A DNA stretch of 64,000 nt, taken from contig NZ_VWPI01000137.1 of the NCBI RefSeq assembly GCF_015155755.1, positions 1 to 64,000 of the forward strand, in the 5' to 3' direction. Both the position numbers and the translations under genes were made by a program. This DNA comes from Komagataeibacter sp. FXV3 (GTDB taxonomy: Bacteria; Pseudomonadota; Alphaproteobacteria; Acetobacterales; Acetobacteraceae). The notes below the pieces were generated by a model. The model saw nothing but the letters and a program-made list of their open reading frames with translations. It did not search any database and was not told where the DNA came from. Positions 1 to 64,000 of this stretch are shown here, piece after piece. Every line of letters starts with the position of its first letter. Position 1 is the first letter of the stretch.

Positions 1-129
1 CTGGCGGGACCAGCCAAGCGTGAGGCCTTTGCAAAAGTGCGCGCCGGTGACCCCGCGGAACCCGCCAGCCACATCACGACCGAGGGCGAACTCATCTGGC
101 TTATGGACAAGGCGGCGGCGGGACAATAA
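1..129 (+). CDS. pgl: 6-phosphogluconolactonase, C-terminal fragment (cut by window edge)
   Basis: The first 129 bases read as an open frame ending in TAA with no start inside the window, so this is the last 42 residues of a longer gene. The tail ends in IWLMDKAAAG, which resembles the C-terminal helix of NagB/DevB-type 6-phosphogluconolactonases (usual form WLLDxAA). The next genes are rpiA and gluconokinase, which fits: the enzyme hydrolyses 6-phosphogluconolactone in the oxidative pentose phosphate pathway, and pgl commonly precedes rpiA in acetic acid bacteria. The assignment rests on a short tail plus context, so another sugar-phosphate enzyme cannot be excluded. Confidence 0.6.
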   Translation: MAGPAKREAFAKVRAGDPAEPASHITTEGELIWLMDKAAAGQ

Positions 130-225
130 GTGGCACAGTATCGTGTTTGTGCGATACGGATCACGGTTCAATAAAAACGACGGGGCACCCGGTGGCGGGA
201 TGCCCCGCAGGAGAGGAAGCAGCGC

Positions 226-930
226 ATGTCCACCCAGAACACGGACCCACGGGCAGAACTGAAGCGCAAGGCGGCGATCGAGGCCGCGGACATGGTCAGG
301 GAAGGCATGGTGGTCGGCCTTGGTTCAGGCAGCACATCGGCCTTCATGATCGAGGAACTTGGCCGCCGCTGGGCGGAGGGGCTGCGATTCTGCGCCATTC
401 CCACATCCGAACGCTCGGCCGAGCAGGCGCGCTCGCACGGGATCAAACTGGTGACATTCGCCACCCACCCGCAGATCGACATCGATATTGATGGCGCGGA
501 TGAGGTCGAACGCGGCTCGCTCAATCTGATCAAGGGGCTTGGGGGCGCGCTGTTCCGCGAAAAGATCGTGGCCGCCGCATCGCGCAAATTCGTGGTCGTG
601 GTGGATGACAGCAAGCTGGTGGATCGTCTGGGCGCGCGTGTGCCCGTCCCGGTGGAAGTCGCGACCTTTGGCTGGACCTCGACCGCCCGGCAGCTTGAGG
701 CGCTGGGCGCGCGTATCACCCAGCGCATGGACCGCAGCGGCAACGTGTTCGTAACCGACGGGGGCAACATGATCCTTGACTGTCATTTTGGCGCAATCGC
801 CGATTCCGCGCGGTTGCAGGCGCAGCTGGCGCAGGTGGTCGGCGTGATCGAGACCGGTCTGTTCATCGGCCGTACATCCGAAGTGATCGTGGCGACCGCC
901 ACGGGACTGCAGAAGCTGGTTGCGGCATGA
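226..930 (+). CDS. rpiA: ribose-5-phosphate isomerase A
   Basis: Interconverts ribose 5-phosphate and ribulose 5-phosphate in the non-oxidative pentose phosphate pathway (cytoplasm). The 234-residue length is usual for RpiA. Family signatures are all visible: the phosphate-binding GLGSGST loop (residues 31-37), DIDGADEV (87-94) carrying the catalytic acid, KGLGGALFREK (103-113) and DDSK (127-130). The ATG follows an AGGAGAGGAAG ribosome site about 8 bases upstream. It overlaps the next gene, gluconokinase, by four bases (ATGA), so the two are translationally coupled. In acetic acid bacteria, which lack a complete glycolysis, this pathway carries most sugar flux (known biology). Confidence 0.97.
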   Translation: MSTQNTDPRAELKRKAAIEAADMVREGMVVGLGSGSTSAFMIEELGRRWAEGLRFCAIPTSERSAEQARSHGIKLVTFATHPQIDIDIDGADEVERGSLNLIKGLGGALFREKIVAAASRKFVVVVDDSKLVDRLGARVPVPVEVATFGWTSTARQLEALGARITQRMDRSGNVFVTDGGNMILDCHFGAIADSARLQAQLAQVVGVIETGLFIGRTSEVIVATATGLQKLVAA

Positions 931-1493
931 CCGGGCGGGAACTGCAGGACCAGGGCATCCGGCCGCAGGTCCTGGTCATCATGGGGGTGTCGGGCTGTGG
1001 CAAGACCACGCTGGCGGAAGGGCTGCACAACCTGCTGGGCTGGCCCTATCAGGAAGGTGACATGCTGCACCCGCGCGCCAATGTGGAAAAAATGGCGGCG
1101 GGCATTCCCCTGACCGATGCGGACCGCCTGCCATGGCTGCAGGCCTGCCATAAATGGCTGCTTGGCCGCGTGGCGTCAGGGCAGGGGGGGATCCTGACCT
1201 GCTCCGCGCTCAAGCGGTCATACCGTGACCTGCTGCGTGCCGACGGGGCGGCGGATATCGTGTTCGTCTATCTGGAAATCCCCGAGGACGTGCTGGCCGA
1301 ACGCCTGCAGCGCAGGCGCGGGCATTACATGCCGCCCAGCCTGCTGCCCAGCCAGCTTGCCACGCTCGAGCCGCCGGGGGCGGATGAACACCCGGTGGTC
1401 GTGCATCTGGAAGAAACGCCCGCCGACCTGATTGCCGAGACCATCGGCCTGCTGCGGCAGCGTTTTCCCGAACACACCCCCGAAAGGGGATAG
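927..1493 (+). CDS. gntK: gluconokinase
   Basis: Phosphorylates gluconate to 6-phosphogluconate with ATP, feeding cytoplasmic gluconate into the pentose phosphate pathway. The 188-residue protein has a Walker A loop, GVSGCGKTT (residues 20-28), and the GntK/IdnK signature around residues 46-68 (QEGDMLHPRANVEKM, then GIPLTDADRLPW). The later stretch with TCSALKRSYRD is also typical of thermoresistant gluconokinases. It starts inside the rpiA stop codon (ATGA overlap), and its TAG is directly followed by the ATG of the phosphatase gene, so it sits in the middle of a compact operon. Confidence 0.95.
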   Translation: MTGRELQDQGIRPQVLVIMGVSGCGKTTLAEGLHNLLGWPYQEGDMLHPRANVEKMAAGIPLTDADRLPWLQACHKWLLGRVASGQGGILTCSALKRSYRDLLRADGAADIVFVYLEIPEDVLAERLQRRRGHYMPPSLLPSQLATLEPPGADEHPVVVHLEETPADLIAETIGLLRQRFPEHTPERG

Positions 1494-1970
1494 ATGACTG
1501 ACATGCCTGCGGTCCTGTTTGTCTGCATGGGCAATATCTGCCGCTCCCCTTTGGCGGAGGCTGCATTCCGCGCGGCTGCCGACCGGGCGGGACTGTCGTT
1601 TGCGGTCGATTCGGCGGGTACGGGCGACTGGCATGCGGGCGCACCGCCTGACCGTCGGGCCTGTGCTGTTGCCCGTCGGCATGGCATCGACATTACCCGT
1701 TATCGTGCGCGCATGGTGACGGCGGCGGATTTTGACCGTTTCACCCACATCATCGCACTGGATCATGCCAACCTTGCGCATCTGATGGCCATGAAACCGG
1801 CGGGTAGCCGGGCGCAGGTCTCACTGCTGCTGGACCATGTGCCGGGGCGCAGGGGCCATGCCGTGGCCGACCCGTATTATAGGGACGCCAGCGGGTTCGA
1901 CACTACATGGCGCGACGTCACGGCGGGTGCCGCGGCACTGGTAGAAAAACTGCGGCGCGACAGTCCATGA
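1494..1970 (+). CDS. low-molecular-weight protein-tyrosine-phosphatase family protein
   Basis: The 158-residue protein has the class II Cys phosphatase loop CMGNICRS near the N-terminus (nucleophile Cys11, Arg17) and the general-acid loop DPYY at residues 126-129, so it should be active. It starts directly after the gntK stop and overlaps the following kinase gene by four bases (ATGA). Human LMW-PTP-A is known to act as a protein-ribulosamine-5-phosphatase, and bacterial LMW-PTP genes are known to pair with fructosamine-3-kinase homologues. Placement behind rpiA and before such a kinase makes a deglycation role more likely here than tyrosine-kinase signalling; that step is inference. The alternative is a classical Wzb-type phosphatase, but no BY-kinase gene is nearby. 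Confidence 0.9.
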   Translation: MTDMPAVLFVCMGNICRSPLAEAAFRAAADRAGLSFAVDSAGTGDWHAGAPPDRRACAVARRHGIDITRYRARMVTAADFDRFTHIIALDHANLAHLMAMKPAGSRAQVSLLLDHVPGRRGHAVADPYYRDASGFDTTWRDVTAGAAALVEKLRRDSP

Positions 1971-2785
1971 CGCGCCTTGCCCGTCATGGGGCCGCCCTGC
2001 TGGGGGCAGGGTTGTGGAACTGGCACCCGCTGCCCGGTGGCGACGTGGCGCAGGTGCTGCTGGTCTATCTCAATGACGGACGCCGGGTCGTGGTCAAGCA
2101 TGGTCCCGACCCGGTGGCCGAAGCCGCCATGCTGCGCACCCTTGGCCAGACGGGCGCACCTGTGCCCGATGTGCTGGCGGTGGATGAAGACGCCCTGGTG
2201 CTGCAGTACCTGCCGGCCGATGGCCGCCTGTCCCGATGCTGGGATGATCTGGCGCGTGTGCTGTCCCTTGCACACACGGGGCGGCCCGATGGGGACGGTA
2301 TCCGTTATGGCTGGTCCGGGGATTATGCCTTTGGCGCCGTAAAGGTATGCAATGACTGGACGGAAACATGGCCGGATTTCTGGGCGCGGCACCGTATCGG
2401 CGTGCATCTGGCGCATGTGCCCGTCGACCTTGCCCGCCAGCTTGAAACCCTGATGCGCCGCCTGCCTGATCTGCTGCCCGCGACGCCCACGCCCTGCCTG
2501 CTGCACGGTGACCTGTGGGGTGGGAACGTGCTGGTGGCGGACCGGCATGTAACGGGACTGATTGATCCGTGCTGCTATTATGGCCATGCCGAGGTGGACC
2601 TTGCCACGCCGGGCGTGTTCAGCCAGCCGCCTGCGGGATTTTATACCCGCCATGGTGGGCTGGCGCGCGGGCATGATGTCCGTTTCGCCATTTACCGCCT
2701 GTGGACTGCACTGGTTCATCTGCGGCTGTTCGGTGCGACCTACCGGCCCATGGTGGCGCAGTACCTGAATGATGCCGGGGTGTAG
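1967..2785 (+). CDS. fructosamine-3-kinase family protein (probable ribulosamine/erythrulosamine 3-kinase)
   Basis: A 272-residue aminoglycoside-kinase-fold protein. HGDLWGGN (residues 180-187, catalytic Asp182) is the hallmark of the FN3K family, followed by LID (198-200) for the metal and CCYYGHAEVDLA. The family phosphorylates sugar adducts on protein lysines, making them unstable so that they fall off; characterised bacterial members prefer ribulosamines and erythrulosamines. The frame is open 60 bases further upstream, but the ATG at 1967 overlaps the phosphatase stop as ATGA, as at the rpiA-gntK junction, so I use it. It is the last gene of the operon, followed by repeat copy 1. Confidence 0.88.
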   Translation: MTRLARHGAALLGAGLWNWHPLPGGDVAQVLLVYLNDGRRVVVKHGPDPVAEAAMLRTLGQTGAPVPDVLAVDEDALVLQYLPADGRLSRCWDDLARVLSLAHTGRPDGDGIRYGWSGDYAFGAVKVCNDWTETWPDFWARHRIGVHLAHVPVDLARQLETLMRRLPDLLPATPTPCLLHGDLWGGNVLVADRHVTGLIDPCCYYGHAEVDLATPGVFSQPPAGFYTRHGGLARGHDVRFAIYRLWTALVHLRLFGATYRPMVAQYLNDAGV

Positions 2786-2796
2786 GGCGTTGCTTT

Positions 2797-2888
2797 AAAA
2801 GAGAAAGTTCTTGGTGAAGCTTTTTTCAGAAAGCTTCAGGAAACGCCGCCTTTTTGAAAAAAGGCAGCACCCAAAAACTTTTATCATT
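2797..2888. repeat. two-hairpin intergenic repeat, copy 1
   Basis: Copy 1 of a family found ten times here. It begins AAGTTCTTGGTG, has a first palindrome around GAAGCTTTTTTCAGAAAGCTTC, a second hairpin around GCCGCCTTTTTGAAAAAAGGC, and closes with CCCAAAAACTTTT, the inverted complement of the beginning. It lies between convergent genes (kinase and Old Yellow Enzyme), so it probably terminates both. Confidence 0.85.
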
Positions 2889-2894
2889 TACCCA

Positions 2895-3992
2895 TCAGGC
2901 AGAACGGTAGCGCGCCAGCCAGTGGGCATAGGGTGCGGGCAGGACCCATGCCGCATCCGCGCGTCCCAGCGCCCGTGCCGCCGCATACGGCCAGTGCGGG
3001 TTTTCAAGGAAGGGGCGGCCGATCATCGCAAGGTCGATCTTTTCCTCACGCACCAGCCCGTCAATGACGGGAGCGGTGCCCAGATACCAGCTTGTGGCGA
3101 CCGGCAGGCCGGTTTCGCGTCGCACGCGCTGCGCGACCGGGGCCATGAAGGCCGGGCCCCACGGAATTTTTGCCGTAGACGTGGAAAAACCGATGCTGAC
3201 ATCAAGGAAGTCCAGACCCGATTCGCGAAAGACCTTCGCGACTGCAATGGCATCCTGCAGCGTCTGTTCGTCCTGACCGTCAAATTCGATCATGCCAAGG
3301 CGGGCGCTGAGCGGCCGGTCCTCGGGCCAGACGGTCCGCACGTCGCGCAGGGTTTCCACAAGGAAGCGGGCACGGTTTTCAAGGCTGCCGCCATAATTGT
3401 CATCACGCTGGTTGGAATGGGGGGAAAGAAAACCCTGCCCCAGATAGCCATGGGCAAAATGCAGCATGAGCCAGCCAAACCCGACATCACGCGCCCGAAC
3501 CGCCGCCGCCACGAAATCCTGACGCACGCGGGTGATATCCGCCAGGGTCATGGCGCGCGGCACCCTGGGCAGGTTGGCGCCAAAGGCAATGGCGGACGGG
3601 GCGATGGTATCCCATCCACGCGGGTCATCGGTGGCGATGTGGTCGTCACCTTCCCACGGGCGGTTGGCGCTGGCCTTGCGGCCCGCATGGGCGATCTGGA
3701 TGCCGGGCACGGCCCCTGCGTCGCGTATTGCGTGCACCAGCGGGCGGAAGGCTTCGGCCTGCGCGTCATTCCATAGCCCAAGGCAGCCCGGCGTGATGCG
3801 CCCTTCGGGTGAGACGGCGGTGGCTTCCACCACCACCAGCCCGCTGCCACCACGGGCCAGGGTGGGGTAATGCACAGCGTGCCAGTCGTTCACCATGCCA
3901 TCGCGCGCCATGTACTGGCACATGGGGGACACGGCGATACGGTTGCGCAGGGTCTCGCCCTTCAGTGCATAGGGGGTAAAGAGATCGGTCAT
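2895..3992 (-). CDS. NADH:flavin oxidoreductase, Old Yellow Enzyme family (YqjM-like)
   Basis: FMN-dependent ene-reductase that uses NAD(P)H to reduce activated C=C bonds in electrophiles. The 365-residue protein has features of the thermophilic-like/YqjM class: SPMCQY with Cys25 in the flavin-tuning position, AHAGRKAS (101-108), and the AHGYL ... QGFLSPHSNQRDDNYGG signature of the TIM-barrel core. It stands alone, convergent with the preceding operon across repeat copy 1. Upstream (3993-4143) there is only a short spacer before tRNA-Asp. Its natural substrate cannot be read from sequence. Confidence 0.94.
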   Translation of the reverse strand: MTDLFTPYALKGETLRNRIAVSPMCQYMARDGMVNDWHAVHYPTLARGGSGLVVVEATAVSPEGRITPGCLGLWNDAQAEAFRPLVHAIRDAGAVPGIQIAHAGRKASANRPWEGDDHIATDDPRGWDTIAPSAIAFGANLPRVPRAMTLADITRVRQDFVAAAVRARDVGFGWLMLHFAHGYLGQGFLSPHSNQRDDNYGGSLENRARFLVETLRDVRTVWPEDRPLSARLGMIEFDGQDEQTLQDAIAVAKVFRESGLDFLDVSIGFSTSTAKIPWGPAFMAPVAQRVRRETGLPVATSWYLGTAPVIDGLVREEKIDLAMIGRPFLENPHWPYAAARALGRADAAWVLPAPYAHWLARYRSA

Positions 3993-4143
3993 GGCCGTTG
4001 GGCTCCGTCATGCGGGAATCTGGCCACAGACTGAGCATATGGACGGCATGACGCAACACATGCAGGCATGCTGAAACGGCAGGACAGGTTTCAGCCAGAC
4101 CCAGCCGTGCGACAGATTTCAAGAGGGGAAATGCACCGTAAAG

Positions 4144-4220
<77 letters not shown>

Positions 4221-4302
4221 ATCCGTTACCGCCCCGTGGGGCTGCAACCGTTCGGTGAAAGGGCAAATAACAGGCTGGCCCGATCATGGCAACAGGGCAG
4301 GC

Positions 4303-4340
4303 AAAAAAAAACGCCATGACCGTCACGTTCATGGCGTTTT
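4303..4340 (-). terminator. intrinsic terminator of ahpD
   Basis: The stem AACGCCATGA / TCATGGCGTT closes a 9-base loop and is followed on the minus strand by a run of at least seven T. It begins 20 bases after the ahpD stop and separates the peroxidase genes from tRNA-Asp. Confidence 0.85.
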
Positions 4341-4359
4341 GTCTGTAAGCGGGACCGGA

Positions 4360-4887
4360 TCAGGCGGGAATTTCCACACCATCCAGCGTTACGGCCACGC
4401 CATGTACGACTGCGGCGACCCGGACGGCGGCCTGGATCTGCTCGGTCGTGACGCCGGCTTCACGCAGCTGGCGTTCGTGGCTTTCCATGCACAGGCCACA
4501 GCCATTGATGGCGGATACCGCCATGGCCCACAGTTCGAAATCCGCCTTGTCCACGCCGGGATTGGCAATGACGTTCATGCGCAGGCGGGCGGGCATCTTC
4601 TCGTAGTCGCCGCCAACCAGATGCACGAAACGGTAATAGACATTGTTCATGCCCATGATGGCGGCAGCCGAACGGGCGGCCTGCAGGGCCTCGGGCGTCA
4701 TCTTGGGGCCATATTCCGCGACCAGGGCGTGCGTTACCGCCGGATTGCGCGACGCGATGGCGGACGCGATGAACGTGCCGCCCAGCTGCTGCGGCGTCAG
4801 CACGAAGTCATTGGCAAGGGCACCAAGGTTCAGCTTCAGGTCCTTGGCGTAATCGGGAAGGGCGGCCTTGAGGGAGTCGATGGACAT
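4360..4887 (-). CDS. ahpD: alkylhydroperoxidase AhpD
   Basis: Cytoplasmic disulfide reductase and weak peroxidase that re-reduces AhpC. The 175-residue protein keeps the proton-relay set of mycobacterial AhpD at the same numbering: Glu118, Cys130, Cys133 and His137 in the CGLCMESH motif. The frame is open for another 180 bases upstream, but that part is low-complexity and the ATG at 4887 ([10 protein letters not shown]) matches the family start. It lies 134 bases downstream of ahpC on the same strand; together they form the AhpC/AhpD peroxidase, and a strong terminator follows. Confidence 0.95.
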
Positions 4888-5021
4888 GGGCGTGTTCCGT
4901 GTATTGCCGGTCGTGTGATGGTGGCGCGCCACCTGTCCCGACCCCTGCGGGTGGGGCAGGGATCGGGACAGGCGGCGTGGCCGCCCCGCGCGGGGCGCGG
5001 GGACGGCCGGTCGTGTGGCGA

Positions 5022-5564
5022 TCAGGCCTTGATGAAGGCGTCGCCCTTTTTCCAGTTGCACGGGCACAGCTCGTCGCTCTGCAGGCCGTCAAGGATACGC
5101 AGGACTTCCTGCGGGTTGCGGCCAACCGACAGATCATTGACGCTGACGTGGCGGATGATGCCCTGCGGGTCCACGATGAAGGTGGCGCGCAGCGCGGCCC
5201 CGGCCTGCTCGGCCATCACGCCACAGCTTTCGATCAGCTCGCGCTTGATGTCGGACAGCATGGGGATTTCAAGGTTCTTCAGTTCGGCATGGTTCAGGCG
5301 CCAGTTCAGGTGCACGAACGCGCTGTCGATCGACACGCCGTAAACCACCGCGTCACGGTCCTTGAACTCACCGGCCAGCTTGCCGAACGCCACGATTTCG
5401 GTCGGGCAGACAAAGGTGAAGTCCAGCGGCCAGAAGAAGACGACCTTCCACTTGCCCTTGTTGGATTCGTCCGTGATCTGGACGAAATCGCCCTTCAGGC
5501 CTTCGGGGCCACCGGGAACGGCGCTCAGGTTGAAGGTGGGAAACTTGTCACCGACTGTCAGCAT
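5022..5564 (-). CDS. ahpC: alkyl hydroperoxide reductase AhpC (2-Cys peroxiredoxin)
   Basis: Thiol peroxidase reducing H2O2 and organic peroxides. In the 180-residue protein the peroxidatic Cys53 lies in DFTFVCPTE, and the C-terminus has the CPC pair (Cys167, Cys169) characteristic of AhpC enzymes that use AhpD rather than AhpF. It is transcribed divergently from oxyR and followed by ahpD, the mycobacterial/actinobacterial-style arrangement also common in alphaproteobacteria. Peroxide control through OxyR is likely from this layout. Confidence 0.97.
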
Positions 5565-5690
5565 CAGGGTGATCTCCTGTTGGGGTTGTATATGGCCGGG
5601 ACGGGCGCGCCGCCCCGCGGGCTGTATCTATGCCGGGAGTGATGCTATCACGCTATTGAATAATTTACATATGCATGATCGGAGTTATCG
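5565..5690. promoter_or_regulatory. ahpC-oxyR divergent control region
   Basis: The 126 bases between the ahpC start and the oxyR start must hold both promoters. The part next to oxyR (5641-5690) is AT-rich and contains two closely spaced GCTAT repeats (5644-5648, 5652-5656). No full ATAG-N7-CTAT OxyR half-site pair could be found by eye, so the exact operator is not assigned. Confidence 0.5.
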
Positions 5691-6626
5691 ATGCTTCCGA
5701 TGCCCTCCGCACAGCAGCTGCGTTATCTCGTCACCCTTGCCGAACTGCGTCATTTCGGCCGGGCGGCCAGGGCCTGCGCGGTGACACAGTCCACGCTGTC
5801 CGCCGGGATACTGGCCCTGGAACGCCAGATGGATGTCAGGCTGCTTGATCGTGACGTGGGCAAGAAGGTCGTGTTCACGCCGCTGGGGGACAAGGTGGTC
5901 GTGCGCGCCCGCGCCGCGCTGGAGGCATTGCAGGGCGTGCTGGACGTGGCCGTGGCTTCGCGTGAGCCGATGAGCGGCCTGCTGCGCCTGGGCGTCATTC
6001 CCACCATCGGCCCGTTTGTCATGCCCGCGCTGGTGCGCAGGCTGCCCGGCGCCTATCCGCAGCTGCGCCTGTCGCTGAACGAGGACGTGACCCATAACGT
6101 GATGGAAAAGCTGTCGGCAGGCAGGCTGGACCTCGTGCTGCTGGCCATGCCGTGCGACTGCGCGGATAGCGAGACGCTGCCCCTGTGGCGTGATCCCTTC
6201 ATGGTGGTCATGCCGCGCGACCATGCGCTGGCGCACCTGCCCGACGTGCCGGTGCGCAGCATCGTGCGTGAGCGGATGATCCTGCTGGAGGACGGGCACT
6301 GCCTGCGTGACCAGGCACTGGCCATGTGCCGCCAGGTGCGGGGCTGGACCCAGCCGGAGGACGAGGCGGAATGTACCGTCAGTTCGCTCTACACCATGGT
6401 GGAAATGGTCGCGGCGGGCATGGGTCTTGCGCTGCTGCCCCGGCTTGCGGTCGAATCCCCGCTGATGGCGGGACAGGACGTGGTGGTCCGCCCAGTTACC
6501 GGCGCACAGGCATGGCGCACCATCGGGCTGGCGTGGCGGCCCCGTTCGCCCCGCACTGCCGATTTCCAGACCATTGCCCCGTTTTTCGTGCCGGATTCGA
6601 TCACAGATACGATTTTACCCCCGTAA
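5691..6626 (+). CDS. oxyR: hydrogen-peroxide-sensing transcriptional regulator OxyR
   Basis: A 311-residue LysR-family activator. The N-terminal helix-turn-helix covers about residues 7-65 (LRYLVTLAELRHFGRAA, then QSTLSAGILALE). The redox switch is clear: LLEDGHCLRDQALAMC places Cys204 and Cys213 nine residues apart, exactly as Cys199 and Cys208 in E. coli OxyR. The PTIGPFVMP stretch also matches the E. coli protein. It is divergent from ahpC-ahpD, its likely main target. A second in-frame ATG three codons later (5700) is an alternative start. Confidence 0.95.
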   Translation: MLPMPSAQQLRYLVTLAELRHFGRAARACAVTQSTLSAGILALERQMDVRLLDRDVGKKVVFTPLGDKVVVRARAALEALQGVLDVAVASREPMSGLLRLGVIPTIGPFVMPALVRRLPGAYPQLRLSLNEDVTHNVMEKLSAGRLDLVLLAMPCDCADSETLPLWRDPFMVVMPRDHALAHLPDVPVRSIVRERMILLEDGHCLRDQALAMCRQVRGWTQPEDEAECTVSSLYTMVEMVAAGMGLALLPRLAVESPLMAGQDVVVRPVTGAQAWRTIGLAWRPRSPRTADFQTIAPFFVPDSITDTILPP

Positions 6627-6651
6627 ATGGCCCCAGAATCCGGCCCACCGG

Positions 6652-6680
6652 TTGACTCTTGGCGCAGGCAGGGGTATTCG
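6652..6680 (+). promoter_or_regulatory. candidate sigma-70 promoter for rpmJ
   Basis: TTGACT (6652-6657), a 17-base spacer and TATTCG (6675-6680) lie 45 bases upstream of the rpmJ start and directly after the oxyR stop. The -35 box is near consensus and the spacing is ideal; the -10 box is weaker. Confidence 0.55.
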
Positions 6681-6724
6681 GGCGCCTCTTTGGCGGTATT
6701 CCGCCGCTAGTCGAGGGTCGGATC

Positions 6725-6850
6725 ATGAAAATCAGAAACAGCCTGAAGTCGGCCAAGGTTCGGGACAAGGACTGCCGTGTGGTCCGTCGCCGTGGCAAGG
6801 TCTATGTCATCAACAAGAAGAACCCCCGCATGAAGGCCCGTCAGGGCTGA
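6725..6850 (+). CDS. rpmJ: 50S ribosomal protein L36 (type B, zinc-free)
   Basis: A 41-residue basic ribosomal protein of the large subunit. The sequence [20 protein letters not shown] and the ending MKARQG are typical of the alphaproteobacterial L36 that has lost the four-residue zinc ribbon; only one Cys remains. The ATG at 6725 is preceded by GTCGAGGGTCGGATC, with a GAGG element as ribosome site. It stands alone with its own promoter and a hairpin terminator. Confidence 0.95.
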
Positions 6851-6888
6851 TTGCCGGACGGCCTTGACCGTCAGGTTCATCTTTGAAC

Positions 6889-6940
6889 AGCCGCGAAGCT
6901 GCGCAGGCAGGTTTTTGGAAACCTGCTTCCGCGGCTTTTC
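6889..6940 (+). terminator. compound hairpin terminator of rpmJ
   Basis: The outer stem AGCCGCG/CGCGGCT encloses an inner perfect stem GCAGGTTT/AAACCTGC and is followed by TTTTC. It starts about 40 bases after the L36 stop. Its presence argues against starting the next gene at the TTG at 6864, because that frame would translate through the hairpin. Confidence 0.7.
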
Positions 6941-6950
6941 GTGCGTACCC

Positions 6951-7562
6951 ATGGTGCTGGCAGCAGGTCTGATGGGCAGCGGCCCGCAGGCTCATGCCGC
7001 CCTGCCGTCGCACGGGGTTGACCAGCATGCCGGCCCGGCCGCCGTAAATGGTCATGCCCCCGCCACGGGGAAGGCGGAAGCCGAGCCATCGCTGGATGAT
7101 CTGGAAACCGAACTGGCCCATGCATCAAACGTCCACGGGGCGCGTGACCTGCTGACCCGGATCGAGCAGATACGCCAGAAGGATCTTGCCCCCACCACCA
7201 ACCTGCTGCTCAGGCGCGCGCAGGATGATCTTGATGCCCAGCGCCCGCTGGATGCGGTGCAGGACATGGACGATGCCCTGCTTTTGCAGCCGGATGTCGA
7301 GGTGCTGTGGCGTAACCGTGCGCAGGCCCGCCTGGCGGCGGCCAATCCCGATGGGGCGGTGGCCGACCTTGGCGTGGCGTTACACCATGACGGGCGCGAC
7401 GTGACCGCGTGGAAGATCCTTGAGGACACCGAGGAGCAGCGTGGCGACTGGCAGGCGGCATGGAAGGCATGGCAGCACGTGGTGCAGCTTGATCCCACCA
7501 TTCCCGATGCAGGCCATGAAACAGAGCGCCTGCGCCTGAAGGCCTTCGGGCAACCCACCTGA
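6951..7562 (+). CDS. secreted tetratricopeptide-repeat protein, function unknown
   Basis: The frame is open from a TTG at 6864, but I prefer the ATG at 6951 because the intervening DNA is the rpmJ terminator. From there the product is about 203 residues. It has a hydrophobic N-terminus ending GPQAHA, consistent with export, although basic residues are few with this start and the longer form would supply them. A polar linker follows, then roughly three TPR-like helical pairs (LLLRRAQDDLDAQRPLDAVQDMDDALLLQP, then VEVLWRNRAQARLAAANPDGAV, then WKILEDTEEQRGDWQAAWKAW). TPRs mediate protein contacts; the partner is unknown. It is followed by repeat copy 2. Confidence 0.7.
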   Translation: MVLAAGLMGSGPQAHAALPSHGVDQHAGPAAVNGHAPATGKAEAEPSLDDLETELAHASNVHGARDLLTRIEQIRQKDLAPTTNLLLRRAQDDLDAQRPLDAVQDMDDALLLQPDVEVLWRNRAQARLAAANPDGAVADLGVALHHDGRDVTAWKILEDTEEQRGDWQAAWKAWQHVVQLDPTIPDAGHETERLRLKAFGQPT

Positions 7563-7564
7563 TC

Positions 7565-7641
7565 AGAAGAAGTGTTTGGTGAAGCTTTTTTCAAAAAGCT
7601 TCAGGAAACGGCGTGTTAAAAAAACGCGATACCCGGAAACA
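7565..7641. repeat. two-hairpin intergenic repeat, copy 2 (degraded second hairpin)
   Basis: GAAGAAGTGTTTGGTGAAGC..., the palindrome GAAGCTTTTTTCAAAAAGCTTC, then a reduced second stem CGTGTTAAAAAAACGCG, ending ACCCGGAAAC. It lies between the convergent TPR gene and the MotB-like gene. Confidence 0.75.
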
Positions 7642-7762
7642 GCCATTACCTTCTGTCAGGCGGCGCCATCGCGACCGTAATGGTTCGTGCGCGTTTCCTG
7701 ATACGATAATGCAGCAACGGACCGCCTAGGGCGGCCTGTTGCCATGTTTCGCCCATGGTGGA

Positions 7763-8725
7763 TCAGCGATCCGTCAGGCGGAATTCGATGCGCCGGTTGT
7801 GGGCAAGGGCTTCGGCTGTCGTGCCGTGGTCCAGCGGCTGGTAATCGGAAAAGCCGGTCGCGGCCAGATGGTGTGGGTCGATCCCTTCGGCAATCAGCAG
7901 CTTGACCACCGTAATGGCGCGGGCGGATGACAGTTCCCAGTTGCTGGGGAAGGCGGTGTGGATCGGCTGGCGGTCGGCATGGCCATCCACGCGCAGGATC
8001 CACGGAACGTCAGGCGGAATCTGGACTGCGACCTCACGCAGGGTCTTGGCCAGCACCTTGATTTCCTCCACCCCTTCGGATGACAGGTCGGCGCTGCCAA
8101 CGGGGAACAGCACCTCGCTCTGGAACACGAAGCGGTCGCCGACAATCTGCACGCCCTTGTGGTGCTGCATCACGCTGCGCAGGCGACCGAAGAATTCGGA
8201 ACGGTACTGCTGCAGCTGCTCGACCTTTTTCGCCAGCGCCACGTTCAGCTGCATGCCCAGGTTGTTGATCTTCTGGTCGCGGTCATGCACTTCGTTTTCG
8301 GTCACTTCCAGCGCGGCACCAATGGCGGCCAGCTGCGCGCGCAGCTGCGCCACCTGGTCATCCAGCGCCGTGGCGTGGGCCTGCGCGCTGTCGCGCTCAC
8401 TGGTCTGCTGGTTAAGCTGTGCGGTCAGTGATGTCGCGGTGGCCACATCGGCATCATGCGCCTTGTGCAGGCTGGCGACCTCGCCCTGCAGGGATGTCGT
8501 ATGGCTTTTTTCAAGCGAGAGCATCTGCCCCAGCTTCGCCACTTCGCGCTCAAGCTGGTCAAGGGCCTGCTGGCGCTTGTTCAGTGTTACGGACAGGAAG
8601 GCCTGCCCCAGCACGAAAACAAGCAGCACGAATATGATGACCATCAGCAGCGTTGACAGCGCGTCAACATAGCCGGGCCATGCATTCAGTTCGGAACGGA
8701 TCGAGCGACGGGAACGGCGCGCCAT
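7763..8725 (-). CDS. MotB/OmpA-type peptidoglycan-binding stator-like protein
   Basis: A 320-residue inner-membrane protein. One N-terminal TM segment (about 22-45) carries Asp21 at its mouth (GYVDALSTLL), the position of the proton-binding Asp in MotB and of the equivalent in ExbD/TolR. A long coiled coil follows (about 50-165, many Gln/Leu/Ala heptads). The OmpA C-terminal domain follows (about 190-318: VDGHADRQPI, WELSSARA, NRRIEF). It follows the TolQ/MotA-like gene by 27 bases, so the two should form an ion-driven channel anchored to peptidoglycan. No flagellar genes are near, so envelope maintenance is more likely than motility. Confidence 0.85.
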   Translation of the reverse strand: MARRSRRSIRSELNAWPGYVDALSTLLMVIIFVLLVFVLGQAFLSVTLNKRQQALDQLEREVAKLGQMLSLEKSHTTSLQGEVASLHKAHDADVATATSLTAQLNQQTSERDSAQAHATALDDQVAQLRAQLAAIGAALEVTENEVHDRDQKINNLGMQLNVALAKKVEQLQQYRSEFFGRLRSVMQHHKGVQIVGDRFVFQSEVLFPVGSADLSSEGVEEIKVLAKTLREVAVQIPPDVPWILRVDGHADRQPIHTAFPSNWELSSARAITVVKLLIAEGIDPHHLAATGFSDYQPLDHGTTAEALAHNRRIEFRLTDR

Positions 8726-8752
8726 GGGATGAACCTCAGCCTTGGGATACGG

Positions 8753-9799
8753 TCAGGAAGCGGAGTGGTTCGTTCCCGGGGCGCTTGCGGCGATGGTGCG
8801 TGCAAGCAGGCGCAGGTCGTTGCGGATGTCGGTTGCGATCTGCTCCCGTCCCGCCGCGGATTCCTGCACCAGACGGGCCAGCAGGGATTCGATGCCCTGC
8901 AGGTGTTCCTCGCCCCGGCTGTCCGCCAGTTGCGCCAGACGGTCGTTCAGCGCGGTCAGCAGACGCTGTTCCTGTGCGCGGGTTTCCTCGCTGCGGGCCA
9001 GAAGGATCTGGAGTTTTTCCATGTTCTCGGCCGTGTGTTCCAAAAGCGCCTGCACATAGGCCGGGATGCTGGCGTCATTGCCGCCAACCTGCAGCCCGCC
9101 TGCCGAAAGGCGGGTGATGGTGGCCAGCCATTCTTCCAGTTCGTTAAAGAAGCGTGTCTGCGCCTGTCCCGCCGTAAGATCCAGGAAGCCAAGCACCAGC
9201 GCGCCCGCCAGCCCGAACATGGACCCCGAAAACGCGGTGCCCATGCCATGCAGGGGGCCGGCCAGCCCGGACTTGAGCTGGTCGAACATGACGGTGGTGT
9301 CCCCGCTGCCAACCGACATATTGCCGATCACGTCGGCAATGGAGCCGACCGTCAGCAGCAGGCCATAGAACGTGCCCAGCAGGCCAAGGAAGATCAGCAG
9401 GCCCGTCAGGTAGCGTGACAGTTCACGCCCCTCGTCCAGACGCGCCGACAGGCTGTCCAGCAGGGACTGCATGACCGGGGCGGACAGGGTCAGCCTGCGC
9501 CCCTTGTCATGGGTGGCCAGCATGGAGGCCATGGGCGCCAGCAGGCGCGGCGGCGGCGGCGTGGTCAGGCCCTCACGCGGGTGGCGCAGGATGTTGACCC
9601 AGCGGACTTCGGGGATCAGCCGCAGGATCATGGAAATGTTCCACCCGATGCCCAGCAGCAGGATGCCGATGATCAGGCCATCAAGGTAGGGATTGTTGCA
9701 GAACGCCTGATACAGGGTGGAGGAAAGCAGGGCTGTGACAACCCCGACCGCCAGAAGGAACAGCAGAACCCGGACAAGATAGGTCGTCGGTCGTGTCAC
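8753..9799 (-). CDS. MotA/TolQ/ExbB proton-channel family protein
   Basis: A 348-residue membrane protein. TM segments are at about 10-30, 38-60, 135-160 (LTGLLIFLGLLGTFYGLLLTVG, the conserved TolQ/ExbB helix) and 185-215 (GTAFSGSMFGLAGALVLGFLDL). The GLLGTFYGL and GTAFSGSMFGLAGAL stretches are the family signature. A C-terminal cytoplasmic tail of about 120 residues is helical and charged, longer than in TolQ. It sits 12 bases downstream of a periplasmic OmpA-like gene and 27 bases upstream of the MotB-like gene, giving a three-protein envelope module behind suhB. Confidence 0.85.
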   Translation of the reverse strand: MTRPTTYLVRVLLFLLAVGVVTALLSSTLYQAFCNNPYLDGLIIGILLLGIGWNISMILRLIPEVRWVNILRHPREGLTTPPPPRLLAPMASMLATHDKGRRLTLSAPVMQSLLDSLSARLDEGRELSRYLTGLLIFLGLLGTFYGLLLTVGSIADVIGNMSVGSGDTTVMFDQLKSGLAGPLHGMGTAFSGSMFGLAGALVLGFLDLTAGQAQTRFFNELEEWLATITRLSAGGLQVGGNDASIPAYVQALLEHTAENMEKLQILLARSEETRAQEQRLLTALNDRLAQLADSRGEEHLQGIESLLARLVQESAAGREQIATDIRNDLRLLARTIAASAPGTNHSAS

Positions 9800-9811
9800 G
9801 CAATGGTTTCC

Positions 9812-10627
9812 TTAACGTGAAGGTGAGCCTGTAGCATTCGAGGCCACCACACCCGAACGGGTGACGTCAATACAATCTGTTCCGGCTCCGTGCGCATTTT
9901 CATCCGGCAGCCCCACCGCGCGGACATAGATGCGCGTGGGCGCGATACCGGCATGCAGCAGTACCGAACGCGCCGCAAGCCCGCGCGACAGCGCAATACG
10001 GCGGGGTGTGGACGGATCATCGGCGCGGCCTTCGCCATATGCCGCAATGCTGATGTGCTGGTCAGGTAGTTTCTGCATGACTGTGGCAAATGTTTGCAGC
10101 GCCGCAATCATGCGGGAATTCATCTCCGCTGACTGCGGGGTGAAGTGCAGGCGCGTGCCACCGGTAATCCGTTCCGCCCGGCCCCGTGCCTGCGGGTCGG
10201 CCTTGACTTCGGGGGGCATGGGAAAGGGATGCAGCGGCACGTGCAGTTCCGGCGGGCGCAGCACGGGGTTATCGGGTGGCCGGGTCGCAACCGGCGGCAG
10301 GGAGGCGATGGCGGCAGGCGACGCAATGGCCGTGGCGGGGGCGTGGCTGCCAGGAATGTCCCCGGCGGCATGGTCGCCGGTGCTGCTGGCAGCCGGGGTG
10401 CCGCCCGCCGTGCTGGTCGTGGTGCCGGTGGGGGAAGCGGACATGCTGCCGCCATCGGGCAGCATGGCGGGGCGTCGTGGCGCGCCCAGCGCGTCCAGCG
10501 CGTTCCTGCTGGTCGTAACCTGCGCATGGGCACCCGCAATGGGGGCGGACAGCCCGATGGCCGCGGCACCCAGCACGATCAGCCTACGCAGGGACCGGCG
10601 GTGGAAAGGGGGGAATATGTATCGCAT
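9812..10627 (-). CDS. periplasmic OmpA-like domain protein
   Basis: A 271-residue exported protein. The signal peptide ends GAHAQ at about residue 36 (basic start, then LIVLGAAAIGLSAPIAGAHA). A Ala/Pro/Thr-rich linker of about 90 residues follows, then an OmpA-like domain (about 160-265: LHFTPQSAEMN, ISIAAYGEGRADDPSTPRRIALSRGLAARSVL, RIYVRAVG). The peptidoglycan-binding residues of true OmpA domains are only partly kept. The frame is open further upstream, but the ATG at 10627 gives the signal peptide. It is second in the operon suhB - this gene - TolQ-like - MotB-like. Confidence 0.75.
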   Translation of the reverse strand: MRYIFPPFHRRSLRRLIVLGAAAIGLSAPIAGAHAQVTTSRNALDALGAPRRPAMLPDGGSMSASPTGTTTSTAGGTPAASSTGDHAAGDIPGSHAPATAIASPAAIASLPPVATRPPDNPVLRPPELHVPLHPFPMPPEVKADPQARGRAERITGGTRLHFTPQSAEMNSRMIAALQTFATVMQKLPDQHISIAAYGEGRADDPSTPRRIALSRGLAARSVLLHAGIAPTRIYVRAVGLPDENAHGAGTDCIDVTRSGVVASNATGSPSR

Positions 10628-10700
10628 CGTGCCCGGCAGGCTACCGGGCGACGGGCGGGGGCGCAATCGGCAAACGGGCCGCACCCGCGCCCGCGCGGCA

Positions 10701-11528
10701 TCAGGCGATGCTGCTGGCCACCAGTTCGCGCAGCGGCCCATGCAGTTGCGGGTTGCCCGCCACCGCGTCGATGGACGCGCCAAGGTCATTGAGGTCAACG
10801 CCTTCGGGATCGGTGGCATAGCCACCGGCCTCACGCACCAGCAGGATGCCGGCCGCGCAGTCCCATGGCTTGATGCCCATTTCCCAGTAGCCGTCATACC
10901 GCCCCGCCGCGACCCAGGCGAGGTCGAGTGCCGCAGCACCGAATCGGCGGATACCGGCAACCTGCGGCATGAGCGCGCCCAGCGTGCGGGCAAATGACAG
11001 GCGGTTGCGGGCCGAAACCTTGGCAAACGGGATGCCGGTCGCGAACAGGGCCTCATTCATCGACCGACGCGCGGAGACGCGCAGGCGGCGGTCATTGAGG
11101 AACGCACCCACGCCCTTTTCCGCCCAGAACATCTCATTGGCGGCGGGGTTGTAGACAAGGCCCGCCACGATCTCGATCGTGCCATCGGGCAGGCGGCGCT
11201 GCAGGCCGATGGAAATGGCCCAGTGCGGGATGCCGTGCAGGAAGTTGGTCGTGCCATCCAGCGGATCGACGATCCAGCGCCACGTCCATCCCTCGTTCCC
11301 CGAGGCACCGCTTTCCTCCATCAGGAAGGCATAGCCGGGGCGGGCGCGCGCCAGTTCCTCGCGGATGGCGGTTTCGGCCCGCAGGTCGGCCTGCGACACG
11401 AAATCGCCAGGGCCCTTGATGCTGACCTGAAGCTGCTCGACTTCGTTGAAGTCACGCAGAAGACGGCGTGCGGCCTTCTGGGCAGCGTTCTGCATCACCG
11501 TCATATGGGGAGAGAGTCGCATTGCCAC
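10701..11528 (-). CDS. suhB: inositol-1-monophosphatase family protein (SuhB-like)
   Basis: A Mg-dependent phosphatase of 275 residues. Metal and catalytic motifs are complete: MEESG (Glu71/Glu72), WIVDPLDGTTNFLHG (Asp88 and Asp91) and KPWDCAAGILLVREAGG near the C-terminus. SuhB proteins hydrolyse inositol-1-phosphate-like substrates, and in E. coli SuhB also joins rRNA antitermination complexes. The gene is first in a minus-strand operon with three envelope genes, and efp lies 102 bases upstream on the same strand. A second ATG two codons in is an equally good start. Confidence 0.92.
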   Translation of the reverse strand: MAMRLSPHMTVMQNAAQKAARRLLRDFNEVEQLQVSIKGPGDFVSQADLRAETAIREELARARPGYAFLMEESGASGNEGWTWRWIVDPLDGTTNFLHGIPHWAISIGLQRRLPDGTIEIVAGLVYNPAANEMFWAEKGVGAFLNDRRLRVSARRSMNEALFATGIPFAKVSARNRLSFARTLGALMPQVAGIRRFGAAALDLAWVAAGRYDGYWEMGIKPWDCAAGILLVREAGGYATDPEGVDLNDLGASIDAVAGNPQLHGPLRELVASSIA

Positions 11529-11630
11529 GGTGATCGGTCCTGTCTGGTTCGTGCGGTGGAACGGAGTGTTGAGGCGTTGAAAAACCGGCCCGCGCGGGGT
11601 GTGAAGGCCCCGGCACGGATGGGTGGATGG

Positions 11631-12197
11631 TCAGGACTTGGCGCGCTCGACGTAGGTGCTGTCCTCGGTGCGGACCACGATGCGTTCACCCGCTTCGATG
11701 AAGGGGGGCACCATGGTCTTGACGCCGTTGGACAGGCGCGCGGGCTTGTAGGACGAGCTTGCGGTCTGGCCCTTCACCACGGGATCGGCCTCGACCACTT
11801 CCAGCGTGACCTGCGCGGGCAGGACAGCGCCAACCGGGTCGCCTTCCACCAGGTTCAGCACCAGCGTCATGTTGTCCTGCAGGAACGGCGCCTGGTCACC
11901 CAGAAGATCCAGCGGCAGGATCAGCTGTTCGAACGTCTCGGGGTCCATCAGCACGATGTTGTCGCCGTCCATGTAGGAGTAGGTGTATTCCTTCTCCTCG
12001 GTCATCAGGCGTTCAACGGTGTCGGCGGTGCGCCAGCGTTCGTTGGTCTTGTTACCGGTCTTGAGGTCGCGCATTTCCACCTGGATGAATGCACCGCCCT
12101 TGCCCGGCGTGATGATCTGCTGCTTCAGGACCGTCCAGCGACGGCCGTCGTGCTCAATAACCTGTCCGGCGCGGATCAGGTTTGCCTGCTGCTTCAT
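11631..12197 (-). CDS. efp: elongation factor P
   Basis: A 188-residue translation factor that relieves ribosome stalling at proline runs. Domain I has the modification loop TPGKGGAF with Lys33, the residue beta-lysylated by EpmA in the E. coli pathway; the rest (RWRTADTVERLMTEEKEYTYSYMDGD...) follows the family through all three domains. Both modifying enzymes, EpmB and EpmA, are encoded within 2.6 kb upstream, so this EF-P is expected to carry (R)-beta-lysine at Lys33. Confidence 0.98.
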   Translation of the reverse strand: MKQQANLIRAGQVIEHDGRRWTVLKQQIITPGKGGAFIQVEMRDLKTGNKTNERWRTADTVERLMTEEKEYTYSYMDGDNIVLMDPETFEQLILPLDLLGDQAPFLQDNMTLVLNLVEGDPVGAVLPAQVTLEVVEADPVVKGQTASSSYKPARLSNGVKTMVPPFIEAGERIVVRTEDSTYVERAKS

Positions 12198-12293
12198 GGT
12201 GGTCCCTGTATGGTTGTGGGAAGTATGGCGGTTCGGCTTCTAGCGCCCCACGCGCGGAAGGGCAAGGTTGCGGGCTGTCTTTTCGCCCGCGTT

Positions 12294-13388
12294 TTACCCG
12301 CGTTCGCGTGCCAGGCGGTGGATTGTGCCATCGGGCGCTTCCACGCGCAGGTATCCGTCCGGCCCTTCGTGCAGGTAGTCGGGCGCGATCGGCACCTTGC
12401 CATGGCCACCGGGAATATCCAGCACATAGGTCGGCCAGGCGATGCCCGTCACCCGCCCGCGCAGGCTGGCCAGCAGGCGCTGTCCTTCGCGTATGGGCAC
12501 ATGGAAGCGTGCGGTGCCGGGGGCGGGGTCAAGCTGATGCAGGTAATAGGGGCGGATGCGCGCGGCCACCTGCGCGCGCAGCAGGGCCTCAAGCGCTTCG
12601 GGCGTGTCGTTGACGCCGCGCAGCAGCACGGACTGCCCCAGTACCGGAATCGCGCGCGCCTGCACGCGGCGGATAGCGGCGCGGGCGGCAGCGGTCAGTT
12701 CACGGGCATGGTTGATATGTGCCACCAGCCACATGGAACGCGTGGTTTCCAGCGCATCCGCCATTTCATCATTCAGGCGTTCGGGGTCGGCCACCGGCAC
12801 GCGGGAATGGATACGGATGGTATGGATATGGTCCATTCCCTCCAGCGCCGTCATGATCGTGCGCATGCGGCGTGGCGACAGCATCAGCGGATCGCCCCCG
12901 GTCATCACGACTTCATGAATGTCGGTATGTGCGCGCAGCCAGTCCAGTGCGCGGTTCAGCGCCGCATCATCCAGCACGCCGCCGCCGGGGCCGACATGCT
13001 CGCGGCGGAAACAGAAGCGGCAGTAAAGCGGGCAGACCAGCAGCGGCTTGAGCAGCGCACGATCGGCATAGCGGTGTACGATGCCCGGTACGGGGGAAAG
13101 CGCGTCATCCCCGATCGGGTCCGGGTCTTCCGTCGGGTCCGTCTTGCATTCCGCCGCGTCGGGAATGACCTGCCGGCCGATCGGGTCATCGGGACTTTCG
13201 ATCAGGCTGGCAAAGGCGGGGGGAATGGCGGTGGCGTACTGCCGGGCCACCTGATCCAGCGCCGGGACCTGCGCCGGGGTAATCAGGTCTGCCGCAAGCA
13301 GGTCGGTTACATTGCGTAGCGTGCGCGTGGCCGGGGACGCCGTGCGGGGATGCTGAAATTCCGGTTTTTTTGAATCGATGACATTCAC
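12294..13388 (-). CDS. epmB: EF-P beta-lysylation protein EpmB (lysine 2,3-aminomutase)
   Basis: Radical-SAM, PLP-dependent enzyme converting L-alpha-lysine to (R)-beta-lysine for EF-P modification. From the GTG at 13388 it is 364 residues, matching the family; the longer open frame upstream to 13532 is low-quality and overlaps the small + strand gene. The GTG has a CAGGAAA ribosome site. The cluster-binding motif C-P-L-Y-C-R-F-C lies at Cys119, Cys123 and Cys126, followed by FRREH. It lies 96 bases upstream of efp on the same strand, and epmA is just beyond, divergent. Confidence 0.93.
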   Translation of the reverse strand: MNVIDSKKPEFQHPRTASPATRTLRNVTDLLAADLITPAQVPALDQVARQYATAIPPAFASLIESPDDPIGRQVIPDAAECKTDPTEDPDPIGDDALSPVPGIVHRYADRALLKPLLVCPLYCRFCFRREHVGPGGGVLDDAALNRALDWLRAHTDIHEVVMTGGDPLMLSPRRMRTIMTALEGMDHIHTIRIHSRVPVADPERLNDEMADALETTRSMWLVAHINHARELTAAARAAIRRVQARAIPVLGQSVLLRGVNDTPEALEALLRAQVAARIRPYYLHQLDPAPGTARFHVPIREGQRLLASLRGRVTGIAWPTYVLDIPGGHGKVPIAPDYLHEGPDGYLRVEAPDGTIHRLARERG

Positions 13389-13531
13389 GATGCGGCGTTG
13401 ATTTCCTGCTGGGGGGATGAATAATGGCGCTGTGTGGCCATTTATACCATCCGTGGAACATCGCAATGCGCTCAGGGCACGAACGGTTTCTGGCAATCGG
13501 GCATGTCCTGTCCGAAGCGGGGGGCGGATCA

Positions 13532-13744
13532 ATGAGAAATGTGAAACACCCGGCCCCGGAAGGTCATCCCGTCACGACACATATGTGCGACGGCATCGTC
13601 ATTACTTGCAATGGGGCCAATGATACATTTGATGTATGCCGTGACAATAAAAAAGTGAATCTTCAGGCCATCGCAAAAGCCATCGGCAATCTTGATGATT
13701 CCAATGTCAGGGTTGTCGATCAGGCGGTAACGGTGTTTGCCTGA
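13532..13744 (+). CDS. small hypothetical protein between epmB and epmA
   Basis: A 70-residue open frame from ATG 13532 to a TGA only three bases before the epmA start. It has two internal Cys-containing patches (HMCDGIVITCNGANDTFDVC) and an acidic-basic C-terminal half (KKVNLQAIAKAIGNLDDSNVRVVDQAVTVFA) that reads as a folded sequence. The tight spacing to epmA suggests co-transcription. No family is recognised. The frame extends upstream to an ATG at 13424, but that part overlaps the epmB promoter region. Confidence 0.5.
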   Translation: MRNVKHPAPEGHPVTTHMCDGIVITCNGANDTFDVCRDNKKVNLQAIAKAIGNLDDSNVRVVDQAVTVFA

Positions 13745-13747
13745 GGC

Positions 13748-14770
13748 ATGAATGCTTCTCCGCCACGCCCCGATCCTGCCCGCATTGCCGACCGCCTGCC
13801 GTTCCTGCTGCGCCGTAGCCTTGTGCTGCGTGGGGTCCGTGCGTTTTTTGATGCGCGTGGCTACATGGAAGTCGAGACCCCCTATGCCGTGCCGACTCCG
13901 GGTGAGGAAGTCCACCTGAAGGTCTTCGCCACCGAACGTGCAGGCGCGGATGGCAGCCGCCAGAAACTGTGGCTGCACACCAGCCCGGAATTCGCCATGA
14001 AACGCATCGTGGCGGCGACCGGCCTGCCGGTTTACCAGCTGGCCCGTGTATGGCGGAATGCGGAAGGCAGCCGGCTGCACGCACATGAATTCACCATGCT
14101 GGAATGGTATCATCCCGGCGCCACGCTTGATGCGCTGATGGATGAGACGGAAACCCTGCTGCGTGCCGTCCTGCCGCCCGTGGTGCGGGTGGGCGGGGAT
14201 GACATCAGCATTGCCGCCCCCTTTGAACGCCTGCGTGTCGCGGATGCCTTTCGTCGCTATGTCGGCGTGGATATCCTGGCGAACGAAGGGGATGCCGCCG
14301 CCCTTGCGCGCGCGGCAGGCTGCGACCTGCGGCAGGGTGAGACATGGGAAGACCTGTTCTTTCGCCTGATGATGGCGCGGATCGAGCCGCATATCGGGCG
14401 CACGCGCCCCACCTTCCTGACGCACTGGCCTGCAAGCCAGGCAGCCCTTGCGCGGCGTGACCCGGCCGATCCACGCGTGGCGCTGCGTTTCGAACTGTAT
14501 GCGGGCGGGATCGAACTGGCCAATGCGTTCGAGGAACTGACCGACAGCACCGAACAGCGCCAGCGGTTCGAGGCCGATCGTGCCCGCCGCCTGGCGCTTT
14601 ATCCCGATGAATCCGGTCTGGACTGGCCGATGGATGAAGCTTTCCTGTCCGCCCTCGACACGTTGCCACCATGCGCGGGCATAGCCCTTGGCTTTGACCG
14701 TCTGGTGATGCTGGCGGCCGGTACCGGCCGGATCAGTGATGTGCAGTGGATGGGCGAAGGCCAGGGATGA
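13748..14770 (+). CDS. epmA: elongation factor P--(R)-beta-lysine ligase EpmA
   Basis: A truncated class-II lysyl-tRNA synthetase paralogue (340 residues, no anticodon-binding domain) that attaches (R)-beta-lysine to EF-P. Class II motifs are visible: motif 2 (ARVWRNAEGSRLHAHEFTMLEWY), the substrate loop FELYAGGIELANAFEEL, and motif 3 (GIALGFDRLVMLAAG). Its start lies three bases after a small hypothetical gene. With efp and epmB it makes a complete modification cluster on divergent strands. It is followed by repeat copy 3. Confidence 0.96.
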   Translation: MNASPPRPDPARIADRLPFLLRRSLVLRGVRAFFDARGYMEVETPYAVPTPGEEVHLKVFATERAGADGSRQKLWLHTSPEFAMKRIVAATGLPVYQLARVWRNAEGSRLHAHEFTMLEWYHPGATLDALMDETETLLRAVLPPVVRVGGDDISIAAPFERLRVADAFRRYVGVDILANEGDAAALARAAGCDLRQGETWEDLFFRLMMARIEPHIGRTRPTFLTHWPASQAALARRDPADPRVALRFELYAGGIELANAFEELTDSTEQRQRFEADRARRLALYPDESGLDWPMDEAFLSALDTLPPCAGIALGFDRLVMLAAGTGRISDVQWMGEGQG

Positions 14771-14772
14771 CG

Positions 14773-14855
14773 AAAGAAGTTTTTGGTGACGCTTTTTTCA
14801 AAAAGCTTCGAAGCATGCAGCCGTTTTGAAAAAAGACGGCACCCGGAAACTTCTG
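14773..14855. repeat. two-hairpin intergenic repeat, copy 3
   Basis: AAGAAGTTTTTGGTGACGC..., first palindrome GCTTTTTTCAAAAAGC, second stem GCCGTTTTGAAAAAAGACGGC, end ACCCGGAAACTTC. It lies between convergent epmA and thiE. Confidence 0.8.
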
Positions 14856-14862
14856 TTGTTTT

Positions 14863-15498
14863 TTAAGTGGTTTCTGCCGCCGCAATCGCCGCGTTCATGG
14901 CGCGTACACCCGCGCCGGCCCCATCGGGATGGGACCACACGGCACTGATCACCGACAGGAAGTCGGCCCCCGCGCGCACCAGCGTGCCGCAGTTTTCAGG
15001 CGTGATGCCACCAATGGCCACGACCGGCAGTTCGATCATGCTGCTCCACCACGTCAGCAGGGCGGGATCGGCGCGGATTTCGGTTTCCTTGGACGGGGAG
15101 GGGAAAAACGCACCAAACGCCACGTAATCAGCCCCCGCTTCCCCCGCGCGCAGGGCCATGTCGCGGCTGTCGTAGCATGATACGCCCAGTTGCAGTTCGT
15201 CTCCCAGCATGCGGCGCGCCGTGGCCACATCCGTATCGTCCATGCCCACATGCGCCCCGTCGCATCCGCAGGCGATGGCAAGGTCGGGCCGGTCGTTCAT
15301 GATGAAGGCCACGTCCCGCGCATGGGCAACGGGCTGCAATACGTCCACCGCGCGGCGGATCGTGTCGTCATCCACGTTTTTCAGGCGCAGCTGCACGGCC
15401 GCGACCGGACCTGCGTCCAGCGCTTCGGCCAGGCGGGGGGCGAACGTCACCGGATCAAGCGATTCGGGGGTGATGAGGTAAAGCTGGCAATCGGTCAT
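14863..15498 (-). CDS. thiE: thiamine-phosphate synthase
   Basis: Condenses HMP-pyrophosphate with thiazole phosphate to make thiamine phosphate. A 211-residue TIM barrel. Signatures include QLRLKNVDDD (usually QLR.K), FIMNDRPDLA, DGAHVGMDD, GVSCYDSRDMALRAGEAGADYVAFGAFFPSPSKE and AIGGITPENCGTLVRAGADFLSVISA, all in family order. No TPP riboswitch (THI box) could be found in the 300 bases upstream. It is transcribed alone. Confidence 0.93.
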   Translation of the reverse strand: MTDCQLYLITPESLDPVTFAPRLAEALDAGPVAAVQLRLKNVDDDTIRRAVDVLQPVAHARDVAFIMNDRPDLAIACGCDGAHVGMDDTDVATARRMLGDELQLGVSCYDSRDMALRAGEAGADYVAFGAFFPSPSKETEIRADPALLTWWSSMIELPVVAIGGITPENCGTLVRAGADFLSVISAVWSHPDGAGAGVRAMNAAIAAAETT

Positions 15499-15801
15499 GT
15501 CGGCCTGATCCTATGCGACCATCGGGGTGGCGAACAGCCCCCGCATGGCATGTGTCCGCAGGCAGGGCAATGGGGCGTATCCCGGCGGATGGCTGTGATT
15601 TGCCCGGCATCAGGGTTTCAGTCAGCCTGTTGTGGCGCGGTGCCGTGTCCGATGCCCGGATCGGGATCTCGGTAACCGGGTGGTCGCGGGTGTCATGCCG
15701 TGATCAGCCCGTGACGGGCGCATGACCCAAAAGCGCATGCTTCGGCTGCGGGTTGATGGTATCATGCCGCCACAGGCGGGTTGCCCGTCGCGTGCATCCG
15801 G
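15499..15801. other. spacer upstream of thiE, no gene seen
   Basis: About 300 GC-rich bases. I see no convincing reading frame, no thiamine riboswitch and no clear promoter; short inverted repeats such as CCCGTGACGGG occur near 15709-15719. Confidence 0.5.
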
Positions 15802-16239
15802 TCATCCTGCGGCAAATCTCCGCAGGTACCGCTCCAGCACCGGCCCCGCGTCACGCGGGGGCAGGTCCAGCGATGCGGGGCGCCGTTCCATCACATGGCC
15901 GCCCGTAACCTGCGCCAGGGACACAAGGGCACGGTGCTGTGCCACGGACACATGCGCAATGACGCCACATACGCCCGCGCGCAGGGCGCAGGCGGCGTAT
16001 CCCGCCGCCTGCCCACAATCCAGAAGGGCCGGCAGCGGGCAGTCCGCCACCAGCGCCGTCCACCATGGCACCCCCATGACACATCCCGCGCCGGGAGGGG
16101 AAACCATGGTGCAGTTGACGCGTAACGATGCGGCCATGGCCATGACCCGCGTCAGGTCATGCATGCAGGAAACGGTGATGCAGGGGGCGGCATGCATAGA
16201 ATGGTCATGTTTGTCGATCATGCTTGACGTTGAAACCAC
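15802..16239 (-). CDS. hypothetical protein
   Basis: A 145-residue open frame. The N-terminus is His/Met/Cys-rich (DKHDHSMHAAPCITVSCMHD), and the middle reads like a folded hydrophobic core (LPALLDCGQAAGYAACALRAGVCGVIAHVSVAQHRALVSLAQVTGG). There are eight cysteines in all. It is divergent from the cell-division genes that start at 16278. No family is recognised. The opposite strand is also open here, so coding is likely but not certain; an internal start (for example at the Met of MAMAASLRVNC) is possible. Confidence 0.5.
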   Translation of the reverse strand: MVSTSSMIDKHDHSMHAAPCITVSCMHDLTRVMAMAASLRVNCTMVSPPGAGCVMGVPWWTALVADCPLPALLDCGQAAGYAACALRAGVCGVIAHVSVAQHRALVSLAQVTGGHVMERRPASLDLPPRDAGPVLERYLRRFAAG

Positions 16240-16277
16240 ACCGGGCGATCAGTTCAAGGGGAGGAACGAGGGAAAGA

Positions 16278-16541
16278 ATGAACGTGTCTGATATTATCAT
16301 GCCACCGGGGCAGGAAGTCGCCCCTTCCCCCTCGGATGCCGGACGGGACCCGGCGGATCGTCTTGAACTGGCCCTGAACCGTATTGCCTTCGCCCTTGAC
16401 CGGCGCACGGAACTGGCGTCCATCGCCCGCCCGTCCGGGCCGGAGGTGGACGTGCAGGCACTGGCGGCCAATATCGATGTCCTGATTGCCCGTGTGCGTG
16501 ATGTGCTGGGCGAGGACGAAGCTGACGGCGGGAAGGAATAA
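16278..16541 (+). CDS. small hypothetical protein encoded upstream of zapA
   Basis: 87 residues from ATG 16278, which follows a GAGGGAAAGA ribosome site; the open frame upstream is not supported. The C-terminal two thirds are helical and heptad-rich (RLELALNRIAFALDRR, VQALAANIDVLIARVRDVLGEDE). Small coiled-coil proteins of the DUF4164 type precede zapA in many alphaproteobacteria, and this fits their size and position. It is five bases from zapA, so co-translated; a role with ZapA at the division ring is inference. Confidence 0.75.
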   Translation: MNVSDIIMPPGQEVAPSPSDAGRDPADRLELALNRIAFALDRRTELASIARPSGPEVDVQALAANIDVLIARVRDVLGEDEADGGKE

Positions 16542-16546
16542 CGGCC

Positions 16547-16888
16547 ATGAGCCAGGTGACCGTGCGCATCAACGGCTTTTCCTATGCCGTGGGCTGCAAG
16601 GAAGGACAGGAAAAGCACCTGCAGGCCATGGCGCAGGAAGTGGAGCGGCGTATCGACCGCATCCGCGAACTGGGTGGACATAGCGGGGAGGGACGCCTGC
16701 TGGCCCTTGCCGCCCTGCTTATGGCCGATGAAATCCATGACCTGACGGCGGAAAAGGTGTCCTCTGACACCGCCCATCAGCTGGCGCAGGGGCGTCAGGC
16801 GCGGATTGAAAACGAACGCCGGCGCGACCAGCTGGCGCATCTGGTTGAACGTGCGGAAAGCATTGCAGCCGCGATGGAAGAAGACTAG
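16547..16888 (+). CDS. zapA: cell division protein ZapA
   Basis: A 113-residue FtsZ-associated protein that promotes Z-ring bundling. The N-terminal domain begins VTVRINGFSYAVGCKEGQEKHLQAMAQEVERRIDRI, the ZapA globular fold, followed by LLALAALLMADEIHDLTAE and a C-terminal coiled coil. The neighbourhood (small coiled-coil gene, zapA, 6S RNA, 5-formyl-THF cyclo-ligase) is the standard proteobacterial arrangement. Confidence 0.92.
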   Translation: MSQVTVRINGFSYAVGCKEGQEKHLQAMAQEVERRIDRIRELGGHSGEGRLLALAALLMADEIHDLTAEKVSSDTAHQLAQGRQARIENERRRDQLAHLVERAESIAAAMEED

Positions 16889-16898
16889 ATTGCAGGGG

Positions 16899-17054
16899 CG
16901 GGGCTGCCGGGTGCGTCAGGCATGATTCAACCCCTGGGCCGATAAGCACTTCCTAGGGAGCTGGCACTGTCGTGACCGTGGTCACGTTACCTGGCGCCCA
17001 CCTGCGTCAGCAGGTCCGGGAGGGCTGATCCGACCAACGGCCATGGCGGCTCCG
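16899..17054 (+). ncRNA. ssrS: 6S RNA
   Basis: The 177 bases between zapA and the cyclo-ligase gene hold no reading frame but fold as 6S RNA: a closing stem pairs CGGGGCTGCC (16899-16908) with GGCGGCTCCG (17045-17054), giving a transcript of about 156 bases. The inner conserved half includes GGGCCGATAAGC and CTTCCTAGGGAGCTGGCACTG, which I recognise as the alphaproteobacterial type. 6S RNA mimics an open promoter and holds sigma-70 RNA polymerase. Position between zapA and fau is where it is expected; exact ends are approximate. Confidence 0.85.
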
Positions 17055-17065
17055 TATATGTTTTC

Positions 17066-17677
17066 ATGACCTCTCTCGATCCCGAATCGTGGCCTGTCGT
17101 GCGGGCCAAGCAGGCCCTGCGCCACCAGATGACGCGCCACCGGCAGGCTTTCACGACCAGTCCCACCCGTGCCGGTGCGGAAGAAGCCCTGTGCCACCGC
17201 ATGGTGCGCGGCCTGCGTGGCATGACCGGGGCGGGGGACTGTATCGCCCTGGTCTGGCCCCTGCCGGGGGAAAGTGACCTGCAGCCGGTCATGCAGGCCC
17301 TGCATGCGGACGGGATGTGCATTGTCCTGCCTGAAACCCCGCCGCGCGGCCATCCACTGATCTTTCGACGCTGGCGGCCCGAATGTCCCATGCTGCCGGG
17401 ACGTTACGGCACCCTGCACCCCGATGGTCCCCCCATGCAGCCCGATGTGGTGTGTGTGCCGCTGCTGGCGTTTGACCGACGTGGCATGCGGCTGGGATAT
17501 GGCGGCGGATATTACGACCGCACGCTGGCGCGCCTGCCGCGTGCGCGAACGGTTGGTTTTGGCCTGTCCTTTCAGGAAGTGACATGCATTCCGACCGGCC
17601 TGTATGATGTGGCATTGCCCGCGATCGTGACCGAACGTGAATGGATCCGGTGTCGTGGCGACGGGCGTACACGGTAA
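17066..17677 (+). CDS. fau: 5-formyltetrahydrofolate cyclo-ligase
   Basis: Converts 5-formyl-THF to 5,10-methenyl-THF with ATP. The 203-residue protein begins with the basic helix AKQALRHQMTRHRQ and has the family active-site stretch PLLAFDRRGMRLGYGGGYYDRTLARL (about residues 132-157). It starts just after the 6S RNA; co-transcription of this gene with 6S RNA is well known in proteobacteria. The end overlaps nothing but lies 14 bases before the YmdB-like gene. Confidence 0.93.
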   Translation: MTSLDPESWPVVRAKQALRHQMTRHRQAFTTSPTRAGAEEALCHRMVRGLRGMTGAGDCIALVWPLPGESDLQPVMQALHADGMCIVLPETPPRGHPLIFRRWRPECPMLPGRYGTLHPDGPPMQPDVVCVPLLAFDRRGMRLGYGGGYYDRTLARLPRARTVGFGLSFQEVTCIPTGLYDVALPAIVTEREWIRCRGDGRTR

Positions 17678-17691
17678 CAAAGGCTGTTTTC

Positions 17692-18507
17692 TTGAGAATT
17701 CTGTTTCTGGGTGACATTGTCGGGCGCGTGGGGCGCGAAGCCGTTATTTCACGCCTGCCTACCCTGCGGCGCGACCTGGCACTCGATCTTGTGGTGGTGA
17801 ACGGGGAAAACGCCAGCCATGGCTTCGGCCTGTCGCCCGCCATCGGGCGTGACCTGATCGAAGCGGGGGCCGATGTCATCACCCTGGGCAACCATAGCTG
17901 GGATCGTCGTGACCTGATCGGCCATATCGATAGCGAACCCCGCATCATCCGCCCCGCCAACTACCCCCCTGGCACACCGGGACAGGGCAGCGTGGTGGTG
18001 GAACTGGTCGATGGCCGCAAGGCGCTGGTGGTCAGTGTCATGGGCCGTCAGTTCATGGATGCGATGGATGATCCGTTCCGCTCCGTCACCGATATCCTGT
18101 CGCGACACCGGCTGGGTGTGACCATGCACGCCGCCGTGGTGGACGTGCATGCCGAAGCCACGAGCGAGAAATGGGCCATGGGGCATTTCCTTGATGGCCG
18201 GGTATCGCTGGTGATCGGTACCCATACCCACACGCCCACGGCGGACCATCGTATCCTGTCCGGCGGTACCGCATTCCAGACCGATGCGGGCATGTGTGGC
18301 GATTATGACAGCGTGATCGGCATGGGCAAGGACGCGGCCATCGCCCGCTTCGTGCGCAAGATGCCCGGTGACCGCCTGCAACCCGCCGAAGGGGATGCCA
18401 GTATTGCGGGCATGATGGTGGAAACCGATGACGCGACCGGCCTGGCCCGCCGCATGGCCCCGGTCAGGCAGGGTGGCCATCTGGCCCCGACGCTGCCGGA
18501 TTTCTAA
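17692..18507 (+). CDS. YmdB-family metallophosphoesterase
   Basis: 271 residues from a TTG start (MRILFLGDIVG); the upstream frame to 17641 overlaps the previous gene and lacks similarity. Di-metal ligands are all visible: GDIVGRVGR (Asp8), NGENASHG, GNHSWDRR, VDVHAEATSEK and GTHTHTPTAD ... GDYDSVIGM. The family includes B. subtilis YmdB, a 2',3'-cyclic-nucleotide phosphodiesterase affecting biofilm and RNA turnover. It is probably in one operon with fau. It is followed by repeat copy 4 in reverse orientation. Confidence 0.92.
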   Translation: MRILFLGDIVGRVGREAVISRLPTLRRDLALDLVVVNGENASHGFGLSPAIGRDLIEAGADVITLGNHSWDRRDLIGHIDSEPRIIRPANYPPGTPGQGSVVVELVDGRKALVVSVMGRQFMDAMDDPFRSVTDILSRHRLGVTMHAAVVDVHAEATSEKWAMGHFLDGRVSLVIGTHTHTPTADHRILSGGTAFQTDAGMCGDYDSVIGMGKDAAIARFVRKMPGDRLQPAEGDASIAGMMVETDDATGLARRMAPVRQGGHLAPTLPDF

Positions 18508-18509
18508 AA

Positions 18510-18600
18510 GAAAGAAGTTTCTGGATGTCGCCTTTTTTCAAAAAGGCGGCGTTCTTCTGAAGCTTTTTGAAAAAAGCTTCACCAAAAACTTCCTTATGGT
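18510..18600. repeat. two-hairpin intergenic repeat, copy 4 (reverse)
   Basis: Reverse orientation: GAAGTTTCTGGATG..., stem GCCTTTTTTCAAAAAGGC, then GAAGCTTTTTGAAAAAAGCTTC, end ACCAAAAACTTCC. It lies between convergent ymdB-like and amn genes. Confidence 0.85.
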
Positions 18601-18702
18601 TTCGAGACTGTTTCGGGGACAGATTTTTTGAATGGTCCCGAAAATTAAAGCGGTTTGCAAAGGCCACTGCCCTTTGCCGGGTCTCAGGGCAGCGCCCTGA
18701 GA
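18601..18702. repeat. run of three further hairpins next to repeat copy 4
   Basis: Three successive stems: TTTCGGGGAC/GTCCCGAAA (18611-18652), GCAAAGG/CCCTTTGC (18657-18677) and TCTCAGGGC/GCCCTGAGA (18682-18701, nearly perfect). They probably belong to a second repeat type that is not seen elsewhere in this window. No gene lies here. Confidence 0.6.
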
Positions 18703-18791
18703 AAACCCTCCACCCCATATGGCGGTCGGAACGTGTTCGCAAGACCCGTTTCGCCCCCCAGCCAGGTGCGAAAGCAGCCCCATCCCCGCCG

Positions 18792-20246
18792 TTACCGGAA
18801 CGCCGGTTCGTCAAACCCGCGCAGCTTGCGTGAATGCAGGCGGTCCACACCCTGCGCGCGCAACTGCTGCATGGTCTCGATTCCCACCACCAGATGCTGG
18901 CGCACGCGTTCGCGGTAGAAGGCATTGGCCATGCCGCGCAGCTTCAGTTCCCCATGAAGCGGCTTGTCCGATACGCATAATAACGTGCCGTAGGGCACGC
19001 GGAAACGGAACCCGTTGGCCGCGATGGTGGCCGACTCCATATCCACTGCGATGGCGCGGGAGGTGTTGATGCGGGTGAACAGCGCGCCAAGCCGCAGTTC
19101 CCAGTTCCGGTTGTCCGTGGTCATGACCGTGCCGGTGCGCAGGCGTGTCTTGACTTCGGCATCATGCAGGCCGGTCACGCGCGCGGTTACGTCCTGCAGC
19201 GCCATCTGCACTTCGGCAATGGGGGGAACGGGCACCCATGGCGGCAGGTCGTCATCCAGCACGTGGTCGTCACGCAGGTAGCCATGCGCCAGCACGTAAT
19301 CCCCCAGCTTCTGGCTGCGGCGCAATCCCGCGCAATGGCCCACCATCAGCCAGCAGTGCGGGCGCAGCACCGCAAGGTGGTCGGTAATGGTCTTGGCATT
19401 GGCGGGGCCTACGCCAATATTGATCAGTGTGATGCCGTCGCCGTCGGGGCGGCACAGGTGGTAGGCGGGCATCTGCGGCAGGCCCTGGCCCGCATGGGTG
19501 GGTGCATGCGGGGCGTCGCGGGTGTGGATGATCTCCCCCGGTTCGACAAAGGTGGTGTATTCCGATCCCGCATCCACCTGGGCATGCCCGTATTCGCGGA
19601 ATGCATCCACGTAACGCTGGTAATTGGTCAGCAGGATGAAGCGCTGGAAATGGCGCGGTGCGGTGCCGGTGTAATGGTGTAGCCGCGCCAGTGAATAATC
19701 GGTGCGTGCCGCCGTAAACAGAGCCAGCGGCCGGGGCACGCCGGGGCGCGGGATGTAATCGCAGTTGGCGATCGAATCATCAGTGACATGCAGGTCAGGC
19801 AGCGCGAAATGTGACTGGATCCATGCCAGGTCGGATTCGGTCAGCGACGTAACTGCTTCCTCCATCACATAGGGTAGCGGGATTGGCTGGTTCGACAGTC
19901 CGACCATGACCGGCGTTCTGTAATGGCGCAGCAGGCTTTCGATCTGTTCGCGCCAGTAATCGGCAAACAGCGCGGGCCGGGTCAGGGTGGTGCCATAGAA
20001 TCCCGGCTCCAGCACTACGTCAAAGGGCGGACGGGGGCCATCGGGTGGCAGGGCGGCCTGCGGCATGAAGGCCAGGTAGGGATAGACCGCATCCGCAAGG
20101 CCCGTCGTATCGCGTGTGATAAAGGCATGGCGGACCAGTTCGCCCGCATGGTCATACAGTTCGGTAATGCGGGCCACGGCGGCATCCGCCGTATCGAACG
20201 GCTGGAAGTCACGTCCGACCTGCTGCAGGAGGGGGGCTGTATCCAT
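18792..20246 (-). CDS. amn: AMP nucleosidase
   Basis: Hydrolyses AMP to adenine and ribose 5-phosphate, a purine-level valve. The 484-residue length matches E. coli Amn. The N-terminal regulatory domain includes RPALFADYWREQIESLLRHY, and the C-terminal phosphorylase-like domain has INIGVGPANAKTITDHLAVLRPHCWLMVGHCAGLR and AVDMESATIAANGFRFRVPYGTLLCVSDKPLHGE (substrate Glu and Asp). It is transcribed alone, divergent from nothing close; 28 bases separate it from the TonB-like gene upstream on the same strand. Confidence 0.95.
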   Translation of the reverse strand: MDTAPLLQQVGRDFQPFDTADAAVARITELYDHAGELVRHAFITRDTTGLADAVYPYLAFMPQAALPPDGPRPPFDVVLEPGFYGTTLTRPALFADYWREQIESLLRHYRTPVMVGLSNQPIPLPYVMEEAVTSLTESDLAWIQSHFALPDLHVTDDSIANCDYIPRPGVPRPLALFTAARTDYSLARLHHYTGTAPRHFQRFILLTNYQRYVDAFREYGHAQVDAGSEYTTFVEPGEIIHTRDAPHAPTHAGQGLPQMPAYHLCRPDGDGITLINIGVGPANAKTITDHLAVLRPHCWLMVGHCAGLRRSQKLGDYVLAHGYLRDDHVLDDDLPPWVPVPPIAEVQMALQDVTARVTGLHDAEVKTRLRTGTVMTTDNRNWELRLGALFTRINTSRAIAVDMESATIAANGFRFRVPYGTLLCVSDKPLHGELKLRGMANAFYRERVRQHLVVGIETMQQLRAQGVDRLHSRKLRGFDEPAFR

Positions 20247-20274
20247 GGCGCGTCTCTCCGTCTGCCTGACGCGC

Positions 20275-21435
20275 CTAGCGGCGGATCAGGATGTAGTTGA
20301 TAGTCAGGTCAATGGGGAAGGTATCCCCCTGCATGTCCGGTGGCACCGGCGGTAGCTGTGCGTTGCGGAACATGCCCACCGTCGCGGCATCAAGGTAGTA
20401 CGACCCCGACTGCCCTGTCAGGCGCACCTTGGTGACATGGCCATCGCGGTCCAGTTCCACATGCACCGAGGACGGGCCTTCCTCACCCGCGCGGGCCGCT
20501 TCCTCGGGGTAGTACATGTGGCTGCGGATCCAGCGGTCGAGTTCGCTGCCATAATCATCGCTGACCCCCTTGATCTGCGTGTTGGTGGAATAGGGGGCGT
20601 TGACCTGGCCATTCTTGACCAGCGGGCCAAGCGACAGGTCGATCGGGCTGCCCGTGCCGCCCGCGCGTCCGCGCTGGCTGCGGCGCGGCAGGGGTGATTG
20701 CGACAGTGACCAGTTACGCGGATGTTCCAGCGCCCTGTAGTCCGTGGCGGAGGAATGGTTGTGCGACTGCTGTGCGGGGTGGTGGCCGTGGCCCGAACTC
20801 TGCATGGACGGATTGAACGCATCCTGCCGTTCGGACTGCGGTACCGACAGGTCGGATGGCGCGTCACTCAGCGGCGGTGCGGCAGGCACTTCCGGCGTGG
20901 GTATGTTGGGCGAGGGGGAGGAATCCTCGTCACTCTGCTGCGGGTTGGGGGTCTTTTCCTGCGCACTGGGTTCGGGCTGGTCCTGCTGCTGCCGTGGCGC
21001 GTTCTGGCCGCCCGCCATGTCGGGGGAGGACTGTCCCTGCATCCCGCTGGAGGTCGGCGGCGAAAAGACCATTTCCACCTGTGGCTCCGACTGCGTGGCA
21101 TTGGGGGAGCCATGCTGGCTGTGGTGGGCGGATTCAATCAGGATGGTCGCCAGAAGGGCCGCGTGCAGCAGCCCCGATATGGCGATGGCCCGGCCGGGGC
21201 CGGGTGTTTCTTCCGTATCGGGGCGGATCAGGCCCGACATGGTGGGGCGCAGCTTGCGATAGCCCGGCGGTGGCGGCACGGCCACGCCCGCCAGCAGGCG
21301 CTCGCGGTCGGGTGGCTGGTACTGGTCCCCTGCCGGATCAGGCGGCAGGCTGGCGCCGGGCTGTGTGCGGCGTGGGATCAGTACGGGCTCCACGGCATTG
21401 CGCCGCCGGGAGGAGGGACTGAGTGTCACCGTCAT
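20275..21435 (-). CDS. TonB-family energy transducer
   Basis: A 386-residue protein with an unusually long cytoplasmic part (about 85 residues, Pro/Arg-rich) before its single TM helix (AIAISGLLHAALLATILI). A periplasmic Gln/Ser/Pro-rich spacer of roughly 180 residues follows. The C-terminal TonB domain covers about 295-386 (LDRWIRSHMYYPEEAARAGEEG, VHVELDRDGHV, LDAATVGMFRNAQLPPVP). TonB couples ExbBD proton flow to outer-membrane receptors. No exbB/exbD or receptor gene is adjacent, so its partners are elsewhere. Confidence 0.85.
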   Translation of the reverse strand: MTVTLSPSSRRRNAVEPVLIPRRTQPGASLPPDPAGDQYQPPDRERLLAGVAVPPPPGYRKLRPTMSGLIRPDTEETPGPGRAIAISGLLHAALLATILIESAHHSQHGSPNATQSEPQVEMVFSPPTSSGMQGQSSPDMAGGQNAPRQQQDQPEPSAQEKTPNPQQSDEDSSPSPNIPTPEVPAAPPLSDAPSDLSVPQSERQDAFNPSMQSSGHGHHPAQQSHNHSSATDYRALEHPRNWSLSQSPLPRRSQRGRAGGTGSPIDLSLGPLVKNGQVNAPYSTNTQIKGVSDDYGSELDRWIRSHMYYPEEAARAGEEGPSSVHVELDRDGHVTKVRLTGQSGSYYLDAATVGMFRNAQLPPVPPDMQGDTFPIDLTINYILIRR

Positions 21436-21564
21436 GAAAGGCTACGGGTCTCCGCCATGTTGGTCTGTTGCCGGGGCCGCGCACCTGCCTGCCCTGTTAT
21501 ATCGCCAGCATAACCGACGCGGATGGGGGGTCTGTCAAGGACCGGATGTGTAACGGAAGGCGGT

Positions 21565-22356
21565 TCAGTAACGTTCAGTGAAATTTTCCAGCAGTTCCGC
21601 AAATCTTTCGGGGTTTTCGACATGCAGCCAGTGCCCGGCCTGTTCGATCAGTTCCAGCCGGTAGCACGGAAACAGCCGACGCATGATGGCATAATGCTCG
21701 GGGCGGATATAGGGGGAATTCCCCCCCGCCAGGAATAGCGTGGGACCGGGATAGGCATAGCCTTCTGGTATGTAGGGCCAGTTTTCCACATTGGGCATCG
21801 ATTCCACGATTTCCCGCAGACCGATGCCCCAGCCCGGGTTTTCCCCCACCCGGATGTTCTGCAGCATGAGCGCGCGGACATCCGTGTTGGGAATGTAGTG
21901 CTGCAGCAGCCTGTCCGCGCCCGCGCGGTTGAGGAACGGCGGAAACGGCACCCGCAGCATCTGTTCGCCCAGCGCGAACTGACCATGCCCGGTGCGTGCA
22001 GGCGGGATATCGGCCACCAGCAGGCTGTGCACCATGCCCGGTCGCGTCAGCGCCAGCGTCATCGCGACCTTGCCACCCATGGAATGCCCCACCAGGGTCG
22101 CGGGCAGGGCATTGTGGTGGGCCAGCGTTTCCAGCAGGTCGGCGGCCATGGTGTAGTAATCCATAAGCCCGTGCGGGCTGTCGCCATGGTTGCGCAGGTC
22201 AATGGCCAGCGTGCGACGGGTGGTGGCAAGCCGGCGCTGGAAGAAGCCAAGGTTGCGCGCCCGTCCGAACAGGCCATGCAGCAGGACAACGGGGGGGCGC
22301 CCGGCCGTGTCCGCGGTAATCTGTTCTGGTCCGCGCTCAATGACGTTCAGTAGCAC
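21565..22356 (-). CDS. alpha/beta-fold hydrolase (YbfF/ABHD11-like esterase)
   Basis: 263 residues with a complete hydrolase set: oxyanion HGLFGRARN, DLRNHGDSPH, nucleophile elbow GHSMGG, and a C-terminal histidine in IEQAGHWLHVENPE. This pattern matches the YbfF/ABHD11 esterases, which act on small acyl esters; the natural substrate is not known. It lies 11 bases after the quinone reductase stop on the same strand, so the two are probably co-transcribed. Confidence 0.9.
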   Translation of the reverse strand: MLLNVIERGPEQITADTAGRPPVVLLHGLFGRARNLGFFQRRLATTRRTLAIDLRNHGDSPHGLMDYYTMAADLLETLAHHNALPATLVGHSMGGKVAMTLALTRPGMVHSLLVADIPPARTGHGQFALGEQMLRVPFPPFLNRAGADRLLQHYIPNTDVRALMLQNIRVGENPGWGIGLREIVESMPNVENWPYIPEGYAYPGPTLFLAGGNSPYIRPEHYAIMRRLFPCYRLELIEQAGHWLHVENPERFAELLENFTERY

Positions 22357-22367
22357 CCGCTGTGTTC

Positions 22368-23411
22368 CTATCGTCCTGTCGTATCGATGGGCAGGTGCTG
22401 CAGGTCCAGCATGATCTTGCCCATATGCGTTCCGTTTTCCATGAGTTTATGGGCATCGGCAACCCGCGCAAAGGGGAAGGTGGCATGGATGATGGGCCGG
22501 ATGGTCCGCTGCGCCAGCAATGGCCATACCCGTTCTTCCAGCTGGCGGGCGACGGCGGCCTTGTATGCGGCATCACGCGGGCGCAGCGTACTGCCTGTCA
22601 CCACCAGCCTGCGGGTCATGATGCGCGCCAGGTTGACGCCATCGGCCTTCGCCCCGCCCTGCAGGGCGATGATGACCAGCCGTCCCGCCGTTGCCAGTGA
22701 CCGTAGGTTGCCATCCAGATACGCGCCCCCGATCATATCAAGGATGACATCCACACCCCGGCCTTCCGTCAGTTCCTTTATGCGCTTGGGAAAATCCTCG
22801 GTCCGGTAATTGATGGCGGCGGTGGCGCCAAGCGTGGTGCACAGCGCGCATTTGTCATCCGTGCCCGCCGTGGCATAGACCGTACCCCCCATGGCGCGCA
22901 CAAGCTGGATGGTCGTGGTGCCGATACCGCTGGTCCCCCCATGCACCAGCACGCTTTCACCCGGTTTCAGCCCCGCTGTCATGAACAGGTTGGACCAGAC
23001 GGTGAAAAAGGTTTCGGGCAGGGCGGCTGCATGGATGGCGTCAAGGCCCGTGGGCCATGGCAGGCACTGGCCCGCGGGCACGGTGCAGTACTGGGCATAG
23101 CCCCCGCCATTGACCAGCGCGCATACCCGCGCGCCGATGGCGGGGAAACTGTCGGCGGGTACGTCTGGTCCCGTCGCCACGACTTCCCCCGCGACTTCCA
23201 GCCCCAGCAGGGGACTGGCCCCCGGCGGTGGCGGATACAGTCCCTGGCGCTGCATGATGTCGGGCCGGTTGATGCCCGCCGCCATGACGCGGACCAGTAC
23301 CGTCCCCCCGGTGGGCCGGGGCACGGGCAGGGTGGAAATGCGTAGGCAATCGGGACCGCCGGGCTGGCTGAAGGTAACGGCCTGCATGGTGTCGGGTATG
23401 GCTTGGGTCAT
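22368..23411 (-). CDS. NAD(P)H-quinone oxidoreductase, zinc-free MDR family
   Basis: 347 residues of the quinone oxidoreductase/PIG3 type. The catalytic GroES-like domain comes first ([30 protein letters not shown]), without zinc-binding cysteines. The Rossmann domain follows with [20 protein letters not shown] and ATAGTDDKC. It reduces quinones or other alpha,beta-unsaturated carbonyls by NADPH. It heads a two-gene minus-strand unit with the hydrolase downstream. Confidence 0.92.
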
Positions 23412-23563
23412 GTCTGTCCTCGTGGGGCGTGTACGTGCGGCATGCAGGCCTCAAGGTGTAGGCGATTGGTGGGCAGGACCAGTGTGCAGGGCCGGGAATC
23501 GAGCAAACGTGTGCACACGATCCCGGTTGCCCCATTGTTGCGCGCGGTTGTGATGCGGACATG

Positions 23564-23600
23564 AAAAAAGCGCCGGAACCATTCCGGTCCCGGCGCTTTC
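23564..23600 (-). terminator. intrinsic terminator of glnA
   Basis: Stem AAAGCGCCGG/CCGGCGCTTT, with an inner GGAACC/GGTTCC-like part, followed on the minus strand by TTTTTTC. It lies 33 bases beyond the glnA stop. Confidence 0.85.
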
Positions 23601-23632
23601 GTCCATAAGGCCTTCCCGGAGGGAAGCCGTTA

Positions 23633-25093
23633 TCAGACGGAGTAGTACATTTCGAATTCAGCGGGGTGCGGCGTGTGTTCGAACTTGTAGACTTCTTCCC
23701 ACTTCACGGCACAGTAGCTTTCGATCTGGTCCTTGGTGAACACGTCACCGGCCAGCAGGAATTCGTAATCGGATTCCAGCGCCGTCAGGGCTTCACGCAG
23801 GGAGCCGGCAACCGTCGGGATCTGCTTCAGTTCTTCCGGCGGCAGGTCATACAGGTCCTTGTCCATCGCATCGCCCGGGTGGATCTTGTTCTTGATCCCG
23901 TCGAGGCCAGCCATCAGCATGGCGGCGAAAGCAAGGTAGGGGTTCGCGGTCGGATCGGGGAAACGGACCTCGACGCGCTTCGCCTTCGGGCTGGTCGCGT
24001 ACGGGATACGGCACGAAGCGGAGCGGTTGCGCGCCGAGTATGCCAGCAGCACGGGCGCTTCGAATCCGGGGATCAGGCGCTTGTAGGAGTTGGTGGACGG
24101 GTTGGTGAAGGCGTTCAGCGCCTTGGCGTGCTTGATGATGCCGCCGATGTAGTACAGCGCCTCATCCGACAGGTCGGCATAGCCATTGCCGCCGAATGTG
24201 GGCTTGCCGTCGCGCCAGATGGACTGGTGGACATGCATGCCCGAACCGTTGTCGCCATAGATCGGCTTCGGCATGAAGGTTGCCGTCTTGCCATAGGAAT
24301 GGGCAACGTTGTGCACGCAGTACTTGTAGATCTGCATGAAGTCGGCGGAGCGGACCAGCGTGTCGAACTTGGTGCCCAGCTCATGCTGCGACTGTGCGAC
24401 TTCGTGGTGGTGCTTTTCGATGGGCAGGCCCATCTCACCCATGGTGGTCAGCATTTCGGCGCGCAGGTCGCCTTCGCTGTCAACCGGGGCTACGGGGAAG
24501 TAACCACCCTTGACGCCGGGGCGGTGGCCCATGTTGCCTTCGGGGTAGTCCTTCAGCGAGGCGCCGGGGCCTTCGATGCTTTCCAGCTCGTAGGTGCCGA
24601 AGTTCGGGCCGGTGCCGAAGCGCACGCTGTCGAAGATGAAGAATTCGGCTTCGGGGCCGAAGAAGGCGGTGTCGCCCAGGCCGGTGGACTGCAGGTACTG
24701 TTCGGCCAGCTTGGCGGTCGCGCGCGGGTCGCGGTTGTAGAACTGCCCGGTGGACGGTTCGACAATATCACAGATCAGGATCAGCTGCGGCTTGGCGGAG
24801 AACGGGTCCATAACCGCGGTGGTCGGGTCAGGCAGCAGGATCATGTCGCTTTCGTTGATGGCTTTCCACCCGGCGATGGAGGAGCCGTCGAACATGAAGC
24901 CTTCGCGGAAGGTGTCTTCCTCGATCGTGGTGACGTACTGGGTGGTGTGGTGCCACTTGCCACGCGGATCGGTGAAACGCAGGTCAACCATCTCGACCGC
25001 GTTTTCCTTGATGATATCAAAGACCTTCGCGATGGCCTTGGCGGAATGTGACGGCGTGGAGGCCGCGGCCGGGGCCTGTGCTTTTTTTGCCAT
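23633..25093 (-). CDS. glnA: glutamine synthetase type I
   Basis: ATP-dependent ammonia assimilation; a dodecamer in the cytoplasm. 486 residues, about 17 longer than E. coli GlnA because of an Ala/Lys-rich N-terminal extension. Landmarks: DGSSIAGW, the ATP/metal region [17 protein letters not shown], and the loop NRSASCRIP. The adenylylation site DLYDLPPEE (Tyr at about 415) is present, so GlnE-type covalent control is expected. It is preceded by glnB on the same strand, the usual glnBA operon, and ends in a strong terminator. Confidence 0.98.
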
Positions 25094-25215
25094 GTTAATT
25101 TACCTGTCCTGACTTTGGTGTGCCGTTCCATGCGGCGCGGCGGCTATGGTTACGGAAACGGAAGGCTGCTGTCGATAGGCCTGCGGTCATGGAAGCCATA
25201 TTTGCATCCCTGACC

Positions 25216-25638
<423 letters not shown>

Positions 25639-25711
25639 TCAGGCAATCGGATGATAAGGCAAAAAACACGCACGCGCGCGCGTCCTGATATGCGCGCCGG
25701 GACAGGATGAT

Positions 25712-26920
25712 ATGATGAAACCCGCCAACTCGCTGCTTTCGGGGCTGCCGACCACCATTTTTTCAGTCATCTCTGCGCTGGCGGTGAAACATGACGCCAT
25801 CAACCTCGGTCAGGGCTTTCCCGATACCGAAGGACCCGCCGACATGGTGGATGCCGCGGCCGACGCCCTGCGTGACGGACGCAACCAGTATCCCCCGCTT
25901 GCGGGCCTGCCGGAACTGCGGGCCGCCGTGGCACGGTCCAATGCGCGCTTTTATGGAATTGCGGTCGATCCCGCGCGTGAAGTGGTGGTGACATGTGGTG
26001 CTACGGAAGCGATTACCGCCTCCCTCATGGCACTGGTCAACCGGGGCGATGAAGTGGTGGTGTTCGAACCGTTATACGACACGTACATGCCGGTTCTGGA
26101 CATGCTGGGCGCGGTCGTGCGCAAGGTGCGGCTGACACCGCCGCACTGGGACCTGCCGCGGGCGGAACTGGCGGCTGCCTTCAGCCCGCGCACCAAGGCG
26201 ATCTTGCTGAATACACCCATGAATCCGACCGGGAAGGTGTTCACCCGCGATGAACTGGAGTTCATCGCCAGCCTTGTCGCGCGCCATGATGCCTATGCGG
26301 TGTGTGACGAGGTGTATGAACACCTGACTTTCGGCACGATTGCGCACCTGCCGCTCATGACGTTGCCGGGCATGCGTGAACGCACGATCCGCATTGGCAG
26401 CGCGGGCAAGAGCTTTTCCATGACGGGATGGAAGGTTGGTTACGTCACGGCTCCCGCCCCGCTGGCTGACCTGGTGATGAAGGCGCACCAGTTGCTGACA
26501 TTCACTGTCGCCCCCAACCTGCAGCGTGCGGTGGCCATGGGGCTGGACAAGGATACCGCCTATTTCCACCAGCTGGCGGAAGGCATGCGCGGCGCGCGTG
26601 ATACCCTTGCGGATGGACTGTCGCGGGCGGGCCTGTCGGTGCTGCCATCGGATGGCAGCTACTTCCTGATCGCCGATATCGCGCCACTTGGCTTTGCGGG
26701 GGATGATGTCGCGTTCTGCCAGCAGATGATCCGCCATGTGGGCGTGGCTGCGATTCCGGTCTCGGCTTTCTATGACAGCAGGGGCACGGATATCCCCGCC
26801 CGCTATGTCCGTTTTGCCTTCTGCAAGAAGAAGGAGGTGATCGCGGGCGCCGTAAAGCGGCTGCAATCCGTGCGTGAACGGCTGTGCGCAGGAAATGTGG
26901 TGGAAATCCAAAAAGGATAG
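25712..26920 (+). CDS. class I/II pyridoxal-phosphate aminotransferase
   Basis: 402 residues. The PLP fold is evident: QYPPLAGLPELRAAVAR, CGATEAITA, NTPMNPTGKVF, CDEVYEHLTF and the lysine motif SAGKSFSMTGWKVGY. It most resembles the methionine/kynurenine (YbdL, KAT) and DapC-like branch of aspartate-aminotransferase fold I; the donor cannot be decided from sequence. It is divergent from glnB and 43 bases upstream of tRNA-His. Start is ATG at 25712 or the adjacent one at 25715. Confidence 0.9.
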   Translation: MMKPANSLLSGLPTTIFSVISALAVKHDAINLGQGFPDTEGPADMVDAAADALRDGRNQYPPLAGLPELRAAVARSNARFYGIAVDPAREVVVTCGATEAITASLMALVNRGDEVVVFEPLYDTYMPVLDMLGAVVRKVRLTPPHWDLPRAELAAAFSPRTKAILLNTPMNPTGKVFTRDELEFIASLVARHDAYAVCDEVYEHLTFGTIAHLPLMTLPGMRERTIRIGSAGKSFSMTGWKVGYVTAPAPLADLVMKAHQLLTFTVAPNLQRAVAMGLDKDTAYFHQLAEGMRGARDTLADGLSRAGLSVLPSDGSYFLIADIAPLGFAGDDVAFCQQMIRHVGVAAIPVSAFYDSRGTDIPARYVRFAFCKKKEVIAGAVKRLQSVRERLCAGNVVEIQKG

Positions 26921-26949
26921 TTGACGTACGCGTACGGATTTTCTAAATC
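26921..26949 (+). promoter_or_regulatory. candidate promoter for tRNA-His
   Basis: TTGACG (26921-26926), a 17-base spacer and TAAATC (26944-26949), directly behind the aminotransferase stop and 14 bases before the tRNA. Confidence 0.65.
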
Positions 26950-26962
26950 ACTGCGCAGTTGT

Positions 26963-27039
26963 GGCGGACGTAGCTCAGTTGGTAGAGCGCCGGTTTGTGG
27001 TACCGGTTGTCGCGGGTTCAATCCCCGTCGTTCGCCCCA
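26963..27039 (+). tRNA. tRNA-His (anticodon GTG)
   Basis: 77 bases with an encoded G at position -1 (26963) facing C73, the histidine identity element. Acceptor GCGGACG/CGTTCGC, anticodon loop TTGTGGT with GTG, T arm GCGGG-TTCAATC-CCCGT, and CCA encoded. Confidence 0.97.
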
Positions 27040-27083
27040 ACCCACCTTTCCTGAAAATAACGAATATGACGTGTGGCGGCAGG

Positions 27084-27947
27084 CTATTGCCCGGGTCGCG
27101 CGAATGTGCGTTCCAGCCCGGCCAGTAGCGGCGTGGGCGTAAGCCCCAGTTGCGTGCGCATGGGAGCAATGTCGAAAATCTTGTCTTCCATCAGTCGCCG
27201 CACCTCGGCTGGCGCAATGTGGGGCAGGCCGGGCAGATGGATTCGCGCCGCCGCCATCAGCAGCCAGCCGGGAACGGATGCGACAGGCCGTGGGCGCAGC
27301 CCCGCCGCGATCGCGACATGGCGCGTGAAATCACGATAGGTAACCTGATCCCCACCCGCGATGACCAGGCTGTGCGGCCCATCCCACGCGTGGTTCAGGG
27401 CGGCAAGGATGGCGCGGGTCACATCGCCCTGCCATATGGGCTGGATGCGTGATGTGCCACCACCGGGCAGCGGCAGGATGGGCAGGCGGCGCATGAGGGT
27501 GGCAAGGCGCTGCACGTTATCCTCTCCCGTTGCGCCATAAATCATGGTCGGGTGCAGCAGCACGCCATGGCGGCCTGAGCGGACAAATGCCTGCGCGCCT
27601 GCCATCACGCCACGCGCATGCGCGTCGGGCCAGCGGGTAAAGATACGGGTGCTGCCCAGCGCCACGATCCGGGCCTGTGGCGCCGCCGCCGCCAGCACGG
27701 CGGGCAGGTGGCGGGCATGGGCGGTCAGGACAATGGACGTGGCATCAGCCAGTGCAGCGCGCAGGCGGCCGGTATCATCGCGCAGGTCAGCCACACGGGC
27801 CGGATACGCCATGCCCGTCGCCCGCCACCGGGACAGGTTGCGCATGACGGGCACAACGGGCCGCCGGGCCGCCTTCAGCGCATGGCACAGCGCCAGTCCC
27901 GACCGGCCGGTCGCGCCAATGACATGCACCGGCCCGGCATCGGTCAT
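27084..27947 (-). CDS. NAD-dependent epimerase/dehydratase family protein (atypical SDR)
   Basis: 287 residues. Nucleotide loop GATGRSG at residues 11-17 (TGxxGxxG type), then LGSTRIF and YGATGED, a stretch replacing the usual YxxxK, followed by GVLLHPTMIYG. This resembles extended SDRs of the complex I NDUFA9-like or NmrA-like kind; no substrate can be named. It overlaps the upstream membrane-protein gene by one base (CATCA junction), so the pair is translationally coupled. Confidence 0.8.
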   Translation of the reverse strand: MTDAGPVHVIGATGRSGLALCHALKAARRPVVPVMRNLSRWRATGMAYPARVADLRDDTGRLRAALADATSIVLTAHARHLPAVLAAAAPQARIVALGSTRIFTRWPDAHARGVMAGAQAFVRSGRHGVLLHPTMIYGATGEDNVQRLATLMRRLPILPLPGGGTSRIQPIWQGDVTRAILAALNHAWDGPHSLVIAGGDQVTYRDFTRHVAIAAGLRPRPVASVPGWLLMAAARIHLPGLPHIAPAEVRRLMEDKIFDIAPMRTQLGLTPTPLLAGLERTFARPGQ

Positions 27948-29293
27948 CAGGGTGTGGAGATGGTCAGGCCCAGCGGTGCGGCAACCGACGGATCCCCGGC
28001 CATGGACAGGGCAACACCCAGCATCATCAGGTTGACAGGCTTCATCGGGCGCAGGGCGATCTGCAGCGGGTGGTCCTGCGGTGACTGCAGGAAGCGGCCC
28101 ATGGCGCGCATCGAGGCATCATCGGACGTGCTGAGCGTGGTCAGCAGGTTCTGCCGGTAGGTGTCCACATCCATGTCACGGCTTTTGGCCAGACCGGCCA
28201 CCACGTGATTGGCCAGCGACAGGTCGTCCCACGTCATGGCGGCGGAGACGATCCGCGCGGTTTCGGGAATGATGGCCATGTCGTCAAACGGGATCTGGTC
28301 CAGTTCGGACACCATGGTCAGGTTGCCCATGTCGGGGGATTCGATGGTCAGCGGTTCCAGATGCACACGGCCCGCGCTGCGGTCGCTGGTGCTGTTGGCG
28401 TGGATGTTGCCGCTGAAATGGTCATAGCCGAAGGCATTGAGGATGGACGGGTTGTCCGTGCCGGTGGACCACAGGGTCAGGTGGTCCAGCTTCGTATCCA
28501 TCTTGTCTTCGGTTTCGGTGGAAAAGCGCGACGTGGTCACATGGTCGATCTGCAGCATGGGGTGGGTGCTGTCGATTTCCACCTTCTTCAGGTCCATCGT
28601 CTGCGGATGGCGTTCATGCACCAGATGCCCCGACTGGATCAGGCTTGCGACCTCGCTGGCGAAATCCGGGCCGTCCACCACGATATGATCGACGGAAATG
28701 CGGCGTGTCGGTGTCAGGTTGATCTGCGTCGCCAGCCGGTCAAGGTCCAGATGCGATGCGCGGCCCATTCCGTACTGGCTTACGGTCATGCGCCCGATGG
28801 TCACGTCCGTCTGGCTGGCGGGAATGGCCAGATGCATGTTGGTGAACGTCCCCTTGTCCAGCACCAGGGAATCGAAACCCAGCGGGCGGGCCATGTCGCC
28901 CGCCGCACGCGCGGTGTTGGGCAGGACAAGGTTGCCCAGTTCCACCTGATCCAGCGATATGGTGTTGGAGGTGGTCATGACCTTCACGTTGCGCAGCACC
29001 AGACTGCCGATCTTCTCGCCCTGCACGTTATTGCCGGTCAGCCCACCCAGCCGCACGTCGGCTGCGATCAGCGTCATGGCGGGATTGTGGTAGGTGACAG
29101 CGGTGAAATGCGCCCCCCGCGCCAGCGTGCGCGGGCGCGCCGTGGCGTAGCTGAACGTGGCGTCAGGCCCGATGGAGGCCCGGAAGTCGGCAATGCCGGC
29201 CTCCAGCCTGCGTTGGGCAAAGTGGTGCACCCCCCAGCTGCCGACCAGCAGCACAAGTATAAGCAGGGGAATGGCGGGATAGAGTTTCTTCAC
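27947..29293 (-). CDS. membrane-anchored periplasmic protein of unknown function
   Basis: 448 residues: one N-terminal TM segment (YPAIPLLILVLLVGSWGVHH, about 4-23), then an exported domain made of regular beta-rich repeats such as LVLRNVKVMTTSNTISLDQV, LDKGTFTNMHL and LEPLTIESPDMGN. The repetitive beta pattern recalls AsmA/DUF945-like proteins with elongated grooves, but no signature is firm. It has a 3' overlap with the SDR gene. It is divergent from rplM-rpsI. Confidence 0.7.
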   Translation of the reverse strand: MKKLYPAIPLLILVLLVGSWGVHHFAQRRLEAGIADFRASIGPDATFSYATARPRTLARGAHFTAVTYHNPAMTLIAADVRLGGLTGNNVQGEKIGSLVLRNVKVMTTSNTISLDQVELGNLVLPNTARAAGDMARPLGFDSLVLDKGTFTNMHLAIPASQTDVTIGRMTVSQYGMGRASHLDLDRLATQINLTPTRRISVDHIVVDGPDFASEVASLIQSGHLVHERHPQTMDLKKVEIDSTHPMLQIDHVTTSRFSTETEDKMDTKLDHLTLWSTGTDNPSILNAFGYDHFSGNIHANSTSDRSAGRVHLEPLTIESPDMGNLTMVSELDQIPFDDMAIIPETARIVSAAMTWDDLSLANHVVAGLAKSRDMDVDTYRQNLLTTLSTSDDASMRAMGRFLQSPQDHPLQIALRPMKPVNLMMLGVALSMAGDPSVAAPLGLTISTP

Positions 29294-29384
29294 GAGCCTG
29301 ATATCCGTAATGACCTTGAACTGAGTGCTATCGCATTCCAGCCCCCTTGGGCAATCGCCAGCGGGCAGAGAGCTGCGGAAAGAT

Positions 29385-29413
29385 GTGCGGTATCATGATA
29401 CCACACACGTTTT
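29385..29413 (+). terminator. terminator-like hairpin in the leader of rplM-rpsI
   Basis: GTGCGGTATCATGATACCACAC is a near-perfect palindrome (stem GGTATCA/TGATACC plus GTG/CAC) followed by CACGTTTTTTT, 110 bases upstream of rplM. No + strand gene lies upstream for 2.3 kb, so it either stops stray transcription or acts as an attenuator. A TTGACG element at 29453-29458 may be the -35 box of a promoter downstream of it. Confidence 0.5.
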
Positions 29414-29524
29414 TTTACCGGAAAAATGCCGCCTGTACGGGATTATGTGCTTGACGTTCGTGTCCCGTACGGATGATAACGCGCCACCTGTTACCGCTAC
29501 ATTACTGGACGGAACACTGAATCC

Positions 29525-30007
29525 ATGAAGACCACACTTTCGCTGAAACCCGCAGAGGTGACGCGTGGCTGGACCCTGATCGACGCCGAAGGCCTCGTCC
29601 TGGGTCGCCTGGCGACCATCATCGCCCAGCGCCTGCGCGGCAAGCACAAGCCCCAGTTCACCCCGCATGTTGATTGCGGCGACAACATTGTCGTCATCAA
29701 CGCCGAGAAGGTCCGCCTGACCGGCAACAAGGTGGACCAGAAGCTGTTCCACTATCACACCGGCTATCCCGGTGGGATCAAGGAACGCACCATCACCCAG
29801 CGCCTGACCGGCAAGAATCCCGGTGATGTCGTGCGCAAGGCTGTCGAGCGCATGATCACCCGTGGCCCGCTGCAGCGCGCGCAGATGAAGCACCTGTATG
29901 TGTATGCCGGTAGCGAACATCCGCACGAAGGGCAGAAGCCGCAGGTTCTCGACGTTGCGTCAATGAACCGCAAGAACGCCGTGAACACCCAGAAGGTCGG
30001 GGGCTGA
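29525..30007 (+). CDS. rplM: 50S ribosomal protein L13
   Basis: 160-residue assembly protein of the large subunit. The family core is complete: [57 protein letters not shown] and [23 protein letters not shown]. It has a short N-terminal extension relative to E. coli. It is five bases from rpsI, as in nearly all bacteria. Confidence 0.98.
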
Positions 30008-30012
30008 ACAAC

Positions 30013-30516
30013 ATGTCCGAAACCCAAGAACGTACAGGCACGCTGGCCGACCTCAAGGAAGCGGTTGCTTCCGGCCAGGTTACCTCTTCGCAGGAAGCCG
30101 CACCCGTTTACGAAGCCAAGCGCGATGCGCAGGGCCGTTCCTATGCCACGGGCCGTCGTAAGGACGCCGTGGCCCGTGTGTGGATCAAGCCGGGCAAGGG
30201 CGACATCATCGTCAATGGCCGTCCGGTCGGCACCTATTTCGCACGCCCCGTGCTGCGCATGCTGATCACCCAGCCGTTCCTGGTTGCTGATCGCTACAAC
30301 CAGTTTGACGTGTACTGCACCGTTGTCGGTGGCGGTCTGTCCGGTCAGGCTGGTGCGGTCCGTCATGGTATCAGCCGTGCGCTGACCCATTACGAACCCG
30401 CGCTGCGCAGCATCCTGAAGGCTGCTGGCTTCCTGACGCGCGATTCGCGTGTTGTTGAACGTAAGAAGTACGGTCGCGCCAAGGCCCGTCGTTCCTTCCA
30501 GTTCAGCAAGCGCTGA
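30013..30516 (+). CDS. rpsI: 30S ribosomal protein S9
   Basis: 167 residues: an N-terminal acidic extension of about 35 residues, then the S9 core ([45 protein letters not shown]) and the conserved basic C-terminal tail ending RRSFQFSKR, which reaches the ribosomal P site. It is followed by two strong hairpins that end the operon. Confidence 0.98.
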
Positions 30517-30524
30517 TCCTGTCT

Positions 30525-30591
30525 ATCCCGTGGCGTGCCACGGGATACGGGTTTTGCAACGGGGTCGGTCCAGCAATGGACCGGCCCCGTT
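30525..30591. terminator. double hairpin between rpsI and a convergent small gene
   Basis: First stem ATCCCGTGG/CCACGGGAT followed by ACGGGTTTT; second, longer stem AACGGGGTCGGTCCA/TGGACCGGCCCCGTT. They can stop rpsI transcription on the + strand and also fold on the minus strand for the convergent gene. Confidence 0.75.
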
Positions 30592-30621
30592 GTGCATCAG
30601 GCGTGCCGGATCGGCGCGGTA

Positions 30622-30897
30622 TCAGGCAAAGGGGTTGGCGACCTTGGCCGGTTTGCGGGGCGGCAGGGAATCAGGCAGGTCCTGCTGCGCTTCCAGGGTC
30701 GTCACGACCTGCTGCATGAAGGCCAGCAGCGCGCGCGCGCGTTCCAGCCCGGCTTTGTCACGACTCAGGTCCGTCTGGCCGTAAAAGGCGATGCTGTCGG
30801 TGCCGTTTTCCACCGTCATGCCACCAACGGTACGGCTGGCGCTGTTATCGGCAAAGGGGACCAGCGCGTCGGTGGCTGTCGGGTGATGGGCGGTCAT
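30622..30897 (-). CDS. small hypothetical protein
   Basis: 91 residues from the ATG at 30897 (MTAHHPTATDA); the frame extends to 30936 but overlaps the nuclease stop. Its middle VENGTDSIAFYGQTDLSRDKAGLERARALLAFMQQVVTTLEAQQDLPD is helical, and it ends with a basic KPAKVANPFA tail. No family recognised. It lies 32 bases behind the nuclease gene on the same strand. Confidence 0.65.
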   Translation of the reverse strand: MTAHHPTATDALVPFADNSASRTVGGMTVENGTDSIAFYGQTDLSRDKAGLERARALLAFMQQVVTTLEAQQDLPDSLPPRKPAKVANPFA

Positions 30898-30929
30898 GAT
30901 CTGTCTCCTGCAAAAAAGAAAGGGGCTGG

Positions 30930-31763
30930 TCACCACCGATAATAGATATGCCGGCTGCGGCGGTGGTAACGGGTTGTCCTGCGTGTGTGGGGACGTGTCG
31001 TGCCCAACGGCAACGTCATGCAGGTCTGCTTCAGGCGTGCGGGCAGGGCGGGAAAGGGATCGATCCCGGTAATATGGGTCAGTTCCGCCACGCTGACATG
31101 GCTGCAGCCGGGCGTGCGGGCGACGTTATGGCATACGTAAACCCCCGTCTGTTCACGGCGCGGGTCATATATGGCCTTCCATGTCGAGGTCGGCACCAGC
31201 ACGCGATCCGCCCCGATGGCCGACAGCGTGCGGCCATGGAAGGCGGGGCCGGTCACGACATACAGTTCCCCTTCACGCAGGGTCAGCCTGCGCACGGCCG
31301 ATTCGATTTCCTCCCACCTGCCCCGGTTCAGTGCGGCGCGTTGCGGCACGATATTGGACAGCAGGAACGTCTCTTGCTGTGTCTGTTCGTCGGGCATGTC
31401 GCCCGAGGGGCTCATATGCCCCCGGTCAAAGCCGGATCGGACATAGTCTTCCAGTTCCGCCCGCGCCGCTGGCGCAATGCGCGGGTCAGGGTGGAAGTCC
31501 CCCCGGCGCGGGGTGGACATGGCCGCGCGGATCATGGCGGTATCAAGATGTTCCGCCGACCACAGGGGTTCGTGTGCCAGCCCGGAATACAGCACGGCAT
31601 AGCGGGCATTGCACAGCAGTTGTGTCCGGGGCGACAGTTTTGCATTGTCCAGCGTTGGCAACTGCTGCCCCGCCCCCATTTCCGCACACCCTTCGGCGTG
31701 TGCGGCATGGGATGGGAACAGGGCCACAAGCCAGACCAGAAGGGGCAGGACATACCGTGTCAT
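30930..31763 (-). CDS. secreted DNA/RNA non-specific endonuclease (NUC family)
   Basis: 277 residues from ATG 31763, giving a clear signal peptide (RYVLPLLVWLVALFPSHAAHA); a GTG nine codons upstream is the alternative. The beta-beta-alpha-metal signature DRGHMSPSGDM holds the general-base His, followed by FLLSNIVPQRAALNRGRWEEIE with the metal-binding Asn, so it should be active. Such Serratia-type nucleases degrade extracellular nucleic acids for nutrition or remodel biofilm eDNA. The C-terminal tail is basic (RPHTRRTTRYHRRSRH), unusual and perhaps for nucleic acid or surface binding. Confidence 0.9.
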   Translation of the reverse strand: MTRYVLPLLVWLVALFPSHAAHAEGCAEMGAGQQLPTLDNAKLSPRTQLLCNARYAVLYSGLAHEPLWSAEHLDTAMIRAAMSTPRRGDFHPDPRIAPAARAELEDYVRSGFDRGHMSPSGDMPDEQTQQETFLLSNIVPQRAALNRGRWEEIESAVRRLTLREGELYVVTGPAFHGRTLSAIGADRVLVPTSTWKAIYDPRREQTGVYVCHNVARTPGCSHVSVAELTHITGIDPFPALPARLKQTCMTLPLGTTRPHTRRTTRYHRRSRHIYYRW

Positions 31764-31858
31764 GCGAAGGGCAGGGCAATGTCGGGACACGGTCTGGCGT
31801 TATCCATCTGTTCTGGTAAAATGGGGCTTATCCATGAAACATCTGATAAGGCAGGGCA

Positions 31859-32041
31859 ATGGCCGAGCAACCTGATTCAGGAAATCCCGGCCCGCAGGAT
31901 TCCTTCGTCCTGCATCGTCGTGAACTGCCCCCCACGCGGCGCGAGCGCATGCTGCGCATCGGCCTGCGTGTGGTGACGGTCGTGCTGTTGGCGGCGGCGT
32001 TGATCGACCTCGTCATGCAGCTTGCCGGACATGGTCGTTAA
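31859..32041 (+). CDS. small single-pass membrane protein
   Basis: 60 residues: a polar N-terminus with LPPTRRERMLRIG, then one TM helix (LRVVTVVLLAAALIDLVMQLA). Positive residues before the helix predict a cytoplasmic N-terminus. The ATG follows AAGGCAGGGCA. It is followed directly by repeat copy 5. Function unknown. Confidence 0.55.
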   Translation: MAEQPDSGNPGPQDSFVLHRRELPPTRRERMLRIGLRVVTVVLLAAALIDLVMQLAGHGR

Positions 32042-32057
32042 GGAACTGTCGGCTAAT

Positions 32058-32145
32058 AACAAGGAAGTTTTTGGTGAAGCTTTTTTCTGAAAGCTTCAGA
32101 AGAACGCCGCCTTTTTAAAAAAGACGGCGCCAAAAAATTTTTATG
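32058..32145. repeat. two-hairpin intergenic repeat, copy 5
   Basis: AAGGAAGTTTTTGGTG, palindrome GAAGCTTTTTTCTGAAAGCTTC, second stem GCCGCCTTTTTAAAAAAGACGGC, end CCAAAAAATTTTT. Between convergent genes. Confidence 0.85.
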
Positions 32146-32168
32146 TTTATTTATCAATAATTTTTCCC

Positions 32169-32840
32169 TTAAGGGGAATGCGCCCCTGCTGTTGTGGCGG
32201 GCGATGGCAGGTCGGCTGAAATGCCGCTTCTGGACAGGGCAATGGTCACGTCTATCGTTTCCTGATTGACCTGCGCATCAAATTCCTGGTCCACCACCGG
32301 GTTCTGCGCCATCGTCATCATGTCGCCAAAACGCAGATGCGCCCAGTCAATGCGGTCATGTGCCTGACGGGTCACGTCAAAATTCACCATGGGGTGCCGC
32401 GTACCGTTCGGGGCGGTGTAGGACCATGCAAAATGACAGCGTACGGGTGCGCCGCGCTGGGTAAACAGTGTGTGGACGAAGCCGGGCGTCACATCCATCT
32501 GCAATGTGTTCATGAGATAATGCGGCGCCTGCTTCTGCAGGGCGGGTGTGACCTGCGTATTGAACAGTCCGGCCTGAATCATTTCGGGCATGTGGGCCAT
32601 GAAAGTGGGCTGGTTTATGGTCATTTCCACCACGCAGGGCGCGGTCTGCGCAAAGCGGGTTTCAATACCCCATGCATGTGCGGTCGTCTCCGTTCCCATG
32701 ATGGGCGCGGGATAGGTGGCTGATGCGGCATGTGCCACATCCATGCCACCCATAAGGGCCAGGACCAGAACGGTCCCATGCAGGGTCCACCGTGGCGGGA
32801 CAGGACATTCGGGATGGGTCGGACGTGTCAGGCTAGGCAA
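32169..32840 (-). CDS. secreted protein of unknown function
   Basis: 223 residues. A basic, Pro-rich start precedes the hydrophobic segment LHGTVLVLALMGGMDVAHA, a likely signal peptide cut after AHA at about residue 38. The mature part has two Cys (about 68 and 134) that could form a disulfide, and reads as a beta-rich fold (VRCHFAWSYTAPNGTRHPMVNFDVTRQ). It stands alone. No family recognised. Confidence 0.7.
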   Translation of the reverse strand: MPSLTRPTHPECPVPPRWTLHGTVLVLALMGGMDVAHAASATYPAPIMGTETTAHAWGIETRFAQTAPCVVEMTINQPTFMAHMPEMIQAGLFNTQVTPALQKQAPHYLMNTLQMDVTPGFVHTLFTQRGAPVRCHFAWSYTAPNGTRHPMVNFDVTRQAHDRIDWAHLRFGDMMTMAQNPVVDQEFDAQVNQETIDVTIALSRSGISADLPSPATTAGAHSP

Positions 32841-33391
32841 GGGTCGGCACCGGTCTGTGTAAGGTCTTGGTGAATTGTCAGGGTGACAGGAAACAGCTTT
32901 TGTCCCCCTGCTGTCACGGGGGGTGTGGGCATGTCAGCCCTGTCCAGTATGGGCGGCCAGCCACATCGTGGGCAAGTCCTGCCATATACCGTGCATGGGG
33001 CAGGTGATGGGCAGGTACGTCGGTATATTGCATTTCATGGCAATGATTATTGCGGACCATTCATGTTCTGCATGTATTGTTTTGGTATCTGTCTGTCCAT
33101 ATTGCCATCAGTCATTGAAATGCCACAATAATCATCTTTTTCATGCCCTGCGGTCCCACTGCCACGCGCTGGCGGGGGCGTGTCACATAGCCCGGACCAT
33201 GGTTGTCAACCAATTGTGGCCACAGGGTTTTTTCGGGATATGTGATGATGAAACTCCTTCTGCCCTGCCGCGTTTGCGGCGGGTAATGGAAATCAGAAGA
33301 ATATTGCCGGTGGCGGTCTGTCGATACGGTCTGCCCATGGGGTGGTCGTGCCATTCAGGCTGGCGCAACCGGCAGTTCGGGTCAGGGAACC
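32841..33391. other. 550-base spacer, no gene seen
   Basis: Lower GC than its surroundings in the middle (33000-33140). Short open frames occur on both strands but none has a convincing start or composition. It probably holds the promoters of the divergent genes on both sides. Confidence 0.45.
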
Positions 33392-33604
33392 ATGTTTGAG
33401 TCAAAGATCATAGAAGTGGATGGCGTGTTCGTGGGGGCGGCCATCATTACGGGCATTGCGTCCTCGCTGCGTTTTTACGCAACCCATGACAGCGTGCGCA
33501 GCCTGCACAACGCCATCCTGCCCGATCTGGTGGCGCTGAAGCAGCGGGTGACGGCGACATTTCGCCGCATGGGGCATAAGGCCGTCACCTTCCGCGAGGC
33601 CTAG
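33392..33604 (+). CDS. small hypothetical protein
   Basis: 70 residues from an ATG with a TCAGGGAACC ribosome site. The sequence MFESKIIEVDGVFVGAAIITG reads as a beta-beta unit, followed by a helix with HDSVRSLHNAILPDLVALKQRV and a basic C-terminus. Strong terminator 13 bases after the stop, supporting a real transcription unit. Function unknown. Confidence 0.65.
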   Translation: MFESKIIEVDGVFVGAAIITGIASSLRFYATHDSVRSLHNAILPDLVALKQRVTATFRRMGHKAVTFREA

Positions 33605-33616
33605 CCACACAACGCG

Positions 33617-33660
33617 CGACGCCCCGGTGGGAACGTGTATCCCGCCGGGGCGTCGGTGTC
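33617..33660 (+). terminator. long GC-rich hairpin after the small gene
   Basis: Stem GACGCCCCGG(t)GGGA / TCCC(g)CCGGGGCGTC around the loop ACGTGTA, nearly perfect over 14 pairs. No T-run follows, so it may be an RNA-stabilising or Rho-assisted end rather than a classical terminator. Confidence 0.6.
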
Positions 33661-33687
33661 GGAAAAGACTGTCTGAACAGTCTGCAA

Positions 33688-33778
33688 TCCCAAGAAAGTT
33701 TTTGCTGAAGCTTTTTTCAAAAAGCTTCAAAAGAACGCCGCCTTTTAGAAAAAAGGCGGTATCCAAAAACTTTGATTA
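33688..33778. repeat. two-hairpin intergenic repeat, copy 6
   Basis: AAGAAAGTTTTTGCTG, palindrome GAAGCTTTTTTCAAAAAGCTTC, second stem GCCGCCTTTTAGAAAAAAGGCGG, end ATCCAAAAACTTTG. Between convergent genes (small gene and ilvD). Confidence 0.85.
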
Positions 33779-33810
33779 TTTTCCAACAGTCTGCCAGGTC
33801 GCCGGATATA

Positions 33811-35673
33811 TCAGCGGCTGGTGCGGCGCCCAAGCTGACTGACATCACGTACGGCGCCGCGCGCGGCACTGGTGGTCAGTGCGCTGTAAGCCTGAAGGGC
33901 GACGGAGACTTCGCGTTGCCGGTCTGGCTGCCACGCCCGGTCGCCACGTTCTTCCATTTCGTCGCGGCGGGCAGCCAGCTGCGCATCGGTGACGGTGGTG
34001 CGCAGGACGCGGTTGGGAATGTCGATCTCGATCGTATCGCCTTCATGCAGAAGGCCGATGATGCCGCCTTCCGCCGCCTCGGGCGAGATATGGCCGATCG
34101 ACAGCCCCGAACTGCCGCCAGAAAAGCGGCCATCGGTAATCAGGGCGCATTTTTCAGCCAGTCCCTTGGATTTAAGGTAGCTGGTCGGATACAGCATTTC
34201 CTGCATCCCCGGCCCACCCTTCGGTCCTTCGTAGCGGATCACCACCACGTCGCCCGGCACGATCTTATTGCCAAGGATGGCAGATACGGCCGCGTCCTGG
34301 CTTTCGAAAATGCGGGCCGGGCCGGTAAAGGTCAGCAGGTTATCGGCAACGCCCGCGGTTTTGACGATGGCGCCATCTTCCGCAAGGTTGCCAAACAGCA
34401 CCGCAAGGCCACCGTCCTGGCTGTAGGCGTGTTCCGAATCACGGATCGCGCCATTGGCACGGTCGGTATCCAGCGCCTTGTACCGGCTGGCCTGCGAAAA
34501 TGCTTCCGTGGTGCGCACGCCACCGGGGGCGGCGCGGAAGAAGGTGCGGGCGTCCTCATCCACCGTATCGGCGCTGATATCCCATTTGGACAGGGCTGCC
34601 GCCATGCTGGGTGCATGCACGCTGGGGGTGTCCACGTGCAGCAGGCCCATGCGGGCCAGTTCGCCCATGATGGCGGGAATGCCACCGGCGCGGTGCACGT
34701 CCTCCATGTGGATATCCATGCGCGATGGCGAGACCTTGCACAGGTTGGGCACCTTGTGGGACAGGCGGTCGATGTCGGACATGGTGAAATGCACCTTGCC
34801 CTCATGCGCTGCCGCCAGCAGGTGCAGGACGGTGTTGGTCGACCCGCCCATGGCGATATCGACCGACATGGCGTTTTCAAACGCGGACTTGGTGGCGATG
34901 CCGCGCGGCAGGACCGTGGCGTCGTCATTTTCATACCAGCGGCGGGCAAGGGCGACGATTTCACGGCCCGCGCGCTCGAACAGTTCGCGGCGGTCGGCAT
35001 GGGTCGCGACAAGGCTGCCATTGCCCGGCAGGGCAAGGCCCAGCGCTTCGGTCAGGCAGTTCATGGAATTGGCGGTGAACATGCCCGAGCACGACCCGCA
35101 GGTGGGGCAGGCGGAGCGTTCGATCGTGGCCGACTGTTCATCCGTCACATCCGAATTGGCCGCCGCCACCATGGACGTGATGAGGTCAACCTGCTGTTCG
35201 GTGCCGTTATTGATGATCTTGCCCGCTTCCATCGGCCCGCCGGAGACGAAGATGGTCGGTATGTTCAGCCGCATCGCCGCCATCAGCATGCCCGGCGTGA
35301 TCTTGTCACAGTTGCTTATGCACACCAGCGCGTCGGCGCAGTGGGCGTTGACCATGTATTCCACCGCATCCGCGATCAGTTCGCGCGACGGCAGGCTGTA
35401 CAGCATGCCGCCATGGCCCATGGCGATGCCGTCATCCACGGCAATGGTGTTGAACTCCCGCCCGATGCCACCGGCTTCGGCCACCGCACCGGCCACAAGC
35501 TGGCCCAGGTCCTTGAGGTGGACATGACCGGGCACGAACTGCGTGAACGAATTGGCGATGGCGATGATCGGCTTGCCGAAGTCACCATCCTTCATGCCGG
35601 TTGCACGCCACAGGCTGCGCGCACCGGCCATGTTGCGGCCATGGGTCGTAGTGCGGGAACGATAGGCGGGCAT
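33811..35673 (-). CDS. ilvD: dihydroxy-acid dehydratase
   Basis: Third step of valine/isoleucine biosynthesis, an iron-sulfur enzyme. 620 residues from ATG 35673 ([20 protein letters not shown] matches E. coli IlvD at its start), with a GAGAGGT ribosome site; the 11-codon extension upstream is not used. Cluster cysteines lie in [10 protein letters not shown] and [19 protein letters not shown]; the C-terminal active-site Ser lies in [10 protein letters not shown]. It stands alone, convergent with the small gene across repeat copy 6 and divergent from the AsmA gene. Confidence 0.97.
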
Positions 35674-35876
35674 GACGGTGACCTCTCGCGACAAAGGGGT
35701 TAGCATAGGGGAACGATATTGCCTGCCCGCATACAGGACGCGCGGCCTGCGCGCCAGTCCAAACCTGCCGTTAACCGTGGACGGGTAGGGAGGGGACGGG
35801 CACGGACCGCAACTCCATCTGCGGCCAGTCGTTCATCTGATACCTTACCCGTCATTGCACAAGGAGCACGCGCGGC

Positions 35877-38003
35877 ATGCCAGAACCGGACCGTCAGGAT
35901 GGATCACCCAGCACACGGCGGCGTGGCGTGCTGGCGCAGATACGGTTTCCGGTGCTGGGGGTTCTGGCGGTTGCCATGCTGGCGCTGGTCATCTTCTGGT
36001 CATGGGACTGGTTCATCCCGATGGTGGAACGCCGGGCGGAGGCCGCGCTGGGTCGCAGGGTCACGATCGCACACCTGCATGTGCATCTGGGGCGCGTGAT
36101 CCGTATTACCGCCGATGACGTACATATTGATGAACCGGACGGGTTTGACACCCTGCCGCCATTCGCCACGGCGGACCACCTGATGGTGGGGGTCAATCTG
36201 TGGCACCTGCTGGGGGGAAGGATCGACCTGCCGGTAATCGCGCTGGACAGGCCGGTCGTGGAACTGGATGAAAAGCGTGACGGCAGCGCCAATTACCATT
36301 TCCCCGGCAGCAGTGATGGCGGGTCCACCGCCATGCCGCAGATCGGGGAACTGAACATTGCCGACGGGCAACTGCATTTCGTGCATGCGGGCCTGCGCAG
36401 CAACATGCGCGCGCAGGTGCATACCACGCCGGCGAAGGCGGATACGCAGGCCCGCATCGTTGCGGATGTGCGCGGTACCTATACCGGGCAGGCCATTACG
36501 GGGCATTTTTCCGGCGGGGCGCTGGTGTCACTGGCGGACAGGACGAAACCCTATCCCATCGATGTCGATGTGCATCACGGCCCCACGCGCCTGACGCTGG
36601 TGGGATCGGTGGATGACCCGCTGTCGTTCCGTGGCGCGCGCCTGAAGCTGACGCTGGCGGGCCCGGACATGTCGCTGCTGTATCCGCTGACGGGCGTGGT
36701 GATCCCGCAGACACCCACCTACCATGTGGCGGGGAGCCTTGATTACCATGACCGGCGCGTGCGCTTTCATGACTTCGAGGGCATGGTCGGGTCCAGCGAC
36801 CTTGGCGGCACGTTGAGCGTCGATCCCCACCAGGCGGTTACGTTCGTGGATGCCGGATTGCATTCTCGCCATGTGGACCTTGCCGATCTTGGCGGTTTCT
36901 TCGGGGCGACACCAGGGGATCATCCCTCCACCACACAGCAGGCGGCGGAACAGAAGGCGCATGAGGCCAGTGGCGCCGTGCTGCCCACCACGCCCATCAA
37001 CCTGCCCAAGCTGAAGGCCACCAATGTCCATCTGGCCTATCACGGGGACCATATCGAAAACCGGCATGTGCCGCTGGATAACATCGATGCGCTGGTGGAT
37101 ATCCGCGACGGGACGATTGATGTCCATCACCTGAGTTTCGGTGTGGGCAAGGGGAAACTGGCCAGCAGTGGCACCTTCGTGCCGCAGGGCAATGGCGTTG
37201 ATGCCCGCATCCGGGTCGATATGGAACAGATCGACCTGTCCCGCCTCATGCAGGCGCTGGGTAATTATCAGGGGCAGGGGACGATTGGCGGCCATATCAT
37301 GGTGCATGGCCATGGGCAGTCGCTGGCGCAGATCGTGGGCGATGGCAATGGCGGCGTAACCATGGCGCTAGATGAAGGCGGGGATATTTCCGCCATCCTG
37401 CCCGACCTGCTGGGGCTGGAACTGGGCAAGGCGCTGCTGTCCGCCCTCGGGCTGCCAGCCAAGACCGACCTGAAATGCCTGATCGCGGACATGCCACTGC
37501 GTGATGGTGTTTTCCATACCAAAACCATGCTGATGGAGACGGGCGATACCTCCACGGTGGGCAAGGGGGATATCAATTTCAGTGACAACACCATCAAATA
37601 CGCCCTGCTGACACGTTCGCGCCATTTCGCCATCGCATCCTTCCCCGGCCCGCTGCACATTACCGGGCCGCTGAAGCACCCCAGCATCATGCCCGGGGCA
37701 GAGGTGATCGGCCGGGCCGTGGCGTCGGTGCTGACGGGCTTTGTCTTCTCCCCCGTGGGCCTGCTGCCCACGATCGAGGCAGGTGTTGGCAAGCAGTCGT
37801 CATGTGCCGAGGCGATCAGGGAGGTGAACGAAAATCCTGCCGCCGGAATCGCGCCCCATGCCTCTCGTCCCGTCCGCCATGTCGCGCATGGCCGCAGGGC
37901 CCCTGCAACACAGCAGGTCAATGGTGCGGTTTCCGGTAACCTGAGCCGTGCGGAACGCGAACATATCCGCGCCGTGTGGGCGCAGCGGATGGCCGCGCAT
38001 TAA
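35877..38003 (+). CDS. AsmA-family protein
   Basis: 708 residues. ATG with AAGGAG ribosome site. A cytoplasmic basic start, one TM helix (IRFPVLGVLAVAMLALVIFWSW, about 23-44), then a very long periplasmic beta-rich region. AsmA features are visible: the N-terminal VERRAEAALGRRVTIAHLHVHLG with DLPVIALDRPVVEL, and the C-terminal AsmA_2 part (RIRVDMEQIDLSRLMQAL, HGHGQSLAQIVGDGNGGVTMAL, GKGDINFSDNTI). AsmA-like proteins are bridge-like lipid carriers between membranes. Followed by tRNA-Thr. Confidence 0.88.
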   Translation: MPEPDRQDGSPSTRRRGVLAQIRFPVLGVLAVAMLALVIFWSWDWFIPMVERRAEAALGRRVTIAHLHVHLGRVIRITADDVHIDEPDGFDTLPPFATADHLMVGVNLWHLLGGRIDLPVIALDRPVVELDEKRDGSANYHFPGSSDGGSTAMPQIGELNIADGQLHFVHAGLRSNMRAQVHTTPAKADTQARIVADVRGTYTGQAITGHFSGGALVSLADRTKPYPIDVDVHHGPTRLTLVGSVDDPLSFRGARLKLTLAGPDMSLLYPLTGVVIPQTPTYHVAGSLDYHDRRVRFHDFEGMVGSSDLGGTLSVDPHQAVTFVDAGLHSRHVDLADLGGFFGATPGDHPSTTQQAAEQKAHEASGAVLPTTPINLPKLKATNVHLAYHGDHIENRHVPLDNIDALVDIRDGTIDVHHLSFGVGKGKLASSGTFVPQGNGVDARIRVDMEQIDLSRLMQALGNYQGQGTIGGHIMVHGHGQSLAQIVGDGNGGVTMALDEGGDISAILPDLLGLELGKALLSALGLPAKTDLKCLIADMPLRDGVFHTKTMLMETGDTSTVGKGDINFSDNTIKYALLTRSRHFAIASFPGPLHITGPLKHPSIMPGAEVIGRAVASVLTGFVFSPVGLLPTIEAGVGKQSSCAEAIREVNENPAAGIAPHASRPVRHVAHGRRAPATQQVNGAVSGNLSRAEREHIRAVWAQRMAAH

Positions 38004-38096
38004 AGGGGAATCCCCGCTTGACCATGCGGGGCATTTCGGCAAAAAGGGGAAACAGGTGCAGTGATGCGTCCGATCGTGGGCGTGCTTCATTGTCAT

Positions 38097-38171
38097 GCCG
38101 GGTTAGCACAGTGGTAGTGCAGCGGTTTTGTAAACCGAAGGCCGGGGGTTCAAATCCCTCACCCGGCACCA
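38097..38171 (+). tRNA. tRNA-Thr (anticodon TGT)
   Basis: 75-base cloverleaf with encoded CCA: acceptor GCCGGGT/ACCCGGC, D arm GCAC/GTGC, anticodon loop TTTGTAA (TGT), T arm GGGGG-TTCAAAT-CCCTC. The outer pair of the anticodon stem is a G-A mismatch. A T-run follows directly and may terminate it. Confidence 0.95.
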
Positions 38172-38292
38172 GTTTTTTTCTGAAAAATTACAGTGATTCT
38201 GTGCGGCGCACGTTGCGCATATGATACCGGCCAGACAGTCGGCATGGTGATTGCCAAACTGATCCATGGACCGTCCGGCAGGTGCATGGGAA

Positions 38293-38376
38293 TGATAAAA
38301 GCTTTTGGGCGCCGCCTTTTTTAAAAGGCGGCGATCTATCGAAGTTTTTTGAAAAACGCTTCACCAGAAACGTCCT
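38293..38376. repeat. two-hairpin intergenic repeat, copy 7 (reverse)
   Basis: GCCGCCTTTTTTAAAAGGCGGC stem followed by GAAGTTTTTTGAAAAACGCTTC and ACCAGAAACGTCC. Lies between tRNA-Thr and the convergent DsbA-like gene. Confidence 0.8.
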
Positions 38377-38940
38377 TCAGGCGAAAATACGCTCCATCCA
38401 TGCTTCGACCGTATCGCCACTGCTGATGGCAGGGTCGATCAGGCCATCCACCATGAAGGTGGGGGAGGCATGGATACCGTTCTGGCGACTGTATTTACAC
38501 TGCCATTTGATGGCTTTCTGCAGTTCCGGCACGGCAAAGGCCGGCGCCAGCTTTACGCCGCTATAATGTTCGATCCGCCTGATGATGTCGTTTGGCGTCG
38601 CGTCCATGTTGGGACCGGCGCAGTGATCGGTAAATTCGAATTCCTCGCGGTGCGCCGCCACGGCTGCCATGACGGTACGGGCGGTCTCCTTGCCCCCTTC
38701 CAGTGTGGCGGCAGCAAGGATGCACCGTATGATGACACCGGAAAACATGTGCCATGGCTGGGACTGCAGGCGGATCCTGATGGTGATCCGGTCCGCGCCG
38801 GCCTTTTCCAGCAGGTCTGGCAGTTTGCCGAAGGCACGGCACGAAAACGGGCAGGTCGGCTCAAGGAAAACCTCGAAAACACGCGGGCCATGGCCCCATA
38901 CAAGCGGATCGACATGCAGGGGGGACGGGGTTGCTGGCAT
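38377..38940 (-). CDS. DsbA-like thioredoxin-fold protein
   Basis: 187 residues from ATG 38940, which has a GAAGGAATCC ribosome site; the upstream 16 codons are not needed. EVFLEPTCPFSCRAFGKLPDLL places two Cys in a C-P-F-S-C pattern where thioredoxins have CxxC. The rest of the DsbA-like fold follows, including the cis-Pro segment near NGIHASPTFMVDG. No signal peptide is seen, so it acts in the cytoplasm. The C-x3-C spacing is unusual for a dithiol oxidoreductase, so it may be a glutathione-dependent or non-redox member. Function uncertain. Confidence 0.75.
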   Translation of the reverse strand: MPATPSPLHVDPLVWGHGPRVFEVFLEPTCPFSCRAFGKLPDLLEKAGADRITIRIRLQSQPWHMFSGVIIRCILAAATLEGGKETARTVMAAVAAHREEFEFTDHCAGPNMDATPNDIIRRIEHYSGVKLAPAFAVPELQKAIKWQCKYSRQNGIHASPTFMVDGLIDPAISSGDTVEAWMERIFA

Positions 38941-39304
38941 TGCCTGGATTCCTTCATGCTGACGGGGTGAGGGGCAGTTCCCCTCCATGGAACATGGGCG
39001 GGGCCTGCCGGTTCATCCACTGTCTTTTTTACCCCACGGATGGGACATATGCCTAATGGACCACTGCGGGCCGGTCGTGGTCGTGCATATAGGCAATCCG
39101 CTGGAAAGGCTGCATAAACGCAACGTTTCCCTTTTCCCGGAAATCTGCCAATGAGATGTCCCGCAAAACAGAAAGAGGTTTTTGGTGAAGCTTTTTTCAA
39201 AAAGCGCCAAAGAATACCGCCTTTTTGAAAAAAGGCGGTACCCAAAAACTTTTATTATTTTCTATCAACTGATTGTCCGGAAACAATTTCCAAGGTGGTA
39301 ATGC
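38941..39304. other. spacer holding repeat copy 8
   Basis: No gene seen. 38941-39170 holds only short frames. Repeat copy 8 (39173-39258) lies at its right side, the only copy between divergent genes. Confidence 0.5.
39173..39258. repeat. two-hairpin intergenic repeat, copy 8
   Basis: AGAGGTTTTTGGTG, damaged first palindrome (GAAGCTTTTTTCAAAAAGCGCC), intact second stem ACCGCCTTTTTGAAAAAAGGCGGT, end ACCCAAAAACTTTT. Sits upstream of the divergent amidohydrolase and DsbA-like genes. Confidence 0.85.
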
Positions 39305-40672
39305 ATGGTCCGCACCCTTTTGCTCAGGAATGCGCTGCGTCTGGTTACAATGGATGCCCGGCGGCGCGAAATCGAAGGGGGATGGGTACTGATACGTGAC
39401 CGGCAGGTCGCGGCCATCGGAACACCTGCGGACCCGTTGCCTGTGGCCGATGATGTCATTGACATGACAGGGCATGTGGTGATGCCGGGCATGGTCAATA
39501 CCCACCACCATATGTACCAGACCCTGACGCGCGTCATTCCGGCGGCACAGGATGCCTCCCTGTTCGGGTGGCTGCAGGCGCTCTATCCCATATGGGCAGG
39601 CCTGACACCGGAGATGATCCGCATTTCCGCCTGCACGGCCATGACGGAACTGCTGTGGTCGGGTTGCACCACCACCAGCGACCATCTGTACTTGTTTCCC
39701 AATGGCGCGCGGCTGGATGATGAAATCGAGGCGGCGGGGCAGATGGGCATACGTTTCCATGCCGCCCGTGGCGCGATGAGTGTTGGCGAAAGCAAGGGCG
39801 GCCTGCCGCCGGACCGCGTGGTGGAGGATGAAGACGCCATCCTGGCGGATACGCAGCGCGTGATCGAAACCTATCATGACCCGGCGCCACTTGCGATGTT
39901 GCGGGTGGCCGTGGCGCCGTGTTCGCCGTTTTCCGTCAGTCGTGATCTTATGCGCAATGCGGCTCACCTCGCGCGTGCGACAGGCACAATGCTGCATACC
40001 CATCTGGCGGAAAATGCCAGCGACATTGCCTACAGCCGTGAAAAATTCAACATGACCCCCGCCGAGTATGCCGAGGACACCGGCTGGGTCGGCCGGGACG
40101 TCTGGCACGCCCATTGCGTGCAACTGGATGATGCCGGCATTCATCGTTTTGGCATGACCCATACCGGCATGGCGCATTGCCCGTGTTCCAACATGCGGCT
40201 GGGGTCGGGTATTGCCCCGGTGCGGCGGATGGTGGCGGCGGGCATGCGCGTCGGGCTGGGGGTGGATGGTTCGGCTTCCAACGACGGCAGCCATATGCTG
40301 GGGGAAGCCCGTCAGGCCATGCTGCTGGGACGCCTGCTGCCCACGGGCAATAACCAGCCCATGATGCAGGCGCGTGAAGTGCTGGAACTGGCCACACGCG
40401 GCGGCGCCTGCGTGCTGGGACGTGATGATGTCGGCTATCTGGCCCCCGGCATGGCGGCGGATATCGTGGCGTTTGACATGCGCGGGATCGACCATGCGGG
40501 CGCGCAGTCCGATCCGGTGGCGGCGCTGGTGTTCTGTACGCCGGGGCGGGTGGCATGCAGCATCGTCAATGGGCGGGTGCTGATCCGCGATGGACAGTTT
40601 ACGGCGCATGACCCGGCCGCACTGGCCCGGCGGCATAACGTGCTGGCCCGTGAACTGCTGGAAAAAGCCTGA
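39305..40672 (+). CDS. amidohydrolase, 8-oxoguanine deaminase type
   Basis: 455 residues, metal-dependent deaminase of the ATZ/TRZ branch. Metal ligands: NTHHHMYQ, MLHTHLAE, HAHCVQL and GVDGSASNDGSHM (catalytic Asp). The CSPFSVSRDLM and ASNDGSHML stretches are what I recognise from 8-oxoguanine deaminases, which salvage or detoxify 8-oxoguanine to urate; other substrates of this subfamily (isoguanine-like, hydroxy-triazines) remain possible. ATG preceded by CCAAGGTGG. It is a single-gene unit, followed by repeat copy 9. Confidence 0.85.
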   Translation: MVRTLLLRNALRLVTMDARRREIEGGWVLIRDRQVAAIGTPADPLPVADDVIDMTGHVVMPGMVNTHHHMYQTLTRVIPAAQDASLFGWLQALYPIWAGLTPEMIRISACTAMTELLWSGCTTTSDHLYLFPNGARLDDEIEAAGQMGIRFHAARGAMSVGESKGGLPPDRVVEDEDAILADTQRVIETYHDPAPLAMLRVAVAPCSPFSVSRDLMRNAAHLARATGTMLHTHLAENASDIAYSREKFNMTPAEYAEDTGWVGRDVWHAHCVQLDDAGIHRFGMTHTGMAHCPCSNMRLGSGIAPVRRMVAAGMRVGLGVDGSASNDGSHMLGEARQAMLLGRLLPTGNNQPMMQAREVLELATRGGACVLGRDDVGYLAPGMAADIVAFDMRGIDHAGAQSDPVAALVFCTPGRVACSIVNGRVLIRDGQFTAHDPAALARRHNVLARELLEKA

Positions 40673-40679
40673 TAAGGAA

Positions 40680-40772
40680 TGACAGAAGTTTCTGGGTGCC
40701 GCGTTTTTTCAAAAAAGGCGGCGTTCTTCGAAGCTTCGTGGGAAAAAGCTTCACCAAAAATTTCTTTATGAT
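40680..40772. repeat. two-hairpin intergenic repeat, copy 9 (reverse)
   Basis: AGAAGTTTCTGGGTGCCGCGTTTTTTCAAAAAAGGCGGC, then GAAGCTTCGTGGGAAAAAGCTTC, ACCAAAAATTTC. Between convergent amidohydrolase and SDR genes. Confidence 0.8.
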
Positions 40773-40807
40773 TCCAAGGATATTCCAGACGGTTCCTGTC
40801 CAGTCGA

Positions 40808-41758
40808 TCAGGTGCGTGAAGAGCGCCGTTTATAGGTGCGGTAGCCCATCCGCCCCAGAATTTTCATGACCGGCAGGCTGAGGTTGAGTAGCCCCTGTGA
40901 CGCCAGGCAGGCGTGGGTGAACAGTTTGTCAAAGACGGAACTGAAAATTTCCCGGCTGCTGCGTTCGCAGCATTCCAGAATCCGTTGCGCCGTGACATCC
41001 GGCTCCTGTGGCTGGTCGATGAAATTGTATATCGACCCGCCTGCATCCATTTCATGGCGCAGCATCGGCGTATTGACGCTGGCGGGATAGATGGATGACA
41101 CCTGTATGTGCCGGGGACGCAGTTCCTGTTCCAGCGCACGGGCAAAACCGCGCAGGCCGAATTTGGCCGCCGTATAGACACTGCTACCCGCCAGCGGAAA
41201 AACCGCGGCCATGGAATTGACGAATACGATATGTCCCCCGCGTCGCATCGCGGGCAGCAGGGCATTGGTCAGTTCAATGGGGGCGGTCAGATCCACCGCA
41301 ATCTGGTCGGCGATTTCCTGCGTACCCATCTCGCCAACCGGTCGGGGCGTAATGATGCCCGCGCAATGCACGATAACGTCAAGTTGCGGCGCATGCTGGA
41401 TAATCGTTCTGGCAGCCTGGCATATGCTGTCCATATTGGTCAGGTCACATACGACGGGCGTGACACCGGGCATGTCCATCTGCGCCTGTCGGGATAATAT
41501 GATTACCTGATAGCCACACCCGAGCATGCGGCGTACCAGTGCCTGTCCAATGCCGCCGGTTGCCCCGGTCACGACGGCGACCCGTCCTGTCGTGGGCCTG
41601 CCGATTCTGTCGTTTAAATAACTCTTTTCCAACGAACTACATACTTCCCTGACCGCAATGTCCTGTCGTAGCGCCTGATACGCGCCAGACCCGACATTCC
41701 GCAAGGGCTTTTCCCTGCGGTGCAAGGGAATGCCTACCCCCTGTCTGATCGTATCCAT
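40808..41758 (-). CDS. short-chain dehydrogenase/reductase
   Basis: The classical SDR core is complete: nucleotide loop TGATGGIG, CAGI, catalytic NSMAAVFPLAGSSVYTAAKFG (Ser, Tyr-x3-Lys). An N-terminal extension of about 60 residues precedes the Rossmann fold, and a C-terminal part of about 60 residues ends basic (YRTYKRRSSRT), suggesting membrane association. The start is uncertain: the frame is open to 41836, with ATGs at 41836, 41806 and 41758 and no clear ribosome site at any. Substrate unknown. Confidence 0.8.
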   Translation of the reverse strand: MDTIRQGVGIPLHRREKPLRNVGSGAYQALRQDIAVREVCSSLEKSYLNDRIGRPTTGRVAVVTGATGGIGQALVRRMLGCGYQVIILSRQAQMDMPGVTPVVCDLTNMDSICQAARTIIQHAPQLDVIVHCAGIITPRPVGEMGTQEIADQIAVDLTAPIELTNALLPAMRRGGHIVFVNSMAAVFPLAGSSVYTAAKFGLRGFARALEQELRPRHIQVSSIYPASVNTPMLRHEMDAGGSIYNFIDQPQEPDVTAQRILECCERSSREIFSSVFDKLFTHACLASQGLLNLSLPVMKILGRMGYRTYKRRSSRT

Positions 41759-42293
41759 GATATCTGTAATAAAATGATACGTCGATAACCCTTTATTCCC
41801 GCGCATCAATATACCGGCATACCCCGGCAGGGGCATGAATGGTGTTATACTGTATTAGTGTTATGCCTGACGTGTACAGCACCCGTCTGGCAGGAAATTT
41901 GCGATACCGTTGCCCGATGGACGCAATCAGTGACTGGCAATCTGATCCGGGCATATGGTGCGGACCGTTTCTGGCAGTACCATGAACTGCCTTTATTGCC
42001 GGGCTGACCGGATCCGGTACACGCAGGGACGTGCATCCGTGACCGCATGCCGCTTTCAATCCCATGTCGTCCATACCGGTGTGTCACGGGACGGCACACT
42101 GCCTGGGACGACGCTATGGTGCTATGCGGCTCATCTGGCTGGTCGCGGGCACAACTGCGACCGGAACGGCTGTCTTTCCAGCCGATGAGGCGACCGTTGC
42201 CTGGATGACTGGTTGCTGCGATTACGGCCCGATGGGTATGCGGACAGGCGCGTTCGCATATCATGGAAGCATCGGACTAATTCTTATAGGTTG
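41759..42293. other. spacer before the accessory cluster, no gene seen
   Basis: About 450 unassigned bases beyond the possible SDR start. Frames on both strands are short and biased unlike real genes here. GC begins to fall from here into the accessory cluster. Confidence 0.45.
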
Positions 42294-43214
42294 CTACTGT
42301 GCCGCTGGTGACGGTGCTGCCGGTTTGAATTTCTGTGCCGTATCAGGCTGGTAACAGGCAATCAGGGGTTCCAGTATCTTGGCTGCTTTCTGATAGCCGC
42401 TTGGTGTCAGATGCACGCCGTCGTCTGCACGCAGGCGTACCTTGGATCCATCGACACCTTCGCCATATGCGGAAAAATGTCCATTGTCGGAAAAGGCTGT
42501 CCATAGCGGTACGAACTGGGCACCGTTCCCGGCCGCCTGATCCTGGAAAATGGTATTCAGGGTCGCCATGTCAGCGGAGAATTCTTCATCACGCACCATG
42601 GGATGCCCAACCCAGATCACCGGGATATGTGCATTTTTCAGCGTCGTCATGATGTCACGTACACGCGCTGAGTAAATTTTTGTAAAATTCGCCAGTTGGG
42701 CCGGATCAACCACACCATGCACCCTGACCGGAGGTCTGTCATTGGCGCCAAACATGACAACGGCAACATCGGCATGCTCGGTCGCCGCCAGTTTATGAAC
42801 CTCGTCCGGCCAGTTAAAGAATGATACGGACACCAGACCGGTGGAAATCTTACTATGGTCCAGGACACGCATGTTCCTGTTGGTGCGATAAAGCCATCGC
42901 AGCCCACCCGCCAGGCCCTGGGCCTGTGAATCACCAATCACCAGTATGCGCCCGGTTTCACCAGACGATGCATGGCAGACCGGTGCCGGTGCCGCCGGGG
43001 TCGTAACAGGCGCGGGGGAAGCCGCATCGGAGGATGTGGCAGGTGTCGCCTGCGCAGTGGCAGAAGGCGCCGGAGCAGATGCAGGGGCCGGCAAACCGCC
43101 CGGGGAGGTCCCGGTTGCAGCAGCCGGTCCCGGGGGCTGTGCATTGGCACCAGCACATAGCGTGGAAAACAGCACAGTCGCGCACATCAAATGGCGAAGC
43201 CGACCTTGAGGCAT
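42294..43214 (-). CDS. secreted SGNH/GDSL hydrolase (DUF459-like)
   Basis: 306 residues from ATG 43214, giving a signal peptide (LMCATVLFSTLCAGANA) and a Pro/Ala/Ser-rich linker of about 60 residues. The SGNH domain follows: block I VIGDSQAQGLA (Ser nucleophile; GDSQ instead of GDSL), block III GANDRPP (Asn), and DGVHLTPSGY with the Asp-His pair. All catalytic residues are present, so it is a likely esterase or O-acyltransferase of a periplasmic or surface polymer. It shares the strand with the lytic transglycosylase 630 bases upstream. Confidence 0.85.
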   Translation of the reverse strand: MPQGRLRHLMCATVLFSTLCAGANAQPPGPAAATGTSPGGLPAPASAPAPSATAQATPATSSDAASPAPVTTPAAPAPVCHASSGETGRILVIGDSQAQGLAGGLRWLYRTNRNMRVLDHSKISTGLVSVSFFNWPDEVHKLAATEHADVAVVMFGANDRPPVRVHGVVDPAQLANFTKIYSARVRDIMTTLKNAHIPVIWVGHPMVRDEEFSADMATLNTIFQDQAAGNGAQFVPLWTAFSDNGHFSAYGEGVDGSKVRLRADDGVHLTPSGYQKAAKILEPLIACYQPDTAQKFKPAAPSPAAQ

Positions 43215-43848
43215 ATTGTTCTTTTCAAGCCAGCCGGAAGAAAAAATCATAAACGCCTCAAAGGTATTCGCAACAGATTGATGCGCGACGAACGGAATTG
43301 AACCAAGCAATCCCGATATGGATGGCTTGTAATTATAATGCAGTTTCAAAGGAACTGTGCGGATTGATAGATCTTGATTCTGCGACTCAACTCCAGCACG
43401 CGGAAATATTTAATATTTTATAAAAATTGGAACTGTACACATTTATAGATGTTTCCTTACTATGATCCTTTAAAGGCGTCAATCTTTCCCGAAACAATTC
43501 GTGGCGTCATCACTGCATATCTGATCATTCCTGAAGTAGAGTCCGGTCAGGAAGGGGGTAGATGACTGAAACTCGACCAATTTTCGGAAGAACAGGGCAT
43601 CAACATGCCGCATGCCACGTAATGGCATGCGGGTGATTACCTGCGGTCGGATGGTTGCGGTGTCAGGTATGCCTGTGTTGCCATGTCCGGGACGGGGCCT
43701 GTCAACCACGTTCATAACGTTTGCTGGAAACGGGGCGACAACCTGTTATATGGCTGATTGAACAGGCAGCCTTTGTGACAGTGTACAAATCAAGAAGAAG
43801 TTTTGAGTTGGCTTTTATTTATTAAAAAATTGATTTTAAACGATTTTT
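43215..43848. other. AT-rich spacer, no gene confirmed
   Basis: About 630 bases, clearly AT-richer than the core genome (especially 43370-43460 and 43780-43850). A minus-strand frame of 78 codons at 43479-43715 has no recognisable family and an unconvincing start. Confidence 0.45.
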
Positions 43849-45468
43849 TTACTGGAGGGATGTTTCCGCTTCCAGCGGCAGTCTGGCCTTCTTGTCTTCG
43901 GCCAGCAGGTCAAGGCTGACGGGACGCCGATTGAGCTTTTCTGAATACATCCAGCTATGCAGAAGGACTGTCTCGATCCAGTTGCGGATCTTGGGGTTTG
44001 GAATGGCTTCCAGAAAAGCAAGGGATTCATTGGTGCCGTGTTCGGAAGCATTCCAGTGCGCTACCGCAGTATGGCCGACGGCATAACTGGCCAGCAGTCG
44101 GATAAGATGATTATTGATATGCCCATCATGCGCAAGCGCCATCAGGTAACGCTGTCCGATCAGCAGATTGACGGAAGGATTACTTAAATCCTCATTGCGT
44201 CCACCGACGAAATTTGCGGCTGTGCGTGGCATCAGTTGCATCAGTCCCCGTGCACCGCTTCTGGAGACCACGGTCGGCTGGAAACGGGATTCAATGGAAA
44301 TGATTCCATATATAAGCGCCGGGTCCACCACAAACCCACCGCGTGGCGTGAAACGCTGTGGCAGATCGATGGTATGGCCCGGCACAAGTTTACTGGTCTC
44401 CATGCGACCGGATGTTTCGGCCGCATCCCCGACCGTGTGTACGATCAGCCCTATGGACCGGCGTGCATTGGTATTTTCCGCATTTACCCAATCCGTGCGC
44501 AGTTCGGTCTCGGCCAGGTCCGCACGCCCAACCTGAAGCAGCGCCAAAGCCCGGTGGCCTGCGGGTCGGGCGGAAACCGCATTGACATCCACAACGGTCG
44601 GCACACCTGCATCAGCCATCTGCGGGCCGTTTTTATTGATGGCACGCCGTGCGAGCACCCCATAAAAGCAGTCCTTGCAACGGGCGCTCTGTACAAGCCA
44701 GCGCAAGGCATCCTTCGTATTGCCGATACGCCCGGTTGCGCGGCTTGCCCACCAGGCGGCGGCGCTACGCAGGTCGCGGGAGGCCGTGTCGGCATTCGCC
44801 GCCCACGCGAATAAAAGTTGCGCCTGCTGTATCTGCTCCAGCCGCCAGGCCGACAGGCCCGCATAGAACGCGACCTTGCCACTTGTTTCCTTGATGGCGG
44901 GTGTAGTCAGGGCCTTGTTGAGAACGACCTGATCCTGCCCCTGTATATAGAGATTTTGCGCATCCGCGGCATTAATACCCCCGCCGGATGCCCGATTTCC
45001 ACTGGCAGGGACTTTTAGCGGGGATCCCGCCGAGACATCGGCCGGCAGGTCGCTGCGGGATTGCAGCAATGCCTGCATCATCGGCGTGGCCGGGAGGTCC
45101 GGGTAATGGGCCAGCCAGTCCCTCAGCATGGGTGTCGTGCAGGTATAGGATGTATGGAGGCATCGTTCAGCAAGGACAGTGCCGGTCAGGCTGCCATCCT
45201 TTACCTGTTTCAGCAGGGCATCGGCCTGGTCGAAATTGCCAGCGGACTGATCCGCGAAGGCTGTACGGATACGGGTGGCATCACTGGGGGAAAGCGGATG
45301 GAGGAGCGCCGTCTGTCCCTGCTGCATGGCCACTTCATCTGCCCGGGAGCGGCCACCTGTAATATCAGATGCCTGGCAAGATGTTGTTGCCAAAGAAAAA
45401 ATGGCAATAGAAGCAACGGCAGAAAGAGTTGCCATCCTATGCTTCAGGGACTGTAAAATATACCGCAT
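43849..45468 (-). CDS. soluble lytic murein transglycosylase
   Basis: About 539 residues (ATG 45468; ATGs at 45501 and 45435 are alternatives). Exported, with hydrophobic MATLSAVASIAIFSLATTSC near the start. A long alpha-helical solenoid part (about 40-370) is followed by the C-terminal SLT domain: PALIYGIISIESRFQPTVVSRSGARGLMQLMPRTA with the catalytic Glu in SIESRF, then NLLIGQRYLMAL and LASYAVG. It cleaves peptidoglycan to 1,6-anhydro-MurNAc, a reaction blocked by O-acetylation of MurNAc, which makes its position beside an MBOAT/SGNH pair suggestive. Confidence 0.88.
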   Translation of the reverse strand: MRYILQSLKHRMATLSAVASIAIFSLATTSCQASDITGGRSRADEVAMQQGQTALLHPLSPSDATRIRTAFADQSAGNFDQADALLKQVKDGSLTGTVLAERCLHTSYTCTTPMLRDWLAHYPDLPATPMMQALLQSRSDLPADVSAGSPLKVPASGNRASGGGINAADAQNLYIQGQDQVVLNKALTTPAIKETSGKVAFYAGLSAWRLEQIQQAQLLFAWAANADTASRDLRSAAAWWASRATGRIGNTKDALRWLVQSARCKDCFYGVLARRAINKNGPQMADAGVPTVVDVNAVSARPAGHRALALLQVGRADLAETELRTDWVNAENTNARRSIGLIVHTVGDAAETSGRMETSKLVPGHTIDLPQRFTPRGGFVVDPALIYGIISIESRFQPTVVSRSGARGLMQLMPRTAANFVGGRNEDLSNPSVNLLIGQRYLMALAHDGHINNHLIRLLASYAVGHTAVAHWNASEHGTNESLAFLEAIPNPKIRNWIETVLLHSWMYSEKLNRRPVSLDLLAEDKKARLPLEAETSLQ

Positions 45469-46071
45469 GATCATGACCAATAACAGATATTTCAAAATCA
45501 AGAAATGCCGGAATTACACTCTGATATCCTGCTCGTGACAGTCCACCATTCTTCCAGACATGCGTCCGGGATCCTGGCCACGCATCAGTAGTGAGCAGGC
45601 CTGTTCCAGGTGGCTTTCCGCAGCGCAGGAAAGGCAGCGCGGCCCTGCATGGGGTCACGGAATGTATCTGGACCCGTTCCATCATGTCATACCCGCATCA
45701 GGGCGACCGGGTGCCTCACCAATCGGTTTCGCGCTCCGGCGGCATGGTGCCTTATTGTGGAAATCTTGTGGTCATGCCTCGGTCGGGTGGGAATGCTTTG
45801 CTGTTTTTTACCATGTCCTGTCATATGAACGCATGACTTCGGTCCGCGGTTTCCGGGCCGTCATGTCGTGTGCGTAAAAGGGGCAGGCCTGCCTCTACAT
45901 GGTCATTCTTCAGCATCATTCCCCATGTCATATCTTCTATTGAACCGTGCCCGGCGCGTAGAAACATAGAAGCGGACAGGATCAGAGCCTGTCACATACT
46001 GAAAATATCTGGTTACAGATATCGTGTTGCATGGTAGAAGCAGGCATTAAAAAATTTTTACTGGGAACTCA
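45469..46071. other. divergent spacer between transglycosylase and acetylation operon
   Basis: About 600 bases. No frame with good start or composition; small frames on both strands look spurious. It must contain the divergent promoters. AT-rich near 45990-46070, just upstream of the SGNH lipoprotein gene. Confidence 0.45.
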
Positions 46072-47391
46072 GTGTCATTCTCTCGCCGTAGCCTGAGCAC
46101 TCGCCTGCTTCGTAACTGCTCGTTGCCGTTGTTTTGTGCAATGCTGTTAATGGGGTGTGCAGCAGCGCGTGACCCGGTACCAGCCCATGAAAAAATCGGT
46201 CGTTATGCTTCTGTAGTACCCTTTTATAAAGCGCTGGATTCATTGCAGGGTGGGCAGGCGACCGAACCTGTGACCGTACTGCAGATTGGTGACAGCCATA
46301 CCGCCAACGATGCTTTCAGCGACCAGATGCGCACCCTGTTGCAAAAGGATTTCCAGAATGCCGGCAGGGGTTTTCTACAGCCTGGCATTCCATTCCGCTA
46401 TTACCACCCTGCGCAGGTTACGGTTTCTTCTACAGGATGGACGCCTGTCAGTGCGTTCAGCAAAACAGCGACAGGCCCGTGGGGTATCAGTCTGGTCAGG
46501 CAGCATGCGGATGCGTCCGCCAGCATGACCATTACCCCGGATGAAGCGGGGGGTGCCGGACGTGGCATGGTGGAGTTCCTCAGCCAGCCGGGTGGCGGTC
46601 AGCTTGTCATACAGACTGATGATGGCGGGCGTACGGTTGTTTCAACCGCGTCATCGCAGGATTCTGATTCCATGTGGCTGCGGATGCCCACCACGGCTGA
46701 TACGCACGCCGTCACGGTCTCCGCCATGGGTGATGGTCCGGTGGATGTCCTGGGCTGGGAAGTGGCGAAAGGAAGTCAGGCAAGGCCCGCACCGGGAATA
46801 TTATATTCCAATCTGGGTATTACAGGTTCCACCATAGAAATCCTGAGCCGGGTCGATCCTAAGATACTATCGGAAGAAATGCGGCGTCTGGACCCGCGCC
46901 TTCTGATTATTGCCTTTGGCACCAACGAAGGTTTCAATACTTCAACAAATTTCGATACATATTCGGCACGATACGAGCAGATCATACAGACGCTGCATGA
47001 TGCGGCGCCCATGGCGGGGCTTGTGGTTGTCATGCCGCCCGATGGCGTACGCCAGGAACGACTGCCCCCTTTCACCCGGTCGTGTGACAAGCTGGTGTCC
47101 ACGGGCAGGGGCTTTGCCTCACCGGCCGCCCTCAATACCGTCCGGCAGGCCCAGACTGACGTCGCCCGGCGTAACCACTGGATGCAGTGGGACTGGCGGC
47201 AGGCCATGGCGGATACAGCCCACCCGGATGGACGATGCACCATTCTTGTCTGGGGTAACCGCAACCCGCCAATCGCCGCGAAGGATCATGTTCATCTTCT
47301 GAAAGCGGGCTATCAACAGACCGCCACGTCATTATACGATGACTTGATGAATGGTTATAAGCTGTGGACGTCACTGAAACATAAAAAATAA
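46072..47391 (+). CDS. SGNH/GDSL-like lipoprotein, O-acetylation partner of the MBOAT protein
   Basis: 439 residues from a GTG start with a GGGAAC ribosome site. The lipobox LLMGC puts the lipid on Cys29. SGNH signatures: LQIGDSHTANDAF (nucleophile Ser), FGTNEGF (Asn) and KDHVHLLKAGY (Asp/His). A beta-sandwich-like insert (about 120-230) separates block I from the rest, as in PatB, AlgJ/AlgX and similar acetyltransferases. Its stop codon overlaps the MBOAT start (TAATG), so the two are coupled. Confidence 0.85.
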   Translation: MSFSRRSLSTRLLRNCSLPLFCAMLLMGCAAARDPVPAHEKIGRYASVVPFYKALDSLQGGQATEPVTVLQIGDSHTANDAFSDQMRTLLQKDFQNAGRGFLQPGIPFRYYHPAQVTVSSTGWTPVSAFSKTATGPWGISLVRQHADASASMTITPDEAGGAGRGMVEFLSQPGGGQLVIQTDDGGRTVVSTASSQDSDSMWLRMPTTADTHAVTVSAMGDGPVDVLGWEVAKGSQARPAPGILYSNLGITGSTIEILSRVDPKILSEEMRRLDPRLLIIAFGTNEGFNTSTNFDTYSARYEQIIQTLHDAAPMAGLVVVMPPDGVRQERLPPFTRSCDKLVSTGRGFASPAALNTVRQAQTDVARRNHWMQWDWRQAMADTAHPDGRCTILVWGNRNPPIAAKDHVHLLKAGYQQTATSLYDDLMNGYKLWTSLKHKK

Positions 47392-48803
47392 TGCTTTTTC
47401 CAACGCTTGACTTCGCCTTATTCTTTATTGCCGTTGCTGTCATTCTCGCATTGATTGGTGGCCTGTGGGAAATCAAGAAGATCTTTCTGGTTGCTGCAAG
47501 CTACGTCTTTTATGCATGCTGGAACTGGCATTTCTGCTTTCTCCTGCTGTTCAGTACGACTGTCAGTTATTCGGTTGGCCTGTTTTTGCCAGAAGAAGAC
47601 AATCCACGTTTACGTAAATGGATGGTTGGCGGCGGTATAGCTGTTCAGTTGCTGGTTCTGGCGTTTTTCAAATATTACGATTTCTTTGCGACATCCCTGA
47701 ATAAGGCGACACGTGATATCGGATGGGGGGAACCTGTTCCGCTTATTGAAATCCTTCTGCCCGTCGCCATTTCATTTTTTACCTTTCATGGCATCAGCTA
47801 CATTGTTGATGTGTATCGTGGTAAAGTCACGCGGTGCCGTCGTTTTACGGACATGATGCTGTATATGTCCTTTTTTCCGCAGCTTGTGGCCGGACCGATT
47901 GTACGTTCTTCCAAATTCCTGCCGCAGCTGGAACGGCCATCAAGCAATCCTCCCCCCATGGCAACAGCCCTGTTGATGATTGCAGGGGGACTTTTCAAGA
48001 AAGTTATATTGGCAAGCTATCTGGGAACGCAGCTTGTCGACCCGGTTTTTGCTGATCCTGCCAGTTTTTCCACGCTGGATCTGGTATTCGCCCTCTATGG
48101 ATTTGCCGTTCAGATATTCTGTGATTTTTCTGGTTATACGGACATTGCCATAGGCCTGGCTGCGCTGCTGGGTTTCGAATTTCCGCAAAACTTCAACCAG
48201 CCTTACCGGAGTGCGTCCCTGCGCGATTTCTGGCGGCGGTGGCATATGACGCTATCGTTCTGGCTGCGTGACTATCTCTACATACCGCTTGGCGGTAGTC
48301 ATCGTGGTGGGGTGCGTACATCCGCCAATCTTCTGATTACCATGCTTCTGGGCGGCCTGTGGCACGGTGCCGCCATGAAATTTGTCATGTGGGGCGCGTT
48401 GCATGGCGGTGGTCTGGTGCTGGAACGCCCTTTTTCCGAGCGTCTGGAAAATAGCCGGGGCATTTTCCGCATCATGGCCGTGCTGCTGACATTTCACTTT
48501 GTCTGTCTGACATGGCTGTTTTTCCACGCGGAAGATATGCAAAGCGTCTGGTTTTACCTGCAGTCCATAACACCCCTGAAACCAGGAAGTTTTGCACAGG
48601 TCACGCCCTTCATGCTTGGCCTGATCGCTATTGGTATCGGTCTGCATTTTGTGTCCAGGAACATGCCTGAACGTATTGCAGCGTTTCCCGTGGTGCAGCG
48701 TGCGCCGGACTGGGCGCTGGCCCTTGCGTTCGGTATCTGTGTGTTAATGATTGATGCCGCAGGACCAAGCGGTGTCGCTCCCTTCATATATTTTCAGTTC
48801 TGA
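47391..48803 (+). CDS. MBOAT-family O-acyltransferase (AlgI/PatA-like)
   Basis: 470-residue polytopic inner-membrane protein. MBOAT landmarks: SYVFYACWN near the N-terminus, FFTFHGISYIVDVYRGK, FFPQLVAGPIVR, FNQPYRSASLRDFWRRWHMTLSFWLRDYLYIPLGGS and GGLWHGAAMKFVMWGALHG with the catalytic His. In AlgI, DltB and PatA this fold passes acetyl groups across the membrane to a periplasmic partner, here the SGNH lipoprotein just upstream. Starts at TAATG and ends overlapping the next ATG (TGATG), so translation is coupled at both sides. Confidence 0.93.
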   Translation: MLFPTLDFALFFIAVAVILALIGGLWEIKKIFLVAASYVFYACWNWHFCFLLLFSTTVSYSVGLFLPEEDNPRLRKWMVGGGIAVQLLVLAFFKYYDFFATSLNKATRDIGWGEPVPLIEILLPVAISFFTFHGISYIVDVYRGKVTRCRRFTDMMLYMSFFPQLVAGPIVRSSKFLPQLERPSSNPPPMATALLMIAGGLFKKVILASYLGTQLVDPVFADPASFSTLDLVFALYGFAVQIFCDFSGYTDIAIGLAALLGFEFPQNFNQPYRSASLRDFWRRWHMTLSFWLRDYLYIPLGGSHRGGVRTSANLLITMLLGGLWHGAAMKFVMWGALHGGGLVLERPFSERLENSRGIFRIMAVLLTFHFVCLTWLFFHAEDMQSVWFYLQSITPLKPGSFAQVTPFMLGLIAIGIGLHFVSRNMPERIAAFPVVQRAPDWALALAFGICVLMIDAAGPSGVAPFIYFQF

Positions 48804-49075
48804 TGGCCCATTCTTCTTTCCCATCCCCCACGCGTCGTCTGCTCACAATCGTGCTGGTCGCAGCCGCAAGCGGTATAATTTTCGGATCTGGTCCCATCCT
48901 TGCCTGGACCGAGCAGTTGCCGGTAACCATGCCATACCAGTCAACGCTGCAATCTGCGGCGGAACGGTGGAATACCATCGCTGATCGCCTGAAGATGACC
49001 ACACCATACGATATGGTCCGTAATTCGGAGCGCCAGATCGAGAGTTATCGCTTTGCTCCTGCGCCCGACCAGTAA
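48803..49075 (+). CDS. small membrane protein coupled to the MBOAT gene
   Basis: 90 residues; the ATG overlaps the MBOAT stop. One TM or signal-anchor helix (LLTIVLVAAASGIIFGSGPILAW, about 13-35), then a short periplasmic helical tail (STLQSAAERWNTIADRLKM ... NSERQIESYRF). Not a known family to me; coupling suggests it is a subunit or assembly factor of the acetylation complex. It ends the operon; the next 60 bases are extremely AT-rich. Confidence 0.7.
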   Translation: MAHSSFPSPTRRLLTIVLVAAASGIIFGSGPILAWTEQLPVTMPYQSTLQSAAERWNTIADRLKMTTPYDMVRNSERQIESYRFAPAPDQ

Positions 49076-49156
49076 TGGATATGTATTTTTATATTTTAAA
49101 TAAAAAATTAATGATATAAATTATTAAATACTGTTTTTATTATTAATTAAAAGTAA

Positions 49157-49241
49157 AATTTTTTGGGCACCGGCTTGTTTTAAAAAGGCGACGTCTTTTC
49201 GAAGCTTTTTGGAAAAAGCTTCAGCAAAAACTTTCTTATGA
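49157..49241. repeat. two-hairpin intergenic repeat, copy 10 (reverse)
   Basis: AATTTTTTGGGCACC, degraded stem GGCTTGTTTTAAAAAGGCG, then GAAGCTTTTTGGAAAAAGCTTC and AGCAAAAACTTTC. It marks the 3' end of the acetylation operon. 49242-49640 beyond it holds no gene I can support. Confidence 0.75.
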
Positions 49242-49643
49242 TTTCAGGATATGTCTGTATCTGACTTTTAAAACCGTCTTCAAGATCCTTGCGGGTCAGT
49301 GGCATGAGACGCTGGCGCGGCCAATACAACGATTGCCGCCGGTTCGCTGGTCGAATAGGCAACCACCCGGTTACGTGATGATCGCAGGCAGTCAGGTCCT
49401 GGGGACAAGCAGTATGCTTTATCCTTACTGATGTTCTTGATGCTGGCAGGGGCCACAGGACGCAGGCAGGGTATCGCTGTGTGAAGCCTGCGGAACATCA
49501 TGCAGGGGTCAATGTATGCCTAAGTCGGTCATGTGCAGTATCCTGGCCGCCTACGCCCTGTGTCTGATTTGGGCAGGGTCAGTTCTGTCCATGTCCTGAC
49601 GGCTTTCACGCTACGCATGAAGGCACATTGTCCAGACATACCA

Positions 49644-49771
49644 TGCACGTCATTCATGCCCTACGATATGTAATGCTGCACATGTAACCACACCATGCGG
49701 AACTATACCGCTGGGCATAGCTAGTTAACTGATTTCATACTGGGAAACAGGATATGGCGGAGAGAGTGGGA
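49644..49771. repeat. left attachment-site repeat with a relict integrase start
   Basis: TGGCGGAGAGAGTGGGA (49755-49771) repeats the 3' end of tRNA-Ser exactly. The 100 bases to its left match, without gaps and at about three-quarters identity by eye, the 100 bases left of the intact tRNA-Ser (57511-57610). The match includes the integrase ATG itself (here minus strand 49655-49657) and the next few codons (M-N-D-V-H against M-N-D-M-H). Confidence 0.85.
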
Positions 49772-49887
49772 CTCTCAACCGTTTAGCCATTTTCCGCAGT
49801 TTTCAGCCACAAAACATGTAACTACAGCGGCGTATGGTGTCGTTACACACTACAGCGGTTGCGGAAGTGTGAGGGCTGATAATCTCA

Positions 49888-49998
49888 TAAATTGGTCTTG
49901 CGGCCAAGCGGTTTGACTGGCCCGTGTATGACCGGGCCATTACCGAGATGGGCGAGAGAGGCATTGCCGGGGCTGTTTTGCAGGCTATGCGAGAATGA
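49888..49998 (+). pseudogene. 3' remnant of an unknown gene at the element's left end
   Basis: The + strand reads IGLAAKRFDWPVYDRA then ITEMGERGIAGAVLQAMRE and stops, a composition typical of real coding DNA, but an in-frame stop lies just upstream and there is no start codon. It looks like the last 36 codons of a truncated gene. Confidence 0.4.
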
Positions 49999-50016
49999 AG
50001 GTGCACAGTCTGTAAG

Positions 50017-50778
50017 CTAGATGCTATTTTGGACCGAATAAACCAAATTGGACAGTTCCTCTATGTTCATCCAGGGACGTTGTGCGTGGATCATACGATG
50101 GCAATTTGCGCATACGAGCGCCAGGTCGTCCAAACGTGTTTTCGTCTCGTTAGGCAGATCGGAAAGAGGCTTAATGTGATGACATTCTATAAACCCCTGT
50201 CCCCTATCGCCATATCGTTCGACAAAATCGAAACCGCATGCTTCACAAGCAAGGCGTCCGGTTTTTGCTAGGACGTCCTTTTTCTTGGCCTGGACAATCT
50301 TCCTGGAACGCTCCCGGCTGTGATGCAGCACCGTAAGTATCCTTCCCTCGGGCGCTTCAACCTCCTCCATGCTCAATGCATCATTTTTCACGTAGTCAGT
50401 GGGTGATAATGTGTTGGCTGCAATTGCCTGGCGGATCGCTTCAGCCGTTTCCCGCAGATGTTCCGGCTGGCCCGCAAAGTCATTCCACACCTCAACTTCT
50501 AAACGGTTGCCCGCTTTCAATCCGGCTCTGTCCTTGAATGCTGGGTCATGGGCGCGAAGGTTCATGAGCTTCATTTTGACGCCGTTTGGATTGCGCAGGG
50601 TCGCCCCGTCAAAACCCTGCGAACGCCAGAGGCTATTTAAGGTGTTGCTTAATTCCTGGACTTCCGTATTGCCCTCGCTAGGCCATGCTCCTTCCAGTTT
50701 CTGATAAAGGTCGAGGGCAAGGATAATCTCATCACGTGTCCACGGTGGATTGCGCTTCGCTTTTTCCGTTTCCGTCAC
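50017..50778 (-). CDS. HNH endonuclease with N-terminal helical domain (McrA-like)
   Basis: 253 residues from a GTG at 50778 with GGAGGG upstream (a TTG at 50796 is the alternative). The N-terminal part NPPWTRDEIILALDLYQKL ... RNPNGVKMKLMNLRAHDP is a domain that I know from restriction-like HNH proteins. The nuclease domain is C-terminal: zinc pairs CEAC and CANC, and catalytic ECHHIKPLSDL with LVCANCHRMIH. A role in restriction of modified or foreign DNA is plausible. It is last in a three-gene unit with the polymerase-like and Bro-N genes. Confidence 0.85.
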   Translation of the reverse strand: MTETEKAKRNPPWTRDEIILALDLYQKLEGAWPSEGNTEVQELSNTLNSLWRSQGFDGATLRNPNGVKMKLMNLRAHDPAFKDRAGLKAGNRLEVEVWNDFAGQPEHLRETAEAIRQAIAANTLSPTDYVKNDALSMEEVEAPEGRILTVLHHSRERSRKIVQAKKKDVLAKTGRLACEACGFDFVERYGDRGQGFIECHHIKPLSDLPNETKTRLDDLALVCANCHRMIHAQRPWMNIEELSNLVYSVQNSI

Positions 50779-50835
50779 CGCTTGGTATCCCTCCAATAAA
50801 TCTAGACGGAGGATATGCGAATAAGGGCAGCAAAG

Positions 50836-51336
50836 TTAGCTGAAAAGCTGCTCTTTCTCGGCCAAACGGGCCTCAAGCAGCTCTGTCTTGCGCTTCATAA
50901 GCCCGACAATCATATCGTTCAGGCTATCGAGGTCTTCCACGCTCGATGCACCCGCTACCTTTTCCTCGTCACGGACGTAAACACCTTCCTTACGGAGCGT
51001 GGGGAGAGCAGTCTGCGTCACCCAGTCCTGAAAGGGGCGTGCGTTGGGCTTGTCGCAGCGAAGGATAAGGCGGTAAAGTCCTGCCTCGGAAATCATGATG
51101 GTGCGCCGGTTACTACCAGCCGAATTGGTAGTAATGATAGTCCGCCGATCCACGCTTCCAAGGTAGTGAATATGGTTCGAGTAGCTCCCGGTCGCTGGGT
51201 TCTTTTTCAGACCGATAGCTTCGCACACATCCGTCAAGGCAAACCACGGCTGGCCCGCATGGGTTTCAACGCGGATTTCCTGTGGCTGGCCGTCCAGCTT
51301 CGTGAAGGTTTCGATAGTTACTTCGGGGTTTGGCAT
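50836..51336 (-). CDS. Bro-N domain phage antirepressor-like protein
   Basis: 166 residues (ATG 51336; TTG at 51348 also possible). The Bro-N core is clear: GQPWFALTDVCEAIGLKKNP, ISEAGLYRLILRCDKPNARPFQDWVTQTALPTLRKEGVYV. A C-terminal coiled coil follows (DSLNDMIVGLMKRKTELLEARLAEKEQL). Such proteins bind DNA and regulate phage or element genes. Very close to both neighbours on the same strand (35 and 57 bases). Confidence 0.9.
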   Translation of the reverse strand: MPNPEVTIETFTKLDGQPQEIRVETHAGQPWFALTDVCEAIGLKKNPATGSYSNHIHYLGSVDRRTIITTNSAGSNRRTIMISEAGLYRLILRCDKPNARPFQDWVTQTALPTLRKEGVYVRDEEKVAGASSVEDLDSLNDMIVGLMKRKTELLEARLAEKEQLFS

Positions 51337-51371
51337 CGAAGGTATCAATTTGTTTGACGCCTTGCCTATTG

Positions 51372-52763
51372 CTATCCGCTGGCGTCCGATACCGTGACCC
51401 GAAGGGGCTGGCCCAGCCGTTCCTTACTGGCCTGCACGATTGCCTCACGCGCCCTGTCAGCCCATGACCGGGGCACGATCAAAGCGTCATGCATGGGCAG
51501 CGCAACGCCGCCTTGGTCCATAATCCAGCCCATTGCCCTGCGCATAATCTGGGCTTCCACGCAGGTTAGGAATTGCCCTACAGCTTTCGGGTGGTAGTCC
51601 TCCGGGACTGTTGCCATTATCTCGGCTGGCACAAGCCTGCTCAGGTCAGACAGGAACGGATACCGCCGTATAGCGGCCTTGTTTATAGCGGATGCGGCGA
51701 TGCTATCCCGAATATCGGGCGGTGTGTTCTTGGGCCAACGGGCGCACGGTTTGCCAATTCCGAACGTGCCTACAAACCATTGTTTAACAGCGGCGCGGTG
51801 TGACGGTGCCACCCAAGGTAGGTCATACAGATCACCATCCGGCACTGTCCCGCCTGACAGGATCAGGGCAATGGAAAGGAAAGAGGCGGATATATCGACC
51901 TCGGCCATAGGTTCACCGTCTATCGTGATGAACTGCCTGTCCGCCTTGTGTAGACTGTTCTGGTAGTTATCCGCGCCCTTGGCATATATCCGTCCTCCGA
52001 AATCTAGAGAGCCGGTAAAGCTCATCTGGAATACCGGGGCGGCGCATCCTGCTATGCGATGGCGGCCCACAGCGGCGGATAGACGCGCCATAAAATCCGT
52101 AAGCGATTGAGGCACAGTGTCCTGTGGCAGGGCTTCGCCGGGAAACGGCTTGATGCTAACAGGCTGACAGTCCGATAAGACGGGCGCAGGATGCCGTAGA
52201 GGCCAGTCCGTAACGGCTGTTGTGCGATTGCACCCGCGCGACTCCGCAAGCTGCAAGAGGGTTGCTGAGGGCCTTATACGGGCTTCCTCGCCCTGCCAGT
52301 CTCCCCAACCGTTCTTCCAGCCTTTACCCGGCACATAGTCCAAGAAACCAAGCTCGATCATGGCGCGGGCTTTCTTCCAGAAGGCATTATGACCAATCGG
52401 TAGATCGCGGTCTTTACCCCAAAACCAGCGGCCAGAGCCTTCATGGACAGCCTGCCAATCCCCACGAAAGCCGCTGCGCATCAGCCCTGCAAGAATGATG
52501 CCGGTCTCCATTATGCGGCGCTCCTGGCCCTTATCACGGTCTCTTTTGGGCGCTGCTGTCGTCGGCTTTCCTGCCCGTGCAATCAGTGGGCGGAGGGCAT
52601 CGGCCACTTCGGCTACGAGCTTTTCCGCTGCTTCTCCGTGCGGGCGGCGACCAAGGGATAGCGTGCGGGCTTCCTGCAATTCCTCAGTGTTGTGAGGATG
52701 TGATGGCGGTCGCTTCTGGAATGTATCCTGTGGCGCATCCATTATGGTCCGAAACCTTTCCAC
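51372..52763 (-). CDS. compact polymerase-like protein (family-A/T7-RNAP-type motifs)
   Basis: 463 residues from GTG 52763, whose AGGAGG site is four bases upstream; an ATG seven codons in is the alternative. Residues 80-160 contain a helical, winged-helix-like part (IMETGIILAGLMRSGFRGDW, FWKKARAMIELGFLDYVPG). The C-terminal half carries what I read as polymerase motifs: A in MAEVDISASFLS (Asp290), B in SHRAAVKQWFVGTFG (Arg323, Lys327, Phe334-Gly335) and C in ALPMHDALIVP (His425-Asp426), in the right order and spacing for family-A DNA polymerases or T7-like RNA polymerases. No exonuclease domain is present. It may replicate or transcribe the element; this is inference from motifs. Confidence 0.6.
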   Translation of the reverse strand: MERFRTIMDAPQDTFQKRPPSHPHNTEELQEARTLSLGRRPHGEAAEKLVAEVADALRPLIARAGKPTTAAPKRDRDKGQERRIMETGIILAGLMRSGFRGDWQAVHEGSGRWFWGKDRDLPIGHNAFWKKARAMIELGFLDYVPGKGWKNGWGDWQGEEARIRPSATLLQLAESRGCNRTTAVTDWPLRHPAPVLSDCQPVSIKPFPGEALPQDTVPQSLTDFMARLSAAVGRHRIAGCAAPVFQMSFTGSLDFGGRIYAKGADNYQNSLHKADRQFITIDGEPMAEVDISASFLSIALILSGGTVPDGDLYDLPWVAPSHRAAVKQWFVGTFGIGKPCARWPKNTPPDIRDSIAASAINKAAIRRYPFLSDLSRLVPAEIMATVPEDYHPKAVGQFLTCVEAQIMRRAMGWIMDQGGVALPMHDALIVPRSWADRAREAIVQASKERLGQPLRVTVSDASG

Positions 52764-52775
52764 CTATCCTCCTAA
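52746..52775 (-). repeat. element leader repeat, copy A
   Basis: 30 bases, one mismatch from 54031-54060. On the minus strand it reads AGGAGGATAGGTGGAAAGG and covers the ribosome site and first codons (MERFRT) of the polymerase-like gene. Confidence 0.8.
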
Positions 52776-52813
52776 GGTATCCTCTAGAAGATCGGAGAAG
52801 GAAAGAGGGAAAA

Positions 52814-52891
52814 ATGGATAATCATCACCATCATTATCATCATCATCCAACCGGCATCATCCATCCATACTGTAGGTGCTGGGTGTGTTAG
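52814..52891 (+). CDS. possible His/Cys-rich micropeptide (25 residues)
   Basis: An ATG behind GGAAAGAGGGAAAA, a good ribosome site, opens a frame coding MDNHHHHYHHHPTGIIHPYC and then RCWVC, followed by TAG. Eight His (seven in one patch) and three Cys in 25 codons look like a metal-binding peptide or a His-codon leader peptide, but no histidine gene follows. CAT/ATC trinucleotide runs in the flanks warn that it could be simple-sequence DNA. Confidence 0.3.
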   Translation: MDNHHHHYHHHPTGIIHPYCRCWVC

Positions 52892-53068
52892 GTGGAGATG
52901 ATCTACCATCATATGTAACGGATCAGGGCTGCACTCTGGATGTAAGGTGATGATGGAATAGATTTACCTGCTCGATCTTATTTCCATGCCGCGATATGCA
53001 CATACCCAACGCAATCTCGATTAATGTCGATATACTTATTCACAATAAGCATGAAATGATGATGATGC
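52892..53068. other. AT-rich spacer in the element
   Basis: Together with 52776-52813 this is the control region between the polymerase-like gene and the recombinase. It contains GAT/CAT runs and two short hairpins, CTTATT/AATAAG (53035-53049) and ATAAGCAT/ATGCTTAT (53045-53072), which may end the recombinase transcript. Confidence 0.45.
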
Positions 53069-53758
53069 TTATGCATGGCCTGCGTTCTGGTCGGGATCAA
53101 GACAACGCTTCACCGCCGCTGCGGTCCATGTCTCACGGCCACGGCTGGTCTTGATGCCCATGTCCATTAACTCGGTAGCAATGGCCCGCAGGGAAAGCCC
53201 TTTGGCGTGCAGGTCGGTGATGATCGGCCCTACATGCCCCTTGAACGCCGCAGCTTTCGCCTGAATGGCCGCTGTGCCCTTCGCATGGTCTGGCGCGGGG
53301 CCACCGCGCTTGCCACCGAGCACGACGCCACGGGCCTTTGCAGCGGCTAGGGCCACCTTGGTCCGTTCGGATATCATGCGGCGCTCCTTCTCGGCCATGG
53401 CGGCCCAGATATGAAGCATGAACGGGTCAGCATCCTTGCCAAGCTCGGCCACGATGAACGGGACACGTTCCACCATTAGGCCAGCGATGAACGCCACATC
53501 ACGACTGAGCCGGTCGAGCTTCGCCACGATCACCGGGCATTGCATGACCTTAGCCTTGTCCAGCACATCGCGGAGTTGTGGCCGCTTTACCAGCGCATCG
53601 CTGCCCTTGCCGGTCTCGACCTCCGTGAACACTTCCACCACGCTGAAGCCTTCTGTCTGGGCAAAATGCTGTATGGCCGCAAGCTGCGCATCCATGCCCA
53701 GACCACTCTTGCCCTGTTTGGCCGTGCTCACCCGGACGTATGCGACTGCTTTCTGCAT
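53069..53758 (-). CDS. serine recombinase (resolvase/invertase family)
   Basis: 229 residues. The catalytic domain begins [13 protein letters not shown] with nucleophile Ser11, continues with [26 protein letters not shown] and the [15 protein letters not shown] motif, then [17 protein letters not shown]-like helix E ([17 protein letters not shown]). The C-terminal helix-turn-helix ([21 protein letters not shown]) binds DNA. ATG with AGGAAT upstream. Resolvase-size, so suited to resolving or inverting DNA within the element rather than large-serine integration. Confidence 0.93.
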
Positions 53759-54433
53759 GGCGTTACATTCCTGTCGTCGTTCGTTGTCTGATTTGATACA
53801 GGCAGAACGGACGGATGGACCATATACAATCTGGAATCATGCCGATTCCGAAAACGCATGGCTGCGGAATGTGTGGTCTGGATACCTTTTCGGGACTCAA
53901 AACGGTCCACTAGACGGCCAGAAAGCCCGACCGGTCGCACTTCCAAAACCGGGGGATTAAGCCGTTGTTGTTGTTCAGCGCAACGCCGAGAGAAGTTACC
54001 CAGCGGAAATCCTACGGAGTTCGGCAAGGTGGTCCGAAACCTTTCCACTTATCCTCCTAATGGTCCCTTCCGAACTGCTCTCACTATAGGAGTGGCCTGG
54101 GTCCCTCCTATGGATACCTTCGCGGCCCAAATGGGCATTCTGTGGATAAGTCCAGTTTCTATAATGTTTTGAAAGGGTTACGTCAATAATGGGGAAATAG
54201 TGCTTGTAATAGAGACACACCCCTAATGTATATAAGGTATAGGGCTGGTGTGTAGGTCCCTGACTATCAGGACCATACCTCATTCATCCTCATTATAATG
54301 AGTAACCATATTCATAGGAGCATAGAGATATAAGGATGATGGTCATTGGCTATTGAGCCAACAGTCAACACCATTGCTGATCTTGTAGCAACCGATCCTG
54401 CTGATCCGCGAGGCCAAGACACCAGAGCGACGC
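53759..54433. promoter_or_regulatory. control region of the element with palindromes
   Basis: No gene is supported. Contains leader repeat copy B (54031-54060), a stem ACACACCCCTA/TAGGG-CT-GGTGTGT (54210-54252), GGTCC(C)TGA/TCAGGACC (54255-54274) and a perfect 14-base palindrome CTCATTATAATGAG (54289-54302). The AT-rich, palindrome-rich stretch 54170-54360 lies between the leftward and rightward gene groups and probably holds their promoters and operator, perhaps an origin. Confidence 0.5.
54031..54060 (-). repeat. element leader repeat, copy B
   Basis: Matches 52746-52775 with one difference. On the minus strand it gives TTAGGAGGATAAGTGGAAAGG and a frame starting MERFRT that runs as a 106-codon unlikely product, so this looks like a duplicated leader without its gene. 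Confidence 0.75.
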
Positions 54434-54553
54434 ATGAAGGCGATGCGTGAGCAGATCAGCAAACTGCCGGAAGATCAGCGCGAGGAGGCCCTGGTAAGCC
54501 TCAGCCCACTGACGGCCTATGGCTACAAAGGGACCAAGAAAACCAATGGTTGA
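54434..54553 (+). CDS. small element gene or gene remnant
   Basis: 39 codons from ATG 54434: MKAMREQISKLPEDQREEAL then VSLSPLTAYGYKGTKKTNG. The same frame is open for 16 codons further upstream (ILLIREAKTPERR) without a start, so it may be the 3' part of a truncated gene. It overlaps the next small gene by eight bases. Helical, charged; no family recognised. Confidence 0.4.
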   Translation: MKAMREQISKLPEDQREEALVSLSPLTAYGYKGTKKTNG

Positions 54554-54737
54554 AATCGTTGAAAAGCTCAATGGTATCATTGAGTTATCTGATAAAATCC
54601 GAAATAGGTTACGTAATAGAGAAGCGCCCCCGAAAGTAAAGAACAAGGGGCAAGGCCGCCTGTCACCGACCACATGCATATTGTCATATTCTGTGTGGCC
54701 GATGAGAGCGCGGTCGTGTCAACGCTCTACCCTGTAA
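54546..54737 (+). CDS. small element protein
   Basis: 63 residues from ATG 54546 (MVEIVEKLNGIIELSDKIRN), or 72 from ATG 54519. The N-terminal 40 residues form a plausible charged helix; the last 20 (CILSYSVWPMRARSCQ) look like read-through of a different frame, so the true end may have been altered. Function unknown. Confidence 0.4.
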   Translation: MVEIVEKLNGIIELSDKIRNRLRNREAPPKVKNKGQGRLSPTTCILSYSVWPMRARSCQRSTL

Positions 54738-54915
54738 CGTGCAGCACCTTTCTGGCACCGATCACCGGGAGGATATTCTCCACTGCATCGAATCGGCGGC
54801 AGTGCTGGGCACTACGCTGCCAAAGCAGCCCACAACCTCCGTCACATGGACGCCCGCACAAGCCGCCTACATGGCTGCACTGGTCGAAACGCTGGCAATG
54901 CCTTGCTGGATGTGA
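54674..54915 (+). pseudogene. probable frameshifted small gene
   Basis: One frame starts MHIVIFCVADESAVVSTLYP at 54674; another frame, open from 54706, continues HREDILHCIESAAVLGTTLP and TWTPAQAAYMAALVETLAMP to a TGA at 54913-54915. Both halves have coding-like composition, so a single frameshift near 54735 would join them into a protein of about 80 residues. A GTG at 54739 could also start the second part alone. Confidence 0.35.
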
Positions 54916-55105
54916 CCGAAAACATGGGGGATGCAGGCCTGTTTGGCCGCACAGACCCGAAATAACAGCCCTAGAAGATAAGCGGCCCAAGGGGAGTGGC
55001 TCAGGGAAATCCTGACCACTCCGCCCGGTTGACTTCATGCCAGCCAGACTATGCCCTGCGTCTGGTTGCCATGAGTTCAATCCTTCCACCCTAGACAGGT
55101 GGCCG

Positions 55106-55264
55106 ATGGCTCATAACCACACGCCACAGAATAAGGAGACCACGATACCGTTGTTTATAGCTGACGGCCTGCTTTCATTGAGCGGGCTTCTGCCGATGCC
55201 TTTCTGTGGTGCCAACCATCTAAAGGACATTGAACAGAGACGGCTTTACCTCATACCCGGCTGA
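55106..55264 (+). CDS. small element protein
   Basis: 52 residues from ATG 55106: a polar start (MAHNHTPQNKETTIP) then a hydrophobic stretch LFIADGLLSLSGLLPMPFCGA and a basic end. Overlaps the start of the HNH gene by 35 bases, suggesting coupling. Function unknown. Confidence 0.4.
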   Translation: MAHNHTPQNKETTIPLFIADGLLSLSGLLPMPFCGANHLKDIEQRRLYLIPG

Positions 55265-55799
55265 CGAAAACAGCCACGACAAAAGCAACACTCCATCTGA
55301 AACACAGCAGGAAAGGAAACAGCGCCCAGAAGGCTTAACTCTCGCAGAAGCAATCAATTATCACACAGACAAAAAGACCGGCTACTGGACCGCGTCATGT
55401 GACAGTGATGGCTACCCGCACATTTGGTGGGAAGGGAAGCTCCGGGCTGTCCACCGTGCTCTAGCTACGCTTGCCGGATGGGATATTGTCGGCAAAGTTG
55501 TCATGCATATTGACGATAACCCGCTTCATGTTCGTCTTGAGAATCTTCGAGTCGGAACACAGGCCGAAAATATGGCTGATATGGCCGTGAAGGGCAGGGG
55601 CGTGGCAGGAAAAGCCAATCCTCGCATTACACCTGCGGAAGCGTCTGTCATTATTCGGCAATATGACGCGGGGGCGACAATCAGGCAAATAGCCAAAGAC
55701 ACATTCCGGAGCCGTGGCAGTATCCGTAATCTTATAAAGCGGCACCAGACCGCTACAGACGATCAGAATACCGCTCAGGCTGCGTTTGCTTTTTCCTGA
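55230..55799 (+). CDS. HNH homing-endonuclease-like protein
   Basis: 189 residues from a TTG preceded by AAAGGACA. HNH_3-type core: HRALATLAGWDIVGKVVMHIDDNPLHVRLENLRVGTQAENMADM, with the H-x(n)-H-x(n)-N arrangement in VHRALA, MHIDDN and ENLRVGT. The C-terminus has a helix-turn-helix-like DNA-binding part (ASVIIRQYDAGATIRQIAKDTF). Typical of free-standing phage homing endonucleases. It is followed by an intrinsic terminator and is convergent with the integrase. Confidence 0.85.
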   Translation: MNRDGFTSYPADENSHDKSNTPSETQQERKQRPEGLTLAEAINYHTDKKTGYWTASCDSDGYPHIWWEGKLRAVHRALATLAGWDIVGKVVMHIDDNPLHVRLENLRVGTQAENMADMAVKGRGVAGKANPRITPAEASVIIRQYDAGATIRQIAKDTFRSRGSIRNLIKRHQTATDDQNTAQAAFAFS

Positions 55800-55848
55800 T
55801 GCGCTGATACCAGCCTGAAAAGACAGGCACGTTAGTAGCTAACTATTC

Positions 55849-55895
55849 AGGGCAACATCCTACGAGACTTTCTCATGGGTGTTGCCCTTTGTTTT
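55849..55895 (+). terminator. intrinsic terminator of the HNH gene
   Basis: Stem AGGGCAACA/TGTTGCCCT (55849-55857 and 55880-55888) followed by TTGTTTTG, 50 bases after the HNH stop. Confidence 0.8.
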
Positions 55896-55917
55896 GCTCA
55901 TATCACCCAGCCCATGC

Positions 55918-57513
55918 CTAGAGCGCGAGGCGCACGGCTTCTGGCATTCCCATTTCCACCATGCCCAAAATGGCCCGCTCGTATGAGCTATGACCCAGCG
56001 CCCCAACATAGGTATTGTCTCCCAACGCCTGCGGGACATGGCCCACAAGACGATCCCGTATCAGTGGCGTGCAGGCATTCGCGCCTCTGGCCGCAGCCTC
56101 CGCAAAATAGGTCATGAACGTGCCTCGGAGGTTATGGAATGTATGCGGATCATCCTCACCCAGCACAGCCCGCCGGAACGTGGTAAAGCGTTTCGAGAAC
56201 GTCCACGAGCGTTTCCGGTCGGGGCCACCGGGCGGCAATTCAGGGAACAGCGGGGCGTTAGCCTTCCCGTTCGGCTTAATCTGATCCAATCGGCGGGCAA
56301 TGATAGGCTGCACCAGTGGATGCAAAGGGATACGCCGCTGGGAATTGAGCGTTTTGGCCACTTCGGAGGTAACACGTATCGCCCATAGGCCGCCCTCGGC
56401 TTCTGGCGGGATCACTCTATCCCGTGTCAGGCTGCATAATTCGTTCTGGCGTGCTCCGGTAAACAGGGCCAGGCGCAACAGGTCGTGGATGGCGGGGCCA
56501 TACTTCCAGCGGCTTACGGTGTTCGGATCAGCCCGCAGAAGGCGAAGCATGTCCGCCTCCGCAAACGCTGTTTCCTTGTCGTCCTCTTGGTCTTCCTGCT
56601 CGGCCCGACGCTTTAGGCCCGTGGTGGCTCCCTGCCACGGATTTGTGCCCGATGCATAGCCTTTGCGTTCAGCCCATCCCCAGAACACGCTCAAGGGGCT
56701 GATACGACTCTGTATGGTCTTTGCCTTGAGCTTACGGACCTGTGCCAGCCACTCGGGAAACTCAGCAATGGTCCGCTTTGTCAGGGCTTCAATCGCCACC
56801 GTCCTTATATAAGCCTCACCGTCCTGGGCTGGCTGGCCCTCCCGTTCCAGCAGGAACTCACCCAGCAGGCGGAAGGACAGATGATGGCCCATGAGTGTCT
56901 GCCGCTTCACTGTGCGGTCAATGTCACGAAACCAGCGGTCAAGAAGGTCGCCCATGGGCGTAATCTCACCCAGCGCGACAGCCTTGAACCTGTCGATATA
57001 CGGTCCTGCATTCTGCCCAGCTTCACGCAATGTCTCGGCCCGGTCGCTCAGGATGTTCAGCATGTCGCTAATCATCCGGTCCCGCTCACTGGTGCGCATG
57101 GTGGTCAGGCGAAGCGATCCATTCGGATTTTCGCGGTAGACTTCCTCAGTTTGATCCTCACGGGTGGATGCGCGGGCAATCTCCTGCCGTGCTTCCAGCG
57201 CCTCAGCGGTTGCGTTGTCTTCCTCAGCCCATGCAAAGGCCCATTCAGGTTTCCAGTCGCCATGCAGGGGAGGCAGGCCGATGGCTTGCAGCCGAGCGTC
57301 TATCTCAACGCGTATCTTTTCAATCGCTAAGGCACGGCGGCCCATCGCTTCGTTGCGGTCGGTCGTGTTCAGCGTCCTGACCACCTCCGCCTTGTGCCCG
57401 CTCTTGGCACCGAAAGCCTTTCCAACATCCTCACGGCGCTCACGCGGCACATGAAAGCGCACGCTCCATGTCTGGGCACCAGTGCGACGGAAGATGTTGT
57501 GCATGTCGTTCAT
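55918..57513 (-). CDS. tyrosine integrase of the element
   Basis: 531 residues, longer than most phage integrases, with an N-terminal arm-binding region and helical insert of about 200 residues. Catalytic residues are in place: Arg in TGARQNELCSL, Lys region in EVAKTLNSQRRIPLH, HNLRGTFM (His-x2-Arg), LVGH and the nucleophile Tyr in NTYVGALGH. It lies 98 bases from the 3' end of tRNA-Ser, its integration site, and points away from the tRNA. Start ATG 57513. Confidence 0.95.
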   Translation of the reverse strand: MNDMHNIFRRTGAQTWSVRFHVPRERREDVGKAFGAKSGHKAEVVRTLNTTDRNEAMGRRALAIEKIRVEIDARLQAIGLPPLHGDWKPEWAFAWAEEDNATAEALEARQEIARASTREDQTEEVYRENPNGSLRLTTMRTSERDRMISDMLNILSDRAETLREAGQNAGPYIDRFKAVALGEITPMGDLLDRWFRDIDRTVKRQTLMGHHLSFRLLGEFLLEREGQPAQDGEAYIRTVAIEALTKRTIAEFPEWLAQVRKLKAKTIQSRISPLSVFWGWAERKGYASGTNPWQGATTGLKRRAEQEDQEDDKETAFAEADMLRLLRADPNTVSRWKYGPAIHDLLRLALFTGARQNELCSLTRDRVIPPEAEGGLWAIRVTSEVAKTLNSQRRIPLHPLVQPIIARRLDQIKPNGKANAPLFPELPPGGPDRKRSWTFSKRFTTFRRAVLGEDDPHTFHNLRGTFMTYFAEAAARGANACTPLIRDRLVGHVPQALGDNTYVGALGHSSYERAILGMVEMGMPEAVRLAL

Positions 57514-57627
57514 ACCCTACGATATGTAACGCTGCACATGTAACTACACCATACAGAACTGTAACGTCAGGTGTTGCTAAGTGACTGATTTTATAAGGGA
57601 AAATAGAGCATGGCGGAGAGAGTGGGA
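57500..57627. repeat. right attachment-site repeat at tRNA-Ser
   Basis: The 17 bases at 57611-57627 are the tRNA 3' end and equal the left copy. The stretch 57500-57610 between integrase start and tRNA aligns with 49644-49754 at the same spacing. Confidence 0.85.
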
Positions 57628-57701
57628 TTCGAACCCACGGTACGCTATTAACGTACACACGCTTTCCAAGCGTGCGCCTTAAGCCGCTCGGCCATCTCTC
57701 C
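57611..57701 (-). tRNA. tRNA-Ser (anticodon GGA)
   Basis: 91-base class II tRNA with encoded CCA: acceptor GGAGAGA/TCTCTCC, anticodon loop TTGGAAA (GGA), long variable arm TGTACGTTAATAGCGTACC, T arm GTGGG-TTCGAAT-CCCAC. Intact despite the element inserted at its 3' end, because the element restores the end sequence. Confidence 0.96.
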
Positions 57702-57847
57702 AGCCGGTACCGGACTGTATGCCATCCTGTTGGAATGGCGGGGTCCGATGCGTGCGGAACATATCACCAATTTTCATTGGCGCAAGTGGAAAACGCCATG
57801 TCCGCACGGCCTGCCACAATTATGATGTGACAGGCCGGGACGGGGGA

Positions 57848-59653
<1,806 letters not shown>

Positions 59654-59737
59654 GGCCGAGACATAGTGTAAATCGGGAAGAAAGTCAGCCGCTACCTGTC
59701 ACGATAACACGGAAAATATCACCTTCCGCATGTAATG

Positions 59738-60409
59738 TTACATGCAGGCCATCGTGATGCGGTGGATGCGGGTCGCGCCATCAAGGATGATTTCCTCCCC
59801 CTCGATCGCGGCCAGTCCCTTTATGCGCACCAGTTCATGCAGCGGGGCGGTCACGGGCGCGTCGTGCCAGCGTTCGGCCACCAGCCCGCAGCATGACGTG
59901 CCCTGCGGGGTATGAAGCAGGACACGGTCATTGACCCGGATCGCGGCGGTAGGGGAAATGACCAGCGTGCCGCCCTTGCGAAAGATCGGTTCCATGGTGT
60001 CGCAATCCACATGCACGGCATAGGAATGGTGGTCGGCCATGCCGTGGAATTCCCATTTTTCCCACCGTTCTCCATCCGGCAGCCCGGTTTCGTCAAACAG
60101 TTCGGGGTGGGCAAGCTGCGAGAAGGGGGCGATCTTGAGGTGGGAATGATGGGCCTTGCTCGACACTTCGGGGTCATGGTGACCTGAGAGCAGGCGACTG
60201 AACCCTTCAAACGAAATGCCGGTGGCCGACAGCGTGCGCGCCAGACTTTCCGTGCCGGGCCAGCGGGGACGGCCCGATGGCGTGATCCGTTTGGAGGGAT
60301 TGAAGGTCGTGCTGTCCAGTCCCGCCGCCCGCGCGAGGCCGGAAGGGGTCAGCCCCCGTTCGGCGGCCAGCCGGTCGATGGCGCGCCAGATATCGTCATG
60401 GCTGATCAT
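59738..60409 (-). CDS. S24-type transcriptional repressor with degenerate protease dyad
   Basis: 223 residues. N-terminal helix-turn-helix (about 5-60: IWRAIDRLAAERGLTPSGLARAAGLDSTTFNPSKR). The C-terminal half has the peptidase S24/LexA fold, but the nucleophile position is Thr138 (CDTMEPIF instead of DSMEP) and the lysine is replaced (LVAERW, Glu179, where AKEL is usual), so self-cleavage is unlikely. It may respond to something other than RecA. Its start overlaps the stop of the small upstream gene (ATGA). Confidence 0.85.
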   Translation of the reverse strand: MISHDDIWRAIDRLAAERGLTPSGLARAAGLDSTTFNPSKRITPSGRPRWPGTESLARTLSATGISFEGFSRLLSGHHDPEVSSKAHHSHLKIAPFSQLAHPELFDETGLPDGERWEKWEFHGMADHHSYAVHVDCDTMEPIFRKGGTLVISPTAAIRVNDRVLLHTPQGTSCCGLVAERWHDAPVTAPLHELVRIKGLAAIEGEEIILDGATRIHRITMACM

Positions 60410-60624
60410 GTGGGTAATTTCAGTATTTCGGTCCGGTGGCGCGCATGGCCCGCCCCGGTCAGGGTGAAGCGGTCATTCCCTGCGCTGCACGCCAGCCCCA
60501 TATGGCTGAGCCGCTTCAGGCAGGGCGCATCGGGCACGTTGGCCGGGCGGCCGGCATGGCCGCTCAGTTTCAGGCGGTGCAGGGCCGAACGGCAGCATGT
60601 TTCAAGATAAGGTTCATTCCACAT
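60406..60624 (-). CDS. small hypothetical protein coupled to the S24 repressor
   Basis: 72 residues from ATG 60624 (MWNEPYLETCCRSALHRLKL); a longer frame reaches 60735. The C-terminal part CLKRLSHMGLACSAGNDRFTLTGAGHARHRTEILKL reads like a winged-helix wing. The TGA overlaps the repressor ATG by four bases, strongly suggesting a two-gene operon. No family recognised. Confidence 0.6.
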   Translation of the reverse strand: MWNEPYLETCCRSALHRLKLSGHAGRPANVPDAPCLKRLSHMGLACSAGNDRFTLTGAGHARHRTEILKLPT

Positions 60625-60933
60625 GGGACAGGGACCGCCAAGGAACAGGTATGCGCACCGCCACCTTTTCACGACGGACCATGACCGGGGGTTCAGGCAT
60701 GGGCGCGTGCGCTTGTCCGTGTCACATAGTGGCATTATTACGGCATGTCCACCATGCGTGGCGGCCTTGCCTGCGCCAGTACGAAGGGTGACATGTGTTC
60801 CATGCGCTAGGCATTGGCGAATTGATTACTATATTCAGGTATGAAGCTGGTACACTGTCATATTCCTGACCAAGATATGGTCTATGACTTTTGTAAAGTT
60901 CATGTAGAAAACAATTGTTCCAAGGTTCTGGTG

Positions 60934-61401
60934 ATGAAATTCCATAAATATCTTCTTGCCCTGTCCCTGGCTGGTGCAACTGTCGGGGGATCTGTGGGGG
61001 CCATGGCGTCTGATTGCGACAATGGCCAGGATACCCCCAAGTGGGACCTGCTGGGCCGTGCGGCGCAGGCGGGTAACTGCGCCGATAGCCGCCTGCGGGA
61101 CCGTCAGCAGAACCTCAAGCAGGATTACGACAACAGGGTGAACAGCCTGCATGACAACACGGTTGGCCGCTGGGATAACGCCCGTGATGCCGAAAAGCAG
61201 AAGCTGGAGGATGCGCGCAGCCGCGTTGACGACAAGATCCAGAATGGCCGCGACCGTCTGGATGCGATTCGCAATGCTCCGAAAAACCGTCTGGACAACC
61301 TGCGCGACGCTGGCAGCGCGGAACGCCAGCGCTGGGATGATCTGAAAAGCCAGACCAATTCCAGTGTCAATAGTTTTCTGGGCGGTGGAAATAATAATTA
61401 A
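60934..61401 (+). CDS. periplasmic coiled-coil protein
   Basis: 155 residues from ATG 60934; the frame upstream to 60841 is not used. Signal peptide HKYLLALSLAGATVGGSVGAMAS. The mature protein has two Cys near its start (SDCDNG, GNCADS), a likely disulfide, and then about 100 residues of charged heptad helix (RLRDRQQNLKQDYDNRV ... QRWDDLKSQTNSS), ending in a Gly/Asn tail. Single transcription unit with a strong terminator. Role unknown; the shape suggests a spacer or polymer-binding protein. Confidence 0.75.
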   Translation: MKFHKYLLALSLAGATVGGSVGAMASDCDNGQDTPKWDLLGRAAQAGNCADSRLRDRQQNLKQDYDNRVNSLHDNTVGRWDNARDAEKQKLEDARSRVDDKIQNGRDRLDAIRNAPKNRLDNLRDAGSAERQRWDDLKSQTNSSVNSFLGGGNNN

Positions 61402-61460
61402 ATTATTGAAAAATATGGTTTAATCGGCAAAGTCCATGTCGACCGGCCAGATTTTTTCAG

Positions 61461-61492
61461 GGTCCGTTCCCATAAAGGGACGGACCTTTTTT
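61461..61492 (+). terminator. intrinsic terminator after the coiled-coil gene
   Basis: Stem GGTCCGTTCCC/GGGACGGACC with loop ATAAA, followed by TTTTTT. Nearly perfect 10-pair stem. Confidence 0.9.
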
Positions 61493-61493
61493 G

Positions 61494-62249
61494 TCAGGGG
61501 GAGGTGCTGATGCGCAAATGGAAGGCGTGTCTCTTCCGCACCGTGACATCAAGCCGTGGGGCAACCTCGACAAGGTAGAGGTCATCGTGCGGTACGGTCC
61601 ATGACTGCATGGTTCCGGCATGGTCCGGATGGGGGTCGATCACCCGCATTTCCAGCCCGTTGTCGGGTGTATCCAGCCGCGCCGTCACCCGCTCTCCCTG
61701 TTGCAGGCCGATGCGATAGACGCATGTTCCCCCCGGTTCCAGCATGCCCTGCCAGTCCAGCCGCCCGCCCGGTGACAGGTCCTGTGGCCTGTTACACAGC
61801 GGCGGGACGGTATCAAGGTTTTCAATCAGGGTTCGCACATCGGCGGGCTTGGTCAGCGCGACAGGCCCGGTTGTGTAAAGTGCCAGCGTGCCGGGGTTCA
61901 GGATACCAACCGTCATGTTGCGTCCCGCCCGGTCAACCAGCAGCCAGGCTATGCTGCTGCCGCCTTCATGCCGCCGGTTCCCCGTGATGAACAGGGTATC
62001 GCCCGCGGCCTCCAACGGGCCGGCGACTTCCATGTTCTGTATGAAGCTGCCGTACCGTGCCCCCAGTTCCTGTTTCACGATGGTGGCCAGCGGCCCTTTT
62101 TCAAACAGGTGGGTATCCGGTGCGTAATGTCCGGTGGCGGCAGCCAGTTCGTGGCCCAATGCGGTATCGGAATCCGCATGGGCCGGGACTGCGGTCAGCA
62201 GCGCCAGAAGACTGAACAGGCACAGGCTGGCATGGCGGGAGTTGAGCAC
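61494..62249 (-). CDS. secreted protein of unknown function
   Basis: 251 residues from GTG 62249, which follows AGGAAGGGGCC; the frame to 62306 runs through the helicase terminator and is rejected. Signal peptide SRHASLCLFSLLALLTAVPAHA. The mature part has an N-terminal segment with LATIVKQELGARYGSFIQNM, a GNRRHEGGSSIAWLLVDRAGRNMTVGIL strand pair, and a C-terminal beta-domain with two Cys. Not recognised as a family. Convergent with the coiled-coil gene. Confidence 0.7.
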   Translation of the reverse strand: MLNSRHASLCLFSLLALLTAVPAHADSDTALGHELAAATGHYAPDTHLFEKGPLATIVKQELGARYGSFIQNMEVAGPLEAAGDTLFITGNRRHEGGSSIAWLLVDRAGRNMTVGILNPGTLALYTTGPVALTKPADVRTLIENLDTVPPLCNRPQDLSPGGRLDWQGMLEPGGTCVYRIGLQQGERVTARLDTPDNGLEMRVIDPHPDHAGTMQSWTVPHDDLYLVEVAPRLDVTVRKRHAFHLRISTSP

Positions 62250-62271
62250 GGCAGGCCCCTTCCTGTCAGGG

Positions 62272-62307
62272 TCATGAAAACAGACATGCCCGGCTGGACC
62301 GGGCATG
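62272..62307 (-). terminator. terminator of the DEAD-box helicase gene
   Basis: Palindrome CATGCCCGG/CCGGGCATG (62285-62307) followed on the minus strand by TCTGTTTTC, 39 bases after the helicase stop. Confidence 0.75.
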
Positions 62308-62345
62308 AAGGAAACACAGCGTATCTGGGCAGGGGCGTGCCGCGT

Positions 62346-64000
62346 TTACGAACGCGGACGCTTGCGTGAGGACGCGCCACCGCGCGGCGGCCCGCCAAAC
62401 CCGCCACCGGGGCGGCCACCACCGGGCTTGCGCCCGAACGGACGCCCGCCACGCGGCGGCGGCCCACTGCGGCGCGCGCCACCGCCAGCCGGTGCGCTGG
62501 CGGGTGTGATCTGCACTTCGTCATTCTCGATCGCGGCAATGCACGAACGGAATTTCTCGGTCGAATCCGGGGTGATCTCGAACAGGGTCTGGTTATCGTT
62601 GATGCGGATCGCACCGATATCCGCCTTGCGCACGCCGCCAAGGCGACAGATCAGCGGGATCAGCCACTTGGGATCAGCCTTTTCCTGCCGGCCCACATTC
62701 ATGGCGAACCATGCGCCCGGTTCGGCGCTGGCGTAGCTGTCACGGGTGGGACGGGGACCGTCACGCTCACTACGCTCACGCGGGGGGCGCGGGGCATCGG
62801 GCGTGATGTGGCGCACGTTTTCCGGCGCGGGCAGGCGGGCGCGGTACATCTGCAGCAGGGCGGCGGCAAGCTGTTCACTGGTGCGGCCTTCAACCAACTG
62901 GCCAACCAGTTCCTTGTCCGCTTCGGCCACGTCCTCGTTCAGGGCGGGATCGGCCAGCAGGCGCTTGGCATCATTGGCGCGGATATCGGCCGCCGTCGGC
63001 ACGCCGGACCATGTGGCCGTGATCTTGGCCCCCTGCATCAGGCGTTCGGCACGGCGGCGCTGCGACATGGGCACCATCAGCACGCACACGCCCTTGCGCC
63101 CCGCGCGGCCCGTACGGCCCGAACGGTGCAGCAGAGTGGCCGGATCGGTCGGCAGGGTCGCGTGGATCACTAGCGCCAGTGCCGGGATGTCGATGCCACG
63201 GGCGGCCACGTCGGTTGCGACACACACATTGGCCTGGCCCTTGCGCAGGCTGTCGATGGCGCGTGTCCGTTCGTTCTGGCCCAGTTCACCCGACAGGGCG
63301 ACAGAGGAGAAGCCGCGTTCGACCAGTGCCGCCTGCATGTGGCGCACCATTTCACGCGTGGCGCAGAACACCATGGTGGTCTGGCTGTCGGTATAGCGCA
63401 GCACGTTGACCACGGCGGGGATCAGTTCGCGCGCATCGGCCACGATGGCGCGGTATTCGATATCGGCGTGCTGCTTGGCGCCCGACAGGGTATCGATGCG
63501 CACGGCGTCGTTCTGGTAACGGCGTGCAAGCGACGCGATTTCCTTGGCGATGGTGGCCGAGAACAGCAGCGTGCGCCGTGTCTTGGGCATGGCGTCAAGA
63601 AGCTGCTCAAGTTCGTCACGGAAGCCGAGGTCAAGCATCTCGTCCGCTTCATCCAGCACGACCACGCGCAGCTGGGACATGTCCAGACGTCCACGCGACT
63701 GGTGATCGCACAGCCGTCCCGGCGTGCCGACTACGATATGCGCGCCCATCTGCAGCGCACGCGCTTCACGCCGCGCGTCCATGCCGCCAATGCACGATAC
63801 GATGCGCCCGCCCGCGGGCGCATACAGCCACGTCAGTTCACGCGTGACCTGCATGGCCAGTTCGCGTGTCGGCGCGATGATGACGGCCAGCGGCGGACCC
63901 GCCGGGCCAAAACGTTCGGCCCCACCCAGCAGGGTATCGGCCATGGCCAGCCCGAAGGCGACGGTCTTGCCCGACCCGGTCTGGGCGGAAACAAGCAGGT
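62346..64000 (-). CDS. DEAD-box RNA helicase (DeaD/DbpA-like), N-terminus outside the window
   Basis: ATP-dependent RNA helicase; about 551 residues are inside and the frame runs off the right edge, so the start is missing. Motifs: AQTGSGKT (I, at the window edge), PTRELA (Ia), TPGR (Ib), DEAD in VLDEADEMLDLGF (II), SAT (III), and ATDVAARGID and HRSGRTGRAGRKG (V, VI). C-terminal part: a DbpA-type RNA-binding domain (WFAMNVGRQEKADPKWLIPLICRLGG) and an Arg/Gly-rich tail. Such helicases act in ribosome assembly and cold adaptation. The short open frame from 63944 is internal to the gene, not its start. Confidence 0.93.
   Translation of the reverse strand, partial: LLVSAQTGSGKTVAFGLAMADTLLGGAERFGPAGPPLAVIIAPTRELAMQVTRELTWLYAPAGGRIVSCIGGMDARREARALQMGAHIVVGTPGRLCDHQSRGRLDMSQLRVVVLDEADEMLDLGFRDELEQLLDAMPKTRRTLLFSATIAKEIASLARRYQNDAVRIDTLSGAKQHADIEYRAIVADARELIPAVVNVLRYTDSQTTMVFCATREMVRHMQAALVERGFSSVALSGELGQNERTRAIDSLRKGQANVCVATDVAARGIDIPALALVIHATLPTDPATLLHRSGRTGRAGRKGVCVLMVPMSQRRRAERLMQGAKITATWSGVPTAADIRANDAKRLLADPALNEDVAEADKELVGQLVEGRTSEQLAAALLQMYRARLPAPENVRHITPDAPRPPRERSERDGPRPTRDSYASAEPGAWFAMNVGRQEKADPKWLIPLICRLGGVRKADIGAIRINDNQTLFEITPDSTEKFRSCIAAIENDEVQITPASAPAGGGARRSGPPPRGGRPFGRKPGGGRPGGGFGGPPRGGASSRKRPRS

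Follow-up and report, generated by a model that had tools for sequence, protein, structure and literature searches.

A compact family-A polymerase homologue related to TV-Pol and divPolA2 in a small tRNA-Ser integrative element

We analysed a window of 64,000 nucleotides from Komagataeibacter sp. FXV3 (contig NZ_VWPI01000137.1, positions 1 to 64,000) and found that a 7.86-kb integrative element at a tRNA-Ser gene encodes a protein of 463 amino acids that is almost certainly a homologue of the family-A superfamily of polymerases and very probably of the divPolA2/TV-Pol type. As the best overall explanation, we favour with reasonable confidence an exonuclease-less family-A palm polymerase that copies its tRNA-Ser element or primes the copying. 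The original prediction held that such a gene set would be an unusual replication or transcription module; the same kind had already been described by Iyer et al. in 2008 (PMC2579912) and again by Yutin et al. in 2024 (PMC11348598), and the 463-residue protein is a further member, located in an integrative element. By sequence, the divPolA2 family of phages is linked to polymerases of integrative elements that show the TV-Pol layout. The member is also compact, intact and well bounded, a sibling element is available and a naturally empty site exists, so that it can be tested directly whether a minimal family-A palm makes DNA, RNA or primers.

The polymerase gene, its conserved residues and its predicted fold

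The open reading frame at 51372-52763 encodes 463 amino acids, as originally predicted; the strand, which the prediction did not give, is the minus strand. The motif strings also lie at the residues named in the prediction, i.e. VDISASFLS with D290, R323-x3-K327 and MHDAL with D426, and are far above chance. The gene, its domains and its conserved positions are as follows.

51372-52763, minus strand: TV-Pol/divPolA2-type polymerase gene, 463 aa; open reading frame with a GTG start at 52763
52128-52682, minus strand: N-terminal domain, residues 28-212, two long helices and a winged-helix-like unit; AlphaFold2 model
51375-52154, minus strand: polymerase core, palm and fingers, residues 204-463; VIA-align Z about 15, hhalign to Pol I
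51990-51992, minus strand: R258, the Arg of a GR beta-hairpin ahead of motif A; invariant in 41 and in 35 homologues
51894-51896, minus strand: motif A Asp290, metal-binding position; invariant, aligned to Pol I motif A
51783-51797, minus strand: motif B R323-x3-K327, first fingers helix; both residues invariant in 41 sequences, aligned to the R-K pair of Pol I motif B
51486-51491, minus strand: motif C H425-D426; D426 invariant, H425 in 40/41, aligned to Pol I HDE

Homologues were collected from whole genomes, GTDB contigs and IMG/VR contigs. In a 41-sequence alignment with a mean column identity of 18% and homologues down to 15% identical, R258, R276, I281, G283, D290, Y313, R323, K327 and D426 never vary, and D311 is kept in 40/41. 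A second set of 35 homologues, which is partly independent of the first and has members absent from it, has R258, R276, D290, K327 and D426 as invariant residues. Loss of Asp290, Lys327 and Asp426 in homologues had been named as evidence against the original prediction, and all three are invariant in both sets. R258 of the GR hairpin and R276, neither of which the prediction mentioned, lie just N-terminal of motif A as in Pol I. Motif B had been read as ending in FG: the letters F334-G335 are present, but they are not the family-A FG, and F334 is not conserved. In Pol I motif B, F762-G763 lies 4-5 residues past the Lys and Y766-G767 lies 8-9 residues past it; in the alignment with Pol I, the FG/YG register positions are occupied by V331 and G335.

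Using the 41-sequence alignment, AlphaFold2 gave a model with a family-A palm and fingers (pLDDT 87.5, pTM 0.85). A fold without a right-hand palm had likewise been named as counter-evidence; a right-hand palm was predicted, and the top PDB matches are all Pol I or single-subunit RNA polymerases (RNAPs). With Foldseek against the PDB, the best 50 matches of the model were all family-A DNA polymerases, while VIA-align gave a Z of 15.7 for M. smegmatis Pol1 (241 residues, 3.8 Å), 15.2 for yeast mitochondrial RNAP and 15.0 for T7 RNAP. The predicted fold is the one common to the superfamily, and by fold DNA and RNA polymerases are not told apart. The closest viral structural relatives are phage proteins of 400-450 aa, one of them from Rheinheimera phage Barba31A.

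The N-terminal part had been described as helical, which holds for its two long helices and does not hold for the winged-helix-like unit with a beta-hairpin that follows them. Folded alone, residues 28-212 again gave two long helices, a helix-turn-helix and a beta-hairpin wing (pLDDT 87.2, pTM 0.80). This domain alone had no Foldseek match under E 0.04 and no match to RNAPs by sequence. The top VIA-align Z was 6.4, to winged-helix regulators; the T7 RNAP N-region reached 6.2 and is tied with winged-helix proteins, and we do not claim homology to it. The N-terminal domain may bind template or origin DNA.

The single PHROGs match of the protein was phrog_4756, a family annotated as function unknown (E 3.4e-14). 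Sequence searches of Pfam, NCBIfam and the PDB with the protein alone returned nothing useful, a PDB search with family profile A2 returned no match, and the Pfam cut-off for PF00476 (DNA_pol_A) was reached neither by the protein nor by any of the 35 homologues. Family members mostly carry the annotation 'hypothetical protein', and the family has no Pfam or NCBIfam model. A marginal PADLOC match to AbiEi (E 0.012 over 32 residues) was dismissed as chance. phrog_4756 was matched in 32/385 sampled genomes of the class Alphaproteobacteria, and the protein itself in 16/249 genomes from the same bacterial family. Direct tblastn of the protein found no match among phages and one among plasmids (Neorhizobium, 29% identical); viral contigs with relatives were retrieved solely through the family profile.

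Compared with a sibling copy in a genome of the same genus (G631), which is 90% identical at the amino acid level, the polymerase gene has a dN/dS of 0.13. We conclude from this ratio that the gene is genuine and under purifying selection. Several Acetobacteraceae relatives (L035, L038/L053, L039/L052 and L042/L051) are interrupted by stops or frameshifts, consistent with the decay of resident elements that is expected for mobile-element genes.

The tRNA-Ser element and its siblings

The original prediction placed the polymerase, together with Bro-N and HNH genes, in an integrative element of less than 8 kb. Consistently, att repeats delimit an element of 7.86 kb, the genes of which have the corresponding Pfam matches.

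57611-57701, minus strand: tRNA-Ser (GGA), integration target; ARAGORN and Rfam
57610-57627: att core, tRNA-side copy (ATGGCGGAGAGAGTGGGA); direct repeat D1, spacing 7856 nt
55918-57513, minus strand: tyrosine integrase, 531 aa, adjoining tRNA-Ser; phrog_1 integrase (3.5e-29) and Pfam Phage_integrase (9e-5)
55230-55799, plus strand: HNH_3 and helix-turn-helix protein, 189 aa; Pfam HNH_3 (3.3e-8)
53069-53758, minus strand: serine resolvase/invertase-type recombinase, 229 aa; Pfam Resolvase (1.3e-25)
50836-51348, minus strand: Bro-N protein, antirepressor-like, 170 aa, directly 3' of the polymerase gene; Pfam Bro-N (2.1e-20)
50017-50796, minus strand: HNH endonuclease protein, 259 aa; Pfam HNH (8.5e-10)
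49754-49771: att core, distal copy; direct repeat D1, delimiting the 7.86-kb element with the tRNA-side copy

The identical 18-nt att core corresponds to the tRNA 3' end and is nested in a 131-nt repeat (79%). Between the att copies, the resolvase, polymerase, Bro-N and HNH genes are read one way in this order, and the HNH_3 gene is read in the opposite direction. A helicase, SSB, classical primase or initiator gene was not recognised in the element.

In G631, an element of about 7.77 kb is integrated at tRNA-His and bounded by a 26-nt att direct repeat (L153, 4109-11877). It holds a resolvase, polymerase, Bro-N and HNH_3, the first three of which are in inverted orientation with respect to the integrase; the tRNA-His locus of the window (26964-27101) is the same site, empty of an element of the G631 type. 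Amino acid identities between the window and G631 are 90% for the polymerase and 93% for the resolvase as compared with 40% for the integrase, 62% for Bro-N and 68% for HNH_3, and the dN/dS of the resolvase is 0.10. Given the 90% and 93% identical pair versus the 40% identical integrases, resolvase and polymerase seem to travel together from element to element, under purifying selection. In G631, there is a 4-nt overlap between the reading frames of the polymerase and Bro-N, which suggests that the two are translationally coupled.

In a third genome (G638; L154 and L155), the same tRNA-Ser adjoins an integrase end that is 95% identical, with other cargo, including a different resolvase and a 293-aa protein that also occurs in the element of G631; integrase and cargo have been reshuffled. 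No polymerase was seen in the assembled pieces of the G638 element, so that not all elements of this type require one. By a raw count of nearest genes, an integrase or resolvase accompanies 28 of 46 relatives; every other gene family beside these relatives occurs in at most three loci.

Several further features of this region were observed. The segment 41788-57610 next to tRNA-Ser, about 15.8 kb, is absent in G631 and includes a GDSL lipase/MBOAT acyltransferase pair (46072-48803). Beyond the distal att, 49500-49754 resembles the beginning of a second integrase gene with the region upstream of it, and the 131-nt repeat reaches into this sequence; the integrase-like start suggests that an older element, now decayed, lies in tandem at this tRNA-Ser. 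A 31-nt repeat (97%; 52745-52775 and 54030-54060) brings the polymerase ribosome-binding site and first codons a second time, upstream of the resolvase gene. The polymerase start of G631 matches this repeat, and G638 is without the segment bearing the second copy; possibly, the repeat is a recombination scar or a duplicated start. The interval between the resolvase and polymerase genes gave no signal of a constrained non-coding origin, its identity to the sibling being 85% and slightly below that of coding sequence. Finally, a dispersed repeat of about 90-110 nt, of a REP-like family, has at least 10 copies in the window and several in the sibling loci by blastn.

2803-2890, 7563-7640, 14772-14865, 18505-18614, 32064-32158: dispersed REP-like repeat copies
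33676-33781, 38291-38374, 39166-39274, 40670-40776, 49145-49246: further copies of the dispersed REP-like repeat

Relationship to Pol I, RNA polymerases and described families

By hhalign, the family profile matched Pol I of related genomes with E 4.7e-7 and a probability of 92.6, and D290, R323/K327 and H425-D426 are opposite the residues of Pol I motifs A, B and C, respectively. The family-A order A-B-C that had been read by eye is thereby borne out with all three motifs in register. The real score was 54.3, compared with a maximum of 30.8 for 100 column-shuffled Pol I profiles and 12.3 for a reversed profile. Against an alignment of seven T7-like RNAPs, which was used since hhalign with the single T7 RNAP sequence gave no information, E was about 0.01 and the match covered motif C alone. 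This weak score is compatible with distant kinship, because hhalign likewise recovers no match between the Pol I and T7 RNAP alignments. We conclude that, in a comparison that is not symmetrical, the family lies much closer in sequence to Pol I than to the seven T7-like RNAPs.

The positions of Pol I E710, F762, Y766 and E883 hold H/Y/Q/F, N/T/V, mostly G, and S/G/A, respectively. Neither are the T7 hallmarks Gly542 and Tyr639 kept, since Gly occurs at A+5 in 2/41 sequences and the Tyr639 position lacks Tyr. Motif C is HD[S/G/A], which resembles HDS of T7 and not HDE of Pol I. A bulky H/Y/Q/F as found at motif A+5 could exclude NTPs as a steric gate. Diagnostic residues of both classes are missing, neither class fits residue by residue, and the product may be DNA or RNA. 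In sum, the protein shares with Klenow/Taq DNA polymerase I (PF00476) the motif order A-B-C, the GR hairpin and the palm/fingers fold, whereas it is without exonuclease domains, a recognisable Pol I thumb, a Pfam match and equivalents of E710, F762, Y766 and E883.

divPolA2 was described from barbaviruses and other phages as a protein with an active palm, no exonuclease and an unrelated N-terminal domain (PMC11348598). It resembles DNA as well as RNA polymerases, is found together with a regular PolB, sits in variable neighbourhoods, and was deemed unlikely to be the replicative polymerase by its authors, who raised the possibility of an RNA polymerase (PMC11348598). Our family profiles retrieved the divPolA2 reference AUR84708 with E 1.5e-8 (A1, close relatives only), 9e-26 (A3, built from the 463-aa protein and its relatives) and 3e-33 (A2), and this reference matches phrog_4756 with E 1.8e-91, compared with 3.4e-14 for the 463-aa protein. 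Thus, the protein is by sequence a member of the divPolA2 family, with which it shares the size of 430-460 aa, a palm with active-site residues, the lack of an exonuclease, a globular N-terminal domain in place of the thumb and the twofold likeness to DNA and RNA polymerases. It is distant from the phage members, with best relatives that are 25-35% identical. Moreover, descriptions of divPolA2 are confined to tailed phages that have a regular PolB, whereas the gene analysed here resides in a small tRNA-targeted element with an integrase, a resolvase and Bro-N.

The TV-Pol polymerases are mobile-element proteins of 400-600 aa that have an Arg hairpin, two metal-binding Asp and, in the fingers, a further conserved Asp and RxxxK; one branch has an all-helical N-terminal domain and alphaproteobacterial hosts, and the neighbours include resolvase, integrase, transposase and Bro-N genes, as in a Brucella element composed of polymerase, resolvase and Bro-N/KilA-C (PMC2579912). 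The present protein has the R258 hairpin, D290 and D426, and R323/K327 as invariant residues along with D311 in 40/41, and a resolvase, an integrase and Bro-N are encoded inside its element. It is different from the TV-Pol branch with a D5 helicase (e.g. Sputnik). In Microcystis phage LMM01, named by Iyer et al., the best candidate was MAP_030, with a similar motif order and a weak, non-significant hhalign E of 0.003-0.012. It is our own identification that MAP_030 is the TV-Pol candidate of this phage. TV-Pol membership is by defining features and context and not by a direct sequence match.

In the literature, we found no report of an assay for any polymerase of this kind apart from the distant CcPol, a TV-Pol of SCCmec (PMC7581432, PMC10061031). 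CcPol is an active DNA polymerase that extends primers alone, primes de novo with its partner MP, and needs two catalytic Asp (PMC7581432). The CcPol-MP and PolA-SSB primases of SCCmec-like elements likewise combine a family-A core with a serine recombinase in a mobile element and are a precedent for priming (PMC7581432, PMC10061031). However, CcPol is annotated as family A, members of its group with a full polymerase domain retain the Pol I exonuclease region in part or in full, and the partners of CcPol are an OB-fold protein and a helicase. By sequence, no recurrent small partner gene, SSB family or helicase was found beside the 46 relatives, using a method that may miss partners of the MP type, which are detectable mainly by structure prediction (PMC10061031).

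Proposed role and alternative readings

In the explanation that we favour, Asp290 and Asp426 would bind the two catalytic metals, R323 and K327, both on the first fingers helix, would contact the incoming nucleotide, and R258 would contact the template. The helical and winged-helix-like N-terminal domain would replace the thumb and probably bind template DNA. The tyrosine integrase would excise and integrate the element, and the polymerase, in an operon with the serine resolvase and Bro-N, would copy the excised element or prime its copying. By analogy to CcPol, the polymerase most likely extends, and perhaps self-primes, strands on element DNA after excision, assisted by the host helicase and replisome, and the resolvase would separate the element copies. 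We infer polymerase activity from the conserved residues and predicted fold; that the protein makes DNA on, or primes, the element itself has in our view an even chance of being correct. Autonomous replication of the element is unsupported, because no helicase, SSB or classical primase gene is present in the element or recurs beside relatives.

On balance unlikely, though deserving of consideration, is the reading that the protein has an accessory function, as a DNA polymerase for repair or gap filling or as mutagenic cargo, and is not the element's replicase or primase. The absence of a helicase or initiator from the element, the divergent cargo of G638 next to a nearly identical integrase, and the co-occurrence of phage divPolA2 with a regular PolB, together with its variable neighbourhoods (PMC11348598), would fit such an accessory. 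However, the repeated linkage with integrase and resolvase genes suggests a role in mobility, as does the co-movement of a resolvase-polymerase pair that is 90-93% identical between elements with 40% identical integrases. Similarly, we regard as doubtful that the protein is a compact single-subunit RNA polymerase or RNA primase, which would transcribe element genes or make RNA primers: profile comparison places the family far nearer to Pol I (E 4.7e-7) than to the seven T7-like RNAPs (E about 0.01), the T7 residues Gly542 and Tyr639 are missing, the bulky A+5 residue is compatible with a steric gate, and the N-terminal domain has no sequence match to RNAPs. Nevertheless, T7 and mitochondrial RNAPs (Z 15.0-15.2) tie with Pol I in fold score, motif C is like that of T7, Pol I Glu710 has no counterpart, the N-terminal domain shows a weak match to the N-region of T7 RNAP (Z 6.2, tied with winged-helix proteins), and the same possibility has been voiced for divPolA2 (PMC11348598).

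It is quite unlikely that we are dealing with a one-protein primase-polymerase or a small RNA polymerase of a new biochemical type. In such an enzyme, the winged-helix-like N-terminal domain would replace both thumb and partner, and a family-A palm of about 260 residues would start chains de novo on element DNA without a DnaG, AEP or SSB partner. An inactive, decayed polymerase retained as a DNA-binding or regulatory protein would account for the loss of Pol I hallmark residues beyond the catalytic core and for the stops and frameshifts in several relatives; we consider it highly improbable, given that both metal-binding Asp and R-x3-K are invariant at an overall identity of 15-35% and that the dN/dS is 0.13.
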